Assembly: GCA_938743325.2 (NCBI GenBank)
Contig: OW568879.1
Span: 124,001 to 188,000, forward strand
Direction: 5' to 3'
Length of the DNA stretch: 64,000 bases
Source: Pycnococcus provasolii
Lineage: Eukaryota; Chlorophyta; Pseudoscourfieldiophyceae; Pseudoscourfieldiales; Pycnococcaceae
Shown: one piece after another, positions 1 through 64,000 of the stretch
Position numbering within the stretch: position 1 is the first letter of the stretch
How the letters are laid out: each line of letters begins with the position of its first letter
Position numbers and translations under genes: made by a program
The notes under the pieces: model-generated
Told to the model about the DNA's origin: nothing
The model's input: the letters and a program-made list of their open reading frames with translations, nothing else
The model's database searches: none

Positions 1-834
1 ATCCGCGGAGGTGTTGTAGCCGTGCACCTGTTCCATGACTTCTGGCGCCATCCAGCACGGCGTTCCCACGAACGTGTTTCGCTGCGCTTGTGGCGTCGTC
101 AAGCCGCTCTGCTGTGGTTTTGCCTTTCCCGCGGCTGATCCCATAACGGTTCCCCAGCTTTCCGCGTCTTTTCTGAGAGGGCTTGCGACTCCAAAGTCCG
201 CGAGTCGCAAGGTTCCGTCGGCGGTGACGAGCAGATTACCAGCCTTGACATCGCGGTGCACTTTCCCGTCGCGGTGCAGATAGACTAGCGCCTTGAGCGT
301 GTCCCTGATGATGGCGATCAGCTGCGGTTCGTCGAGTCCTTCTGAGTGTCCCCATCGCATGATGTTCAGCACGGATCCACCTGCTATGTACGGCATGACC
401 ATCCAGAGGAAGTGTCCCTTCGGTGCTTGTTTTGGTGAAGGTTCCGCGTCGCCGCTTTCTGGTTTCGCCGGCGGTGCGGGACCTGGCCCAACGAACGAGA
501 CGTAAAGCGGCACGACGTTCGGGTGCACGAGCGACCGCATGACGAGCGTTTCTTGTTGAATTTCCTCGAGTGACGACGACACGTTTTCGAGGTCGACGAA
601 TTTGATGGCGACAATTTCGTTGAAGAACTTCGACGCACTGTCCGTAATTTTTGCACGATACACCGCCGCGGTTGCACCCGTGCCGATTTCCTCCAAGACG
701 AAGTACGACGACGGAAAACAAGGGAACTCGTTCCATTCAAGGGAGGGGTTGTGATGAACAACATCACCACCACCACTAACAGCCGAGCCCATCGAGCCAC
801 TTCGAGGACTTAACGTCGCCGGCGACGACGCCAT
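1..834 (-). CDS. STE20-family Ser/Thr kinase, OSR1/SPAK (Fray)-like, C-terminal part outside window
   Basis: Only the first 278 codons are in view; the gene runs off the window start. Translation from the ATG at 834 gives a short Ser/Gly-rich leader, then a kinase N-lobe with a glycine loop (EIGTGATAAVYRA), the ATP-anchoring Lys in VAIKFVDLENV, the catalytic loop HRDVKAGNLL, the DFG motif in LADFGVA, and the activation/P+1 segment FVGTPCWMAPEVMEQVHGY. That last string and the VDLENV context are typical of OSR1/SPAK/Fray kinases, which in animals phosphorylate cation-chloride cotransporters downstream of WNK kinases. All catalytic residues seen are intact. About 40 extra residues rich in Gly, Pro and Lys sit between DFG and the activation segment, and another Pro/Gly insert follows the fourth strand. 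The docking (CCT) domain expected at the C-terminus cannot be checked. Kinase identity is secure; the OSR1/SPAK subfamily is likely, and MST/SLK relatives are the alternative. Confidence 0.88.
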   Translation of the reverse strand, partial: MASSPATLSPRSGSMGSAVSGGGDVVHHNPSLEWNEFPCFPSSYFVLEEIGTGATAAVYRAKITDSASKFFNEIVAIKFVDLENVSSSLEEIQQETLVMRSLVHPNVVPLYVSFVGPGPAPPAKPESGDAEPSPKQAPKGHFLWMVMPYIAGGSVLNIMRWGHSEGLDEPQLIAIIRDTLKALVYLHRDGKVHRDVKAGNLLVTADGTLRLADFGVASPLRKDAESWGTVMGSAAGKAKPQQSGLTTPQAQRNTFVGTPCWMAPEVMEQVHGYNTSAD

Positions 835-1438
835 GATAACGAACAGTCAGGTACTCAACAAAAAAACAAAAACGACACACAGAGACAGACAAGAAAGGGT
901 GATGTGATGGGGCCCCGTGCAGCCGTGAGTGGTGAACGAAACCCAGCGTGTGCACTGTTGGGAAGGGAGGGAGGGAGGGAGGGCAGTGGGAGTGGGGCTT
1001 TGGCTCCAGGGGCTTGTCGCCTGTCGTCGTCCCGGGCTTGGCCCAGGCCTTTGGCCCCTCTGCTTTTTCCTCCTCTCTTTTTTGAGTGGGGTTCTCCGAC
1101 TCCCACTCTTTTCCCATCTTTTCTTTTCTCTTTCCCGCCGCCGTGTTATTACCCTAAAGGTCGCCGCCTCCATCCCTCCCTCCCTCCCTCCCTCCCTCGT
1201 GGGGGTTCCACCTCTGACCTCGAGGTCGAGGGGGGGGGGGGGGGGGGAGACTCTTGTTGGGACGGGAGGGTTCTTCTGGTTAGGGTATTCAGAATTGGGT
1301 TAGGGTTACCCTTAGGTTAGGGGGAATCGGCGGCGGCTCTCCTGTTGTCACCAGGTTCCGCCATCAACATCAAAGGCAACTGAAATTATCGTAGTGTTCT
1401 TGGCAATACTTTGTCACCTGTCTTTGGCGAATCGCCTT
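835..1438. other. Divergent intergenic spacer with purine/pyrimidine tracts
   Basis: This 604-bp spacer separates two divergent genes (kinase to the left, PPR-methyltransferase to the right). It holds (GGGA)n and (CCCT)n runs near 960-985 and 1173-1200, a G homopolymer around 1230-1248 and telomere-like repeats at 1279-1324. Reading frames across it are low-complexity and are not believable genes. It probably contains both promoters. Confidence 0.6.
1279..1324 (+). repeat. Degenerate TTAGGG telomere-like tract
   Basis: Several TTAGGG units occur, with some degenerate (TTAGGGTA, TTAGGGTTACCC). The tract ends about 115 bp before the ATG at 1439, with the G-rich strand on the coding strand of that gene. 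Confidence 0.75.
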
Positions 1439-3649
1439 ATGGCAATGTCGTCGTCGTCGTCGTCGTCGCAGTTGTGCGCGCAGCTACGTACGTGCGCCCG
1501 CCACAAAAACCTCAAACAAGCGCAAGACCTATTCACAGCTTATCTTCATGGGAGCATTTCCTTGCCGTCGCCATCAGCATCAGCATCAGCATCAGCATCG
1601 GCAACAAACACACAACTGTGCCAAGCTTACGCGGCGATGATTAACGTCTTCGCGTCGTGTGGAAGGCTCGACGACGCGCGCGCACTATCCACGGAGATGT
1701 GGCGCAAACTACTAGGAAGACCCCTCGACGTCATGGCGGATGGTGACAGTGACGCCCCAGGCACGACGAGAAAGATGCTGCCTCAGACGTACCACTTTGC
1801 GTTCATCGTCACGTGCACGTCTTTGTTGAAAGCACTGGGCACGTCCTCTTCACCCGGTGCGCACGAATTCGCAAGAAACATCCTGTTGTGCGCTCACCGA
1901 AACGCCGTGACGCTTGACGCAAGAATCGTTAGCGCGTTCCTGCGCGCGTCGCTGTGGGCGAACGAGTCTAGGCTCAAGTACACCGTCAAAGCGCTGCAGC
2001 ACACACACACAGACCTCGCAGGACGGCGCCTGCTAGGTGCCATGCTCATGCGCGCAAGCAGAGTCGGGGAGCTGCGCGCGCTGTGCACTCTCGCGCGCAC
2101 GGAACTGCAGGAGGAAAGAGACTACAGAAGCACGGTGCGAGGAGGTGTCGAGGCGGCTCTGCAGGCAACTGGCGGCAAGTACGCGAATATTGCCAAGTTG
2201 GTCACGCACGCGCCGAGCGGGCGCAGCTCGCAAGAGTGCCTCTTCTACGCAAGAGGGTACTGCGAAAGAGGCATTGGGTGCACCTTCGTGCACGACGCCA
2301 GCGCCGGGAGGAGGCAGCGCGACCGAAAGGCGGTACTGCTTGAGCAGGCATACACCACGTGGGAGCTGCACGTGAAACTCGCCCTCACGCTGACACTTCT
2401 CGGCAGACGTGGACCCGCGATGCGCGCGCTCGAAACGTGCGACAGCATCGCCGCATCGGTGTCAGCATCCACATCCGAGCATCATGGCGCGCACGGCAAC
2501 GAGCAGCATCATTACGACGAAGGCGATGCGGGTGACGGCGAGGAAGGATCCGCAAGCTTTAGCAGCGCGGCGTTTCGCAGAACGAAGCACGAGGAGCTGC
2601 TACTCGAAATGAAGCGCGTGCGCCGAGCATGGGAGTCAAAAGTGAAGCCAAAGTTGAGTCGTCTTGGCGCGTACGTCGATGCCGCGAAAAGAACGTTCTT
2701 TTTCGATCAACGCGTGTCGAAGCAAAAGCGAAGTGTTGCCGCCGCCGCGATGTCACGTGCATGGCGTCGTGGCTTCGGGATTTCCGCGGTGGCACGGCGA
2801 GGCTTCGCGCATGCGCTGGGCGGCGACAACAAAGATGGCGACAAGAGCACATCTGCGGCGACAGCCGCACTGCGCGAGGAATATCGCCGGAGACTCACTC
2901 GAGATGGACGAATCGACTGGACAAAGGTGTTCGGTCCATCAAGCGATGTGCACTTGGAGATTGCGTGTGGCAGTGGCGAATGGGCGGCAGCGCAAGCGCG
3001 TGCTCACGATGCGAGATCTTCGCAGGCGTGCTGGGTATGCATGGAGCTGCGTCCAGACCGTGTACATCGTTGCTTCGCGCATGCGGCGCTGGAGCGGCTC
3101 AGCAATCTCGCTGTCCTTGCGGGAGATGCGCGTGACGTGCTCGCATCTCGCGTGCCACACCACAGCGTGCATCGCATCTTCGTGCGCTTTCCTGAGCCAC
3201 CGCACAGACGCGATCACGACGCCGCGAGCAACGACGCGGCTTTGCTTACGGACGAATTCTGGAGGGCTTGCTGGAAGGCTCTTCGAAAGAACGATGGCGT
3301 GCTCGTCGTTTATGGCGACAACCACCCATATCTAGAGACGCTCGCGAATGATCTTGAGAAGCAGGAGCATTCCAACACAAGCAAGCGTGCGCGCATCTCA
3401 CGGCGCATGTGGCACGATGCAGTTGACGGGAGCAATCTTTCTCTTGCCGTTGCTGTGCGCGAAGGTACGCCCGGCGAAGACCTTGGCGAGATGGCTGTGC
3501 CACAAGATGAAGACGCGATGTCGCTGTTTGATCGATTTTGGAACAACGGCGCACACAGTGGTCGTTGGCACGTTGCTGTCACGCCGGCCCACGCTGAGGA
3601 AGAGCAAGGGGAGGAGTGCTCCGAACCAAAGAGGAGAAAGGCGCGTTAA
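1439..3649 (+). CDS. PPR - CCCH zinc finger - TrmB-type tRNA (guanine-N7) methyltransferase fusion
   Basis: The product has 736 residues from ATG 1439; the frame also extends upstream to a GTG, which I do not use. Residues about 10-70 look like PPR-type helical repeats (a two-helix motif around MINVFASCGRLDDARAL). A CCCH zinc finger lies at about 267-288 with spacing C-x7-C-x5-C-x3-H (CLFYARGYCERGIGCTFVHD). The C-terminal third is a class I SAM-dependent methyltransferase of the TrmB/METTL1 family: a SAM loop near residue 505 (HLEIACGSGEW), the family's aromatic-Pro active-site segment near 580 (FVRFPEPPHR) and the trailing block LLTDEFWRACWKALR. TrmB enzymes make m7G46 in tRNA. PPR joined to tRNA guanine methyltransferase (PPR-TGM) has been described in microalgae, and such proteins are usually organellar, so an organelle RNA target is an inference. 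The family Asp of the FPDPW-like motif is Glu here, so activity is not certain. Fold assignment is strong. Confidence 0.85.
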   Translation: MAMSSSSSSSQLCAQLRTCARHKNLKQAQDLFTAYLHGSISLPSPSASASASASATNTQLCQAYAAMINVFASCGRLDDARALSTEMWRKLLGRPLDVMADGDSDAPGTTRKMLPQTYHFAFIVTCTSLLKALGTSSSPGAHEFARNILLCAHRNAVTLDARIVSAFLRASLWANESRLKYTVKALQHTHTDLAGRRLLGAMLMRASRVGELRALCTLARTELQEERDYRSTVRGGVEAALQATGGKYANIAKLVTHAPSGRSSQECLFYARGYCERGIGCTFVHDASAGRRQRDRKAVLLEQAYTTWELHVKLALTLTLLGRRGPAMRALETCDSIAASVSASTSEHHGAHGNEQHHYDEGDAGDGEEGSASFSSAAFRRTKHEELLLEMKRVRRAWESKVKPKLSRLGAYVDAAKRTFFFDQRVSKQKRSVAAAAMSRAWRRGFGISAVARRGFAHALGGDNKDGDKSTSAATAALREEYRRRLTRDGRIDWTKVFGPSSDVHLEIACGSGEWAAAQARAHDARSSQACWVCMELRPDRVHRCFAHAALERLSNLAVLAGDARDVLASRVPHHSVHRIFVRFPEPPHRRDHDAASNDAALLTDEFWRACWKALRKNDGVLVVYGDNHPYLETLANDLEKQEHSNTSKRARISRRMWHDAVDGSNLSLAVAVREGTPGEDLGEMAVPQDEDAMSLFDRFWNNGAHSGRWHVAVTPAHAEEEQGEECSEPKRRKAR

Positions 3650-4237
3650 ATGATAAAGTTATTTGTAAAGTATGTATGTGTATTTATTTTTATACGACTA
3701 CACCGGCGACGACGACAACAACAACGACAGAGGCGACGACAACAACGACAGATGGCGCCGTTTTCGTGCTCGCCGTCTTGCTCGTTGCTGCGGCGTAAAG
3801 TGTGTGTATTCGAAATATAATTTATCGTAAGGATTTGATCGGTTTACAATTTCCTCGGAACCGTATTTGCAATTTTCCGAGAAAATAATAGGTGAAGAAA
3901 ATAGGTCGAGAAAAAAAAAGTCCCTGTGGGATCCCGCTCCGGCACATAACTTTTTTTAAAAAAGTCGGCGCCATTTTTATGTTTCACTTCACTGTTGGTC
4001 AACCCAAAACGTCATTATTTTTATAACGGAAAAAAAAGTGAAGGTTGCAAAATGAAGCGCATGTCCTGCCCGTCATTTTCAGACAGATTTTTTCGACTTG
4101 CGGTGGGTGGAAGGGTTGTAAAATGGACGATTTGGGTTTGTAAGGGTTGGTGTTTAATATATTCCGCCCAAAGTTTTAGTAACATAGTATCATACAAGAG
4201 AAAAAAGAAGGAAGGGCGTTTCGTGCGTCTGCCGTAT
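3650..4237. other. Convergent spacer, no gene seen
   Basis: This 588-bp spacer lies between the stops of two convergent genes. It contains an ACGACAACA-type microsatellite (about 3690-3750) and A/T-rich stretches that are probably 3' UTRs. Frames inside it overlap low-complexity DNA only. Confidence 0.6.
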
Positions 4238-7200
4238 TCAGCTCTCCGCCTCCGCCTCCGCTTCCGCCTCACCTTGGCCACCTTCTGGAGCCGTCTCAAG
4301 CTTCAGCTCGTCGACAGCCTGCGCCGCCTCATCCGACGCCTCGCGTAAGAGCTTGACGACGTGAGCTGCGACGACATTTGCCGATCTCACCTCGCGCATT
4401 ACAGACCCATGCGACTGTGCTTCCTTCATTCTCTTTCGATGGAGGAATCCACGGACAGCCGCCTGCAGGCGCATGATGGCAAAGTAGTGGTTGATGCAGA
4501 ACATTTCATCTTCAGCTTCTAAGGCATCTTTGTCGCCCTCTCCGGCAGTTTCAGGCTTTGCCGGAGGAGGTGACAACGTGGGTACCCTCAGTCTCGCAAA
4601 GTCAGCCTGCGTGTATTGGCTCGTTCGGTCGGTGATGAGAGCGCGCTGCTGCGCGAGCCGTCTTATGCGAAGCTGCTTTTGCACCTTCTCCCGCACCTGC
4701 TTGGGCAGGCTGTTGATGTCCACCTTGAGGTGCCGGCAAATCATCGCCTGCAAAGCTTCCTGGTAGTACAGCACGTGCTGCCTTGCAGGTACGGACAGTG
4801 CTCGCTGAAACTCGAAAATCTCAGCACGCGACACGCTCAAGTTACCAAGCCCCAGAGGAGGAGGCACTTTTTTGATCAGCTTTGGCATGTCCGTTAGCTG
4901 CACAAAACCGGAACCATCCGGGTCGAGCTGCAGCCACGACATCTTGAAGCTGGTAAGGTCCTCGTCGGTCACTTGCAGCTCTTCGTCATCCTTTGTCGCA
5001 CTGAAGTTCTCAAGCACGACGGCGATGAGCAAGTTTAGCGTCAGGAAACTTCCCAGAATCACGTACGACGCAAAGTACAGCGGTGCGCCATTGTTTCCGC
5101 AGCAGTTCCACTCGCCCGTCTCCGGGTCTCGGCCACAGTCGGCGTCGCTATTGCAATCATCGGTGATCATGCATGAATACATGATGCTGTTCCACGCCTC
5201 GCCCGTTGCCATACGCAGGAGTACAAGCAGCGAGCGGCCAAATGTGCGAAAGTTGACGTGATCGTTCAGCTCTCCATTTTCCTTGATTTTGCCGAACAAG
5301 TTCATGCCGAGCACCGCATAAACAAAGCACAGCAGCAGCAGCAGCGCGCCGATGTTCCCCAGTGTCGGCAGCGAGGTGACGAGCGTTCCGAATAAAACGC
5401 GGAGTCCCTTCAGGCGCTTCACAAGGCGGAAGACGCGAGCAAGCCGGAACACCCTGAGAAAGTTGGCAGATCCCGCACCGGAGATGAAGCCAAAGATGGA
5501 ACCACAGACGACAATGAAGTCGAAGCGATTCCAGTTTTCAGAGAAGTACGCGCCGCCGTACGCGCCAATCTTTATTACCGCTTCGGCGATGAAGATGCTA
5601 GAAAAGAAAATGTCAATCACCAATAGACCAGTTGTGAACGAATCAGACATACCGCGGTGCTCCATCGCCATGCATATGGTACTCAAGACGATGGCCATCA
5701 AAATCGCAAACTCGAACTCGCTTCGACTAGCGATGTCGTATGCAAGCATGCGAAGGGGATTCGTTGGCGGCGCGGGTGGTGGCACGGTGTTCACACGGAG
5801 CAATTTGCGATGCGCGGAAACCCAGACCTTCTGCTCCTTCGTGAGAAAGATACCGCCGCTCTCGCCACTTTCGTTCTGCTCACGAGACAAAGCCGAGAAG
5901 TTGTCCAAGATGATGCCAATGAACAGATTGATGATGAAGAATGAGCCGATGATCATGAAGCCAAGGAAGAAGAGGGCCATCGCCTCGTTGTAATTTCGCC
6001 TCGGCGCCTTACCAATATCCACCGCGTCCACGCCATCGTACATCACCGCAGTCCACCCTTCGGTGGTGCTCATCTCGAAAAGCGTAAGCATTGCCTTTCC
6101 TATGTTGTCGAAATTCATGTCGGCATTCTTCCATTGATGGCCAGCCGCCTCACACTCCGGTTGGTCGAGTTCGATCGCCGGGTTGTCTTCGGTGCCGTCG
6201 TCACAACGGTGGTATTTTCCCATGAATAGCTGCATGGCAAGAATTCCAAATATGAGCCAGAAGAGGAGACTGACGAAGAGCACATTGCCCAATCCAGGTA
6301 CAGAACGGAGGAGAGCATTGACGACCAGCTTCAGTTCGGGTACTCGACTGATCACGCGGAGCGGACGTAGAACACGAATGGTTCGCACCGCGCGAACCCA
6401 TCCAAGGTTCAGGCTTTCGAGTGGCATCGATACGATGCTGAGAACGACAATGAAGCCGTCGAGAAAATTCCAAGGGTCCGCGCAGTAACTTCCCGGATGC
6501 CGCGCGATGCCGATGGCTGCCAGCTTGATGATCATCTCAAGAGCAAATATGGTGGTGAAGACAGCGTCGATGGCCTCGAGTGCTTTCACCGTGCTTTCGT
6601 TCTCCATCGTCCTAGGACTTTCGGTTGCCATGATGATCGACGATACTACGATCATCATCATGACCACATACTCAAATCGCTTGTCATCGGCTAGGCGGAA
6701 GCAGAACATGCGAACCGGATTGTTGCGCTCGAGGAACCCAAACGTCTTGGGGCAACGATCTTCCAGTCGCATCTCGCCCAGTGCACCTTCCATAGGGCCG
6801 ATCTCCGGTTTTGCCTTATCCTCGTCGCCAGCTGGAGGAGTAGGCTGCACGGTGCCGTCAGATTCGAAGAGAGGATTGTCGCTGAGCGGCAAACCGTTCG
6901 CCGTATCCCCATTTCCCCCATTTTCCCTGGCATCCACCGCAGCCTTGGCACGTTCCATTGCCTTCGTTTCCCTCCGCTGGATCCGCTCCGTCTGCTGCGC
7001 ATATTCAACCTTCGCCGCGTCAATCCCCTCGCGGTCGTCGAATACAGCAAGGAACAGAAGTTCCCAACGATGTAGGCCTGGACGTGTGTACTTCATGTCC
7101 GCCCATTCTTGCCACATATCCTCCGTGGTGCCGGTCGTGTCGCGCCCGAACATGTTCAGATGCGCAAACTGCGGAGCATACTTGTTCATTTCAGCTTCCT

Positions 7201-9466
7201 CCTCTTCGTCTAACTCATCGTCACTGTCAAGATCGTCGTCATCTTTATCGCCCGTTCCAAACTCTGAAAGCAAAATCGCGACGAAGAGGTTGACGACGAC
7301 GAAGTTTCCAATCAGCAGCAGAAGGATGAAGTAGATCACGCTGACATCGCTCGTACCTGCAACTCCATCGTACATGACTGCATTCCAATCCTCACCCGTG
7401 AGTATCTGAAATACCGTGACAAGCGCCCAAAGAAACGAGTCAAAGTTGTGCCGTGGCAAATCGTCGCCTGTGCCCATCTTCCCACCAAACATCTGCATCC
7501 CAAGAAGGGAGAAGACGAATATGACAAGGAAAACGATGAAGGTGAAGTTTCCTAGCTCTGCCACGGCGCGCCACATCGTGGCTAGGAATTTTCGTAGAGA
7601 TACCCACGAGCGCACGAGCTTCATCACGCGAAGTATGCGGAATGCACGAAGTGCGCCCAGGCTTCCGCTTCCGCTTGCAAGTAGCTCGACGATGGATATG
7701 ATCACGACAACGACGTCGAAGCAGTTGAATCGATCTTTGATGTACTCGTTGATTCCTAGGCCTAGGATCTTAAGGGCCGCCTCGAGCGCAAACAGGATCG
7801 TCAACACTAGGTTCATGTTGTCAAGCACCGTGCGAAATGTCTTGCTCATGCCGTGGTACTCCATGCTAAGAAATAAGGTGTTGAGAATGATGGCAGCCAC
7901 AATGACCCTCTCGAATGCGGGTTGGTCAATCACCTGCTTGCAGAGCGCGCCAATGTCGAATGGCTTGGGCTGGCCGTCGTCGAGAATGTCCACTTCAGGC
8001 ACCGTAAGAGCCGTGTGATTCTTTCGCTTGCGACCGGCCTGCTCACCCTTGCTACCGTCCGCGTTTGGTGTGGTCGGATTCCCCTTCGCATCGGGCGACC
8101 CTCCCCTCGCCGCGGCGATCGCAGCAGCCTTGGCGGCAGCTTTCTTCTCCTCTTCCATCTGATTCTCAAGCTCGAGCCGTTCTTCCTCCTCCTTTGCTCT
8201 CGCGGCGCTTTCGTCCTCCGTCGCCTGCTCGCCGTCGTACGTGTCCGTGATGACCGCAAGTGCAAGGTTGAGCACGAAGAAACCGCCGAGGAACACGAGC
8301 AGCACGAAGTACAGAAATGCCCATCCGCTCGTGGCATCCATGGCCCAGTACATGATCGGCGTCCACCCCTCGAGCGTGATGCACTGGAAAATGGTCAGGC
8401 ACGACCAGAGAAAGTTGTCGAAGCTGGTGATGCCCATGTTCGGGTTGCCGGGCACGTTGCGGTCCGGGTTCCGCCAGTCGAGGCAGATCTGGCCCTCGCC
8501 GCAGTGGCGCCCTGACCAGTGGTACGACTCGTTCGTGCAGATGCGCGTGTCGTCGCCAATGTCCAAAACCTTCGGCTCGCTCGCCCATGCGGTGGAGTTG
8601 GGAACGTACTCAATCTCGTGGCACCGCTTGGACAGCGTTCCCATGAACAGCTGCATGCCCAGGATGCCGAACACGAAAAACAGAAAGAGGCAGACGAGAG
8701 CGACGTTCGCCATCATCGGCACGACGCCGATCATCGTTCTCACGAGCACGCGCATGCCCGGAACCGCGGATACGGTTCGCAGCGGCCGCAGCACTCGTAT
8801 GGTGCGGATGGCGGACGCGCCGGGTATGGCGTCGGAGCCAAAGCTGATGACGGACGCGACGACGACGATAAAGTCCAGTATGTTCCACCCGTCTTTGAGG
8901 TACGTGCCGTCGCCGAGTACGAACCCCATCGCCACAACCTTGATGGCGAACTCGACGAGGAAGAAGGCTGTGAAGACGGGCTCGCTGTCGCTGACAATCT
9001 TGTTGCGACCTTCGTTGTCGCCCTTGAGCGGGTCGGTGAGCGCCAGTATCAGGCAGTTGATGCCGATGAGAGCAACCACGACGTTCTCGAACACCTGGCT
9101 GTCGTTGATTTTAGTGCACATCGCGCGCAGCGGGTTGTCGACACCGAGCAAGCCAAAGCTCTTTCCGGTGTACTTCGGTGGATCTACATATTCGAACAGG
9201 GCGTCCGCCTTTGCCTGTTCCTCCTTCGTGAAGTTGCGAAACTCCACGCTGTGCGTGTGTATGGCGAACTCAGCTTCGGCACTAGGCTCTGGGCTTGCCC
9301 CACTTCCCTGATCGCGTGCCATGGACGCGACGTGCGCCGCCAAGCCACGCTGTGCGACTTCCACGTCTACAGTCAGCGGCCCCTTGAGAGATGGCTTTTG
9401 CCCGAACGACGTGTTTGATGCGTTCGATGCGCCCGTTTGTTCTTCTGCGTTCCCTTGCGCCGACAT
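4238..9466 (-). CDS. Four-domain voltage-gated Ca2+ channel alpha-1 subunit (Cav-like)
   Basis: The product has 1742 residues from the ATG at 9466; the open frame starts 32 codons earlier at a GTG. There are four homologous six-TM repeats (about 120-405, 515-740, 925-1170 and 1245-1490). Each S4 carries spaced Arg/Lys (for example AIRTIRVLRPLRTVSAVP in repeat I and FLRVFRLARVFRLVKRLKG in repeat IV). The four pore loops read TLEGW, TGEDW, TTEGW and TGEAW, giving an EEEE selectivity ring, the signature of Ca2+ selectivity (animal Nav channels have DEKA). The C-terminus has an EF-hand-like segment with DPDGSG near 1515 and an IQ motif near 1665 (RLQAAVRGFLHRKRM), so calmodulin feedback is expected, as in animal Cav1/2. 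Land plants lack these channels, but chlorophytes such as Chlamydomonas keep them for flagellar and membrane Ca2+ signalling. It lies head-to-head with the ligand-gated channel at 10990. No frame break occurs across 5.2 kb. Confidence 0.96.
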   Translation of the reverse strand: MSAQGNAEEQTGASNASNTSFGQKPSLKGPLTVDVEVAQRGLAAHVASMARDQGSGASPEPSAEAEFAIHTHSVEFRNFTKEEQAKADALFEYVDPPKYTGKSFGLLGVDNPLRAMCTKINDSQVFENVVVALIGINCLILALTDPLKGDNEGRNKIVSDSEPVFTAFFLVEFAIKVVAMGFVLGDGTYLKDGWNILDFIVVVASVISFGSDAIPGASAIRTIRVLRPLRTVSAVPGMRVLVRTMIGVVPMMANVALVCLFLFFVFGILGMQLFMGTLSKRCHEIEYVPNSTAWASEPKVLDIGDDTRICTNESYHWSGRHCGEGQICLDWRNPDRNVPGNPNMGITSFDNFLWSCLTIFQCITLEGWTPIMYWAMDATSGWAFLYFVLLVFLGGFFVLNLALAVITDTYDGEQATEDESAARAKEEEERLELENQMEEEKKAAAKAAAIAAARGGSPDAKGNPTTPNADGSKGEQAGRKRKNHTALTVPEVDILDDGQPKPFDIGALCKQVIDQPAFERVIVAAIILNTLFLSMEYHGMSKTFRTVLDNMNLVLTILFALEAALKILGLGINEYIKDRFNCFDVVVVIISIVELLASGSGSLGALRAFRILRVMKLVRSWVSLRKFLATMWRAVAELGNFTFIVFLVIFVFSLLGMQMFGGKMGTGDDLPRHNFDSFLWALVTVFQILTGEDWNAVMYDGVAGTSDVSVIYFILLLLIGNFVVVNLFVAILLSEFGTGDKDDDDLDSDDELDEEEEAEMNKYAPQFAHLNMFGRDTTGTTEDMWQEWADMKYTRPGLHRWELLFLAVFDDREGIDAAKVEYAQQTERIQRRETKAMERAKAAVDARENGGNGDTANGLPLSDNPLFESDGTVQPTPPAGDEDKAKPEIGPMEGALGEMRLEDRCPKTFGFLERNNPVRMFCFRLADDKRFEYVVMMMIVVSSIIMATESPRTMENESTVKALEAIDAVFTTIFALEMIIKLAAIGIARHPGSYCADPWNFLDGFIVVLSIVSMPLESLNLGWVRAVRTIRVLRPLRVISRVPELKLVVNALLRSVPGLGNVLFVSLLFWLIFGILAMQLFMGKYHRCDDGTEDNPAIELDQPECEAAGHQWKNADMNFDNIGKAMLTLFEMSTTEGWTAVMYDGVDAVDIGKAPRRNYNEAMALFFLGFMIIGSFFIINLFIGIILDNFSALSREQNESGESGGIFLTKEQKVWVSAHRKLLRVNTVPPPAPPTNPLRMLAYDIASRSEFEFAILMAIVLSTICMAMEHRGMSDSFTTGLLVIDIFFSSIFIAEAVIKIGAYGGAYFSENWNRFDFIVVCGSIFGFISGAGSANFLRVFRLARVFRLVKRLKGLRVLFGTLVTSLPTLGNIGALLLLLCFVYAVLGMNLFGKIKENGELNDHVNFRTFGRSLLVLLRMATGEAWNSIMYSCMITDDCNSDADCGRDPETGEWNCCGNNGAPLYFASYVILGSFLTLNLLIAVVLENFSATKDDEELQVTDEDLTSFKMSWLQLDPDGSGFVQLTDMPKLIKKVPPPLGLGNLSVSRAEIFEFQRALSVPARQHVLYYQEALQAMICRHLKVDINSLPKQVREKVQKQLRIRRLAQQRALITDRTSQYTQADFARLRVPTLSPPPAKPETAGEGDKDALEAEDEMFCINHYFAIMRLQAAVRGFLHRKRMKEAQSHGSVMREVRSANVVAAHVVKLLREASDEAAQAVDELKLETAPEGGQGEAEAEAEAES

Positions 9467-10989
9467 GTATGCGGTGCTGTGCTGTGCTGTGCGAGCTGTA
9501 CAGTAGTTGTGAGCACCTTCCACCCTGCCTCCTGCCTGCTCGTCAGGCCACCTGGCTGCCACCCCAGCGCTGGTTGGAACTCTCCAGCAGCAGCAGCAGC
9601 GGCGGCGTCGGCGTCAACTCGGTCTTAAGAGTCCTTTTGTTGTGCACACGGCGAGAGCTTAACAAGTGGCTGGCCGGCTAATCAGTTGTCAGGAAATCAA
9701 GCGGACAAAGATTAAGCCAAGGCAATGGCTGACAAAGGACTCACGAGGCTCACTCACGAGGCTCACTCACTTGCTTACTCTACTATTGTACTATACTACC
9801 AAGCGCCACCGCACACGCCTCCGTGAGAAGAGGAACAAGCGACCTGTTCACTCACCAACAACGCCCGGCGCCGAGGCCACCACCTAGCTAGGTGTGTGTG
9901 CGTGTCGTGTGTGGGTGGGACCGACCCCCTTGCGGGACCTCTCCGAACCCCCCCGGCAGCCCGGCAGCCCGGGGGGGGGAACGCCAGCCGACAAGAACAG
10001 GTTGAACAGGGGAACCCGGCCGACAACAACAGGTTATAATTACAGGGGAGAACAGGGAGGCTGGGCGTGGGAGAGAGCGGCGTGAGAGACAATTCACAAT
10101 TGTCTTTTCTTTTCTCGACGAGAGAAAGGGGAGTGATGAGGTTGCGACGCTTGGCTTGGCTCTACTTGGCTGTGCTTGGCTCTGTGCTTTGCATGTTGGT
10201 TGGTGGGGGAAACATCGGACTTACGATAGTCTAGCTAGACGGCGCAAAACCCTTTCCTGGCCTTGTTCGTCGCGGCACGGCACGCAGTACAGCACGTGAG
10301 CACGGCTATGTAAGAACTATGTATCAGGGCTATGACACCTTTACAGTATGTTTTTGACAGTTTTTTTAGACACCTTGCAGGAGCACTTCTCGACGTGAAA
10401 GTTTGGGTCGTTGAAAGGGTTTTCTCGTGTGTTTTCGCGCGAATATTCCTGCACGTGATACTGTATTTCACACTCATGACAGCACAGCGCATAACCTTAG
10501 TAGTACAGTATGTAGGCCTGCAAACGCACAAACATCCATGGCTTAGGCGTCGATCTCCTTCGGTGCCATGTACATAGGTGCCTCCTTGATGAGACGCCAA
10601 GAGATGAGACGCCCCCGTTTTTGCCCAGGTAACCTTAGTAAACCCTCCGTAGGAGTGGGGACCCATCCCTGGTCTTATCCCTACAGACGCTTCCGTGCTA
10701 ATTCCTTCCTCGAGCCTCGAGGTGATGTGATGTCACACTACCGGGTACGTGGTACCTGCTCCTATCCTATACCTACTGTACCCTTACTCACTAAAGGGAT
10801 GGGATTGGGAGTGCGCTTCGAAGGCACAATGCCTCCCACCACTACCCTAAAGAAGGTAGGGTAGGCCGCGGGATCGTAGTCTATGCTCATAGGCGATCCG
10901 ATCCAAGCTTCTTCGACGAAACCCCACCGGACCACACTGGACAACCGGAGGGATCCCCTGACCCTTAAGTTACCTACATACGGCTAATA
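9467..10989. other. 1.5-kb divergent spacer between two ion-channel genes
   Basis: This spacer is shared by the Ca2+ channel (leftward) and the pentameric channel (rightward). It contains a CAG-type microsatellite near 9586-9600, C/G homopolymers near 9960-9980, and TAGTCTA-type octamers near 10228 and 10877. Small frames such as 10235-10666 (-) and 10332-10577 (+) have no domain logic and are not called. It presumably holds the two promoters and the 5' UTRs. Confidence 0.55.
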
Positions 10990-13900
10990 ATGTTGACGAG
11001 TTTCCCCTCTCATAGTCTATCCAACGAACCGGGCTGCGGCCGGGCGCTTAAGGCCTCACATCACAAATCTCCTCCTCCTCTTGCGATGATGGTGGCGGCG
11101 TCTCATCAGTCCTCCTCATTGTCGTCATCCTCGTCGTCAGGGTTAGGTTCCTCGTCGTCGCTTCGTCGTCGTCGTCGTGGCCTTCGTGGTTACAGCTCGT
11201 GTTCGCGGGCAGCGTCCTTTTCTGATCTCCTCCTCCTTCTCGTTTGCCTATCCCAGTTTGGCCTTAACTTGCATCACGGCTTTTTTTCCACACGATCGTC
11301 GTGCGGTTCACAAACGACGACAAGGTTGTGGGGCGCGCACGCGCAGGACACCACAGCTGGTGGCTATTCTCCAGCAGGACCGTCGTTTCAGAAGCCGCCG
11401 GTTGGGCCGTACATCGCGCCAGAGGCCGCCGCGCCGTTCGACGAGCCGCGAGAACAGAACCCAAGGCGACTCCGGGAACTGCGCCTGCAGATGGACTTGC
11501 ACCGAAGGTACAGCGACTACTGGACGGACGGGTGGCTGCACAGCGTCGCGAAGCAGACGCTGCCGCTCTCCGTCACAGAGACGTCGCGCAAAACGGTCAA
11601 GGTGGGCATGTTCTTCTACAGCCTCAAGAATGTGGACGAAGTGCAAGGAACCATCGACATCAGCTTCTGGCTGAGAATGAGCTGGTACGACCCCAACCTG
11701 TGGTACAACGTCACAGAACACGGTGGCGTAACGCAGAGCGTCGTCGACCCGAAGCTCGTCTGGACGCCTGACATCCTTTTGTACAATTCCGTCGACGACT
11801 ACATGGGATCAAACCTCAAGGAGACGAAACCGTGGGTGTACCAGAGCAACGACACGAGCGCGCCACTCGTCTACTGGAGCAGGCCTGGCACCGCGCAGGT
11901 GCGTTGTCGCTCCGAGGACGTCATCACAACGAGCAAGGAACAGCAGCAGCGTATGACGGAGGATGCCGTTCTTCAAACCGCCCGTGGAGAGTATCCTCCA
12001 CGAGAAACCCCTCTCAAGAGCCGCCCGCAAGACCCTGAAATCGCCAAGAAGATCGGCAAGCACTGGCCAGCTTCGATGGACCTCAGCCTCTTTCCGTTCG
12101 ACACGCAGTTCTGCGAGGTTGTGTGGGGCGGCTGGACGGACAGCGGCCTGCGCGTCGACTTTGAGCTGCTCGACCCGGCGGTGGAGCCGAGCCCTGATCA
12201 GGGCGGCGACGTCGGCTCGCCGTCGCCGGAGTTCTCGGTGGGGCCCATCTACGCGGAGAAGATTGAAAAGTTCTACAACTGCTGCCCCGACGAGCCGTGG
12301 CCGCTCGTGCACTTCTACCTGTCCATCAAGCGGCACACCGTGGACTACGTGCAAAACATCATCATCCCCGTCATCTTTCTGACGTACATCGGCTTCCTGT
12401 CCTTCATCATTCCCACTTCAAGCGGCGAGCGAGTCAGCCTCGGCGTAACATGTCTGCTGACGATCCTCGCCGTCATGTACATCACGACGAATGACACGCC
12501 GCGCACGAATCGAATCACCGCGCTGAGTATCTTCTACAACGGGTCGCTCGCCTTTGTCATCTTGCCCGTGTGTGTGAGCTGTGCGGCTGCGTATTTCGTG
12601 GATAAGCAGACGGGTGTGGATAAAGTGGATGACATGATTCAAGAAACTCTCGACCTGCTGAACTTTGCATCGGCTGACGAATTTGCGGGTATTTCAAGGA
12701 GGCACCGTTCGCGAAGGAGCATCAGAAATGACGACGAAGGGGAGAGCGGCGGCCTCTTCGGAAACCTCAAGAAGATGATTAATTCACCGAGGAATATTGA
12801 GGGTGATGGTGACGGTACAGGTACATCGCCGCGTGAGAAAGACATGCGCAACTCGACTTCTTTTAGGCGCAGACGAGGTTTCGTGCAGCGCATGCCATGC
12901 CTTCGCGCGTACCGGCTACGCCATCTCTTCGTGTGGAAAATCAAGAATGACCTGAAGGATGTACTCAACAGCATTGACAGTCGCATTGGCGATAAGCTGA
13001 TTACTAATACGGGGAACACGAAAGATCTTGGAGATCACCTGAACGTGAACGTGTGGCCCACGCCATTTGAGTTGACCCAAATTATCGATGCGTCGTTTCT
13101 CTTCAGTCTGTCAATTGGATACACTGCGTTCCTTATCATTCTCGAGCAAGTTGTGGTGGGCAGCATACCCGCGAAACATTTAGTTGAAAGCGTGTTAATC
13201 TTTATACTCGTGTTCGTAGCCTTTGCGGGCATCAGCCTGGGAGCGTCATTTTTGTATCACATTGAAGTGAAGCTTGAGGAAGAGCGTTTGTACAGCCGCG
13301 ATGGTCTACCCGGTGAGCTCGACGAGCGGCAGATCAAGGCATATCGCACGCTCTTCCGGGCATTTGACCGCGATCGCAACGGCGATGTGACTGCCGCTGA
13401 GCTGATTGCCGTGTACGGCGATCAAGGTCGCATGATCGACGAGAGTGTTCTCCGCGAGCGCCTTGGTCGAATTGACGCGAACAAGGACGAGACGATCTCC
13501 TTTGCCGAATTTGTGGTGATATTGGAACGCGAGAGGACTTGCGCACGCATGCGCTCCGAACTGAAGGGACTGGAGCAGGTGAGTGCGCATTCGTACAATC
13601 GCTCACACTCACAGAAACATCAGGGTGCCGACACGGCTGTTCACCATTGGACGGCCCATCAGGTGTCCCAGTGGCTGAACAGCGAGGGTTTTTCGAACAT
13701 CGCCTTGCACTTCGTGCGCCATGGTGTCACGGGACAGATTTTGCTTTCGCTGACAACTGATGAGCTTAAGAATGACCTTGGCGTGACAAAGCTTGCGGAC
13801 CGCCGCAACCTCATGAAGAAGATTGGGAAATTGCACGAAATTTCGGCGACGCAGCGCTTCCGTCGCGTTGTTGACGCCATGAACCTAACCCGACTGAACA

Positions 13901-14064
13901 AAAAGTTTAGAAATGAGGATGAGGAATCCAATATCACAGAGGAGGATTTGATTGAAAAAATCGGACGGAATAACGACGACGAAGCTGGTTCTCCCTCCTC
14001 AAGTGGCGGTGAAGCTGATCTAAGTCTACCGTTGACGAAGATGACCACCCATGAAGTCGCATAA
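10990..14064 (+). CDS. Pentameric ligand-gated ion channel (nicotinic-receptor-like) with C-terminal EF-hands and SAM domain
   Basis: The product has 1024 residues from ATG 10990; an internal ATG at 11086 is an alternative start just before the Ser-rich leader and hydrophobic signal segment (LLLLLVCLSQFGLNL). The ligand-binding domain (about 165-450) shows the loop A motif WTPDILLYN near 258, FPFDTQFC near 368 and a loop C with adjacent cysteines (YNCC, near 428), as in ACh-binding alpha subunits. TM1-TM3 lie at about 455-538. TM2 is preceded by SGER, matching the GE of cation-selective receptors rather than the PAR of anion channels. Two further hydrophobic segments (about 697-722 and 732-756) follow a 150-residue loop. 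Then come two EF-hands (DRDRNGDVTAAE and DANKDETISFAE, 777-850) and a SAM domain (884-950). The first Cys of the Cys-loop disulfide is absent. The pLGIC fold is certain; ligand and gating are unknown. Confidence 0.93.
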   Translation: MLTSFPSHSLSNEPGCGRALKASHHKSPPPLAMMVAASHQSSSLSSSSSSGLGSSSSLRRRRRGLRGYSSCSRAASFSDLLLLLVCLSQFGLNLHHGFFSTRSSCGSQTTTRLWGAHAQDTTAGGYSPAGPSFQKPPVGPYIAPEAAAPFDEPREQNPRRLRELRLQMDLHRRYSDYWTDGWLHSVAKQTLPLSVTETSRKTVKVGMFFYSLKNVDEVQGTIDISFWLRMSWYDPNLWYNVTEHGGVTQSVVDPKLVWTPDILLYNSVDDYMGSNLKETKPWVYQSNDTSAPLVYWSRPGTAQVRCRSEDVITTSKEQQQRMTEDAVLQTARGEYPPRETPLKSRPQDPEIAKKIGKHWPASMDLSLFPFDTQFCEVVWGGWTDSGLRVDFELLDPAVEPSPDQGGDVGSPSPEFSVGPIYAEKIEKFYNCCPDEPWPLVHFYLSIKRHTVDYVQNIIIPVIFLTYIGFLSFIIPTSSGERVSLGVTCLLTILAVMYITTNDTPRTNRITALSIFYNGSLAFVILPVCVSCAAAYFVDKQTGVDKVDDMIQETLDLLNFASADEFAGISRRHRSRRSIRNDDEGESGGLFGNLKKMINSPRNIEGDGDGTGTSPREKDMRNSTSFRRRRGFVQRMPCLRAYRLRHLFVWKIKNDLKDVLNSIDSRIGDKLITNTGNTKDLGDHLNVNVWPTPFELTQIIDASFLFSLSIGYTAFLIILEQVVVGSIPAKHLVESVLIFILVFVAFAGISLGASFLYHIEVKLEEERLYSRDGLPGELDERQIKAYRTLFRAFDRDRNGDVTAAELIAVYGDQGRMIDESVLRERLGRIDANKDETISFAEFVVILERERTCARMRSELKGLEQVSAHSYNRSHSQKHQGADTAVHHWTAHQVSQWLNSEGFSNIALHFVRHGVTGQILLSLTTDELKNDLGVTKLADRRNLMKKIGKLHEISATQRFRRVVDAMNLTRLNKKFRNEDEESNITEEDLIEKIGRNNDDEAGSPSSSGGEADLSLPLTKMTTHEVA

Positions 14065-14147
14065 ATGGATATTTTTTTAGAATGTAGTTTATTAGTTTTA
14101 GAGGCTTTTTAGGCATGCATTCCCGCCCATGACGACCCCCCCAAACT

Positions 14148-14176
14148 GCTAGCTTGTCAGAATCTGACAAGCTAGC
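14148..14176. repeat. 29-bp near-perfect palindrome
   Basis: Two 14-bp arms (GCTAGCTTGTCAGA and its complement) flank one central base. It lies about 85 bp after the stop of the channel gene and 160 bp before the sulfatase start, in a 273-bp tandem spacer. It could be a 3'-end RNA hairpin or a protein-binding palindrome. Confidence 0.8.
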
Positions 14177-14337
14177 CAAACTGGGATCCCGACAGCTGGT
14201 GGTAGGATACTGCACACCACCCCATGGACTCGGGGTTCACAAGTCTGGTTAGTAAGCTTCACACATTCGGTACCCCCCCGTACGGATATACCTCGTCATA
14301 TAGTACAATAAACTTTACCCTACCAATAGACAACACA

Positions 14338-16992
14338 ATGGCGGCGGAGTCATTGCCCTCATCAGTTCTCTCTCGTTGTCGCTGGCACGCCTGGCACACG
14401 ATGATGTTCATGATTCTGATGATCGTGCTGATGATGTTCGCTTCGTCGTCCATGCGGCTGGTAAATGCGCAAACGTCGTCGTCGACCTCCAACATGATGG
14501 TGGAATCTGAGGTGGAAGACGTTGACATTGATGGTGTCTCGCCGGCACCATTTGCTGAAGAGTCCGGGCTGTCCGGCGGCTCTTCTGAACAAGACGACGA
14601 CGTCGATGTGTGCACAAGCAAATATCAGCAGGCGGGGGTCTCAGAGTTTCGTGGGAAAATCGCGCCCAAATTTGAGGATAGCGTAGAAGATTGGCCTGAC
14701 GCACCTGTGTTCACGGGCAATGAGACGAATGTCCTACTCATCGTACTCGATGACGTGGGATTTGCACATTTGCAGTCGTACGGCGGGGTGACGAACACTT
14801 CGCGCATGCAGTCACTTGCAGACTCAGGACTCATCTACAACAACTTTCACACCACGGCGCTCTGCAGCCCCTCACGAGCTGCGATCTTGTCATCTCGTAA
14901 TCACCACAGCGTCTCGCTCGGTTCCCATGCGCTCAGTGCGATGGGCTTCCCAGGGTACAATGGACGCATCCCGTACTCAGCTCAGGAAGTGACCAAGACA
15001 CTCCAGGCGCTAGGCTGGACGACGTACGCGATTGGGAAATTTGACCATGTGCCTCTTTTTCAGGTGCACCAGCAGGGTCCATTCACGTACTGGCCAACCT
15101 CTGATGGTTTCGACCACATGTACTGCTTCATGGCTGCCGACGCAAACAATTTCAGCCCAGTCATGTGGGATGGACACACGCCAATCGAGCCGTTCCTGAA
15201 TAAGCCGAACTACCACCTGTCTGAGGATCTCGCAGACAAGGCGATTGAGCAGATTACGGGTCATGTGTCGATCAATCCCGACCGCCCGTTCTTCGTGTAC
15301 TGGGCGCCGGGAGGCATGCACGCGCCGCACCACGCACCTCCAGAGTACATTGAAATGTATCGAGGCGTCTTCGACGATGGGTGGGATGCGGCAAGGGAGA
15401 AGATTTTTGCACGACAGAAAGAGCGCGGCATCATTCCGCCCAACACAGTTCTGACCGACCGCATCGGAGAGATTCCATCTTGGGAGTCTCAAACGCCGGA
15501 GGATAGGAGGATGTTTGCACGTCAGATGGAAGCGTTCGCTGGTCAGCTCCACCACTTAGATGAGCAAATTGGTCGGATCGTCGACACACTCGAGCGCACA
15601 AACAAGCTCGAGAACACTCTCATAATGATCACGTCGGACAATGGATCGTCTGGAGAGGGCGGATTGGCAGGATCTCACAACGAAATGGCCGTGTTAAATG
15701 GTCGCGGCTTGACGCCGATGAGCGAAAATATGAAGCATTTCGACGAATGGGGTAGTGAAGCTACGAACAATCATTTCCATGCAGGGTGGGCAATGGCTGG
15801 CAACACACCATTCAAGTATTTCAAACAGATTGTTCATCGCGGCGGCCAGGCGGACCCGCTTATCGTTCACTGGCCGAGGGGCATCAAGAACCGTGGAAAC
15901 GGCATTCGTCAGCAATACGGGCACATCATCGATATTGGAACGACAATCATGGACGCCTTGAATCTTGAGCCTTTCGAGTACATCGACGGTGTGAAGCAAC
16001 AGCCATTCGAAGGCACGAGTCTCGAGTACACGTTCAACGACCCGAATGCCACGGATCAGCACACTCGTCAATACTACGAACAATTCGGCAACCGCGCCAT
16101 GTACTTGATGGAAGATGGCGTCGCTTTGAAGGCAGTGACGATTCATGGAAATCGCATGCCGTGGCAGATCGCAGGTACATTTCCATTTGAGGAAGACGTG
16201 TGGGAGCTCTACAACATCACCGAGGACTTTAGCGAGTCTCGAAACATTGCTGCGGAATATCCTGACTTGCGAGACAAGCTGGTCGACGAGTGGGATAAAG
16301 ACGCCTGGAAGTACAACGTGTACCCCCTCTACGACAATCTCGCTGCTCGCGTTGCAGGTGCATACAGCATTTACGCACCGGCGAGGGCCGAATCCACGTA
16401 TTATACGCCTGGAGCCATTCGAATTGCGGAGGCATACTCGCCGGTTGTGAAGAACAAGCTGCACAACGTCACCGCTGTCTTGAACTTGACCGCGTCACCA
16501 AACGGCGAGCCCGTGAGTGGTGTGCTTGTGGCGTGCGGAGGTCTCTACGGAGGATGGACCTTTTTCTTGCGAGACAACACTCCTGTATACGAATACAACG
16601 CCTACAACGAAGATCGCTACAAGATTACAGGCGACAGCCCGCTTCCTGCGTCATTCGTCGGCAATGTGACAGTCGTCTACACGCCTGGCGATTTCGCGGA
16701 AACAGGTCCTCCCGACAAGACGGGCACGGTACAAATCGTCGTCACCACCGAGCAGGATGGATCCAAGGTGGTTGGAACAGGCCAGGTTGGGCGCACGATG
16801 CCATCGACGTTTAGCCTCAGCGAGACGTTCGACGTCGGCGTCGATACGGGAACGCCCGTGTCTGATTCGTACACGCGCTTAGAAAACAATGACCTGCGTT
16901 ATGCGAATGTGCTCGATCGCGTCGTCATATCGCTCGCCTTGCCTGATGCGGATTACACTGCGAGCGGCATCGGTGGAAGCCAAATCGGCTAG
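14338..16992 (+). CDS. Secreted or membrane-anchored sulfatase (arylsulfatase, S1 type)
   Basis: The product has 884 residues from ATG 14338; the same frame opens at 14224, but the 14338 start places a signal peptide or anchor (FMILMIVLMMFASSSM) at the N-terminus. The alkaline-phosphatase-superfamily fold is shown by the metal-binding LLIVLDDVGF (about 131-140) and by CSPSR with Cys176, the residue that formylglycine-generating enzyme converts in eukaryotic and many bacterial sulfatases. NHHSVSLG follows, then metal/active-site regions such as GKFDH and ITSDNGSSGEGG. The arrangement NHHS...GFPGYNG and the overall length resemble bacterial arylsulfatases rather than the classical Chlamydomonas secreted enzyme, so bacterial origin is possible. 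The C-terminal 200 residues form a beta-rich tail of unclear role. It probably removes sulfate from extracellular polysaccharide or sulfate esters. The substrate cannot be read from sequence. Confidence 0.92.
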   Translation: MAAESLPSSVLSRCRWHAWHTMMFMILMIVLMMFASSSMRLVNAQTSSSTSNMMVESEVEDVDIDGVSPAPFAEESGLSGGSSEQDDDVDVCTSKYQQAGVSEFRGKIAPKFEDSVEDWPDAPVFTGNETNVLLIVLDDVGFAHLQSYGGVTNTSRMQSLADSGLIYNNFHTTALCSPSRAAILSSRNHHSVSLGSHALSAMGFPGYNGRIPYSAQEVTKTLQALGWTTYAIGKFDHVPLFQVHQQGPFTYWPTSDGFDHMYCFMAADANNFSPVMWDGHTPIEPFLNKPNYHLSEDLADKAIEQITGHVSINPDRPFFVYWAPGGMHAPHHAPPEYIEMYRGVFDDGWDAAREKIFARQKERGIIPPNTVLTDRIGEIPSWESQTPEDRRMFARQMEAFAGQLHHLDEQIGRIVDTLERTNKLENTLIMITSDNGSSGEGGLAGSHNEMAVLNGRGLTPMSENMKHFDEWGSEATNNHFHAGWAMAGNTPFKYFKQIVHRGGQADPLIVHWPRGIKNRGNGIRQQYGHIIDIGTTIMDALNLEPFEYIDGVKQQPFEGTSLEYTFNDPNATDQHTRQYYEQFGNRAMYLMEDGVALKAVTIHGNRMPWQIAGTFPFEEDVWELYNITEDFSESRNIAAEYPDLRDKLVDEWDKDAWKYNVYPLYDNLAARVAGAYSIYAPARAESTYYTPGAIRIAEAYSPVVKNKLHNVTAVLNLTASPNGEPVSGVLVACGGLYGGWTFFLRDNTPVYEYNAYNEDRYKITGDSPLPASFVGNVTVVYTPGDFAETGPPDKTGTVQIVVTTEQDGSKVVGTGQVGRTMPSTFSLSETFDVGVDTGTPVSDSYTRLENNDLRYANVLDRVVISLALPDADYTASGIGGSQIG

Positions 16993-17218
16993 TTCTTCTT
17001 TTTGTGGTGGGAGGTTTGTTGACTTGTTGTGCAATGACATTGGATCCTCTGGGCGCGGATTTCTACTACACTCGCTGGCGGTGTTGCTAACTAATAAAGT
17101 GATTAAGACGCTGAGAGTTTTGTTTTCTTGTTTTTTGTTGTTTTTTTGTTACCAGTAGGCTACGATAGTCTAGACAAAGTAAAGTACACTCCATTACTGA
17201 ATGAATCATCTCAGGGTC

Positions 17219-18457
17219 TCAGTAAGCGTACGTCTTCGTGCTCACCTGTCGCACGTCGCCGTACGTTCGCAGCTCGTCGATCGTCGCGCGAGATCCGCAA
17301 AACAGTGGCGTGCGGGCGTGCAGGCTCGTCGGCGTGATGTCGAGGATGTGGCCATCCGCCGTACCGTCGCTCGCGGCGCCACCTGCACGCTCCGCAATCA
17401 ACGCCAAGGGTGCACACTCATACACCACTCGAAGATGACTACGCGGGTTACCGCACCATCCGCCCTGCAGCAAGGTTCGGTGGAAGTCGCTCACCAGGCT
17501 ACAAACGTATCGGCTGCTAAACGACTTGCCCGACTCATTCTTGCCTTGGCGCATGTCGTCGATGTACCGCCTCAAGTTATCGGACCAGTCGAAGTAGCGC
17601 GCATCGTTCAGAGAGTATATCTCGCCCGTCGGAGGACACTGGACGCGCTCGGCTGTTTGCACAAATTCGTCGGTTGATCGGTCGAGTGTGTAGAAGTCCA
17701 CTTGATTTGCGAATGGCGACGCAAGCGCGAACGTCGTTTGGACGCTGTAGTTGGCGTATCCGCTGAATAGCATGTCGCGCCCAGGGCGTAATACCTGGCT
17801 GTCGATACTTTCGGCGGCGTTTGGCAGCGTGCGGTACACGCCGAAGATCGTGCCGACTGGGATTGACACGTCAACGTTTCTTGATCCGTCTAGCGGGTCG
17901 AAAACGACGACGAACGGCGCGTCTGGTGTCACGGTCTGTACATTCTCCTCCTCCTCGCTTGCGAGGTAGCTTACTAGGTTGCTTTCGCGCAGGTGACGTG
18001 TAAGTATTTCGTTGGCCACGACATCAAGTTTCTTTTGAGAATCGCCTGATGCGTTTGTTTGGTTTGTGTACCCTTCTATGTTCATGAGCGGCGCGGTCTC
18101 GATGGCGTTACCGATGGCCTTGCACGCGTCCGCGAGCGTAATAATAAGCTCGGCAATATCTGAGCAGTCGTCATCGTCGGCATCGGACCCATCCCCTACC
18201 CCACACAGAAGAGAAGAGGCACCTAGAGTTTGCGAGTGCGAGTGCGAGTGCGAGTGCGAGGATGATGCTGCTGCTGCAGCACACGGAACGGATGTGCCCT
18301 GTCGATGATGGCTTCCATGATATTGAAACAGAAACGAAGAAGAGTTAAGAGATACAGATCCACCACCACCATAGCAGACATTGTTGCGCGTACTACTACC
18401 TAGGGACCTCTGACAGCGGCAGCGGGACAGCCTTGGAGGAGTATTCGTCGTCGTCAT
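17219..18457 (-). CDS. Fructose-1,6-bisphosphatase, plastid FBPase-II-like (redox-loop-less)
   Basis: The product has 412 residues from ATG 18457. The first ~90 residues are rich in Ser, Arg, Gly and His, as in a transit peptide. The rest is a class I FBPase: the metal site FDPLDGSRNVD near 188, GEIYSLNDAR, the segment SLVSDFHRTLLQGG and VYECAPLALIAERAGG near the C-terminus. The usual FDPLDGSSN has Arg for the second Ser. The enzyme hydrolyses fructose-1,6-bisphosphate to fructose-6-phosphate in gluconeogenesis or the Calvin cycle. The Cys-bearing 150s-170s loop that makes classical plastid FBPase thioredoxin-regulated is missing, so it fits the redox-insensitive cpFBPase-II group. SBPase is a less likely alternative. 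The start lies 134 bp from a telomere-like tract shared with the divergent phytochelatin synthase gene. Confidence 0.9.
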   Translation of the reverse strand: MTTTNTPPRLSRCRCQRSLGSSTRNNVCYGGGGSVSLNSSSFLFQYHGSHHRQGTSVPCAAAAASSSHSHSHSHSQTLGASSLLCGVGDGSDADDDDCSDIAELIITLADACKAIGNAIETAPLMNIEGYTNQTNASGDSQKKLDVVANEILTRHLRESNLVSYLASEEEENVQTVTPDAPFVVVFDPLDGSRNVDVSIPVGTIFGVYRTLPNAAESIDSQVLRPGRDMLFSGYANYSVQTTFALASPFANQVDFYTLDRSTDEFVQTAERVQCPPTGEIYSLNDARYFDWSDNLRRYIDDMRQGKNESGKSFSSRYVCSLVSDFHRTLLQGGWCGNPRSHLRVVYECAPLALIAERAGGAASDGTADGHILDITPTSLHARTPLFCGSRATIDELRTYGDVRQVSTKTYAY

Positions 18458-18592
18458 TATTATGATCGTAGAGAGAAAGATAAGAGAGAGATACGGGAAA
18501 GATATTTTACCTTACTACCTTCCTAGGGATAACTGCCGCCAACGAAAGCAAAGCAAAGCAAAAAGCAGAAGAAGCAGAGGAAGCAAGAGACC

Positions 18593-18662
18593 GGTTAGGG
18601 TATAGGGTTAGGGTTAGGATTAGGGTATTGGGTATAGGGTTAGGGTTAGGGTTAGGGTTAGG
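18593..18662 (+). repeat. TTAGGG telomere-like tract in a bidirectional promoter
   Basis: About ten TTAGGG or near-TTAGGG units (TATAGGG and TATTGGG variants) lie in the 400-bp spacer between divergent FBPase (ATG 18457) and phytochelatin synthase (ATG 18858). The rest of the spacer contains an AGCAA-rich stretch and a TAGTCTAT motif at 18789-18796; I see no gene in it. Confidence 0.9.
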
Positions 18663-18857
18663 TGTGGTTCTCATGTTCCGATTTTTTTGTTTTTGGTTTC
18701 GGATGACCTCGTGGCAGAGCCCGCAGGGTGTGTCCTCGTGGCCCTTTTTAGTTTTTCTCCAATTCTCGGAGTCTCTCGCGAAAGAAAATAGTCTATCGTA
18801 GACATTTCGCCTTGCGCTGCTGCATCGTCGTCGTCGTCGTATAGGTAGTCGTCGTAC

Positions 18858-19874
18858 ATGCTCGTGAGTAAGCTCGTTGGCAGAAGAGTTGTTGTTAACT
18901 CTGCGTCTTATCTTGGCCAAGTTCAGAAGTCAGGCTGCTTTCTCTCACGATCGCTGCAGGTTAACATCAGGTCGCGCATGCCGCCCTCGCCGCTTGCTTC
19001 CGCACAGCCTTCTGAACAGGCTTCGGCGCCGCCTCCGCCTCCGCCGGAGAATCTCCAGCAAGTGAAGCAGGAAAAACTGACGTTCCACCGACGCGTGCTG
19101 CCAAGCACGTGCGTCGACCTCGTCTCCAAGGATGGACAGAACCTTCTCGTCAAGGCGATGGATGAGGGAAATGCCGAGGCGTTCCTCCCGCTCATCTCGC
19201 AACTAAGCACGCAAAACGAACCGGCGTTCTGCGCGCTCGGAAGCCTGACGACGGCGCTCAATGCGTTGGGACAAGACCCGATGATGACGTGGAAAGGGCC
19301 TTGGAGGTGGTTTGCCGACGAAATGCTAACCTGCTGTCAGCCGTTGGACAAGATCAAAGAGCAAGGCATGACGCTAAGCGATACTGCGTGTTTAGCCATG
19401 TGCAACGGCGTTTCCGTCGATATTTGGCAACCGCCTGCACTGCAGGAGGTGAATGGCACTTGCACTGCTTCCGACGCCTCCGGAGTGGACATCGTGAAGT
19501 CGTGCTGTCAGCCTCCTGCACACAGCGGCGTCATCACACGCCACGACAACGACTCCTTGTCGATAGACCACTTTCGAACGCTTCTCAAAGAGGCTGTGAG
19601 TAGCCAGTGGCACGACAACCCGCACGCACGCAAGGTGATCGTGGCTTCGTACAGCCGCAAGACGCTCGGGCAGACGGGCGACGGGCACTTCAGCCCGCTG
19701 GCGGCGTACAATGCCGCGAGTGACCAGGTTTTGATTTTAGACGTTGCGCGATTCAAGTACAGCCCACACTGGGTATCGGCAAGTCTGCTGTACGACGCGA
19801 TGCGCTTACCGGACAGCGTGACTGGTCGACCTCGAGGCTTGCTCGTGCTGAAACACCGCTGTGCATCGTGCTAG
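18858..19874 (+). CDS. PCS: Phytochelatin synthase (glutathione gamma-glutamylcysteinyltransferase), short form
   Basis: The product has 338 residues. The N-terminus is basic and poor in acids (about 1-45), as in a mitochondrial or plastid presequence. The papain-like catalytic core starts near residue 75. The catalytic triad is Cys125 (in NEPAFCALGSL), His277 (GHFSPL) and Asp295 (LILDVARFKY), matching Cys56/His162/Asp180 of Arabidopsis PCS1; WKGPWRW after the Cys is also typical. The enzyme polymerises glutathione into phytochelatins that bind Cd, Zn and As. About 45 extra residues, including a CC pair, lie between Cys and His, and the protein stops soon after the catalytic core (ending CASC), so the Cys-rich sensor domain of plant PCS is absent. 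Such short forms resemble bacterial and some algal enzymes. Confidence 0.94.
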   Translation: MLVSKLVGRRVVVNSASYLGQVQKSGCFLSRSLQVNIRSRMPPSPLASAQPSEQASAPPPPPPENLQQVKQEKLTFHRRVLPSTCVDLVSKDGQNLLVKAMDEGNAEAFLPLISQLSTQNEPAFCALGSLTTALNALGQDPMMTWKGPWRWFADEMLTCCQPLDKIKEQGMTLSDTACLAMCNGVSVDIWQPPALQEVNGTCTASDASGVDIVKSCCQPPAHSGVITRHDNDSLSIDHFRTLLKEAVSSQWHDNPHARKVIVASYSRKTLGQTGDGHFSPLAAYNAASDQVLILDVARFKYSPHWVSASLLYDAMRLPDSVTGRPRGLLVLKHRCASC

Positions 19875-20112
19875 CTTGGCAAATGTACAGCATATAATCA
19901 TCTCTCTTTAAGAAGCTTGTAATGGAATCATAAACATCGTTAAGGTAGGTCCGTGTGTGCGTGGACGGCCCATCAGGTTATCCCGTCGGTCACGTCGTAG
20001 GCGCCGTTCTCGTGCTAGCGCTGAACATCCTTCCGAGCGGTGACGAGAGCGCAAGGCGATTTTACAGTAAAAGTTAGACTTGATTTCTATTACAACTTGC
20101 TCTATGACTTGT

Positions 20113-21132
20113 TTACACGTCGACGTTTAGTCCGAATGGTCCAAGGACGCCGGCGGGAGGCGCCTGGCCTTCGTGGTTGCTTCCCCAGCACGCGATGCTG
20201 CCGTCGCGTCGAAGCGCCAGCGAGTGAAAGTGGCCCGCGGCGATGGCGACGAAGTCGCCGTCGACGCCGCCGGGAGGTGCCTGGCCGTCGGCGTTGAGTC
20301 CCCAGCACGCGATCCTGCCGTCGCGTCGTAGCGCTAGCGAGTGATAGTCCCCCGCAGCGATCGCGACGAAGTCGCCGTCGACGCCGGCGGGAGGCGCCTG
20401 ACCGTTGTTGTTGCGTCCCCAGCACACGATCCTGCCGTCACGTCGCAGCGCGAGCGAGTGTTGGTAAGCCGCAGCGATTGCGACGAAGTCGCCGTCGACG
20501 CCGTCGGGAGGCGCCTGGCCTTCGCCGTTGTATCCCCAGCATGCGACGCTGCCATCGCGCCGAAGCGCGAGCGAGTGAATAGTACCTGCGGCGACCATGA
20601 CAAAGTCACCTTGTATGCCGTCCGGAGGCGCCTGGCCGTTGGTGTTGCGTCCCAAGCACACGATGCTGCCGTCGCGTCGCAGCGCCACCGAGTGAGCGGC
20701 ACCCGCGGCGATGGCGACGAAGTCACCGTCGACGCCGTCGGGAGGCGCCTGACCGTTGTTGTTGCGTCCCCAGCACGCAATCCTTCCGTCGCGTCGAACC
20801 GCGAGCGAGTGAAGGAAACCCGCGGCGAGTGCGACGAATTCGCCGTCGACGCCGCCGGGAGGCGCCTGGCCTTCGCCGTTCTCTCCCCAGCACGCGATGC
20901 CGCCGTCGCGTCGAACCGCAAGCGAGTGCCAGAAACCCACGGCAATCACTCTCGACGAAAATCGCGCAATGCGAAAACGCTCTTGCTCCCTCGCAATGCG
21001 TCTTTCGCGCTGCCACGGTATGAAGGCGAGGCGGAGGGCTTCGTACGCCAACGCTCCGAGCTCCATAGGGGCGTGTGCAGACATGGCGTTGAGAGGAATG
21101 ACTCGATGTTGTTGTTGTTGTGTACGTCTCAT
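20113..21132 (-). CDS. RCC1-like seven-repeat protein, copy A
   Basis: The product has 339 residues. A conserved N-terminal helix-like block (LGALAYEALRLAFIPWQRER) is followed by seven tandem ~39-residue repeats with the pattern DFVAIAAG--HSLALRRDGRIACWG-N--GQAPP-GVDG, then a short tail ending PFGLNVDV. Seven repeats with HSLAL...WG.N..GQ suggest an RCC1-type seven-bladed propeller, although each blade is shorter than in classical RCC1 (50-60 residues). Some RCC1 proteins are guanine-nucleotide exchange factors for Ran, but this assignment says nothing about the partner. The repeats are very alike at DNA level, which suggests recent tandem expansion. The gene has a close paralog at 25652-26716 in the same orientation, and the two flank the kinase gene. 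Confidence 0.88.
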   Translation of the reverse strand: MRRTQQQQHRVIPLNAMSAHAPMELGALAYEALRLAFIPWQRERRIAREQERFRIARFSSRVIAVGFWHSLAVRRDGGIACWGENGEGQAPPGGVDGEFVALAAGFLHSLAVRRDGRIACWGRNNNGQAPPDGVDGDFVAIAAGAAHSVALRRDGSIVCLGRNTNGQAPPDGIQGDFVMVAAGTIHSLALRRDGSVACWGYNGEGQAPPDGVDGDFVAIAAAYQHSLALRRDGRIVCWGRNNNGQAPPAGVDGDFVAIAAGDYHSLALRRDGRIACWGLNADGQAPPGGVDGDFVAIAAGHFHSLALRRDGSIACWGSNHEGQAPPAGVLGPFGLNVDV

Positions 21133-21600
21133 CAGTCAAATTCTTGAGGTCAATTCTCGGAATATCTTCTCGGAATCCTAAGGGTAAGGTGTAACGTTCG
21201 GGGATGGGGTTCAGAGACCCCCGTTAAAACCCCAACTACTTCATAGCCGGCGGGGGAACGAAGAAAAAGTCGTTGAGCCTCACCGACCCGACCTTTTTAT
21301 CGGTTTCGCGCCCTGGTCAGATTCGAATTCAGTGTTTGTGGACAACGCCTTGGGTGGTAAACTTGATTTTAGAAACGTCCCTTCACCTTCCCCTTTGCTT
21401 TGTGTTTTCTTTGTGTTTCTTTGCGTCGGCCTGCTGCTTCGCCTGCTTCGTCACTCTTCCGTGTGTGTGTGTGGGAGTGAGTGAGGTCGCCTGCTTCGTG
21501 CTCCTGCGGTGTGGTGTGTAGCTGCGTGTGTGTGTGTACATTAGCTGTGCTGTGCTGTGATAATATAGGCAATCCTCAAGCACGCTCATTCATACTAATA
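21133..21600. other. Divergent spacer between RCC1 copy A and kinase
   Basis: This 468-bp spacer has GT-rich stretches and no convincing gene. The first ~60 bp downstream of the RCC1 start match the flank of copy B, so the duplicated unit extends past the coding region. Confidence 0.55.
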
Positions 21601-24600
21601 ATGGCCTCGCTGCCGCCGATGCGTGGTGGTGGTGGTGAAAGTGGGGGTGGTCATCTCGTGAACGTCGTGATTGACCCGTTGGAGATGATGAGCACTCTTG
21701 TTGTGTCTCCTCCTCCTCATTCTGAGCCGATTCTTGTCGACGTCTTCATACAGGCTCAAGTGCAGGAGCAGCAGCAGCAGCAGCTGGAGAATCGTGATGA
21801 TGATGACGACGACGAGAATCAACACGCGCCACCTTCTTCCTCTTCGTCATCAGCTCACGGTCACGTGATGATCGTCGACGTGGGTGCGTCACCCGTTGGC
21901 GTTGTCGCCAACAACAACACTTCTACTTCTTCTGTGCCACCATTGGGCAGCGCATCTCTTCCGCGCCGGTCGTGGTACTCGCCTGTCACTACTACCGACT
22001 CAGATTCACCAGCTGCTCGCACGACGATTTTTTCAGCGCCCACACTCCTCCTGGCGCTGATGGCGACCATGTACTCAAGCATGCTGATTGGCGTGCTCCT
22101 CATGCAACTCACATCAACAACAGCTTTTTCGTCACGACAGCAGCAGCAGCAAGAAGTTCGTTCGTCTTGGATCCAAGTCAAACCTTCTTCTTCTTCAAAC
22201 AACAACTCCTCGACTTGGCAAACGCTCACTGGTGATGATGACAACAACAAAAACAGCATTCACCGACGTCGATCCCTCTTGTCGACAAATCTCGTCGTCT
22301 ACCGCAACGGCGTGCTCAATCCCAGCTGGGAGTCAACATCATTTCTCTCCGTCGTCGACTTCACCTACCGCCTGCCGGACGACACGTCAACTGCCATTCT
22401 CGTCAACGCACAGGCGTTTGGTGCACTATCCGTCGCGACGCCATCAGGCTATTTCTACGCCACGGGAGCAAACAACAACAACGTCACCAGCAACAACTAC
22501 ACCAAGCTTGCATTTCGCATACACGCGCTGTATCCCGAGACTGGAGCGAGACTTGTGCTCAAGCTGGAGGCACGCAGCTCCCTCGATAACAGTTCGCGTC
22601 TCTTCACACCGGGCGTCTCCCTTGCCAACCTGGCAAATCCCCCCGACGTCACGACCGCGGCGCCTCAATCCTCATCATCAACAACCCTCCAGCGTGGCGT
22701 GCTCCCTCTCGACAGGTGGTATGACATTGTCGTTCCTCTCGAGAACCTTGTGCTTGGCAACGCGAACTCTGTGCGTGGAACGGCGTCACTCAACGCGCTG
22801 CGAACGCTCAGCGAGATTCCTGGGCAGCAGCAGCCTCCCACGAACGAAGAGTCCAGCAACAGCCAACTCGTGACATTCGGACGACGGCGGCGGCGGCGAC
22901 ACCTCAGCCAGGAGCAAAACTCCACCGGTGATGCCGGTGTTGCGCTTTGGCTGTGGGACACCATCACCGTGCAGGACGACGCAGGCACGGGTGCCGCCTT
23001 TCTCGTCGACGACATACGCCTGCTTGCCGAGGATGATGGTGGATTGAAAGCCTTGAATCCGTCGCTCGTTCCCGAGTCCGTCGACAGCTCAACCACCACC
23101 GTGGTGCCAGCAGCAACCGAAGCACAGAGGACTCCGCCACTCAGCAGACGTCCTTGGCTCATCGCCGTGATTGTGGGCCTTGCCGCTATGGTGTGCTTTT
23201 TCGTCGTGGGCATCGCGGTTCTCGTTGTGAAGCGACGCGAGGAAACTGGACGTGGGAAGCATACATCCACGGCAGACGAGGTGCGCGGCGCGATGACGGA
23301 ACTTGGGGAGAACATAGGCGACATGTTCGAGGACATGGGAGGAGGCGTGTCGCGCGCTGTACCGCATCCTCGCAGCACGAACAAGGAACGCACGGATAGC
23401 AAGCAGCCACCGGGCTGGTACTCGCCACACGACGAAGTTCCGTACGCCGAACGACGCACGTCACTCAGCCCAGCCACCGGCAGGGCGTGCTGCTTTGCAA
23501 GACATGCAGATTTCAAGAACGTCGACTCGTTCTTGAAGTACGAAACACCCGCCACCGCCGTCGCGCAGCAGACAGCTCACAACAACGACAACAACATGAC
23601 GGATCGCTCGCTCAATTCTGACGAGCGACGGGCACTTGACGAGATTCTTGCGGGCGAGTGGCGTGGTGGTGGCACGAGCATGACCGCGGCGACGACGACG
23701 ACCACGGAACCACGGCGAGACGACGATCGTGTCGAAGATGAGGAACTTCACGAGATCCACGACCAGGCACTCTGGCACCTCGACATCGCCGAGGCGAAGC
23801 GTCGCGATGCGGAGGCTGTCCGCGTCGAGGCGGATCGCGTCGAGTCGGGAGAACAGCTGGCGAGCGTTCGTGCTTCGGTGGACGACGACGACGACGCGGA
23901 GGCGGCAAGCGTGGAGACGGACGACAGCGAGGTGGGCGTCAAGCTTACATTCCGCGAAGCTGCCGTCGACGATGGTTCGCCGCACGCACAGGCGGCTCTG
24001 CTGCGACGGCAATCGGATGCACTTCGTGCGGCAGCGAAGGTGTACGAGAGTGAGGGTGAGAGACTGCTTCAGATTTGGTCTGCACGACTTCAGGATCGGG
24101 ACGGCGATGACGACGACGACGACAACGACGACGGTGAGAATGGCGGTGATGGCAACGATGGTGATCAGCAGCACGAGCAGCGAGTGTCCTCAAAGAGTCA
24201 CGAAAACGCGGCAGCGGTTGTGGGTTCCACAAGAGTGCCATCATCGGCGGAGGTGGAGGCGGCTGCGGCGATGGCTGGTGCACTCGTGTTCACGCGTAAG
24301 TCCACCAACGAGGAGGAGGACGAGGACGAGGCGCAGGATACCCTTGGTCCTCTGCTCAATCAGAAGCGGGCACCTCTCGCGATTGACTTTAAGTCGGAGA
24401 TTGTGCTGGACAATGTCCTCGGCTCTGGCGCGAGCGGCTCGGTGTGGAAAGGACACTACCGTCCTGTTGGCGGTGCGTTTGGTTCACGTCGCGTTTTCGA
24501 GGTTCCCACTGACGTTCCGATCGCGCTGAAGGTGATGCACAGTTCCGCCGGAGGCGTTCTGTCGCCCGCTGACCAGGCAGCATTCGAGGCGGAGGTGAGC

Positions 24601-25395
24601 CTGCTCTCCGCATTGCGACACCCGAACATCGTTCGAAGCTACGGCACTTGCCACGACGACAAGGGGAACAACTGCGTGCTCATCGAGTTTGTGGACGGCC
24701 CGTCGCTGTATAAGGCGCTGCATGAGCAGATCCTGCAGCCTAGCTGGCAGGCGACGCATCGCCTCGCGAAGCAGCTCGCATCTGCGATGCACTACTGCCA
24801 CACGAGAGAACCGTTCGCGGTGGTTCACCGCGACCTGAAGACACACAACATTCTTCTCGACCGTCACACGGGTGACGCGAAAGTTTGTGACTTTGGCATA
24901 GCGCGCCGTCAGGCGCACACGTTCCTGACGACCAAGCACATCCACGCCGGAACGGCGCCGTACATGGCACCCGAGACGTTCAAGGGCGGATCTCGCAGCG
25001 TGAACGAGAAGTGCGACGTGTACTCGTATGGAGTGATTCTGTGGGAATGCTGTGCGGTGGACATTCCGTGGAAGCGCGAGACGGCATTCAGCCCGATGTC
25101 CGTGGTGATGGCGGTTGGCGTGGAGAAACGCCGCCTTCCGCTCGACCCGACGTGGCCTCGCTACCTGCGTCGCATCATCAAGATGTGCTGGCGCCACGAC
25201 CCTCGCGTTCGCGCAAGTTTCGCGGAGATTCTCAGAAGGCTGGACGATGCCGAGGAGAGCGGCGAAACTTCACCTCATCTGCCTTCTGCTGCTCTGGGTG
25301 GTGGCGGTGCTGGTGGTGCACCGCCACCACCCTCGTCCGTCGCATCGACATCCTCCCGCTCCACCACCTTGCGTCGCTTTTCTCTGAGAAGGTGA
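21601..25395 (+). CDS. Receptor-like TKL-type Ser/Thr kinase with two TM segments
   Basis: The product has 1264 residues from ATG 21601; the open frame begins 40 codons earlier at a GTG. An Asp/Gln/Ser-rich N-terminal segment is followed by TM1 (about 148-170), a ~350-residue Thr/Asn-rich ectodomain with a beta-sandwich look (LVVYRNGVLNPSWES onward) and TM2 (about 518-546). A long acidic, low-complexity cytosolic linker leads to a kinase domain (about 928-1220): the glycine loop GSGASGSVWKG, Lys in ALKVMH, HRDLKTHN, CDFGIA and the activation end AGTAPYMAPETF. That set is typical of TKL (Raf/MLK-like) kinases, and the catalytic residues are complete. Two TM segments put the kinase in the cytosol with the ectodomain outside. 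It is not a plant LRR receptor kinase. Ligand and pathway are unknown. Confidence 0.9.
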   Translation: MASLPPMRGGGGESGGGHLVNVVIDPLEMMSTLVVSPPPHSEPILVDVFIQAQVQEQQQQQLENRDDDDDDENQHAPPSSSSSSAHGHVMIVDVGASPVGVVANNNTSTSSVPPLGSASLPRRSWYSPVTTTDSDSPAARTTIFSAPTLLLALMATMYSSMLIGVLLMQLTSTTAFSSRQQQQQEVRSSWIQVKPSSSSNNNSSTWQTLTGDDDNNKNSIHRRRSLLSTNLVVYRNGVLNPSWESTSFLSVVDFTYRLPDDTSTAILVNAQAFGALSVATPSGYFYATGANNNNVTSNNYTKLAFRIHALYPETGARLVLKLEARSSLDNSSRLFTPGVSLANLANPPDVTTAAPQSSSSTTLQRGVLPLDRWYDIVVPLENLVLGNANSVRGTASLNALRTLSEIPGQQQPPTNEESSNSQLVTFGRRRRRRHLSQEQNSTGDAGVALWLWDTITVQDDAGTGAAFLVDDIRLLAEDDGGLKALNPSLVPESVDSSTTTVVPAATEAQRTPPLSRRPWLIAVIVGLAAMVCFFVVGIAVLVVKRREETGRGKHTSTADEVRGAMTELGENIGDMFEDMGGGVSRAVPHPRSTNKERTDSKQPPGWYSPHDEVPYAERRTSLSPATGRACCFARHADFKNVDSFLKYETPATAVAQQTAHNNDNNMTDRSLNSDERRALDEILAGEWRGGGTSMTAATTTTTEPRRDDDRVEDEELHEIHDQALWHLDIAEAKRRDAEAVRVEADRVESGEQLASVRASVDDDDDAEAASVETDDSEVGVKLTFREAAVDDGSPHAQAALLRRQSDALRAAAKVYESEGERLLQIWSARLQDRDGDDDDDDNDDGENGGDGNDGDQQHEQRVSSKSHENAAAVVGSTRVPSSAEVEAAAAMAGALVFTRKSTNEEEDEDEAQDTLGPLLNQKRAPLAIDFKSEIVLDNVLGSGASGSVWKGHYRPVGGAFGSRRVFEVPTDVPIALKVMHSSAGGVLSPADQAAFEAEVSLLSALRHPNIVRSYGTCHDDKGNNCVLIEFVDGPSLYKALHEQILQPSWQATHRLAKQLASAMHYCHTREPFAVVHRDLKTHNILLDRHTGDAKVCDFGIARRQAHTFLTTKHIHAGTAPYMAPETFKGGSRSVNEKCDVYSYGVILWECCAVDIPWKRETAFSPMSVVMAVGVEKRRLPLDPTWPRYLRRIIKMCWRHDPRVRASFAEILRRLDDAEESGETSPHLPSAALGGGGAGGAPPPPSSVASTSSRSTTLRRFSLRR

Positions 25396-25651
25396 GTGAG
25401 TGAGTGATGATGATGACAGCTGTGTGCGTGTGTGTGCGTGCGCGCGTGTGTGTACTACCTCCTATATTTTGGTGTTTTGTGTGAGTAAGTGTGTGGGAAA
25501 TTGTGTGCCAGCGCTTGGTGGTATATACTATGACCACTTTGTTGCATTTTTAGAGTTCATTGTTTTGTAATAAGAAGCTCGTATTCATCCATCCTCCCCA
25601 ATGTCGTCTTTCCAGCCAAAGCACGCGATGCTCCCTTGCTCTATGACTTGT
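25396..25651. other. Convergent spacer with GT repeats
   Basis: The spacer holds a (GT)n-rich stretch near 25425-25455. The 3' end matches the sequence beyond RCC1 copy A, with a shared block of about 50 bp (from about 25635 and from about 20097). No gene is seen. Confidence 0.6.
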
Positions 25652-26716
25652 TTACACGTCGACGTTTAGTCCGAATGGTCCAAGGACGACGGTGGGAGGC
25701 GCTTGGTCGTTGTTGTTGAGTCCCCACTCCGGGTCGTTGATGTTGAGTCCCCAGCAAGCGATGCTGCCGTCGCGTCGAAGCGCGAGTGAGTGAGTCGGAC
25801 CCGCGTCGATCGCGACTAAGTCGCCGTTGATGCCGTCGGGAGGCGCCTGGCCGTGGATGTTGTTGCCCCAACACGCGACCCTGCCGTCGCGTCGTAGCGC
25901 TAGCGAGTGATAATCACCCGCAGCGATCGCGACGAAGTCGCCGTCGACGCCGGCGGGAGGCGCCTGGCCGGAGCGGTTCTGTCCCCAGCACGCGACCCTG
26001 CCGTCGCGTCGCAACGCCAGCGAGTGATTGCCACCCGCAGCGATCGCGACGAAGTCGCCGTCGACGCCGGCGGGAGGTGCTTGGTCGTAGTGGTTGTCTC
26101 CCCAGCACGCGATCCTTCCGTCGCGTCGAACCGCGATCGAGTGCGAGTAACCCGCGGCGAGTGCGAAGAAGTCACCCTCGACGCCGTCGGGAGGCGCCTG
26201 GCCACGATGGTTGCCACGATTGTCCGTGTTGCTTCCCCAACACGCGACCCTGCCGTCGCGTCGCAACGCCAGCGAGTGATTAGTACCTGCGGCGACCGCG
26301 ACGAAGTCGCCGTCGACGCCGTTGGGAGGCGCCTGGTCGGCGCCGTTGTCTCCCCAGCACGCGACATTCCCGTCGCGTCGAAGCGCGAGCGAGTGCGAGT
26401 AACCCGCGGCGATTGCGACGAAGTCACCGTCGACGCCGCCGGGAGGCGCCTGGCCTTCGTCGTTGCTTCCCCAGCACGCGACCCTGCCGTCGCGTCGCAA
26501 CGCCAGCGAATGATAAAGACCTCCGGCAATCTCTCCGCCTGAGAGCCGCGCTAAGCGAATACGTTCTTGCTCCTTCGCAATGCGTCTTTCGCGCTGCCAC
26601 GGTACGAAGACCAGGCGGATCGCTTCGTACGCCAACGCTCCGAGCTCCACAGGGGCGTGTGCTGACATGGCGTTGAGAGGTGACTCGATGTTGTTGTTGT
26701 GTTGTGTACGTCTCAT
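25652..26716 (-). CDS. RCC1-like seven-repeat protein, copy B
   Basis: The product has 354 residues with the same plan as copy A at 20113-21132: the LGALAYEA block, seven repeats of HSLALRRDGRVACWG-type blades, and the tail PFGLNVDV. Two blades carry insertions (a DNRGNHR-type insert in blade 3 and a DPEWGLNN-type insert in blade 7), so the protein is slightly longer. Flanks on both sides also match copy A, which points to a segmental duplication of the whole gene with its ends, now separated by the kinase gene. No frame break is seen, so both copies look expressed or recently so. The function is unknown beyond the RCC1-like fold. Confidence 0.88.
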   Translation of the reverse strand: MRRTQHNNNIESPLNAMSAHAPVELGALAYEAIRLVFVPWQRERRIAKEQERIRLARLSGGEIAGGLYHSLALRRDGRVACWGSNDEGQAPPGGVDGDFVAIAAGYSHSLALRRDGNVACWGDNGADQAPPNGVDGDFVAVAAGTNHSLALRRDGRVACWGSNTDNRGNHRGQAPPDGVEGDFFALAAGYSHSIAVRRDGRIACWGDNHYDQAPPAGVDGDFVAIAAGGNHSLALRRDGRVACWGQNRSGQAPPAGVDGDFVAIAAGDYHSLALRRDGRVACWGNNIHGQAPPDGINGDLVAIDAGPTHSLALRRDGSIACWGLNINDPEWGLNNNDQAPPTVVLGPFGLNVDV

Positions 26717-26923
26717 CAGTCAAATTCTTTGAGGCCAATTCTCCGAATATCTTCTCGGTAACTTTATCCTTGGACTTTCTTGGAATACTTCGGGGTTCTG
26801 CTGTCGGACGCCTCCCACATTTTTCCTCCCCGCAGAAAACTCCTCTGATGAACCTGCCAAGGTTAAAAACAGCTTCACCTGTCCCGCCCGTACATCTACA
26901 TCTCAACACATTTCGGGCAGCAA
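26717..26923. other. Divergent spacer before the fasciclin gene
   Basis: This 207-bp spacer lies between the RCC1 copy B start and the fasciclin gene start. Its first part is homologous to the 5' flank of RCC1 copy A. No gene is seen. Confidence 0.5.
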
Positions 26924-27086
26924 ATGGCGATGAAGATGCGCAAACAGCGCAATGTCGTCATCACGGTGCTCTTGTTGTGCTTGGTGGCGGTAACAACGGC
27001 TAATATCGGCGGTGCTGATGCGCGACGTGGTGGAGGAGCGCGAAGATCTGGTGGTGGTGGCGGGGGCGGGGGTGCTCGCTTTCAAC

Positions 27087-27117
<31 letters not shown>

Positions 27118-29537
27118 ACGATCGCGTCCATCATCAGGAGGAGGATCCTTCTTCTCACAACCCGGAGGTGCGTATTCCAGACCACAACAACGACCACAAC
27201 AACGACCAGCGACACGCCCGTCAATCCAGCCGCCTTCTCGCCAACCGGCACCTCCTCAACGTTTCCCCACAGGCGGAGGTGGTGGTGGGAGACTCGCAGA
27301 AGGCATCTCTTCGCGGGACATGTCGTTTGGTACTGCAAATTCGCGCTGCTTCTTTTGCCCACAAACAAATCTTCTTTCTCACAATCTCACACGTACAAAA
27401 CAACGTCATCATCCACAACAAAATCATCCTTCAAACAACAATAGGTGGTGGCGGAGGAGGAGTTACGCGTCCGGCTGTCGAACCTCCTCGAAACATCGGA
27501 CGGCCAGCTACGCGTCCCGGAGGTGAGGTTGTTGCCGGCGGCATCGGCGCCGGAATTGGTGCCGGGATTGGTGCGGGCGTCGGTGGTGGTGGTGGAGGCA
27601 TCGAACGACCGGTGACACGTCCTAATCCACCTGCAAATCTTCCTGATATTGGTGGTGGAGGCATCGAACGACCGGTGACACGTCCTAATCCACCTGCAAA
27701 TCTTCCTGACATTGGTGGTGGAGGCGTCGAACGACCGGTGACACGTCCTGCGCGCCCCGGCGACGGCTCAGGCAATCTTCCGAGCATTTTGCCTGAAGCA
27801 GGTGACCGCATACCGCGCCCCGGCGACGGCTCAGGCAATCTTCCGAGCATTTTACCTGAAGGAGGTGACAACATACCGCGACCCGGCGACGGCTCAGGCA
27901 ATCTTCCGAGCATTTTACCTGAAGGAGGTGACAACATACCGCGTCCCGGCGACGGCTCAGGCAATCTTCCGAGCATTTTACCTGAAGGAGGTGACAACAT
28001 ACCGCCGAATCGTCCGGATAGGCCTGACCGTCCAGATAGGCCTGACCGTCCTGACCGCCCTGACCGTCCTGACCGTCCTGACCGTCCTGACCGCCCTGAC
28101 CGCCCTGACCGTCCTGACCGTCCAATCAGGCCGCCGCACAAGCCTTGCCGTTACCCTCCGTGCAATCATCGTCCGCCGCCAAGGCCGCGACCACCTCCGT
28201 ACCGGCCTCGACCACCGCCTCGATGGCCTAATCGTCCGCGGCCGTACCCGCCTAGCTGGAATCCGTGGCGACGACCACCGTGGAGGCCTTGGCGTATACC
28301 ACCACCTCCACTTCCATTCCCGGTGCCGTTTCCCGTCGTCGTGCCGTCATTTTACCAGAGCAGCTACCCAACGCTCGTCGACGCCTCGAACACGTACGTA
28401 GATAATGGATATGATGGTGGAACGACGTACTACCAGGCGGATCAGTACGCACCAACGCAGTCGAGCCAGCAGAGCACTGGGCTTGTGTACGCGTACTTTA
28501 ATCCGGCGACAAATGAGTACACTACGGACCCGTGCGCAGGATGTCAGCCCGCGGTGTGGGATCCTGAAACTCAGCAATACTACGTGCTCCCAGACGCAAA
28601 CGAGGCGACGAAGGCGAATCCAGCGGCACCACCACCTCCTTCGGATCCATACAGCTTTTACGACACCAAGACGCAGAGCTACACGAAAGAAAACTGCGGT
28701 GAATCGTGCGTGCCTGTTGTGTACGATCCTGTGGAAGGAAAGTACTTCACAACTGGCGAATCATCATCATCGCCTCAGGCTAGTACAAATACAAGTACCA
28801 CTACTACAGCAGGAGGAGAAGAGTCGTCGTCGTCGTCTACTGCTACCGCTGAGGACGATAATTTCCGCTTCTTCAATGTCGACACAAACGAGTACACGAT
28901 GGATTCATGCGGCGACGCGTGCATTCCCGTCCGCTACGACGCGGCGAGCGGAAACTACGTCACTGACGAAGGCAGCCAGGGAAATGGTCTTGAGGACGAT
29001 GAGGACAGCACCACGCTTGTCGATGACTACACGTTCTTGCTGGGATTTACAAATCTCACGAATTTCAACAACGAAACGCAGTACACGATTTTTGCACCCA
29101 CGAATGTTGCTGTCATCGACGCAATGAACACCACGTACCGCAACTTCATTGAAATAGCGTTCAATGGCGAGAAAAACGTCACAGGCGCAGATGTTCTCGA
29201 CGCATTGTCTCAGGATGATGCGCGCATGCGCCGCCTTCGTCGTGTGCTCTTGCACAGCATTGCACCATCCATCTTGCGCATTCAGGGGCTAGGAGAGGAC
29301 GGAACCTCTGTCGGCGTGCTGTGTGGCCCTGACGTCGAAGTTTACCCCGCGGCGAATTCAACGGACTACGCAAGCGTCGGCGGCGGCGCCGTCCTTCTTG
29401 GCGACATTCCCGTGGCCACGGGTCTTATGAGCATAATCGATTCTCCGGTCGATTACCCTTACGATCCTGAGGAGGTGGATGCCTGGACGTGCTTGCCCGT
29501 GGTGCAGCAGATGTATCCGGATTTGCAGTTGCTTTAG
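26924..29537 (+). CDS. Secreted FAS1 (fasciclin-like) matrix protein with Gly- and Pro-rich repeats; one intron
   Basis: Two overlapping frames are joined by a GT-AG intron (27330-27444, 115 nt), which exactly corrects the frame: CDS 26924-27329 plus 27445-29537, 832 residues. A signal peptide (VVITVLLLCLVAVTTA) leads. Next come a poly-Gly/Arg segment, three to four copies of the ~21-residue repeat IPRPGDGSGNLPSILPEGGD, a stretch of RPD/RPDRPD triplets, and an Arg/Pro-rich block with PPPRPRPP. Three modules with a shared pattern follow (Y...TNEYT..C...C.PV.YD...G.Y), each with a Cys pair. A FAS1 domain closes the protein (YTIFAPTNVAV, then VLLHSI). FAS1 domains mediate adhesion in walls and matrices. 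Expected location is the cell wall or surface; the RPDRPD tract is low-complexity DNA, so copy number may vary between strains. Confidence 0.88.
27330..27444 (+). other. Intron of fasciclin gene
   Basis: The donor is GTACTG and the acceptor is AACAATAG. Removing 115 nt rejoins the signal-peptide frame with the FAS1 frame at a split Gly codon. The intron is A/C-rich, poor in G. Confidence 0.85.
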
Positions 29538-29774
29538 TAGAAAGCTTTGAAGGAAGGAGGAGAGTTGCAACATTTGATAATATGAGAAAGGAATTGAAAA
29601 AGTTGCAAATCAAATGTGACTGAGAAGGCATTTAATCAACAAAAAAGAAAAAAGAAAAGATACACCAGCAAAAAGACGACGACCACCAACCGCCAACTGC
29701 CGTCCATAAAATTCATGGTAGCCCTCCAACCCTCCAGCCCCCCTTTTTCCCCAAGGGGTGAAAGTCCGTTTAAG

Positions 29775-32177
29775 CTACTGCGATCGATGGCGCTTCGCGG
29801 AACGCGCCGCGACTCCCGCAGCAGTCGCCAAGCCTGGGGGACTGGCATCGTTCGCCGCAGCCTCACGTTCAGCACGCGTACGAAGGGTGGGTGGAAGCTT
29901 GGTGAGCGCAATCGCAGAGCATATCGAAGTGCTTCGATGTTGCTCCTGCTGGTGCTGTGTGCTGTGAACGGCAGCCTTATCATTGTAGGCGGCACTCTCC
30001 GCCTGCGACGAATCCTTTCCGCCAAATATCGACGAAGTCTTAAGCGGCATCGTCGACGCATCCTTGGGTGCTGTCGCAGCCTCGCCACTACCACCCATCT
30101 CCATATCCTGTAGAGCTGCTTGACGCACCTTGTGCACAGCTTGATCCAGATTCGAAGCGGATTCCTTCGGATCGACAATCGGATGGCTGTATTCTCCCGG
30201 GGCTCCGAGCATGACGCCCGCCGTCGCGAGCACCTGTGGACTGGCTTTCCAAGGCTTGTGAATAAATTCAAGCGGCATCCTCGAAAGCTGCGTGATCCAG
30301 CGGCGCACGTAGTTGCCATTAGGATCGAATCGGCGAGCCTCGAGATCCATCGAAAGACGCGCGCGGCGTGAGGTACTGCTGCGTCGCGGCAGCACTGCCC
30401 CTGGCACCGCTGCCGTTCGTCGTGCCCGTGTGAAGCCGCGTGTCCCCAGCCCATGCGATTTCGCGCGTCACCTCCTTGCGAACGCATATTAGCCACGTCT
30501 GTGATTCGTCGAGTAGAACCGCGAACATTCCAGCCGCGGTGGCGAGGATCTGGTCGGCAAACTCGAATCCGTCCTTCGAGAGGTTGTCGCAGACGACGGT
30601 ACGCTTCCTATGCGTTCTCGCGAGCCAGTCGCGCAGGCGCTGCGCATCGTCTACCGACGGCACGGCGCCCTTCGAGCATGCGATGCCGTCTTGAGAGATG
30701 ACGCAAACGCCATCCGCGTCTGCAATTTCAAGCAGACCCGGCTCGTGCTGGATGATGCGCTGCGCTGCATCTGCAACGCTGTAATTTCGCGCGTGCGAGT
30801 CGCACTCGTCCGCGTACGCAGCCAAGCTCGACGCGAGCACCGCCTGCGTTGATGCGATGCGCTCGGCATCCGCGCGAACGGTTCGCTCGATGAGAGACGC
30901 GAGCTGCAGCCCAAATGCCTGCACGAGGCACTCCGCCGCCGCGCGGGTTGTGTACGATGGTGTGCGCAGATCTTGATGGTGGCATACGATCATTCCCCAC
31001 AAAACGAGTCCAGAATCGTCACCCTCGCATGTCGTCGCGCCCCTTCGGCGAGCCCCTCACCAATGCCGTCCGTGGGTTGCACCAAGATTGAGAGCACGAG
31101 CGTGCCACGCACACCCATGTTCTCGAGGTACTTCCCATGGCATCCAGCCACCGCCCGAAGTTGGCTCTGCGCGAGCGCCGCGGGTTCGTGCGGGTTCTTG
31201 CACACCATGTGCACGGGTGCGACGCGCACGTCCGCAATCACGCGCGAGCGCATCTTGACATAGTTGGCTCGCATCGCCTTTGGTATGTCCGTAGATGGGA
31301 AGTGCAGGTTGAGGAACCTTTCGTCGAGATGTTCCGCGGCACTTTCGGCAATCACCTCGCCGTGTCCCCCCTGCTCGAAGCGGTAGCACATGCACCTGTC
31401 GTACCCCGTGAGCGCCCGAAGTTCCTGCGTGAGGATTTCCGCGAGCGCGACGTCGGAGGAGCACTTGTGCGCGTTTTTTTGGAGCGTCTGAATCGATCGC
31501 ATCGCCTTGTGCTGCATGTTGATGAGTCCTCCCATGACCTCCTCACCTTGCGTCGGCACAGGCTCGAGGTCGACGACGACACCATCTTTCGAGCGGTGCA
31601 GAATGGCGTGCATGGTAAGGTTCGATGAGGCGGTGCGCACGCTGAGCGGGTTGACGGCGGACGGGTCACTCGCGACGAGCGCCGCGCGTAGTTTCGCCCG
31701 CGACGACTCGTCGAAGATGGCGTAGATCGGGTCGTCGTCGTCGTTGTTGCTGCTGCTGCTGCTGGTGTTGACGAGCTGTTCCGCCTTCTTAGGAAGTTGG
31801 AGCACGTCGTTGCAGTTTGCGGAGATGGCGAGGAGTTTTTGCGTATTTTGGTCGACGACCATGGTGACCCCGTGCGGCTGCACGTACTGCGTCGCAAGTG
31901 TCGCCTGGCCATACTTTTGGATCTGCAGATTCGACGTCGCGACTCCCTTCCCCAGGGGTGGAGTGACGACGACGGCGGCAGCGGCAGGAGGAGCCCCCGC
32001 CTCCCGGGAGCCAACACCTACTAGTGGTGGTGAACCTGAGGGACGAGCACACACATCACCACTATTATCAAGGGCAAGGGCATTATTATCAGCACCACCA
32101 CCCCCGGAGACCACATCCGGAGATAGATCACCACCACCACCACCACCACCAGCTGCAGCAGGCACTGGCACTGGCAT
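29775..32177 (-). CDS. Phytochrome - cryptochrome fusion (dualchrome-like), with frame breaks and a missing middle
   Basis: From ATG 32177: a Gly/Pro leader, a phytochrome PAS domain with the QPHG motif, then a GAF domain with PSTDIPKAM and the bilin-attachment Cys in GCHGKYLENM. The frame closes at 30990 and the homologous reading continues in another frame (LVLWGMIVCHHQD), so an intron or indel lies near 31024-31082; a 59-nt GT-AG segment there would join them. PHY follows, with AWAGD and the tongue motif PRASF. At about 30345-30375 the frame changes again and the sequence becomes the end of a cryptochrome/photolyase homology domain (FDPNGNYVRRW, PLEFIHKPWKA, HPIVDPKE), then a ~130-residue tail ending in a basic cluster. 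Thus the PHY end and about 400-500 residues of cryptochrome (antenna domain and most FAD residues) are absent. It is either truncated in this genome or misassembled. Dualchromes are known from Pycnococcus; light sensing is inferred. Confidence 0.85.
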
Positions 32178-32489
32178 GGCGAGGAAACAAACGGAGAGCT
32201 GCTCGAATCAAACTAAAAACTAAAAACTTTTTAGATAGTTATGGGGAAAGCAGGCCGTTTCTTTGTTGTGTTGCTTTGGGATATTTTTCTTTCGGTTTCC
32301 CTTTTTCCCCCCCCCTTAAGTTAAACTTTAACGTTACCCGCCCGCCAGCTCAGCAGCACACACCTGTCAGCCTGTGTGGATTCGGCAATCGGCAGGAAGA
32401 AATAGGGTTTCCGCATTTCCCTTTCACCTACCCGGTAGGGGATATGTGTGAGCTGGGGTTTTACACCTACTGTACCACTCGTCACTCCT

Positions 32490-32509
32490 TACTGTACTGT
32501 ACTGTACTC
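32490..32509. repeat. TACTG tandem repeat
   Basis: Four tandem TACTG units occur. The same 5-mer forms palindromic runs at 47402-47431 and 60216-60252. Confidence 0.8.
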
Positions 32510-32628
32510 ACCTTGCCACACCGGCCGCTCTTTAGACACCATTAGACTTCCTTCGAGCTCTGTAGAGGTGCACTGTAGTCTTGAGTCTTGACCACATGAA
32601 GCAACGGGATGCAACAACGGCCGCGAAC

Positions 32629-32690
32629 GTGCAGTCGTGCAGTCGTGCAGCCTTGCAGCCTTTGAGCCTTGCAGCCTTGCAGCCTTGAAG
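32629..32690. repeat. Minisatellite (GTGCAGTC / TTGCAGCC units)
   Basis: Tandem degenerate units of about 8-9 bp are visible, with CAGTCGTG copies followed by CAGCCTTG copies. Confidence 0.75.
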
Positions 32691-33440
32691 TTGAGAGGGG
32701 AAGTTGGGTGGAGTTCCCCATACCTTTAGGCGAAACTGCGACGGTTTGGCACGGTTTCCGGGATTCACCTATGGTCTTGTACCCGTCGCATAGTTGGGTG
32801 TACACCCAAGTTCCTTACCCTCGGTGGATCCCCCGACGGTGGAACCTAAGGAAGGCCTCAACCCCTCAAGGAATCCCATGCCCGCGCGGGGAAGACGCGC
32901 GGGAGAACGAGGGTTGCCGACCCTCATCAATCCTGATGGCCTCGCCTCTACCCGGTAGTCGATGAACATGGCATGGCGCACTCCCCTCTCTCTCTCTCTC
33001 GCTTTCTCTCTCTCTCCAAGTCTCCCCCGATCGACCCCTCATCGACCAGAGAGACACCTCGGCCGAGGGTCGGGCATCGATCGGCCTGATGATCGAGGGA
33101 TGGGACCGGCCGCCCGGGGAGGTCGCCCCGGGAGTCGCTTGTCAGTTGTCGCGTGTCGTCGCAGGCACGGTGCACGCACCGTGCACGCACGCTCCCTTCC
33201 CTTTTGTCTGTCTGTCGTCGTCTCGGTTGTCTCGCTCCAACCCCTCCTTACCCCCGTCTCGTCTCGCGTCTCGTCCCGCAACATCGACATCATCCACCAA
33301 GACGTTACATACAGTACGGGTAGTGTGTGTAACTTCGTAGCTTAAGTAGCTTTTAACGTCGGTTCACGTGTTCACAGCACCTTACACCACACGTTTTCGC
33401 CGCAGGCAGACAGACAGACTTACACAACAAACATATAGAT

Positions 33441-33878
33441 ATGGTCTGCCAGAAGCGTTCTCAGCAGCTCTCCTTCGCTCTTGTCGTCGCAATCGCGATA
33501 TGCGCAGTCCTCGCGCTCTGCGCAACCTCAGCAGACGCAGCATCCAGCTCACCCGACAGCTTCAAGAGCTGTGGAGCGTGCCAGGCGGCGGTACGTGAAA
33601 CATCGAAACCTCACACAACTTCCAAAACTTCCAAAACCTCACACTCACTCCGTCACTCCGTCTTCCAACACAAACACAAACACAAACACAAACACAAACA
33701 CCAGGGACACGCCTTCTGCAAAACCTCTAAGGGAAACGTGTGCGTCGCCAACTCGTTCATGTCCAAGATGAGTTGCAGCGAGGTGTACACGACGTGCCCG
33801 AGCCCTCCGATGACAACATTCTGGTGGATTGTGTATGCCGCAATCTTCGCATGCGCCATCGCAGGAAGCATGATGTAA
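33441..33878 (+). CDS. Small secreted/TM Cys-rich protein, unknown function; one intron
   Basis: Read through, the frame is open for 145 residues, but the middle (His/Lys/Thr-rich, HKHKHK) looks like a CA-rich intron. A GT-AG intron at 33591-33704 (114 nt, GTACGT...CACCAG) keeps the frame and gives 107 residues (33441-33590 plus 33705-33878). A signal peptide (about 1-32, ending ATSADA) is followed by a short Cys module (CGAC, C-x8-C, C-x7-C pattern) and a C-terminal hydrophobic stretch (FWWIVYAAIFACAIAG), which could be a TM anchor. I recognise no family. Retention of the intron would still give an open protein, so both forms are possible, but splicing is likelier. Confidence 0.6.
   Translation: MVCQKRSQQLSFALVVAIAICAVLALCATSADAASSSPDSFKSCGACQAAVRETSKPHTTSKTSKTSHSLRHSVFQHKHKHKHKHKHQGHAFCKTSKGNVCVANSFMSKMSCSEVYTTCPSPPMTTFWWIVYAAIFACAIAGSMM
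33591..33704 (+). other. Probable in-frame intron of the small secreted gene
   Basis: The donor is GTACGT and the acceptor CACCAG, giving 114 nt. The last part is CACAAA repeats. It resembles the 27330-27444 intron in length and A/C composition, including the GTAC donor. Confidence 0.65.
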
Positions 33879-34149
33879 GAGGGGTAAGGCCGCATATTGC
33901 ATATTGGATACGATTGATTCGGGCAGAGAACCAAGAAGAAGAATGATAAAAGAAAAAGAAATACAAACTCCTGGCGGTTACCTCGTGATCTTGGAGTCTA
34001 AAGACGTTGAAAAAGAAAAAGAAAAATAATCTAATCTAACCTAATCCTTTTCTCAGCTTTCGACAGCGGGCGATTTGTTTGTTTGGTTTTGTTTGTTTGT
34101 ATAGGTATGTCCTCCTCCTCCGCCGCCTCGATTCCCTCCCTCCTTGCCC
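33879..34149. other. Convergent spacer, no gene seen
   Basis: This 271-bp spacer lies between two convergent stops. It has A-rich and GT/TTTG-rich stretches, probably 3' UTRs. Confidence 0.5.
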
Positions 34150-37100
34150 TTACGCTCTTACGCTTTGGCACCACCTTGCACTTTGCGAAACTGCCAACAT
34201 CATGAACACACCCCACACAAGCGACATGCACGTGCTCGCGCCAAGAGCCCACGACGCAGCCTTCGACGTCACGTCCGGCAGAAGCGTCAACGGCAATACC
34301 AGAACATAGAACGAAAAGCAAATTGCCATCGGGCACAGGGCGTCCCAAAGCAAGACGCGGCGAACGCGCACCGTGACGAGCGCCTCGTATGCAAAAATGA
34401 ATGCGTGGTACGCCGCAAGGGTGGGGGCCGCCGTGCCAAGTCCGCCGTACGCGAGAACGCCCATGCGGAGGCACGCGGACATCGTGCAGGCTGCTGCAGC
34501 AAGGGCTGCGACGGCACTCGCGGCCGTGATGGAAAGCAACGTTGTGAAGGCCGACTTGCACGCAGCCTCGGGCGGAATCACCACGCTGTAGATGCTGCAC
34601 GCGGCGAGGAGCAGGAAAACAGACAAGGCGGCGTCGCGTAACGTGCGAATCGGCTCTGGCCCACCGTACTGGCTTGGCGACGATGTAAGCATCCACGAAG
34701 TTCGCCTCGCGACAAATGACCAGCCTTCTCCACGCCACATGGCGACGGAAAATCCGTCACCTGAAAGCGCGGCATTAGCACGCTCGCGAGACTCGCGCAG
34801 CGAACGTGCGCCACGTCCGTCGGAGATCAGCGGGACGTCCGTAACGAAGGTTGCCGACTTCGTCGTCATCCACCGAGCGTGATACAGGCCAGTCGACTTC
34901 CAGAACAACGCCTGCTTGTCGAGCATGTCCGCAAGATCTTTCGCTCCATGAGCGGGACTCAGCGGGTGACCTGGATTCGACTGCGTCAAGAGTGTGCCGT
35001 CAGCAAGCGTATCCTGCGAAGCCAAAAACATGGCAGGCGCGCGTGACACAGTGGTGCACGAATCCTCAGCTTGCGCCGCACCCTTGCGAAAATCAATCGG
35101 CACCACTTCATCTGCAGAGGTGCTGTGCGAAGTCCAGTCGGGCTTTGAAAGCATCTGAACGCCACAGTCGTCGTCGTCATCGCCGTTGCTGTTCACCGTC
35201 GCGATCGCTACGTCGTGGGAAAACGCGTTGACATTCCCACACAACGAACCACGATAGGCGGCATTCCAGCGCAGGGCATCCAGGCTCTCGCGGCGGTACT
35301 GAAAAGACATTCTCAGCGCATCCCAAGTGTTATTCAACTCCAGCGACGACTTGGAATCGTAATCATCGTCGTAGTCGAGCGCAAATCTGCCCTTCCCCTC
35401 GCCGAGCCTAACAGCTTTGTGGTAAGCCGCCGTGCTCTTGCGCTCGGCGATGAGTGACATGCCCAGCTCGTCGATGGCGTGAGGGCACGTGAATGCATAT
35501 GCCAAGCCACTAGGCTGCCCGCTGAGTGCATTCGGAAGCTCGAGCGAGGATGAGGAACGAATCGCCCATTCTGTGCTCACGGGATTCACGAACATGTAGG
35601 GCATGGCACCCTCGAACTTCGCCGGCATCTGCGGCAACTCCACGCGCGTGCTGCTGTTCCCAGCTTGAATAGCCTCAATGCGCTTGTGCACATCTTCCAG
35701 GTACGTTGCCTGGATCACAGCGCCACGTACATGAGGGCCGAAGTGCGCCTCATACGCGCGCATCGCCTGGGCAAGAAAACGCTTGTCGTCGTTTGCAAAT
35801 GCGTACGCGGAAAGCGGCGGGGATACAGGGATTGCGCTGAATGCCGGGTCAAGGCAAAACACCATCCCAATCACCGCCGAAAATGCGCATAGCATGATGG
35901 TGAGAACGATCGTGGTGGTTAACACCACCTTCGTATCCTCCTCCTCGTGCCGTTGATCCTCCTTCTCATCGACATCACACTTGGGGTCCTGAGGCGATGA
36001 TGCCACAGCCGACGCTTTCTCAGGATCGTCGTTCGTGGCTTGATTGTCGGAGGCGCGTGGTGGCGTGCTGTGTCGTACCACCGTTGTCGGACGGTGCAGG
36101 CCAAAGCATCCTGCAATCGTGGAGTGCACGCTATCTGCCCAACGGGTAAGGTTCCCACTTGCGCCGTAGCTACCCATCCATGACACAAGCGGGGACAAAA
36201 GCAAGGCGTATATCCCATATGCTTGACATCCGATGGCGGCCAGCGCACGAGCGAGCTCGGTGCGCTCACCCGTGCTCGCGGCGGCGAGAAGGGACAAAAT
36301 CATGGCAAGAGACAAGTGCCCGAAGCGAAGGATGCCACGAAAGAACTTTGCGTACATGTTGTCGACCGAAACGACAAGTCCGCCGGGCGTGCTTGTGTGC
36401 CGGAACCTCCCGACGGCAGCTGCAGATCCAGCACATCCACCAGAGAGGGCCATGACATGACCTATGATGCACAGGGCGGGCAAGATCGTTTCTGTGGCGT
36501 TGTGAATGCGCTCGATCATCAGTGCCAGACCAAGGATTGCAAACATGCAAGCGATACCAAGCGCGGTGTGTAACGCGCCAACAGCGGCGGCGTACGAAAG
36601 AGAAAGCTCAGTCCGCAATGGCCCGTCCGTCACGCAATCGTTGGCGGTTTCGCGCAAGCTCACCAGCACGGCTAGCAGTGCACCGGCGATGATGGCAAAG
36701 ACGGTCACCATCGCGCCGATCGTCGTGGCGTGTTGCTCAAAGACGCGTTGACGTTCCTTGTCCACCGTGAGCGGCAGGTCCAGCCAAATTGCAGTCGACG
36801 TGGCGTTGTTCAGCAATGTCATGGTGGCGATGGACTTGGAGCGCAGTGGAACACGAAGTAGCACCGCTGGGGGAGGTGCCGATGCTGTTGTGGTGGCGTT
36901 GCCGTCAGTCTCGTCGGGAGCAAAGTACAGGCGTGGGTGCGGTGCAAGGCTGAGTCCATCCCAAGCAAGGCAGCACGGCGCGTTGGGCTGAAGGCAGATG
37001 CGCACGCGCATTCCGAGAGGTGGTTCGGCGACACCACCCGTGGAGCTGTCAAGCGCCGCTGCGGCGGCTGGCGTCGAGAGCAGCGATGCCGCGGCATTCT

Positions 37101-38046
37101 GCTGCGCGTAGTTCACGTAGTCGACAATTGTCGCGTTCTTGCCCCGCACGTTCTCGTGCCAACCAAGCTGCTGGCGCAGGCTCGCATCGTCTAGCGCGGC
37201 GAGCACCTTGCCAACGGGTGGGCGTGCGACGTGGTGTGCGTATGCCGCGAACGTGGGCACGTACCACTTGAATAGGTTCTCGACGAGAACATCTGTGCTT
37301 GGGTACGTCGCTTCTGAGCACGACGCGCTTGCCCTGGCATCGTCAAGCTGCCGAGCGATGTGCGCCGAGCACGACTCGCACGCACCTTCGTCGTTCGTCT
37401 CGCACAGCTCGAACACTTCGAGTGCCAACCCTCCTTGCAGCAGGTCTTGGAAGCCGGATGACTTGGGCAGGAGGCGTTCGCCTTCTCGAAAGCAGAGTGC
37501 CGGTGACGCGACTGCGCACGGCATCTGCTTCAGGCCCCAAGCGTTCGGGTCCAGTGGCACGAGTTTCGCCGAAGTTGTGTTTGTAACGCCACGCCAAGGC
37601 TTGTCAAGTTTCCGGTGTGCGGCGAGACACTGCGTGAGTGCGGCATACCCGAACGCCGCAAACCTCGTGAGTGGGCACGTGTTCGGTGTCAGAGGCGCTT
37701 GCACGTCAGCGGGCACGTCCGGTCGAACGCACTCGTCTTGAATGGCGTCGACGTTCTGCAGGACGTGCGCGACGTTGTCAGAGGCGCTGTCTTTCACGAC
37801 TAAAACAGCCTCGTGCGCGTGCACGACGTCTTTCGCTCGTGCGTACTGCTTTCCGCTGACTGTTTGCGGTTCTTCGAGCAGTTGCTCGACGGTGAGAAAT
37901 CCGTCGGTCGAGTCGCCCTTGTGCGCGAGCAGAGCCAAGAAGACTGCCACCAGTGAGGTTCCGATGAGAGCGAGGAGAGGCGCGCGCGTGCGCATGCCCG
38001 GCGCGAGTCGTTGGAGCAAAGTCATAGGAGCACTAGTCGCGGACAT
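34150..38046 (-). CDS. Large multi-pass membrane protein, unknown function
   Basis: The product has 1298 residues with no recognised domain. A TM near 22-42 (LLALIGTSLVAVFLALLA) precedes a ~380-residue soluble part with many Cys and N-x-S/T sites. A cluster of about five TM segments (about 435-625) follows, including TIGAMVTVFAIIAGALLAV. A charged loop (DPEKASAVASS, EKEDQRHEEED) leads to a TM near 710-735 (VLTTTIVLTIMLCAFSAVIG). A second soluble part of ~400 residues comes next, then a final TM cluster (about 1150-1290). The alternation of ectodomain and TM cluster twice suggests an internal two-part plan. Composition is Ala-rich and the frame is intact, so this is a real gene. Transporter or sensor roles are possible but unsupported. 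Confidence 0.8.
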   Translation of the reverse strand: MSATSAPMTLLQRLAPGMRTRAPLLALIGTSLVAVFLALLAHKGDSTDGFLTVEQLLEEPQTVSGKQYARAKDVVHAHEAVLVVKDSASDNVAHVLQNVDAIQDECVRPDVPADVQAPLTPNTCPLTRFAAFGYAALTQCLAAHRKLDKPWRGVTNTTSAKLVPLDPNAWGLKQMPCAVASPALCFREGERLLPKSSGFQDLLQGGLALEVFELCETNDEGACESCSAHIARQLDDARASASCSEATYPSTDVLVENLFKWYVPTFAAYAHHVARPPVGKVLAALDDASLRQQLGWHENVRGKNATIVDYVNYAQQNAAASLLSTPAAAAALDSSTGGVAEPPLGMRVRICLQPNAPCCLAWDGLSLAPHPRLYFAPDETDGNATTTASAPPPAVLLRVPLRSKSIATMTLLNNATSTAIWLDLPLTVDKERQRVFEQHATTIGAMVTVFAIIAGALLAVLVSLRETANDCVTDGPLRTELSLSYAAAVGALHTALGIACMFAILGLALMIERIHNATETILPALCIIGHVMALSGGCAGSAAAVGRFRHTSTPGGLVVSVDNMYAKFFRGILRFGHLSLAMILSLLAAASTGERTELARALAAIGCQAYGIYALLLSPLVSWMGSYGASGNLTRWADSVHSTIAGCFGLHRPTTVVRHSTPPRASDNQATNDDPEKASAVASSPQDPKCDVDEKEDQRHEEEDTKVVLTTTIVLTIMLCAFSAVIGMVFCLDPAFSAIPVSPPLSAYAFANDDKRFLAQAMRAYEAHFGPHVRGAVIQATYLEDVHKRIEAIQAGNSSTRVELPQMPAKFEGAMPYMFVNPVSTEWAIRSSSSLELPNALSGQPSGLAYAFTCPHAIDELGMSLIAERKSTAAYHKAVRLGEGKGRFALDYDDDYDSKSSLELNNTWDALRMSFQYRRESLDALRWNAAYRGSLCGNVNAFSHDVAIATVNSNGDDDDDCGVQMLSKPDWTSHSTSADEVVPIDFRKGAAQAEDSCTTVSRAPAMFLASQDTLADGTLLTQSNPGHPLSPAHGAKDLADMLDKQALFWKSTGLYHARWMTTKSATFVTDVPLISDGRGARSLRESRERANAALSGDGFSVAMWRGEGWSFVARRTSWMLTSSPSQYGGPEPIRTLRDAALSVFLLLAACSIYSVVIPPEAACKSAFTTLLSITAASAVAALAAAACTMSACLRMGVLAYGGLGTAAPTLAAYHAFIFAYEALVTVRVRRVLLWDALCPMAICFSFYVLVLPLTLLPDVTSKAASWALGASTCMSLVWGVFMMLAVSQSARWCQSVRA

Positions 38047-38697
38047 GTCAATGACGCGCGAGCGTTATTGGGAATGCGGGATGATTTTGCGCCGTTGGGA
38101 TCGGTGTTGCCCTCGCGAGCACACACTCGATTCGCCTCCCCGAAGTTCGCCCGCCTTGTATTGGAGAAGGCGGGCACGAACGAACGACGCACATCCTCCA
38201 AGGCTACCAAATACAGCTGACGGCGTTTTCGTTTTCTCTCTTCTTTCCCTGCAGAAAGCCATACAACACGGGTGTGTGTGGCAGACCCATTTGAAGTTTT
38301 GCGACGAGCGCGAAGATGAAAACAAAATCAAAGGCAAAGCAGGCTTCAGCCCAGGGGGGGCAGAGGGACCGGCGCAGATGCAGATCAGGGGAGGAGTTTC
38401 CTTTTTCCCCGCGCCGGCGGGGGGGATCCGTCGTAGAGTACTTTCCGTATGTGGTCATTTATTCCTCTGTCTTTTTTCTTTTTTTTCTTCCCCTGGGGAT
38501 CCCGGTCGGAGGTCGGTGTTTTGACTTTTGGTGGTGAGTTGTTGTTCCATTGTTGTCTACAGGCAATGGCGTCCAAGTGTGGGAGAGGATGGTGGGGCTG
38601 TGGGGCTGCGCTGAGGGGCGTCCGTTCGATGATATATCCGAGCGACGTGCGCCCCGTTGTAAATAAACCACTTCTTTTCTTCCCCTCGTGTGTGATC
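38047..38697. other. Spacer before a doubtful small gene
   Basis: The spacer has no convincing gene. It has G/C-rich and pyrimidine-rich runs. Confidence 0.5.
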
Positions 38698-39204
38698 ATG
38701 GCGTCTCTCGCGAACTCTGAAAGGCTCGCTCGAGCGGGTCGGCGACGACGCTTTGCGCATTCTGCGCGAAACTATCAACGCTCTCGAGAGCTGGCCGCGG
38801 CCGAACAAGCAAGGCTTCTACCCATAAGGCGAGCGGCGTATGATGCGGCAATCTTGGAGCTCGGTGGTGCGGTGATGAGCGACGAGGACGTCACGCGTGA
38901 AGACACTACTAGGATCGCGAGCGAGTGCTTACGCGCACATACTCGCCAACGGCTACTCCTACATTGGCACCGCCGGTCGTCCGGCGGAGCCGGATACGAC
39001 TCGGTGGACGTGGGAGGATGGCGCGTGGACGCCGACGTTCGAGGGACGCCGTTTCTTGACGCAACGCACGACGGCGAGGAATGGGGGGGTGGGGGGGGAT
39101 TATTATTAACCCTAGCACTAACCCTAACCCTAATCCCTCTTCTTTTAAAACCCTATTCATCATGCGCGCGCCCCCTTTGCCCTCGCAGACTGGCAGAAGG
39201 CTAA
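38698..39204 (+). CDS. Doubtful small protein, frame ends in telomere-like DNA
   Basis: The frame from ATG 38698 is 168 codons. Its first ~90 residues (Arg/Ala-rich, with ELAAAEQARLLPIRRAAYDAA) look protein-like. Beyond about 38930 the +1 frame reads better (ANGYSYIGTAGRPAEPDTTR, WTWEDGAW), which ends at 39109. That suggests an unresolved indel, an unrecognised intron or a decayed gene. The last part of the listed frame is translated from CCCTAA repeats (LALTLTLIP) and is not credible. I see no family. Confidence 0.3.
   Translation: MASLANSERLARAGRRRRFAHSARNYQRSRELAAAEQARLLPIRRAAYDAAILELGGAVMSDEDVTREDTTRIASECLRAHTRQRLLLHWHRRSSGGAGYDSVDVGGWRVDADVRGTPFLDATHDGEEWGGGGGLLLTLALTLTLIPLLLKPYSSCARPLCPRRLAEG
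39107..39137 (-). repeat. CCCTAA telomere-like tract
   Basis: Three to four CCCTAA units (one CCCTAG) lie about 105 bp upstream of the ATG at 39242. Here the C-rich strand is on the coding strand of the downstream gene, unlike most other tracts in the window. Confidence 0.85.
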
Positions 39205-39241
39205 CCAGATTCTCCGAGCCCGCGTTCATTTGCATTTCCAA

Positions 39242-40678
39242 ATGAGGAGTCCAACGAAGAAGGTGAACATGGCGTCCACGTCCCCTTCTCCTCCTCTGCT
39301 GGCGTCGTCGTCATCCATATCCATGTCGTCAATGCCTTTGAAACAAGTTCCTCCTCCTCCAAAAGCACAAGGCCCTCCTCCTCCTGTGGTGGTTGCGCAT
39401 GTCGAAGACGCCCTGCACGCGTACCGACAAGGGTACGCCGACGGCTTGATGTTCGAACGAACACAAGAGTCCCTTGATGATAGAGGCACACCCACCGTCG
39501 TTGCCCCACCAAGCTCAGCAGCTCACCAACGCGCTCATACACCATCACCGCCGCTTCCAGCTCAACCAAGTCCCCAGTCTTCTTCGGCGCGACTCGCGCC
39601 GTTCATCGAACAATTAAGACACGACCATCTCGGCGCCATCGCAGAAGCTGAACATGCACGTAGTGCTCTCGCAGAAACGGCGTCGAAAACGGAGGAAATC
39701 AAAAGCCGACTCAGAGATACCAAGATGGAAAGAGACAGCCACAAACGAGTCAGCGAAAGCCTGCACGCACAGCTGCTTGACACGCGCAAGGAACTCGACC
39801 ACCTGCGCAGCGCCGTTCATAGAACGCCAAAGGAACAACAAACGAACGCAGGCGACGTCGCACGTCTCGAAGCGAGACTCGAGGAGGAACGGAGACTGCG
39901 CGAGGCGAACGCAAAGGCACACGAAGATGCACTAAAGGGACTGAGAGAGGAGAACGCCAGACTAAACGCCACGCTTGCGACAGGCTGGTCGAGTATGTCT
40001 CGCGAGGCGGATTCGCGCGTTGCAAAGCTCGAGGAAGATCTCAGGCGCGCGAGCGAGGCACGCGACAGCGCGCAGACGCGCATTACCGAGATGAATGCCG
40101 AAATTGCCAAGGCGGAGGCGTTCGCGGCTAAGGCGGAGGTGGAGACGGCGAACATTCGTACCGAGCTCGAAAATTTGCGAGAGGACCTGCGTCGCGAGCG
40201 GCGACGGGCGGACGCTTTCGAAGCATCGGCGACGTTGGCGCGCGAAGAGGCGAACGGCGTGCAGTCGCGCCTGAACTCTCTGAAGGTGGCTTACCGCGAG
40301 GTCACAGATGCTCACGCGGCGGCGGCGGCGAACGGGACGACCGAGGCTGAGTCGTGGATGCGCAAATACGAGCAGCAGAAGGCAAAGGCGAACGCATTGC
40401 TCAACCAGCTTGCGGAAAGCCAGTCTGTGTACGAACGACGCCTCGAGCAGGTGCGCGGCAAGATGGGCGAAATTCCAACGCCATCTTCGACGCAGACGCC
40501 CATGCCAAATCCAGGCAGCGGCACGCCATCAAGCACGTTTGCGAGCTACATTGCCGCTCGCCGCCACGTAGAGAGCGCAACAAAATCGCAAGCGGCATCA
40601 GCCGCCGCCGCCGCCGCCGAGCAAGCGGCAAGTCATATGCGCCGCGAGCGCATCGCTGTCGTGCGAAACGGCGTGTAA
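39242..40678 (+). CDS. Coiled-coil protein, unknown function
   Basis: The product has 478 residues from ATG 39242; the open frame extends 4 codons upstream to a TTG. A Pro/Ser-rich N-terminus (about 1-110) is followed by a long heptad-rich coiled coil (about 120-400) with repeated EARLEEERRLREAN-type segments, and the tail is Ala-rich with low complexity (QAASAAAAAAEQAA). It could be a cytoskeletal, centrosomal or vesicle-tether protein. No catalytic domain is seen. It is convergent with phosphoglycolate phosphatase, with only 20 bp between stops. Confidence 0.8.
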   Translation: MRSPTKKVNMASTSPSPPLLASSSSISMSSMPLKQVPPPPKAQGPPPPVVVAHVEDALHAYRQGYADGLMFERTQESLDDRGTPTVVAPPSSAAHQRAHTPSPPLPAQPSPQSSSARLAPFIEQLRHDHLGAIAEAEHARSALAETASKTEEIKSRLRDTKMERDSHKRVSESLHAQLLDTRKELDHLRSAVHRTPKEQQTNAGDVARLEARLEEERRLREANAKAHEDALKGLREENARLNATLATGWSSMSREADSRVAKLEEDLRRASEARDSAQTRITEMNAEIAKAEAFAAKAEVETANIRTELENLREDLRRERRRADAFEASATLAREEANGVQSRLNSLKVAYREVTDAHAAAAANGTTEAESWMRKYEQQKAKANALLNQLAESQSVYERRLEQVRGKMGEIPTPSSTQTPMPNPGSGTPSSTFASYIAARRHVESATKSQAASAAAAAAEQAASHMRRERIAVVRNGV

Positions 40679-40698
40679 GAAGAACTTTTGTTACAGAT

Positions 40699-41712
40699 TT
40701 AGAAAACGAGCGCGCTCAGACGTGGCACGACTGTTGTCGGCACGACGCCACCGTCGGCGGCAGCCTGGGCAACGTCCTCAGCGGTTGCGACGCCGCTTAG
40801 AGTCAACACAGTCACCGCGGCATCTCCGGTTACGCCCAGCATGATGTCGGTGTCTAGGCGGTCACCAACCACCGCTGCCCGAGAAAGGTCGACACCTCTG
40901 CTATCGCGAATAACACTGAGCATAATGGATGACGGTTTCCCGCAGTTGACGTCAGGCTCGTCGCGACCGAGCGCGCTGCAGATGGCACCCACGCACGCTC
41001 CGGCACCGGGCATTAGAACTCCACCGTGCATATCACCAGCGTCGAGGTTTGTGCTGATGAATACAGCGCCTGCTTGTATGCACCGCGACGCGTAGCATAT
41101 CTTTCTATACGTGAAACTGGAATCACAACCCACAATGACGGCTTTTATGTTAGAGTCAGGAACAAGGTCGTTGACGAATTCTTCGGCAGTGCATGCAGGT
41201 TCAAGCCCTCCAGGAGGTTCCTGCGCGACTTCGACGCCAGCTTGTTGAAGTTCATCTCTAATACCGTCTCCGCCGACGACGTAAACGGACCCGTTAAGGT
41301 TCAAGGAAGCGGCGTGTTGGGCAGCAACGAATGCCGACGTTATTATTTGCTCCTGTTTCGCTTCGAAACCCAGCGTCGCAAATTTCTCCACGTACGCCGA
41401 ACGCGATTTGGCGGAGTTGTTCGTGACGAAGAAAAGGCGTTTGCCCAACCGTTCGAGTTCACGCAGCGCGTCGATTGACTGGTCGATGGGCGTCGCGCCC
41501 TCCCAGAGCACGCCGTCGCAGTCGAGCACGAATGTGTCGACTCGGTCCAGCAGGTCGGAGGAGACGGTGTCTTGCACAAGGTTAGCGGTAGAAGCGGGTC
41601 TGCGTACCTTCCCACGAGCAACCTGCCGTACTTTCACGCGTGCGAGGGAGCGCGCAGGCACGCGCATATGACGCGCAAGCGCCGACGGAGAGGCTCTCGC
41701 CGACGACAACAT
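40699..41712 (-). CDS. PGP: Phosphoglycolate phosphatase (HAD family, PGP)
   Basis: The product has 337 residues. The first ~45 residues are Arg/Ser/Ala-rich (MLSSARASPSALARHMRV) and look like a transit peptide. HAD motif I is DCDGVLW near 63 (nucleophile and acid Asp), motif II is VTNNSAKSR, the Lys is in GKPSS, and motif IV is VVGDRLDTDI; the C2-type cap with the catalytic core of the 4-nitrophenylphosphatase/PGP group lies between. In photorespiration, PGP removes phosphate from 2-phosphoglycolate made by Rubisco oxygenation; the plastid leader fits that. Other HAD phosphatases of the same family (for example pyridoxal phosphatase) are the alternative. Confidence 0.9.
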   Translation of the reverse strand: MLSSARASPSALARHMRVPARSLARVKVRQVARGKVRRPASTANLVQDTVSSDLLDRVDTFVLDCDGVLWEGATPIDQSIDALRELERLGKRLFFVTNNSAKSRSAYVEKFATLGFEAKQEQIITSAFVAAQHAASLNLNGSVYVVGGDGIRDELQQAGVEVAQEPPGGLEPACTAEEFVNDLVPDSNIKAVIVGCDSSFTYRKICYASRCIQAGAVFISTNLDAGDMHGGVLMPGAGACVGAICSALGRDEPDVNCGKPSSIMLSVIRDSRGVDLSRAAVVGDRLDTDIMLGVTGDAAVTVLTLSGVATAEDVAQAAADGGVVPTTVVPRLSALVF

Positions 41713-42066
41713 CTTGGGGATAATGTTTGGGATAGACCTTGGATAGACTAAAGAGTTTTTGTAACCCTAACCCTAACTAAAGGCAGAAAGGGGCACGAGT
41801 GGGAGATTGGGGGGGTACTCAAATACCAACCTAAGGTTACCCGGGTAGTCAAATGCTGTAGATCGTTTATGTCACGAAACGCACAAACCCAAGGTCGACA
41901 TACTGTGTATAATAAATTTTACGTTTCACGGTCTTGGTGGAATCCGTTCTTGTGCGTGTGCGTGCGGATGTGTGCGTGTGCGCGCGCTTGGACTAAAACT
42001 TGTGTAGTAGTAGTCTATGTACATCATTACATACGAAAACGTACAGTAGTTATGTACTGCGCGTTT
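41713..42066. other. Spacer with telomere-like tract and TAGTCTAT motifs
   Basis: This 354-bp spacer lies upstream of the phosphoglycolate phosphatase and downstream of the GH2 stop. It has TAGTCTAT-type octamers near 41745 and 42010, a CCCTAA tract at 41763-41778, and GT-rich DNA (about 41950-41990). No gene is seen. Confidence 0.6.
41763..41778 (-). repeat. CCCTAA telomere-like tract
   Basis: Two CCCTAA units lie 50 bp upstream of the PGP ATG (41712), so the coding strand reads TTAGGG. Confidence 0.75.
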
Positions 42067-44388
42067 TCACCTGCAGGTCCGAAACACGCTCTTCGCCGCC
42101 TCGTACGCAACTTTAGGTCGGCGCCAAAAGTCAACAACGCCTTTGTTGTTCTCACCTTTAGGACGAGCGAAGCCACGAGTGCAATTGCCCGTCTTGACGT
42201 GCGCGCAGTCTCTCTGCCCATTCGCCATCTCAACACATCCACATCCCGCATTGGTGGAAATGTCGTTCGCCTTGATGTCCGCAAATTGCCAGAGCGCCAC
42301 CCCACTGAATGCCGAATTCTCGCACGCGACGCTCGCCGTCGCCTTCACCACGCCTGCCTGGTATGCTTGGCCCCACTTCACGTCGCTCCTGTTGTTCTTC
42401 CACTCGTGGATTGCACCTGCCCCAGCCTCGCTGATGAGAAGCGGCTTGCCTAGCCGCTGCGCAAGAGCCACCTGACGCGTCCAGTACCTCTTCACAAAGT
42501 TTGGTCCATAGCCGTGAGGGCCGAAGCCGTGATACCAGCCAGGGTAGTTGTTCAAGCTAATGATGTCAACAGTATCTAGAAACCGGTCTGCGTTGCCCTT
42601 CGAGCTGGCATACGTGACAAGTCGCGTTGGATCGCGCCGGTGAAGGAAACGCGACATGCGTGTGTATCCCGCCCGGCTCTCCTCGCGATCGCTCGGACCC
42701 TCGTTGTAGTAAGCAAATATTATCACCGACGGGTGGTTGAAGCTCTCCGCCACCATCGCCTCCGCCTGCGCAAGCTGGTACTTCATGAAGTACTCATCCT
42801 TGAGATGCGACACCTCTACGCTCGGCCCAAGCGTCTCCTCCCACACTAGTATGCCGCGCTCGTCGCACAGGTCGAGAAATCTTGGATCCTGAGGATAGTG
42901 TGCACCGCGCACGAAGTTGGCCCCGGCGCCAAGCAGAAGCTCGATATCGCGCTGATGCTCATCTCGCGTCATTGCCGAGCCGCTCTCTGGAGTGGACGTG
43001 TGTCGATTGAACCCAACAAGCTTGATCGCCTCTCCATTCAGCGCAATGCGTGGCACATCTCCCTGCGTCGCGGGAAGCACCGACACCGTACGCATGCCAA
43101 ATCGCACGAGAGCCGCGTCGAGGATGCGATTCGACTGCGCCGATTCCATCAACTGCAGCGTCAGCGTTTGCAACTGCGGATTCTTTGGGCTCCATAGTTT
43201 CGCGAGATTACCGCTTGCATCCTTGGGCAGCGTGGCGATGATGGACGTGTAGCCGAGCGCATCACTGCCCTTCATCTGCACGACTTCGGCAGTTGGGAAA
43301 GTCACAAGATCGCCATTGCTGAATTGAACACGAAGCGAAGCTGTCTCGGGCAGACGTCCACCAATCGGGAATGCTGCAAGCGTTACGCGAATGACGACCG
43401 TTCGTTCGTCGAGGTTCGCCACGCTCACCTCGGTGCGTCGAATTGCCACACTGGTATCTGGTGCGAGAATGTGTGCAATCACGGAGCGGTGCAGTCCACC
43501 GTGCATGTAGAAGTCGCCACCCGTGTGCGTTGGCGCCTTAACGGCAGAGTACCGATTATCCGACAGCACGGCGATGCGTCGTCGTCCGTGTCGCGATGAT
43601 GCCGCATTCACAGCTACCCAGAATCCGCTGTAACCTCCCACCTTGTTCTGCGCATGTGGCACGCCGTCGACGAAGATGCGGCAGTAGAAAGCGCACGCGT
43701 GAAAGTGCAGAAGAACTGCTCGACCAGCTGGCACAGGAACGTCTGCGATGTACCACGCAACGCCCCGTCTCGCCCTCACACCCGGCGGAGTGTTGTCGAA
43801 GACAGACGGCACGCTCACGTCCTCGCCCGCGGTCGCGGCCTCCACGCGTGTGGGCGGCTTGAGCGCGTCGAGCGGTGCGCCAAACGGCACGTTGCCAACG
43901 AAGACGAATCTCCACTTGCCGTCGAGCAGGAGGGATGTTCGTGTTGGGAATTTCGGCCACCCATCCCAAGTCGGCCACGCCTCGATAGGTCCTGAGTTGG
44001 TCTCTTCCAACCTCTCAGTCGGCGTTGGCGTCGGCCTTGTTCGTCTTGCTGTGCTGGAAGAAAGGGCGGCGTCTGCCGCCTGCGCAAACGACGACGACAC
44101 GGCGTTACCTGCGGCAGAGCCGACGTCGGCGTTTGTTTGTCTCGTCGCCTCTCCCAGCCATCCGGGCAGACGGTCGGCGTGGTGGTTGTGAACGATCCTC
44201 TGGTGCGTCCTTGTTGGCTTGTGCGTGTTTCGGATGGGGTGGTTATGTCTGAGTCCGTGCTTCCACATCTTGTAGAGGTCTTCCGGCGAGTGGCGCGCGT
44301 ACGCGTTGGCATGGGCACCTCTAAAAAGCTGGACCACCAGGAGAATATGAAACAACATATGGTTGGTGCGCGCCATCGCCATCGCCAT
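42067..44388 (-). CDS. Secreted GH2 glycosidase (beta-galactosidase/glucuronidase-like)
   Basis: The product has 773 residues from ATG 44388, the first of three in-frame ATGs in a Met-Ala repeat. A signal peptide (MLFHILLVVQLFRGAHANA) is followed by a linker and the jelly-roll, immunoglobulin-like and TIM-barrel domains of GH2. Landmarks are GFNRHTSTPESG, DIELLLGAGANFVRGAHYPQ, DLCDERGILVWEE, the acid/base Glu in YYNEGPS (about 561) and the nucleophile Glu in LISEAGAG (about 652). The enzyme hydrolyses beta-linked glycosides, most likely galactosides or glucuronides outside the cell. Catalytic residues are complete. Specificity between beta-galactosidase and beta-glucuronidase cannot be settled. 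A Cys-rich C-terminal stretch (CGCVEMANGQRDC) is unusual. The start is divergent from the phosphohistidine phosphatase across a telomere-like tract. Confidence 0.9.
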   Translation of the reverse strand: MAMAMARTNHMLFHILLVVQLFRGAHANAYARHSPEDLYKMWKHGLRHNHPIRNTHKPTRTHQRIVHNHHADRLPGWLGEATRQTNADVGSAAGNAVSSSFAQAADAALSSSTARRTRPTPTPTERLEETNSGPIEAWPTWDGWPKFPTRTSLLLDGKWRFVFVGNVPFGAPLDALKPPTRVEAATAGEDVSVPSVFDNTPPGVRARRGVAWYIADVPVPAGRAVLLHFHACAFYCRIFVDGVPHAQNKVGGYSGFWVAVNAASSRHGRRRIAVLSDNRYSAVKAPTHTGGDFYMHGGLHRSVIAHILAPDTSVAIRRTEVSVANLDERTVVIRVTLAAFPIGGRLPETASLRVQFSNGDLVTFPTAEVVQMKGSDALGYTSIIATLPKDASGNLAKLWSPKNPQLQTLTLQLMESAQSNRILDAALVRFGMRTVSVLPATQGDVPRIALNGEAIKLVGFNRHTSTPESGSAMTRDEHQRDIELLLGAGANFVRGAHYPQDPRFLDLCDERGILVWEETLGPSVEVSHLKDEYFMKYQLAQAEAMVAESFNHPSVIIFAYYNEGPSDREESRAGYTRMSRFLHRRDPTRLVTYASSKGNADRFLDTVDIISLNNYPGWYHGFGPHGYGPNFVKRYWTRQVALAQRLGKPLLISEAGAGAIHEWKNNRSDVKWGQAYQAGVVKATASVACENSAFSGVALWQFADIKANDISTNAGCGCVEMANGQRDCAHVKTGNCTRGFARPKGENNKGVVDFWRRPKVAYEAAKSVFRTCR

Positions 44389-44459
44389 CGCCAACGTCCG
44401 ATCTTAAGGGTGGCAATCCCTACAAGAGCAAGAGCAAGAGAGCTCAGGGTCGTCGTTCG

Positions 44460-44509
44460 GGTTAGGGTTTACAGGAATGAGTTTAGGGTTAGGGTTAGGG
44501 TTAGGGTTA
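44460..44509 (+). repeat. TTAGGG tract between divergent starts
   Basis: Five to six TTAGGG units, including one TTTAGGG-type unit, lie 72 bp from the GH2 start (44388) and 64 bp before the ATG at 44573. An ATG at 44477 inside the tract is in frame with the downstream gene. Confidence 0.9.
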
Positions 44510-44572
44510 TTCCCCGCTCTGGAAGTTTTTCGCGTCTTCTCCTCATTTTCCCCTCTCCGTTTTCCATTTTCT

Positions 44573-45100
44573 ATGGCGGACTCAGCGGACGCCGCGCAGT
44601 GGGACGACGCCACGGGCGCGCCGCTGAACGACGCCGCGCGCTCCATCCTCGAAGAAGCTAAGGCGACCATCGCCAAGTCATCTGCAGCCTCGTCAAAGTC
44701 TTCAAGCAAGGCTGTCATCTCTGAGGATGCCGCACGCGCCATCCTCGCGGCAATACCAGACGTTGACCTTGCAACCGGAGAACACAAATACGTGCAGGTT
44801 ATCATTAGCGTCAAAGGCGCACCCAAAGGCGTGTCGAAACCAATCGTGACATCCACCGCGGGACTCATGTACCATCCCGATATGTACGATGCCGCCATGA
44901 AGAAACTCAAGCCGCTCGGAATTACAGGACGTGTCGTCGGCGGTGGGCGCATCAACCTCGATCACGGTGCAAAGACGGCGAGCGTTTGGGGATACAGTAA
45001 ATCGTTCGGACGCGCAGAGGGGTGCAATGAACGTTCCGCGGAGATCATCGGCAGGTTCCACCCCGACTACCGCGTCACGTGGTCGGACGACGGATACTGA
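44573..45100 (+). CDS. 14-kDa phosphohistidine phosphatase (PHPT1/Janus-like)
   Basis: The product has 175 residues from ATG 44573. The C-terminal 120 residues match the phosphohistidine phosphatase family: KYVQVIISVKG, the catalytic-type His in MYHPDMYD, the phosphate-binding segment GGGRINLDHG, VWGYSKSFGRAEG and the hallmark end YRVTWSDDGY. The ~50-residue N-terminus is Ala/Ser-rich and disordered, and longer than in animals. These enzymes dephosphorylate phosphohistidine on proteins. An upstream in-frame ATG at 44477 would add 32 residues encoded mainly by telomere repeats (LGLGLGL); I prefer 44573. Confidence 0.88.
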   Translation: MADSADAAQWDDATGAPLNDAARSILEEAKATIAKSSAASSKSSSKAVISEDAARAILAAIPDVDLATGEHKYVQVIISVKGAPKGVSKPIVTSTAGLMYHPDMYDAAMKKLKPLGITGRVVGGGRINLDHGAKTASVWGYSKSFGRAEGCNERSAEIIGRFHPDYRVTWSDDGY

Positions 45101-45129
45101 CGTTGACATTTCTTCTTTGACTGCTAGTT

Positions 45130-45300
45130 GGTAAGCTCTGCGGATCCGCCGTCGCGGAAATTGGACTCCCAAACCTCGAGGCGATCGCAGCGGCGAAAGG
45201 GGCGGTCGTCGGACTCACGCGGTCCGCAGCTGCGACGTACGCAAGGAAAAATGTACGCCTCATTCGTCACGGGACAAAAGGGGGACATCTAAGGTCGCTC
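45130..45300 (+). pseudogene. Relic of a short-chain dehydrogenase/reductase
   Basis: In one frame the DNA reads [20 protein letters not shown] followed by [19 protein letters not shown], the helix around the YxxxK-like active region of classical SDRs (here the Tyr position is Ile) through to the NVR motif. Only about 40-50 residues of similarity remain. It then diverges and stops at 45298-45300. No Rossmann start or remaining domain is nearby, so this is a fragment, probably a decayed gene or transposed piece. It follows the phosphohistidine phosphatase by ~30 bp, in a 325-bp spacer otherwise without a gene. Confidence 0.6.
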
Positions 45301-45425
45301 ATATAGTAACTTAATGGAATGTACTTTACTTTACTTCAGCGCCACTCACGGCGCATTTTTACATGTTGCGAGTGATTTCGAAGGGGGCGTCTGGCGTGAG
45401 AGCTCCGCTTGTGCTTGATGTCTGT

Positions 45426-46931
45426 TCACCCGCGCTGCAGCTCACTTTCGCTCACGAGCGGGTCGTCGGATGTGCACACGTTAGACAAACCTGCGAGTGT
45501 TAAAACGCGCAGCATCGACGAGTCAACCTCCCAGCCGTGACCGCTGTACATCACGTGCTTCTTCGCATTGGACGTGTATCGTCGTATGTGACCGCTGCGT
45601 GTCTTCAACACGGCCGAGCTGTAGCTAAATCCAAACAAAGACACGGGCGGGATGTACGCGCCTTTCGACGACTGGTCGCTGGACGCGCGGCGTCCACATG
45701 TCGACACTGCCGTGAGTACAGCGTGCACGCCTGTTGACAGCGCCTTGGGACACGTCATGTCCGGCAAGTCCGAGGAGTCGGCGGCGACATGGATCGTTTG
45801 CAAATCCGCACGAAATTGAAAGTACACGTTGAACACGCGCTCGGATGCGCGAGGATGGAGCAAGCGTGGAACGACATCCTTGAAGTGTCGTCGAAGCGGT
45901 GCAACGTCATTCATGCTTTCATAGTTCCACAGCATCCACGCCTCTGGCGACGACGACGCTCTAAGCTTTTTGCGCGACTGGCAGAAGAGCGTTTTGCATC
46001 TCGCTGCTTGTGCACCGCGCGGCCTGCTAAACCACCTTGCTTCTGTGCGCGTTCCAATGTCCTTACGCACGTTCTCGCGCTCCAGTCTAGGCTCGAATAC
46101 AGCATTAAATCGCCAAACAGCGCCGTGCGCGTCGATCGCATCTCCGTTGGGACGCAGGCGCGTGAGCGGCCCATTCGCGACGAGTGCGCACGTCCCATTC
46201 GCGCCACCTAGAATCCGACGCGGCACGTCAAGGCGCGGTCTATCGCTGAGCCGTACGCGCGTGAATCCCTCGCGCGGGAACGTATCAGGATTTCCACGGC
46301 GTACGTTCGCGCGTGAGCACGCCCCGGCTCGCGTCAGTGTGACGCACTTGCTCTCTGTGATTTTGTTGGAAGACGACACAAGTTCGTGGCGACCTGCACG
46401 CACGCGCCTCATGCTTGGTAAGCTTGAGGCAAGCGCGGCTATGGCGTATGCGTCGTTCTGACTTGAAGACTGCTTCAAGCAGGTCTCGTCCGACTTGAGG
46501 CAGGCGACGAGTTGCCGTGCGGCATTTTTGGGATCGACTTGCGGATAGGTGTCGCTTAGCCACGTTTGGATTTTTGAGAGTGCTTGCTGCTGCTGCTGAG
46601 GTGCGAGTCGACTTGCGGCGTTGCAGTGCGGCGTGGGACTCCACTGTCCCCAGCTATTCCCACGCGTACGAGGCACGACGCGCGAGCTGTACAGCGTCAT
46701 CGTGTCATCCGCGTTCTGAGGTTGAGAAAGCGACGTGTCCGCCATACGCCACGCTTTGTGCGCTTGCGTTTGGAACGAGTCTGTTCGGAAGGGAATCCAA
46801 GGCCGAGGCGCCCCATTGCACATCTTTGACTTTGACGTGAACGTTGTCACAGCAGGTTTAGCAACTGCAACTGCAGCTGCAACTGCACCTGCAACTATGA
46901 AGAGACAAGATCGTACAAGGAAGACGAGCAT
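45426..46931 (-). CDS. GT29 sialyltransferase-like glycosyltransferase
   Basis: The product has 501 residues from ATG 46931; the frame extends one codon to a TTG. An N-terminal signal anchor (LVRSCLFIVAGAVAAAVAVA) fits a type II Golgi protein. Sialylmotif L is near 246 (CALVANGPLTRL, GDAIDAHGAVWRFNAV), sialylmotif S near 399 (STGVHAVLTAVSTC with VSLFGFS after a short insert) and the VS motif His/Glu near 466 (HGWEVD). GT29 enzymes transfer sialic acid from CMP-sialic acid; green algae rarely make sialic acid, and plant GT29 members use CMP-Kdo or other donors, so the donor is uncertain. A ~130-residue stem precedes the catalytic part. The family call is good; the exact activity is not. Confidence 0.86.
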   Translation of the reverse strand: MLVFLVRSCLFIVAGAVAAAVAVAKPAVTTFTSKSKMCNGAPRPWIPFRTDSFQTQAHKAWRMADTSLSQPQNADDTMTLYSSRVVPRTRGNSWGQWSPTPHCNAASRLAPQQQQQALSKIQTWLSDTYPQVDPKNAARQLVACLKSDETCLKQSSSQNDAYAIAALASSLPSMRRVRAGRHELVSSSNKITESKCVTLTRAGACSRANVRRGNPDTFPREGFTRVRLSDRPRLDVPRRILGGANGTCALVANGPLTRLRPNGDAIDAHGAVWRFNAVFEPRLERENVRKDIGTRTEARWFSRPRGAQAARCKTLFCQSRKKLRASSSPEAWMLWNYESMNDVAPLRRHFKDVVPRLLHPRASERVFNVYFQFRADLQTIHVAADSSDLPDMTCPKALSTGVHAVLTAVSTCGRRASSDQSSKGAYIPPVSLFGFSYSSAVLKTRSGHIRRYTSNAKKHVMYSGHGWEVDSSMLRVLTLAGLSNVCTSDDPLVSESELQRG

Positions 46932-47692
46932 CAATATGCCTCCCCCCGGGACCCGTTACTTAAGGTACTTAAAGGCCACACACAACAAGCTATATCTACC
47001 AACTATATAGTACAACTAATAAGGGCATGAGCTGCCGGACATCACGGCGCCATCAAAGTGATGATGGTGGAGAAGTGATCCGATCCGATCCACAAAGCTC
47101 AAGTTTAGTCTATCATACGGGGGATCCTCTGGGCGGGGAATCCCACTTATTTGGTATTTGGGAAGAACTATGTAAACTACCCGGTAAAATACACCCCACC
47201 TGATGCCTGAGGGGAAGTAGAGCACTTGCAAGGCTGATATGGCGCCCACCTATGGCGCCCAGACTGCCAGAGTTTTTAGACTTTGGTCGAGGAAATACAG
47301 GAAACTTACCACCCCCAGGCTGCCAGGGGGCATGTCACGGCTGTCACGCGTGCGCAGTACAGTACAGTAGCTCAGCACTACGGGTTACAGTAGCTAACTT
47401 ACCTGTACTGTACAGTACTGTACTGTACTACTTAACCTTACCTATGTAGACACGCTGGGCACGACGACGACACATGTCGGCAACTTTAGTCTATGAAATG
47501 GATCGCACACGCTGTCTTGGATTTTCCAATCACTGCTCCCGTTTCTTTCCCAACCAGCGTTAGGGGTAGGTAGGTTGGGTTAGATGGAGTTGACTTGTTC
47601 CCCTTCTTCAGCTACAAAAACAAAATTATTATTATTATCACAGTATTCGTTATTATCATTCTTATATTATCACATCATACAGTAAGGTCACG
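46932..47692. other. Spacer upstream of GT29, palindromic TACTG repeats
   Basis: This 761-bp spacer lies between the GT29 start and the stop of the giant gene. It has TAGTCTAT octamers near 47106 and 47485, GTACAGTAC runs at 47355-47371 and 47402-47431, and an ATT microsatellite near 47625-47655. I see no gene. Confidence 0.6.
47402..47431. repeat. TACTG/CAGTA palindromic repeat
   Basis: The tract contains the self-complementary block GTACTGTACAGTAC and further TACTG units. Confidence 0.75.
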
Positions 47693-50600
47693 TCACGCGG
47701 CGTCGTCACCATCAGGAGGAGGCTCGGGGTGAACCATCGCCAGGTGTGCCCCCTCCTCTTCCTCTTCGTTGTCATCTGTATCCTCACCACCATCTGCAGC
47801 ATCAACAATCAAATCACGAATGCCACCAGGGACCGCGTCAGGTACTTCCTCTTCCTGAACTGGCGTGGGAGGACCTGAGGACGCACGCAAGTGAGGATCG
47901 TCAACCACGTCATTCAAGTCGCGCTGGATCTCGACCACGGTTGTCAGCTCCACATTCGTTGTGCTTTCGTCGGTAAGCTCTGGATGTACAAGTGCATGTT
48001 CAGCCTCCTCCTCGTCCTCATCATCGGATGCTCCTTCAGCCTTATTCAAATCACAATCAACGATTGTTGATTCACACTTCTCAAAGTCAGGCTCATCAAC
48101 AAAGTTATCATCAGGATGAATCTTGACCTCTCCGCGATGGCTCGAGTGCTCGAGTGGGTTGTGCGTCCACTCAAGTGCGCTCAAAACATTCTCTGGAATC
48201 TCAGCAACACGCTCAGCACGCTTCGGCGTTTCATCAATCCTAGCCGTAATCGCCGCCTTTTCCTTCGCCTCTTCCTTCGCCCTTCTCAGACGTTCCCTTG
48301 ACGTTTCTATGTCCTCACCGAGCATCTGCGTGAATACGGCAATCAATGCACCAATAGCATCGCACATTTCTACCGTGATACTGCACATGCCACGGGCGGT
48401 GTCACGTCCACGCTGCAGCGTAGCCTTAACCAGCCCAGTCCCTCGCAGCTGGAGAAACTCTGACCCCGATTTTGAGCCAACATCGTAGACCACTCGCTTG
48501 CCCAGCATACTGCATGCGTGCATCTGCGAGCGATGAAGCTCCTGTGGAGTCATAGCACCAATCATCCTCTGCACGGCGCCAAGAGTGAGCTCTCGATAAG
48601 CTCGCGAGCGATCATCCCAAAGGTACTCTCTTGCACGTTCCTCGCCAAACACTAGGGCGTATTCGGACTTGGGCACGAAACTGTACAGTAAGTAGTCAAC
48701 CTTGTCAAGCGATGCGCCACTTCCCCCTTTCGTAGTTTTCTTACTCGCAAACGAGACCATGCGACTAAGGAATCCCGACACACGAGTGCCCGGCGATAAC
48801 GTCAAGGACTTGACCAGACCGTATATGCCACCACTTTCTCTATTCGCCGCTTTTGTATCCGAGCCCAATTTTTTCCACTTGCCAACCAACCTTTCCCTTG
48901 ATTCGCTTCGCTGACCAAGCGTAATGCCTTGATGTAGACTGCAGATCACTTCGCCGAGGGCAACAGCACCAAGAGTACCCACAACAGGGAGCTGGATTTC
49001 GTACCGATCAGCCTGATTCATGCGAAGCCATCGCGCCGCATCAGTCGTAAGCCCGTCCTTGTTCACGTTTCCTTTCATCACAGTCGAACTGTTCTCGTCA
49101 TTGTGTGATGTAGGGCGGTCGATAACGCCGTCTGTAAGGTCTTCGGATCGATCGGCCGCCTTCTGCAATCGGCTCAGCGCATTGCTGAGCGACCTCTTCA
49201 TCTCCCGCGCCTCGCGGCGCTCGCTCGCTGAGGTTGCGTGCGACTTAGCCTCCTTACTCTGCATTAAATCCCTCCTCGCCTTGGACCACAGGCGATGCAT
49301 CTTCTCCATACGTGCACCATGGGCACGAATGGTGCTCCCAATTTCAGCGGTGGCGGAAGACTCCGAATCAAGTTCTTCTTGAATTTTGATAAGTCCATTA
49401 TAAAGCGCAACTTTCTCCGACATAGGCACGGCGACGTATACCTTTTTCGACCCCGCCTTCCGTGGCTTTGTAGACATCGACAAAGCTTCATTTAAGATAG
49501 ACAAATCGACCACGTCCTCAAGTTTCATCTTCTCACCCAACATCTGGAACGTCGACATCAATTTTGCTTTTCTCCAAAGCGCGAGCGGGCGCTTTTGGGT
49601 GGAGAGAGTTGTTCTATCCTCCTCTTCACAAGCATATTTGACAAGATCGTCGACGATAGCATCGACCGTCTCTTCAGCGGAGAGAGTTGTTCTATCCTCC
49701 TCTTCACAAGCATATTTGACAAGATCGTCGACGATAGCATCGACCGTCTCTTCACTGATGTCTTTCTGAAGTTCATCGACGATTGCGTCATCAGCCTCTA
49801 TTTGTGAGCCCTCATTGTTAAGTTCTGCCGCAATCGCGCGAAGGGAACCCGTATTTGCATCAAGGTCCTCGTCACGCTCGCCTTGCAAAATGCTCTCCAG
49901 CACAGCGCCTGGTCGCAAGTCGAGGAGTAATTCAGCCGGGTGCACTGACGCATGCTTGCCCTTGTGCCTACGAGTCGATGTTCCAACCCTTAAGAACGCA
50001 GCAGCATATGAGTTCAGATACATCGCCTTTATGATTGCCAACATCTTTCGCAGTCCCGGTCTGTACCACGATCCTTCCTCAGATGCCTGATTGAAAATAC
50101 GTTCCCCCTCGCTAGCATGCGTTTGTCGGTACTCTTCCGATGCCCGTATTCGCCCTCGCTCCTCGCAAAACAGATCCGTGACAATTGCGACGTAGAATTG
50201 GGCTAGCATGTATACGGTCACAAGAGGGTAGAACGTAAACACCGCGCCGACGCATACGTACTCGGCAGTACTCTGAACAACATTCTTTGGGGCGAGCGTG
50301 TCTTTCGCAAGCCCCGTGAGGTCGCCAAGCACATATTCGTAAAGCGCCCAATGCGCTTCCTCAACCTTGCTGAGCAGCTTGACGCGATCGCCAATCACGA
50401 TATGAACGATGAACGCACACCCCCAAGTCAAAACGATCATCACGACGGAAAGCACAATCAAGTCCGGCATGCCGCGCTGCGTGGAGCGCACGATGGCATA
50501 GAACGCGGTGGAACCGCCCAGAAGCTTGAAGATGTTTCCTGCGATGAGAATCACGATAGGAGCTTGGGCAAAGAGAAAGCCATACCATATATTTGTCATG

Positions 50601-51936
50601 CTGTCAATACGCTCTAGCGTGCTCACGTAAGCATCTCGCGAGCTGGCATCCAATGGCAGAGATGAGCGGTAAGCGCCGCCAGGAACCCCCGCCTGCGCGT
50701 CCTGCGGCGGTGCAAGGCGCTTGGGCAGGAGAAGGCGAGCCTTCGCTGACCCGTCGTTATCGTAGAACTGGTACCCATCGTCATACGTGAATGTACGCAC
50801 GAACTCGAATGAATACCACCATTGGAGCATGATTGAAATCGCAATCAAAGATGGCATCGCGACGTTGGTGAAATCTGACAAGATGGTCCAAGCACTTCGC
50901 ATCGCAACGTTCTTAACAACCACCAAACGCTGCCTCTTTCTTGCCTCGGCTATTCCACGCATCGCGCGCTTAGCAAATGCGTGCGCTTGATTCATCACGA
51001 GAACCATGGAAATGATCGCCACCAGGATCTCCATGACGAGTCGAGTTACGCCAGCCATACTCTGAAAGTAGTATCGAATCGGAAGGACCACGTACTGCGA
51101 TTCGGCAAGAATCTCGCCGCTTAATCCGCGCGAGAAGCTAATCGACAGGTCAACAACTGTCTCCAGCTTCGCGTTGTGCATTGGCATGCGTACAGTCACC
51201 GTCTCAGTGTGATTGTCCATGAATCTTCCCGCGGCGATCGACGTGAGCATCTTTCGAGCACCAAATCCCGAGACAACACCCGTGATGAACACGTCAAATC
51301 TCGTTTCAGATCCAGAACTTGTGTCCCCGTACTCGTAGCTCGTGTTGTAGAAAGCGTAAGGCTTTCCATCGGCCCGAATCTCACCCCGACCAGTGTCGTA
51401 GAAAGCACCCCTGAAAGGCTCCAGCGAAGGCTCGTACAGTACCTTACTCAAAATCTCACCGGACGAATCTCTCATGCCCATAATCGAAATGGACGGGTCG
51501 TAGCCAAATGGAGCACCAACCGAGGTGACTCCACAACCTCCCCTTGGCAAAAAGGAAGAAAAGCGTCCCGCAACTGCCTGACAACCTACCGCTTGCTTGC
51601 GGCGCACCGTGCGAATTTGCATTCCTCCAATGACGCGTAGGTCTTCGACAGCACCAATGCTGCGTGGTCGGCGATAAGCTCTCCAGTTCACCTGTGCCAA
51701 GTCTTCCATGGCAATTTGACTGCCATCGTCTGCTGCAATGTAGCCAGCCCATCCTCCTTCGAGCGCTTCTTCCGCCGACGCTTGTATATTTTGGATGGAT
51801 TTATCTGGCGTTCGACTCCCACGAGCACTGACGCGCAAAAGCTTACGTCCACGTCGTGATGGATCCATCAGAGGCTTCAGAACTCCCCCAGATTGGTCCG
51901 TTCCATTTTGTGCCATGGAAGCGATCGTTGTCGTCG

Positions 51937-51974
<38 letters not shown>

Positions 51975-54900
51975 ACTGTGCTTGCATTATGCGTTCGGAT
52001 CATGTACTCAGCAAATATCGAATCCTCTCTCAGTCCGGAACGATTGCAAGTCGGAAATTCCGCCGAAGATGAGGCATAATTGCTCTTCAGGGACTGCGCT
52101 CGTGAAGCCACGCTTTCTTCCAGATTGGCGAGCAGCTGCATGCTCGCCGCCAACTGGCTGGGCGTAATGGTCTGAGCCTCATTGAGCGCTTCCAGGGCAG
52201 CCACCAACTGTTCCGTCAGCGCCAGAAGCTCCTGTGCCATACGCGTGGCATTTGCCTGTCCGCTTGCCGCATTTTGGAATATGCCTCGAACGTCAGTGAC
52301 AAGTTGCATTTGTCCCGTGCTTTCGTCAGCTCCGAGTGCCAGCAAACGCATCTGCAGATTCGCATCGTCGGTACTGTCAACAACAGCCTTGGCGGAGACG
52401 AGGGCCGCGTCAATCTTGAGGCGGATGTACTCTGGTCCAGAAGTCGCCGGAGACTTCGTAGCCATCGATGTTGGGACGATGGAGGCGCGACGCGTGGCTT
52501 CTCCAAGATTCCTGCGCAGCTGTGCTGGCGACTTGCCCACGCTTTGCACAACTGTTGCTGCAAAGATGTGCGAGCTAGCACCCGTCGACGTGCACGATGT
52601 GAGGTGCACGCCACCCACAGGAACGGACATTGCGTCTGCCACGCTGGCTCGTGTTTGCACAGACAAACTAGTCGTGGCATCGGATAGTGCTGCACTGCAA
52701 TCCGTTGCATTCTCACTCTGCACAGTCACGTTCAATGTCTGTTGCGACCCTTCCACAATGTGAATTGCAAGATTACCTGTCGCCTCGCTTTTCTGTTCCC
52801 CATTATTGCTCGTCGCGGAGACGCTGAATGTGTACTCGCCCACTTCGCACTTGCCAGCGTTGAGGTTTGACGCGCTGCACTTCACCTCATCCGAGCTCTT
52901 GAATGTTACCGTCGCCGATAGGTCGCCTTCTGCTTCGCTGCTTGCCCTGGCGCCACAAAGCGGCCAAGGCAAGTTCGCGTAAGCATTCGCACAAGCCTGC
53001 ACGGGGCCCGCGAGGTACGGCGCGTCATAAGGAACAGGTCGCTGACCAAAGAGGAAAAGGAACGGACCCTCCGACGAGGGTGGTGTAAGGAGCGTAATTT
53101 TTGGCGTCGAATCTGGCTCCGCCGAACCTTCGGAGAGAGCCGCGAGCTCGGCTGCCGCCGCGCACGTCACCGCCTCACACTTACCCTTTGGATCTTCCTC
53201 AGGACACCACGTCTCACCCTCTGCACAAGGCGCAACGATATTGATTGTACGTGTGACGCTGCCCGTAAGTCCGGCGCTGTCATAGGCGGTGAACGTGATG
53301 GGAAACACCGAATCGACCGGCGCGGAAGTGTTCAGGCAGTGAGCAATGCCAGCCTGCTTCACGCGGTACTGCTTGCATCCGGTGGACATGCAGCTGTCGG
53401 GCGCACATGCCACCACTGCATCGAGAAGATCAGCCTCCTCGTCTTGCACCGTAACACCAGGCTCGCACAACTCAGAATTTCCCTCGCCACACATCGCGTA
53501 CGGCTTGAAACGAGGGAGTTTGAGCACAACACCGTCAACGGCACCCGTGCTCTTGAGCATTAACGTCGGTGGATTGTTCACGGCCACAGTCTCCGTTTCC
53601 TCCGTCTCCAGGTCACCCGCACATGGCACACCCTCAGGTGTACATGTCACTTCATCTGCACACGCTTCGTATCCATCTGGACAGCTGACAAGCTTCTTCA
53701 CCTTTCGCGTGACAGAGGCTGTTTGCTCGGCCGAGTCAGTGACGGAGAAGACAATCTCGTGTATGCCTGGCTCGGCAAGCTGCGTCGCACATCCATCGAG
53801 GCCGTCGCTCTTGAATGACTTGCCGCACACTTCCACCATATCATTCAGGTCACTCGTAACCTTGCTCGTCGCGGTGGCACCGCGGTCGCAGAGAGCGCTC
53901 ATCTCGGCATCCGGCGGGCACTTGCTGTACCCGGCATCCGCAGGAACGACTGGAAATGCCTCACCGAGCAGCTGAATGGTTGGCGGCGGAGGCGGCGACG
54001 GCGCCGGTTCGTCTGATGCTCCGATATCGGCATCGCACGAGCCTGCGGCATTGCTACATTTCCCACTTGAGCAAAGCGTGTCGCCGTCACCCTCCTCTTT
54101 TGGACAGGCTTTTACCACCTTGATCCAACGCTGCACCTCAGGTGCCTCGTTGCCCGCTTCATCACGCAGCGTGTAGCGGATAACTTGATACTCACCTTCG
54201 AATGGTTGCCAAGTATCCACCGTATCATTACCGAACACATTCGCCGTGAGAGGCACCATCGTGTTGTTATCCCCAACCACGTCGTAGGCATCCACGCCTT
54301 CGTCGGTATACTTCGAGCCTTGCATCACCTCCACGACCAGCACAACCATGCCCGAAGGTGTATTGCCGTATTCGCCATTTCCTCGCAATTGCATGATGGG
54401 AGGCGTCGTGTCCACAGGAGGTGGTTCCGGCGTGCTAGCTGCTGCAGCACCATCTCCCGAGCTGTCGACGCAGAAGCCTGATACCGTGCATGTGCCGTCG
54501 CCGCACGTCGGAAGCTCATTCGGGTCCTCACACGGATTTTCCACAGAAACCTCTCGTGTCGCATTCGCCATATTTGCCGCCTCGTCGACGCAGCGATATG
54601 CGACGGTGTAGACACCTATACGAGACGTGTTAACCTCAGGTACGACTTCATTGGAAGTACCGTAGGTGATGCGCGTTTCGTCGATGGAAAGCAGACCATC
54701 ACGGTCGTCCGTGCAGGTTGCTCCTGCGTCGACGTAAGGGTTCGAATCGAGCAGACGCACCGTGACACGCGAAACTCCCTTAATTGCTATGACGGGGGCA
54801 TTGGTATCCGGTGGCAAAGGAGCGGCGGTTGTGGCCGATTCCGTCTCATCTTCATTTGTCGCCGTGAGGATGGGAGGAGGAGATGGAGGTGGTGAAGGTG

Positions 54901-57900
54901 GTGGAGATGGAGGTGGAGATGGAGGTGGTGAAGGTGGTGGAGATGGAGATGGAGGTGGCGGCGGGGAAGGCGGCGGCGAAGGAGGAGGAGACGGAGATGT
55001 TGGTGGAGGTGGAGGAGATGGAGGTGGAGATGGAGGTGGAGATGGAGGTGGTGAAGGTGGAGGAGGTGGAGGAGATGGAGGTGGAGATGGAGGTGGTGAA
55101 GGCGGCGGCGAAGGCGGCGGGGAAGGAGGCGGAGATGGAGGTGGTAAAAGCGGCGGCGGTGGACTCGCCTGACCAATTCCCGCAGTCCCCCCAAGGGAAA
55201 CGTCCAGACCCACCATGCCATTTGTAGCCATCATCGATGAAAGCTGTTCGTTGAATCCTCCATAGTTGTCACCAGTATTGACGGCATTTGATAGCGTGTC
55301 GGCGAACGACGCGGGAGCGGTGACGCGAACATTCAGAGTCATCGAGCCGAAGGGTAGGCTGCGACGGGTTGTGTTCGACGAAATCGAGTGCTCTGGCTCG
55401 GGATCACCGTCTTTCCATATTGCCACGTAAACTTGCTCGTTGGCCACTGGGCTCAGGTCAGATACTGCACCTACCAGCACGTCTTTCACGGCCGCTGTGT
55501 ACATTTCCTCCATCGTGTCATCCCAAATCCCTCCTCCAGGACCAACTGTTTGCAGAGAAAATTCTACCAGAGCTTGCTCCACGGGCGGTGGTGGAGAGGG
55601 TGGCGGAGGAGGAGATGGAGGTGGAGATGGAGGTGGAGATGGAGGAGGAGATGGAGGAGGAGGTGCACAGGCCGACAATACGTCGGTACCTGGCTGCCAA
55701 CGCACGTACACCACTTGCGATTCCACATTTCCGTTGTCGTGTGGATCCAGCACGACACTCGCGGGCAGCTGCACCTCCAAGTCCACAAACGAGCCGCACA
55801 CGCCGGTTGCAACACTCGGCTGGATCGTCACATCGTATGCGCTCGCGCTCGACGCGTTTAGATCCAGTGCCGTCACATCCAATGTGTACGTGACTGCCTG
55901 ATCAAACGTCGTGTTGCCCGTCTCCGTCACACCAGTCGTACGTACGACGAAGCTCGAAGGCAACAATCCCGCGACTGGCTCGCTCACCACGCCGTCGACG
56001 TTGTCGTACGGATCGTCTTCGAAAAACTCCAGTTTGAGTTCGATTTTCGCCGACGTGACGACCGCGGAGCTGTTCACATCGCCAGCGCGTCCATCACTTA
56101 GGGCAAGGGTCGCATTTGGCTTGATCACATCGGGCGGCGGTGGAGTGGGTGGCGGAGGAAGAGGTGGTGGTGGAGGTGGAGATGGAGGTGGTGAAGGTGG
56201 AGGAGATGGAGGCGGTGGCGAGCTCACGTAGGAAATCACGAAGGTGCCGGGACGTGAAATACTGATCGATGCGGAGCAAACGTTTCCTGTGCAGTCAGTC
56301 GAGGGGATGGTGGACAGCTGCCACGAAGTAGGATTCACGGAATCGAGAATGAGCAAGTCTGGAGCACTCGTAGATGCACTCGTGTATGGAACCTTCAAAG
56401 TTGCCGGCGCGGTAAACAGCGCGACCTGGCTTGTCACGAGCACGATCGGTGATGCGCGTGACCCAGGAAAGGATGCGGCGTCTGATTCGGCCAACTCCAC
56501 CACAGCCGTTGTTTGGGCTGAATTAAACGAGTTCGCCGGAAACGTCAAAGTAACGTTGACAGGAAAGTTGCTCACTGTGGTACTAAGCGTGCCTCCTGTC
56601 GCATCAACGTCTTGAATGTCCGCCTTGAGGTACCCATTGAGCGTTGTGCATGCCGCGTCAGCGTCGTACCTACTTCGTGAATTCTGAGCAAGATGACGGC
56701 GGCGAGGGGGTGGGATGCTGTGCTTTTGATCTTGAAGCCGACGACGCCTTCTTGAGCATCCAGATGGCGTGGTTGTCGGTTGCGTATACCACACTGTAAG
56801 ACTGTTTGAGCAGTATACTCGCTTCTTATATCTGGTATCTGAATTCAGGCCTTTAATGCTTCCTGCGCGGTAGCCACCAGCATGGCCGTAATGCCATGAC
56901 AGACGGTAGCCAGGATCTGAAGACGCCGTATCTCCTGAACTCAGGCTAACCTGGGAGTTTTTAGTGAACCCAAACGATTTAGTGTCCCATTTGTACCAGT
57001 AAGCTCCGTTTTTTAACGTCGGGGAATTCGAATTGGGAAGGCTGTTCAAGTCAGACACAGAGATGGCTGCTGAGACGATATGTTTATCATCCTGCGAATC
57101 ATAGGCCATGAAGAGCGCGTAAGTGTAGGCACTGCATGAATTGACTTGTGTTGTATCTGATGAATAAGAGTATGGTTGGTCAGATTGCAGCGTCCAAGAG
57201 CCCACGCTCAAGGATTCTGCTTCGCAAATGGACATCGCACCCGAGGTGCTGGTACCTAGAACTGCTGGAGGTGGAGATGGAGGTGGAGATGGAGGTGGTG
57301 AAGGTGGAGGAGATGGAGGTGGAGATGGAGGTGGAGATGGAGGTGGTGAAGGTGGAGGAGATGGAGGTGGAGATGGAGGTGGTGAAGGTGGAGGAGATGG
57401 AGGTGGAGATGGAGGTGGTGAAGGTGGAGGAGATGGAGGTGGAGATGGAGGTGGTGAAGGTGGAGGAGATGGAGGTGGAGATGGAGGTGGTGAAGGTGGA
57501 GGAGATGGAGGTGGAGATGGAGGTGGTGAAGGTGGAGGTGGAGATGGAGGTGGTGAAGGTGGAGGAGATGGAGGTGGTGAAGGTGGCGGTGGAGGAGGGA
57601 ACGGCGGTGGCGGAGGTGCCTGAAATCCAGACCCGTCATTCGCAGCACAGTACGCGATGGATGTCTTCCAGCATGCTGCACTAGCCTCTGCGTTCCCCAT
57701 GACGCCCGCACATGCCGTGCAAGGGCAGTCTACGGTGCGGTATGCCACATCCGGACAATCGAAGGGGCAGGAGCCGTCCGAGTTCCAAATCGACGTCGAG
57801 CTCTGGAGCATCTTACGTCGAGGTGCGAACGCGGATAACTTGCGATGCGCTTGCTCCGCCGTGCCACCGAGTTCAGTCGCGTAGGATGTCTTCATGCCGC

Positions 57901-60085
57901 GCCGAACGGTGGTTTCACGAAATGTCGAAGCGTTTGCAAAGCTCGCCAACTCGTCCTTGCCAGTTACCTTTGCCAGCCCCAAGTCTTCCGCGACTGTAGC
58001 AAGCTTGCGTCGGCGGCCAAGCAGTCCGATTGAACCCAGAGCACTGCGCAGCGCATCTTCGACAGACGCGGGAGGTGGCGGTGCAGGTGGTGGCATCGCC
58101 AATGGTACTGGCGGCGGCGCCAACGGTGTAAATGGCAGCGGTGGGGTCGGAGGCGGGCTCGGAGGCTGTGGCGGGCGAGGTGGCGGTGCGGGTGACGGCG
58201 GCGGCGGCGGGCGTTTAGGACTCGGCGGAGATGGAGGCGGTCTTGGTGAGAGTGGCGGAACTGGTGGCGAAGGCGGCGACGGTGGAGCGGGAGGCGGCGG
58301 TAATGGTGGCAATGGCGGTGGCGATGGCGGCCGAGGAGGCGGTCCCGGTGGCAGCTGTGGAGGTGCAGCTGGTACCGCAGGAAATGGAGGTGGGGGAGGC
58401 GGCGGAGGCTGCAGCGCATGCTTCGGGAGAAGCGCCACGCACTGGATCCAAGTGGACGAGTTGAGCCAAACACGCTGCCCACTCTCGTCATTCGATGCCG
58501 CGTTGGCGATGGCCGTAGCGAGGCCGCCCCTCTCGAGCAGCTCGTTGTCGAGCAAAAGTCCGCTCGTACGTCCCGTGGGATCGCCGTCAATCTTGAGGTA
58601 CCACGTTCCGCCGTCGAGTGCGTGCCGTGCGAGCACCTGCCCCTTGATGGCGTTGGATGGAAACGCCTGATCCTCGTCATAGATGCACAAGTCGGCGTAG
58701 CCCGCGTGCGCGCGTCGCGAGTCGCGCTTGCACACGTTCCACCTCGCGGCATCGCGGAGCTCCGTCGCTTCCAGCGCGGGGTGTTTAAAATTGCTCAGCA
58801 CGACGGCAACGGCATCCACGACGTTCGGGTCGCCTCCGCAGTCTGCAAAGCACCCGCGCCCGCCGCGCGCGGGCGTTTCGTACGGTGCTTCGCAAACGCC
58901 GTCACCGCAGACAGGGTCGCGCCATGCTTGGTCGACCATCTTGGTTCCGACCCAGAGAAGCGCGTCGTTCAGTCTCTCGAGAGACTTTGTGGGCACGGCT
59001 GCCGTCACAAGCTGTTTAACGGCTCGTCCCGTCTCGTAGCAAGCCGGCGTATTTGTTTGCACGATGACGAGCGCGAGGTACCCGAACATCATTGCTGTCC
59101 AGAAGGCGGTCTTAAGCGCCAGCCTCCACCCTATGGCTGACTGTTCGAGGCTTTCCTCCGAGTGCGCGAAGATGGAGTGCACGAGCTTCCGCTGCTCCAC
59201 GCTCCTTTCCACCGATGAGGTGACGACTGAGGTTAGAGTTCTCTTCAAGGTTTTCACGTTTTCTCCCTTTTTCGTGATGTCGTTTCCCGGCGTGATTTGG
59301 TCGTCGTGGTTCTCGGTGGTTTCACCAAGGTTGGATTGCGAGCCACGCTCAGGCGGCTCAGGCTCCTCTTCCTCTGCGGAGGAAGGAGCCGCCGCCGCCT
59401 GCGCCTGCGCCCCAGCAGCGTCCACCTCCTCCCCTGCGCCGGACGTTTCCTGCGCAGGCGGCGGCGGCGGCACAGGCTCCTGGGCGCCACCATCGAGCTG
59501 CGGTGCCTCTGCGCCGTTCGCCTCATCCTCAGCCGCCGTCTCAGGCGCCCCAGCAGCGTCCACCTCCTCCCCTGCGCCGGACGTTTCCTGCGCAGGCGGC
59601 GGCACAGGCTCCTGGGCGCCACCATCGAGCTGCGGTGCCTCTGCGCCGTTCGCCTCCTCCTCAGCCGCCGTCTCAGGCGCCCCAGCAGCGTCCACCTCCT
59701 CCCCTGCGCCGGACGTTTCCTGCGCAGGCGGCGGCACAGGCTCCTGGGCGCCACCATCGAGCTGCGGTGCCTCTGCGCCGTTCGCCTCCTCCTCAGCCGC
59801 CGCCTCAGGCGCCCCAGCAGCGTCCACCTCCTCCCCTGCGCCGGACGTTTCCTGCGCAGGCGGCGGCACAGGCTCCTGGGCGCCACCATCGAGCTGCGGT
59901 GCCTCTGCGCCGTTCGCCTCCTCCTCAGCCGCCGTCTCAGGCGCCCCAGCAGCGTCCACCTCCTCCCCTGCGCCGGACGTTTCCTGCGCAGGCGGCGGCG
60001 GCACAGGCTCCTGGGCGCGACCATCGAGCTGCGGTGCCTCTGCGCCGTTCGCCTCCTCCTCAGCTACGTCAGTTTCTTTTGCCAT
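47693..60085 (-). CDS. Giant polycystin-like (PKD/TRP-type) membrane protein with Pro-rich ectodomain
   Basis: A single uninterrupted frame encodes 4130 residues. Order: five 44-residue repeats (AQETSGAGEEVDAAGAP-type, about 1-225); a TM near 320-345; a Cys motif CGDGVCEAPYE near 390; a Pro-rich stretch (about 555-672); a Cys cluster with CPFDCPD; a long SPPP tract (about 830-940); a beta-rich domain; and further SPPP linkers (near 1290, 1480 and 1640-1740). Then come four to five Ig-like modules (for example NPYVDAGATCTDDRDG), each followed by a Cys-pair segment. A ~900-residue spacer leads to a C-terminal polycystin-type channel region (about 2780-3330): a large extracellular loop (VGCQAVAGRFSSF, ETRFDVFITGVVSG), TMs such as LVMEILVAIISMVLVM, and FYPLVTVYMLAQFYVAI. 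The acidic cytosolic tail (about 3370-4130) has a 26-residue tandem repeat. Polycystins form cation channels; SPPP linkers are typical of algal Hyp-rich glycoproteins. Confidence 0.82.
49601..49754 (-). repeat. 78-bp tandem duplication inside the giant gene
   Basis: Two virtually perfect copies (49601-49678 and 49679-49754) encode the 26-residue unit around ETVDAIVDDLVKYACEEEDR. The frame is kept. The identity implies a recent event. Confidence 0.9.
54870..55165 (-). repeat. SPPP-coding low-complexity tract
   Basis: Repeating GGTGGAGATGGA-type DNA encodes Ser-Pro-Pro-Pro on the minus strand. Sister tracts lie at about 57265-57600 and 58070-58410, with shorter ones near 55580-55665 and 56130-56215. 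Antisense frames give Gly-rich ORFs that are not real. Confidence 0.9.
57265..57600 (-). repeat. Longest SPPP-coding tract
   Basis: About 330 bp of near-perfect GGTGGAGATGGA/GGTGGTGAAGGT units encode some 25 SPPP motifs. The uniform period suggests expansion by slippage, so its length may vary. Confidence 0.9.
59407..60067 (-). repeat. Five 132-bp tandem repeats in the giant gene
   Basis: The repeat borders recur at 59545, 59677, 59809 and 59941, exactly 132 bp apart, with a fifth, slightly longer unit (138 bp) starting at 59407. Each codes a 44-residue unit with the core QETSGAGEEVDAAGAP and small differences. This is a cytosolic N-terminal array. Confidence 0.92.
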
Positions 60086-60215
60086 AGAGGTCCCTTACCA
60101 ACGACCTGTACAGTAGCTAGGTAGGTACGGTACGGTACGGTGTAGCGCTAGAGACAGATACAGGTGCGGGCCAGTGCCGTACTTAGTCTAAGATACCTGT
60201 TCGCGCACAACACGT

Positions 60216-60252
60216 ATGTACTGTACTGTACTGTATTATACAGTACAGTACA
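60216..60252. repeat. TACTG palindrome
   Basis: Arms of TGTACTGTACTGTA and its complement face each other across a short AT centre. It lies about 130 bp upstream of the giant gene's ATG. Confidence 0.85.
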
Positions 60253-60379
60253 TTATCCCCGGAATGGCGTCGCCATACGCGAACGCCTGTCCAGCCTGGA
60301 GGGGGGCCCCTTAACCAAGGGGAAATAACAGTGGGGAGTTCACTCCCACTATTCCTTCGAGGAGCTGAGCTGACTAGAG

Positions 60380-60607
60380 GGAGCTCCTGGGTATAAGAAA
60401 TGACATTTCGTGGGTATAGCGAACTTTTGGTCGAGACATTTGGTCGAGACAACTTTCAGATTAGGGTTTAACTTGGCCTCGACCATTTTACTGTTATAAC
60501 CCTAACCCTAACCCTAACCCTAACCCTAACCTAACCTAACCCTCCCGACCAAATTTGTCCAGAATCGCTATACCCACGAAATGTCATTTCTTATACCCAG
60601 GAGCTCC
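60380..60607. repeat. 43-bp perfect inverted repeat flanking telomere-like DNA
   Basis: The arm 60380-60422 (GGAGCTCCTGGGTATAAGAA onward) is the exact reverse complement of 60565-60607. Similarity continues weakly inward (GGTCGAGAC-like) and outward. The ~140-bp centre contains the CCCTAA tract at 60499-60544. It is foldback- or MITE-like; no target-site duplication is evident. Confidence 0.85.
60499..60544 (-). repeat. CCCTAA telomere-like tract
   Basis: About seven CCCTAA or CCTAA units occur here, with TTAGGG also at 60461-60469. The tract is about 415 bp upstream of the giant gene's ATG, whose coding strand therefore reads TTAGGG. Confidence 0.92.
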
Positions 60608-61137
60608 TTCTAATGCTGAGCTGTCCCGTAGGGGTTTGTTTTTGGAGACCTTGGGGAGTAGGGGTTTTCAGTCTGAACGGGGCAATAGGTCGCAATGGCG
60701 TCCGCTGGCGCGTCTGGCGCAAACAATGGTAGGAAGTACGTTCTTAGTCTAGCAACTTGATCATACGCCAGGCTCCCAGCCAAAGGAAGTGACCAGTCCG
60801 GCAATAATCTTGCTAAGCTTAGACCGCGTCGTAGAACGGGGGAGTGAATAGTGCCGGACTATGCCCAACCTTCCCAACACTTCCACGAGTCCACGCACCA
60901 AGTGGTACTCGACCACCAACTGACGCTTTTGACGAAGGGAAACCACACCACTTCTCCACTTCTACCCGGGTACATAAACCTTTCCTGGGTGGGCCAGGTG
61001 GGTGGGATCCCACCACCAACCGCTCCACACATCATGATGTCACAAGCAACACTGAATGGAAGGAATGTTGTACCTATGGTATTCTTACTGTGATGAGAGC
61101 ACATGGATGGGATCCCAGGAAGCCCGGGGGTGGATCC

Positions 61138-61240
61138 ATCACCGAGCTTCAGCACAGGTGGCACCGAGCTTCAGCACAGGAAGCACCGAGCCCAGGAACC
61201 TGGCACAGGAACCTGGCACAGGAAGGAGGGGCACAGGAAG
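61138..61240. repeat. Minisatellite with two unit types
   Basis: Units CACCGAGCTTCAGCACAGG and GGAACCTGGCACA repeat in tandem, with slight variation. Confidence 0.8.
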
Positions 61241-61347
61241 GATCCTGGTGATTTCCCAGTCCTGACTGAGGTGCCACTCGAGGAGTGCGGAATCCTTAAC
61301 TACGATAGACAGAAACGATAGACTAGACTAAAGTAGGAGGTGCTTCG

Positions 61348-61384
61348 GGTTAGGGTTTCAGGGATCTTATCTAGCTAGGGTTAC
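61348..61384 (+). repeat. Short TTAGGG-like units
   Basis: GGGTTAGGG (61348-61356) and TAGGGTTAC (61376-61384) occur about 115-150 bp before the ATG at 61498, G-rich strand on the coding strand. Confidence 0.6.
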
Positions 61385-61497
61385 GATAGTTCCCTTTCCA
61401 GAAAGAAGTAAGTAATAAGTGCCGGATGGTGGTCGAACCGGTATTCCCAGAATTCAGAAACTTGCCCAAACGAAACGCGTCCTCATAATAAAGTGCA

Positions 61498-61848
61498 ATG
61501 GCCTCGAGCACACCTCCCAGTAATAACAATAAGGCTTCTTCTTCTCTTGTGCAAGCTCACGCTTCACAGGCTCGTCGTTTGGTGGAAGTCTCTCATAATA
61601 ATAGGGGGCGTTCTATGATGGAAGTCGCACGCTCGGAACGTGACTCGTTTGGAAGGTTTCTCAGTGGCGGTGCTTTCTCTGGTGGTCCAGGGGGTGGCGA
61701 ACTGAACGAGATGTTTCCCTTCGAGGAGAAGTTCAAGTGGTCAGCTATGAGTCAAGTCTTAACTGCAACCATCTGTGGCATATACATCGCGGGTGTCGTT
61801 CCGCTCGTGTACTCCGTCGCTATGCTCGCATATGCGCTCTGCAAATGA
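61498..61848 (+). CDS. Small one-TM protein, unknown function
   Basis: The product has 116 residues. The N-terminal half is Ser/Asn-rich and disordered (MASSTPPSNNNKASSSL), then Gly-rich (GGPGGGELNE). A C-terminal TM (ATICGIYIAGVVPLVYSVAMLAYAL) ends two residues before the stop, so it looks tail-anchored. I recognise no family. The start is the first ATG after a stretch without other ATGs, and the frame is intact. Confidence 0.65.
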   Translation: MASSTPPSNNNKASSSLVQAHASQARRLVEVSHNNRGRSMMEVARSERDSFGRFLSGGAFSGGPGGGELNEMFPFEEKFKWSAMSQVLTATICGIYIAGVVPLVYSVAMLAYALCK

Positions 61849-62072
61849 ACGTGTTTGGTTTGCCGTTTCGTTTCATGTACCGTTTGGTTCAACTCTCTTG
61901 TGCTGAATCCCTTTGCACGTGCACGCGTGGTCCTGCCGTTTCGCGGCCTCCTCCTCCTCCTCCTCCTCCTTTCTCACACTCTCCTTCATTCTCATTCTGA
62001 TCATTCATTCTTTCATTCTCATTCACCAAACAGCTGCTGCGTCTGTCTGCTGCCGCTTTGATTGCTGAAAAG

Positions 62073-64000
62073 ATGATGGCGATGAGCTATGGCCAGCGGC
62101 GCGTGTCGCCGACACCATCCGAGACTGCGGCGGAACCGGAACAACACGACACGGGACACGACGAGGAGGATGGACAGCTGATCCTCGAAAGAGGTGAGGA
62201 CAAGAGGACTGTAACAGAGGTGTGTGCATGCAGAGTGAATAAGAGACGTGAAAAAAAAACAAGCAACAAGAAACAACTCACGAGCCCTCTTCTTCCACCA
62301 CTTTCTCCCACTGAACAAAACGCCGTCAGGTCTCGAGCTTCTTTGTCGACGCGGAGGACGGCGGCCAAGATGGCAACCAGCCTGAAAAAGAGGAACTTTC
62401 CAAGAAGAAGAATAAGCCGCTCAACAACGCACTCGGAGACAACGACTTCGGCGACTCGGCCAGCAGTACTCCAACCGCTCACAACGAAAACCAAGGTCTG
62501 TGGAAGATTCGAGCAAACGACCAGCAGCTTAAACGCCAGCAGAGCACGTTCATCCAGAACAGCAGCGACTTCTACACCAACCTCGCCCGCTACCTCAAAG
62601 TTCCAAAGGTGCTCCTGGAACCCTCAATCCCAACCAACGCGTGCAGCGCGCTCAAGAACGAGCTGTACGAGAGCCGAAACAAGGGCAAGGACGTGTTTGC
62701 CGCCATCATGTTCCTCATTACGCGCCTCGTGGTATACTGCGGGCTCATCGGCGTCGTGCTCGCCATTTACTACGAGTACTTCTACAGCATGCTTCTGCCC
62801 ACCGTCAGCCAGGGACGGCTTGCCAACCTCGTGGACGCTAACGCCGAGGACACGTGGTTCGGCGTGTACCGCGAGCTCCGGCGCACGTTCTTCCTGTACG
62901 ACGAAGGCAACAGCGTTTCCCTCAACACACTGCCACACTGGCTCCTGTACACCGTGCTGAGCATGCCGTGCGGCCTGAGCTCGTTTGCGCTCGCGCCGCC
63001 GCTGCCTTATGTCGTCAAGAACTTGCTCTTCTTCTTCTTCCAGGAACGCACCTTCTTGCAGATGATGCTCGTGGCTTTGTCCATCGTGTCCTTGACCAAG
63101 TCGGGGTACACCATGCGCCATGCCAAGGTTGCGATGGCATCCGTCTTCGCGATGATCGCTTTCGCGTACGTGAGTCGACAGGAGGGCGTTCCGATGCTGC
63201 CGTGCAATCCGCTGCCTTACTATGCAGATGACAACGTGCTTCCTGGCGTGATGTGGCCATCCATCTCGGGCATATACACCGGCAACCGGTACATGCCGTA
63301 CGAGTTCGACAATACGCGCGAACGTGGTCCCGGCGTTTTCAGTGGCTGGTCGAATGGCCGTCCTACGTCGATTGGGTACCTGCTGACGGTCCTTCTGGGC
63401 GTTCCCGTGGGTGTGTATCTCTTCGCAGCGGCGTATCGCACGGTGCTTCGTATGAAGATGCCAAATTTGAAGAGCACCTTCACCATCCCGGTGTTCACAG
63501 CGATTACGCTGCTGCTGTGGCTCATTGCGACAATTATTTCCGTGCAATCGCTTCAATCGGATACTGCCAAGCCGTCACTGACAAAGACTGTTCTCCTGAT
63601 TCCCGAAGGTTTAAAAAATATGGACGTCTCCCCCTCCGTGATCGTGCTGGTCATCCTGATATTCTACAAGGGTAGCCTCTTTCAGGCGTGGTTCTTCATC
63701 GGGCGGTTTATTTCGTACGAGCTGGCGTCTGGTCTCGAGCTACCCGCCGCCGCCTCGTTCTTTGTTCTTCGACGCACGATGACGAGCATACTCGTGTTGA
63801 TCCAGACGATGCTTTACCAGGTGGCGGGTCCTGGCATGGTGTCCCTTTTCGTGGGCATCTTCGAGGGTCTGCGCTGCCTGCGTACTTGCTTCATCCGCGA
63901 CTCTTTTGAGACGCTGTACTCGTACATGTACGGCAAGCGCGTTACCACGGTTCTCACGCAGACGGAAACGTACACCTCCGCGAGCCTTGGATTCGACGTC
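62073..64000 (+). CDS. Multi-pass membrane protein, 3' part outside window; one intron
   Basis: The gene starts at ATG 62073 (the frame opens earlier at a TTG) and runs off the window end. Exon 1 (MMAMSYGQRRVSPTPSE onward) joins a second frame, VSSFFVDAEDGG, beginning at 62330. A GT-AG intron ending at 62329 and starting at 62211 or 62220 corrects the frame (119 or 110 nt). After an acidic linker there is a soluble block (STFIQNSSDFYTNLARYLK) and then many hydrophobic segments: ITRLVVYCGLIGVVLAIYY, LLYTVLSMPCGLSSFAL, LQMMLVALSIVSL, IGYLLTVLLGVPVGVYLFA, IPVFTAITLLLWLIATIIS, SVIVLVILIFYKGSLFQAW and SILVLIQTMLYQVAGPGMV. At least seven TM segments are in view. I recognise no family. Confidence 0.75.
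62211..62329 (+). other. Intron of the multi-pass membrane gene
   Basis: The acceptor is CGTCAG at 62324-62329. The donor is GTAACA (62211) or GTGTGT (62220); both keep frame. A/C-rich, like the other two introns here. Confidence 0.6.

What the first reader, a model, noticed from the sequence alone, without database searches (positions are those of the whole stretch)
10990..14064. Nicotinic-type channel fused to EF-hands and a SAM domain, with an odd TM count
Seen: a pLGIC with loop A WTPDILLYN, vicinal Cys YNCC in loop C, cation-type SGER before TM2, but no first Cys of the Cys-loop; then five rather than four TM candidates, two EF-hands and a SAM domain. Known: canonical pLGICs have four TMs and an extracellular C-terminus. 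A fifth TM would place the EF-hands and SAM in the cytosol, where Ca2+ could gate or scaffold the channel. I know of no described receptor with this layout in plants or algae.
Basis: partly seen in the sequence, partly recalled or inferred. Interest (0 to 1): 0.88.

Follow-up and report, generated by a model that had tools for sequence, protein, structure and literature searches.

The report
Nicotinic-like algal channel with EF-SAM tail
A gene, probably from a green alga, encodes a relative of the animal nicotinic receptor that appears to carry an extra membrane helix and, behind it, a built-in calcium sensor and a protein-clustering domain.

Summary
Window 10990-14064 (+) is one open 1024-aa frame with Neur_chan_LBD (6e-28), Neur_chan_memb (2e-12), two EF-hands and a SAM domain (2.5e-14). 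Its closest solved relative is the alpha7 nicotinic receptor (1.9e-32). Four of five aromatic-box residues are identical to alpha7 and the fifth is Tyr to Trp; the loop C Cys pair and cation-type GER are present; the first Cys-loop Cys is Ala361. A small tree puts it beside nAChR + 5-HT3, on a long branch. There are five core hydrophobic segments. Segment 701-723 aligns with bacterial M4; 734-754, the most hydrophobic on two of three scales, is extra. In 32 aligned prokaryotic relatives the chain ends 24-41 residues after the M4 motif, here after about 326. I favour five membrane helices and a cytosolic EF-SAM tail: an onium-gated cation channel with its own Ca2+ sensor and clustering module. 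Topology, Ca2+ feedback and ligand are inferred; no orthologue or transcript could be examined. Green-algal pLGICs are known, so this is a new variant of a known kind.

The parts
10990..14064 (+). whole gene, single frame, 1024 aa (Met33/34 are alternative starts)
11209..11265 (+). N-terminal hydrophobic segment 74-92 after an Arg-rich stretch: signal peptide or signal anchor
   Evidence: hydropathy; function inferred
11578..12339 (+). extracellular ligand-binding domain (about residues 197-450)
   Evidence: Neur_chan_LBD 6.3e-28; strands in the model; nAChR fold by Foldseek
11668..11670 (+). Trp227, aligned with alpha7 Trp55 (loop D)
11761..11787 (+). loop A WTPDILLYN, Tyr265 aligned with alpha7 Tyr93
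11797..11955 (+). low-confidence insert in the extracellular domain (about 270-322), facing gaps in alpha7 and in the bacterial rows
   Evidence: limits approximate
12070..12114 (+). Cys-loop position: Ala361 in place of the first Cys, FPFD motif, Cys375 second Cys
12133..12135 (+). Trp382, aligned with alpha7 Trp149 (loop B)
12274..12300 (+). loop C: Tyr429, Cys431-Cys432, Trp437 (Tyr195 in alpha7)
12358..12414 (+). TM1 (457-475), Pro460
12421..12489 (+). SGER and TM2 (482-500): Glu-1', Arg0', Ser2', Thr6', Leu9'
12544..12600 (+). TM3 (519-537)
12622..13059 (+). intracellular loop, about 545-690; helices predicted next to TM3 and before TM4, mostly at low confidence
13090..13158 (+). TM4 (701-723), aligned with bacterial M4
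13189..13251 (+). extra TM5 (734-754); predicted helix runs 728-769
13366..13401 (+). EF-hand loop 1 (793-804)
13474..13509 (+). EF-hand loop 2 (829-840)
13639..13833 (+). SAM domain (884-948)

Best explanation
It is a cation-type pentameric ligand-gated channel subunit of the nicotinic/5-HT3 branch, most likely forming a pentamer in a membrane of the secretory pathway, probably the plasma membrane. A small quaternary-ammonium or similar onium ligand (choline, betaine, acetylcholine or DMSP-like) binds the aromatic box between subunits and opens the M2 pore to cations, probably including Ca2+. The usual four helices are followed by a fifth that turns the C-terminus into the cytosol. There, on each of five subunits, an EF-hand pair senses Ca2+ entering through the pore or through voltage-gated channels, and feeds back on gating through the TM5 helix. 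The SAM domain clusters channels or tethers them to partners. SHOWN by sequence comparison: domains, pore and binding-site residues, alignment of TM4 with M4, the extra hydrophobic segment. INFERRED: pentamer, ligand class, Ca2+ permeability, cytosolic tail, Ca2+ feedback, clustering.
For: Domain hits. Alpha7 is the best PDB match by sequence and by fold (Foldseek 2e-20). Box residues W227, Y265, W382, Y429 are identical to alpha7 W55, Y93, W149, Y188; Y195 is W437; Cys431-432 kept; GER, S2', T6', L9'. The nematode channels DEG-3 (2.2e-19) and ACR-23 (4.4e-18, named betaine receptor) are also among the matches, and DEG-3/DES-2 is reported betaine-gated (PMC8747062, title and start of abstract in a search listing). 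M4 of 32 prokaryotic relatives aligns with segment 701-723; 25 of the 32 have the Asp that matches Asp700 (my count). TM5 scores KD 2.57 and GES 2.41, highest in the protein on these two scales; six presumed soluble window proteins (2488 aa) reach at most 1.61 and 1.74. Two separate helices 701-723 and 728-768, pLDDT 72-79 over 705-744, without any alignment, and again with one. The EF loops carry the standard ligand positions, and calmodulins are the best solved matches of that region. Paired EF-hands and SAM are usually cytosolic modules, and in seawater EF-hands would be saturated all the time (general knowledge).
Against: No orthologue or transcript was seen, so conservation of TM5 and of the tail is untested. 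TM4 is weak (KD 1.78, GES 1.57; a presumed soluble protein reaches GES 1.74), though 8 of 32 bacterial M4 are no stronger by KD and 4 of 32 by GES. On the octanol scale TM5 (0.53) is second to TM1 (0.76) and one segment inside the ligand-binding domain reaches 0.30, so hydropathy is not decisive. Pfam does not recognise M4 even with the loop cut out, and the M4-TM5 piece alone gives only two weak unrelated matches below cut-off. The full model is poor (mean pLDDT 57.8; SAM region about 31-53). EF loop 2 has Glu at the usual Gly position. The N-terminus is Ser/Arg-rich and could be an organelle-targeting sequence. No functional data exist.
Confidence: 0.55

Rival explanations
1. Four-helix topology: one of the two last hydrophobic segments does not span the membrane, so the EF-SAM tail is extracellular or luminal, as the EF-SAM of STIM proteins is luminal (general knowledge).
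For: Segment 701-723 is only moderately hydrophobic and below the best soluble-protein window by GES (1.57 against 1.74). The link between the two segments is short.
Against: Segment 701-723 aligns with M4 of 32 prokaryotic relatives and its hydropathy is within the M4 range; 734-754 is the strongest segment of the protein on KD and GES. STIM is not among the 43 SAM matches, and 43 residues separate EF loop 2 from SAM.
Confidence: 0.12
2. The tail is a scaffold only: SAM clusters the channel and the EF pair binds Ca2+ structurally, without gating feedback.
For: Nearest SAM relatives include liprin, SARM1/TIR-1, DGK-delta and Shank SAM domains, several of which assemble into oligomers (general knowledge). 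EF loop 2 is imperfect.
Against: EF loop 1 has the complete canonical pattern and the pair follows directly after the TM5 helix.
Confidence: 0.3
3. The protein works in an internal membrane (ER, vacuole or plastid), so its ligand-binding side faces a lumen.
For: About 70 Ser/Arg-rich residues precede a hydrophobic segment, and AHAQ follows some 25 residues later, which also fits organelle targeting.
Against: Arg-rich flank then hydrophobic segment fits a long signal peptide or anchor as well; a start at Met33/34 shortens it. No localisation predictor was run.
Confidence: 0.2
4. The mature transcript lacks parts of the frame (for example the EF-SAM part or the extracellular insert).
For: Two donor-like places, 11896 and 13576; the second begins an in-frame 36-nt GT...AG stretch between EF and SAM (length counted by me).
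Against: The window holds several long intronless frames. Removing the 36 nt would keep EF and SAM joined in frame. Domains on both sides are intact.
Confidence: 0.06

Closest known systems
Animal nicotinic acetylcholine receptor, alpha7 subunit
   Same: Core fold, aromatic box (4 of 5 identical), loop C Cys pair, GEK/GER filter and M2 pattern
   Different: Ala361 breaks the Cys-loop; extracellular insert; fifth helix; EF-hands and SAM; falls outside nAChR + 5-HT3 in the tree
Protist and algal pLGICs of Jaiteh et al. 2016 (PMC4795631)
   Same: Same superfamily, unicellular eukaryotes including Chlorophyta; cation-type signature in some protists
   Different: That paper sorts loops into Cys-loop and Cys-less; here one Cys of two is kept. 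It discarded terminal regions, and its main text holds neither 'EF-hand' nor 'SAM domain'
Prokaryotic pLGICs (GLIC, ELIC and 35 fetched loci)
   Same: ECD + four helices, M4 region
   Different: The chain ends 24-41 residues after the M4 motif in 32 of 32 aligned rows; GLIC lacks the aromatic box and Cys pair at the aligned positions
STIM proteins (EF-SAM)
   Same: EF-hand pair followed by SAM
   Different: STIM is not a channel and its EF-SAM is luminal (general knowledge); it is not among the SAM matches
Polycystin-2 and plant TPC1 (channels with own EF-hands)
   Same: Channel with intrinsic EF-hands (PMC4244000, PMC9783492, title and start of abstract in a search listing)
   Different: Other channel families, not pLGICs (general knowledge)

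Membership tests
pLGIC / Pro-loop superfamily | [F/Y]PxD motif of the beta6-beta7 loop | tested here: met
   FPFD 368-371; motif from PMC4795631 Table 1
pLGIC / Pro-loop superfamily | pre-M1 Arg, M1 Pro, M2-M3 Pro | tested here: met
   R448, P460, P504
pLGIC / Pro-loop superfamily | profile match above curated cut-off | tested here: met
   PF02931 98.1 bits (cut-off 26) and PF02932 48.4 (28.1)
NCBIfam LIC (TIGR00860) | curated cut-off 280.2 bits | tested here: not met
   143.4 bits, E 8.9e-42
pLGIC / Pro-loop superfamily | four transmembrane helices, extracellular C-terminus | tested here: inconclusive
   five candidates by sequence and model speak against it, but topology itself was not measured
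pLGIC / Pro-loop superfamily | pentameric assembly | not testable with these tools
   only monomer models could be made
Cys-loop receptors in the strict sense | two Cys flanking the loop | tested here: not met
   Ala361, Cys375
nicotinic acetylcholine receptors | aromatic box and vicinal Cys of an alpha subunit | tested here: met
   4 of 5 identical, Tyr195 to Trp; Cys431-432
nicotinic acetylcholine receptors | falls within the nAChR clade | tested here: not met
   sister to nAChR + 5-HT3, 99/98, with the three animal rows together 99/94; long branch, only 5 animal rows
nicotinic acetylcholine receptors | opened by acetylcholine | not testable with these tools
   needs recording
cation-type pLGIC | GE(K/R) before M2 | tested here: met
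   G479 E480 R481; selectivity itself not measured
EF-hand Ca2+ binder | acidic/polar residues at loop positions 1, 3, 5 and Glu at 12 | tested here: met
   both loops; loop 2 has Glu at position 6; binding not measured
SAM domain | profile match above cut-off | tested here: met
   SAM_2 53.6 bits (cut-off 20.5); fold not confirmed by the model
STIM-type EF-SAM | sequence match to STIM | tested here: not met
   absent from all 43 SAM matches; the EF-region list shows only 60 of 451

The most novel reading that the evidence does not exclude
A five-helix pentameric ligand-gated channel whose cytosolic tail makes it a coincidence device: an extracellular onium signal opens it, ten EF-hand loops per pentamer read the resulting Ca2+ and change gating, and five SAM domains assemble channels into clusters. 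It would be a built-in counterpart of the separate calmodulin, kinases and scaffold proteins of animal synapses, in a single-celled alga.
Probability: 0.4. Interest if true: 0.82.

Novelty: new variant of a known kind. Interest (0 to 1): 0.62.

Why it matters
The architecture of pLGICs is regarded as fixed: extracellular domain, four helices, extracellular C-terminus (general knowledge). A member with a fifth helix and a cytosolic Ca2+-sensing, clustering tail would show that the fold tolerates C-terminal control modules, would be a natural template for engineered channels, and would help to test what these receptors do in unicellular organisms, where PMC4795631 states that no biological role is known for any of them (passage). 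A nearly intact nicotinic binding site outside animals also bears on how old onium sensing is.

Tried and rejected
No relatives by a eukaryote-type query: viral contigs with the protein, with A1 and with A2; prokaryote genomes with A2; plasmids by tblastn with residues 166-557. These collections are not made of algal genomes, so this says nothing about orthologues.

GC3 step: third-position GC is about 0.8 in the ECD to TM3 part and 0.47-0.66 behind it, which looked like a foreign core fused to a native tail. Rejected: the neighbouring Cav-like gene also has a high-GC3 stretch near its start (0.82-0.91 over codons 101-400, then 0.59-0.74).

STIM-like EF-SAM: rejected by sequence. Intron from 11899: thought unlikely, because the in-frame AG that I could see by eye would remove the stretch aligned with the hairpin before the Cys-loop of alpha7 and bacteria (two short low-confidence strands at 325-335). 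Pfam for M4 on a version without the loop: match over M1-M3 only; the M4-TM5 piece alone gave Oxidored_q3 (14.6 bits, cut-off 33.2) and NdhL (12.2, cut-off 25), set aside. The first count of bacterial M4 took M3 for M4 in many rows; it was redone on the alignment, with 32 of 35 loci. L009 and L020 were left out of alignment, model and tree because their match figures nearly equalled those of L007 and L018, L035 because its match was partial. VIA-align was not available. NCBIfam LGIC_1 (28.6 bits, cut-off 500), XopAW (22.5, cut-off 120) and IglG (16.9, cut-off 200) are far below cut-off and were set aside.

Full report
WHAT IS THERE. The frame 10990-14064 (+) is open for 1024 codons from Met to stop. 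Pfam finds Neur_chan_LBD, Neur_chan_memb, EF-hands and a SAM domain in that order, each with at least one model above its curated cut-off. I add an N-terminal hydrophobic segment (74-92), a low-confidence insert of about 45-50 residues in the extracellular domain, and a near-complete nicotinic binding site.

WHAT IT IS RELATED TO. 578 distinct PDB sequences match at E up to 0.01, of which 60 were shown. The best are alpha7 nicotinic receptors (1.9e-32), then muscle alpha, alpha6, alpha3, DEG-3, alpha4, the betaine receptor ACR-23 and 5-HT3A. Foldseek with the model gives alpha7 first (2e-20; 1106 matches at E up to 0.001, 50 shown). Identity to alpha7 over the aligned core is 30%. Against alpha7, W55, Y93, W149 and Y188 are identical, Y195 is Trp, both vicinal Cys are kept, and M2 agrees at E-1', S2', L3', G4', T6', L8' and L9'. 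The first Cys of the Cys-loop is Ala361; Cys375 is kept. PMC4795631 (abstract, passages and its section on conserved motifs seen) describes Cys-loop and Cys-less protist pLGICs; this one has one Cys of two, which suggests descent from a Cys-loop form (inference). The window row has a long branch (2.26) and the program warns that such joins may be false.

HELIX COUNT. On the KD and GES scales there are five core segments. To decide which of the last two is M4, I fetched 35 prokaryotic pLGIC loci, read their frames and aligned 32 of them with residues 159-965. Their M4 falls on QIIDASFLFSLSIGYTAFLII (697-717); 25 of 32 have an Asp at Asp700 (my count). From the position of Ile699 to the end they have 24-41 residues, the window protein 326 (whose printed 328 counts from residue 697). 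Segment 701-723 is weak (KD 1.78, GES 1.57), but 8 of 32 bacterial M4 are no stronger by KD and 4 of 32 by GES. Segment 734-754 is the strongest of the protein on KD (2.57) and GES (2.41), second to TM1 on the octanol scale, while six presumed soluble proteins of the window reach at most KD 1.61 and GES 1.74. AlphaFold without an alignment gives helices 701-723 and 728-768 (pLDDT 72-79 over 705-744; mean of the model 48.2). With the alignment it gives helices 692-722 and 728-769 (mean pLDDT 57.8, pTM 0.47). AlphaFold does not know the membrane, so topology remains inferred. Given M1-M4 in their usual orientation, a fifth crossing puts the tail in the cytosol.

TAIL. EF loop 1 fits the canonical pattern fully; loop 2 has Glu for Gly at position 6. 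The best solved matches of the EF-SAM region are calmodulins (2.5e-15; 60 of 451 shown). The SAM part alone is nearest to liprin-beta, TIR-1/SARM1, neurabin, DGK-delta, Caskin and Shank (43 matches at E up to 0.1, all shown, no STIM). The SAM fold was not reproduced with confidence.

MECHANISM. See Best explanation. The ligand guess rests on the aromatic box and on the betaine-gated nematode relatives among the matches. Ca2+ feedback and clustering rest on domain knowledge only. The neighbour 4238-9613 (-) is a four-domain voltage-gated-type channel (PF00520 in 4 stretches, 4.1e-254) with a Glu in each of the four pore segments as I read them, that is Cav-like. It lies head to head with this gene, which fits a shared Ca2+-signalling context but proves nothing.

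ORIGIN. No genome is held. The surrounding genes (phytochrome pieces, phytochelatin synthase, FBPase, GT29) fit an alga, probably green. This is inference; species not determined.

NOVELTY. Seven searches of the open-access library were made on this question. Rows seen of papers found: 25 of 337, 4 of 4, 15 of 249, 0 of 0, 15 of 353, 3 of 3, 5 of 6. No listed title or abstract start described a pLGIC with EF-hands, SAM or a fifth transmembrane helix; only PMC4795631 and PMC11085791 were opened, and those in part. Subscription papers, preprints and protein databases were not searchable here, so automatic annotations of such architectures may exist. Green-algal pLGICs as such are known. I class it as a new variant of a known kind.

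Noticed in passing
window 4238-9613 (-): Intronless four-domain voltage-gated-type cation channel (Ion_trans in 4 stretches; GPHH and IQ matches below cut-off), Glu in each of the four pore segments by eye, head to head with the pLGIC gene.
   Followed up: partly
window 4238-14064: Stretches near the 5' ends of both divergent channel genes have third-position GC of 0.75-0.91, falling to 0.58-0.74 further on.
   Followed up: partly
window 29600-32207 (-): Phytochrome: PAS_2 and GAF in one frame ending at a stop, PHY domain continuing in another frame: unrecognised introns, sequence errors or a pseudogene.
   Followed up: partly
window 20113-21135 (-) and 25652-26719 (-): Two genes sharing 117-nt repeats, on either side of a kinase gene; the first encodes RCC1-type repeats, the second was not scanned.
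   Followed up: no
window 47693-60094 (-): One open frame of 4133 codons with 12-nt and 132-nt tandem repeats; domains not examined.
   Followed up: no
window 13579-13614 (+): In-frame 36-nt stretch CAG|GTGAGTG...CACAG| between EF-hands and SAM that looks like a tiny intron.
   Followed up: partly
window 45426-46955 (-): Sialyltransferase-like GT29 gene (5e-6, 26.5 bits against a cut-off of 23), a family that I recall mainly from animals.
   Followed up: no
window 1316-3649 (+): Methyltransf_4 (TrmB-like) domain behind a long N-terminal part with weak CCCH-finger matches below cut-off.
   Followed up: no
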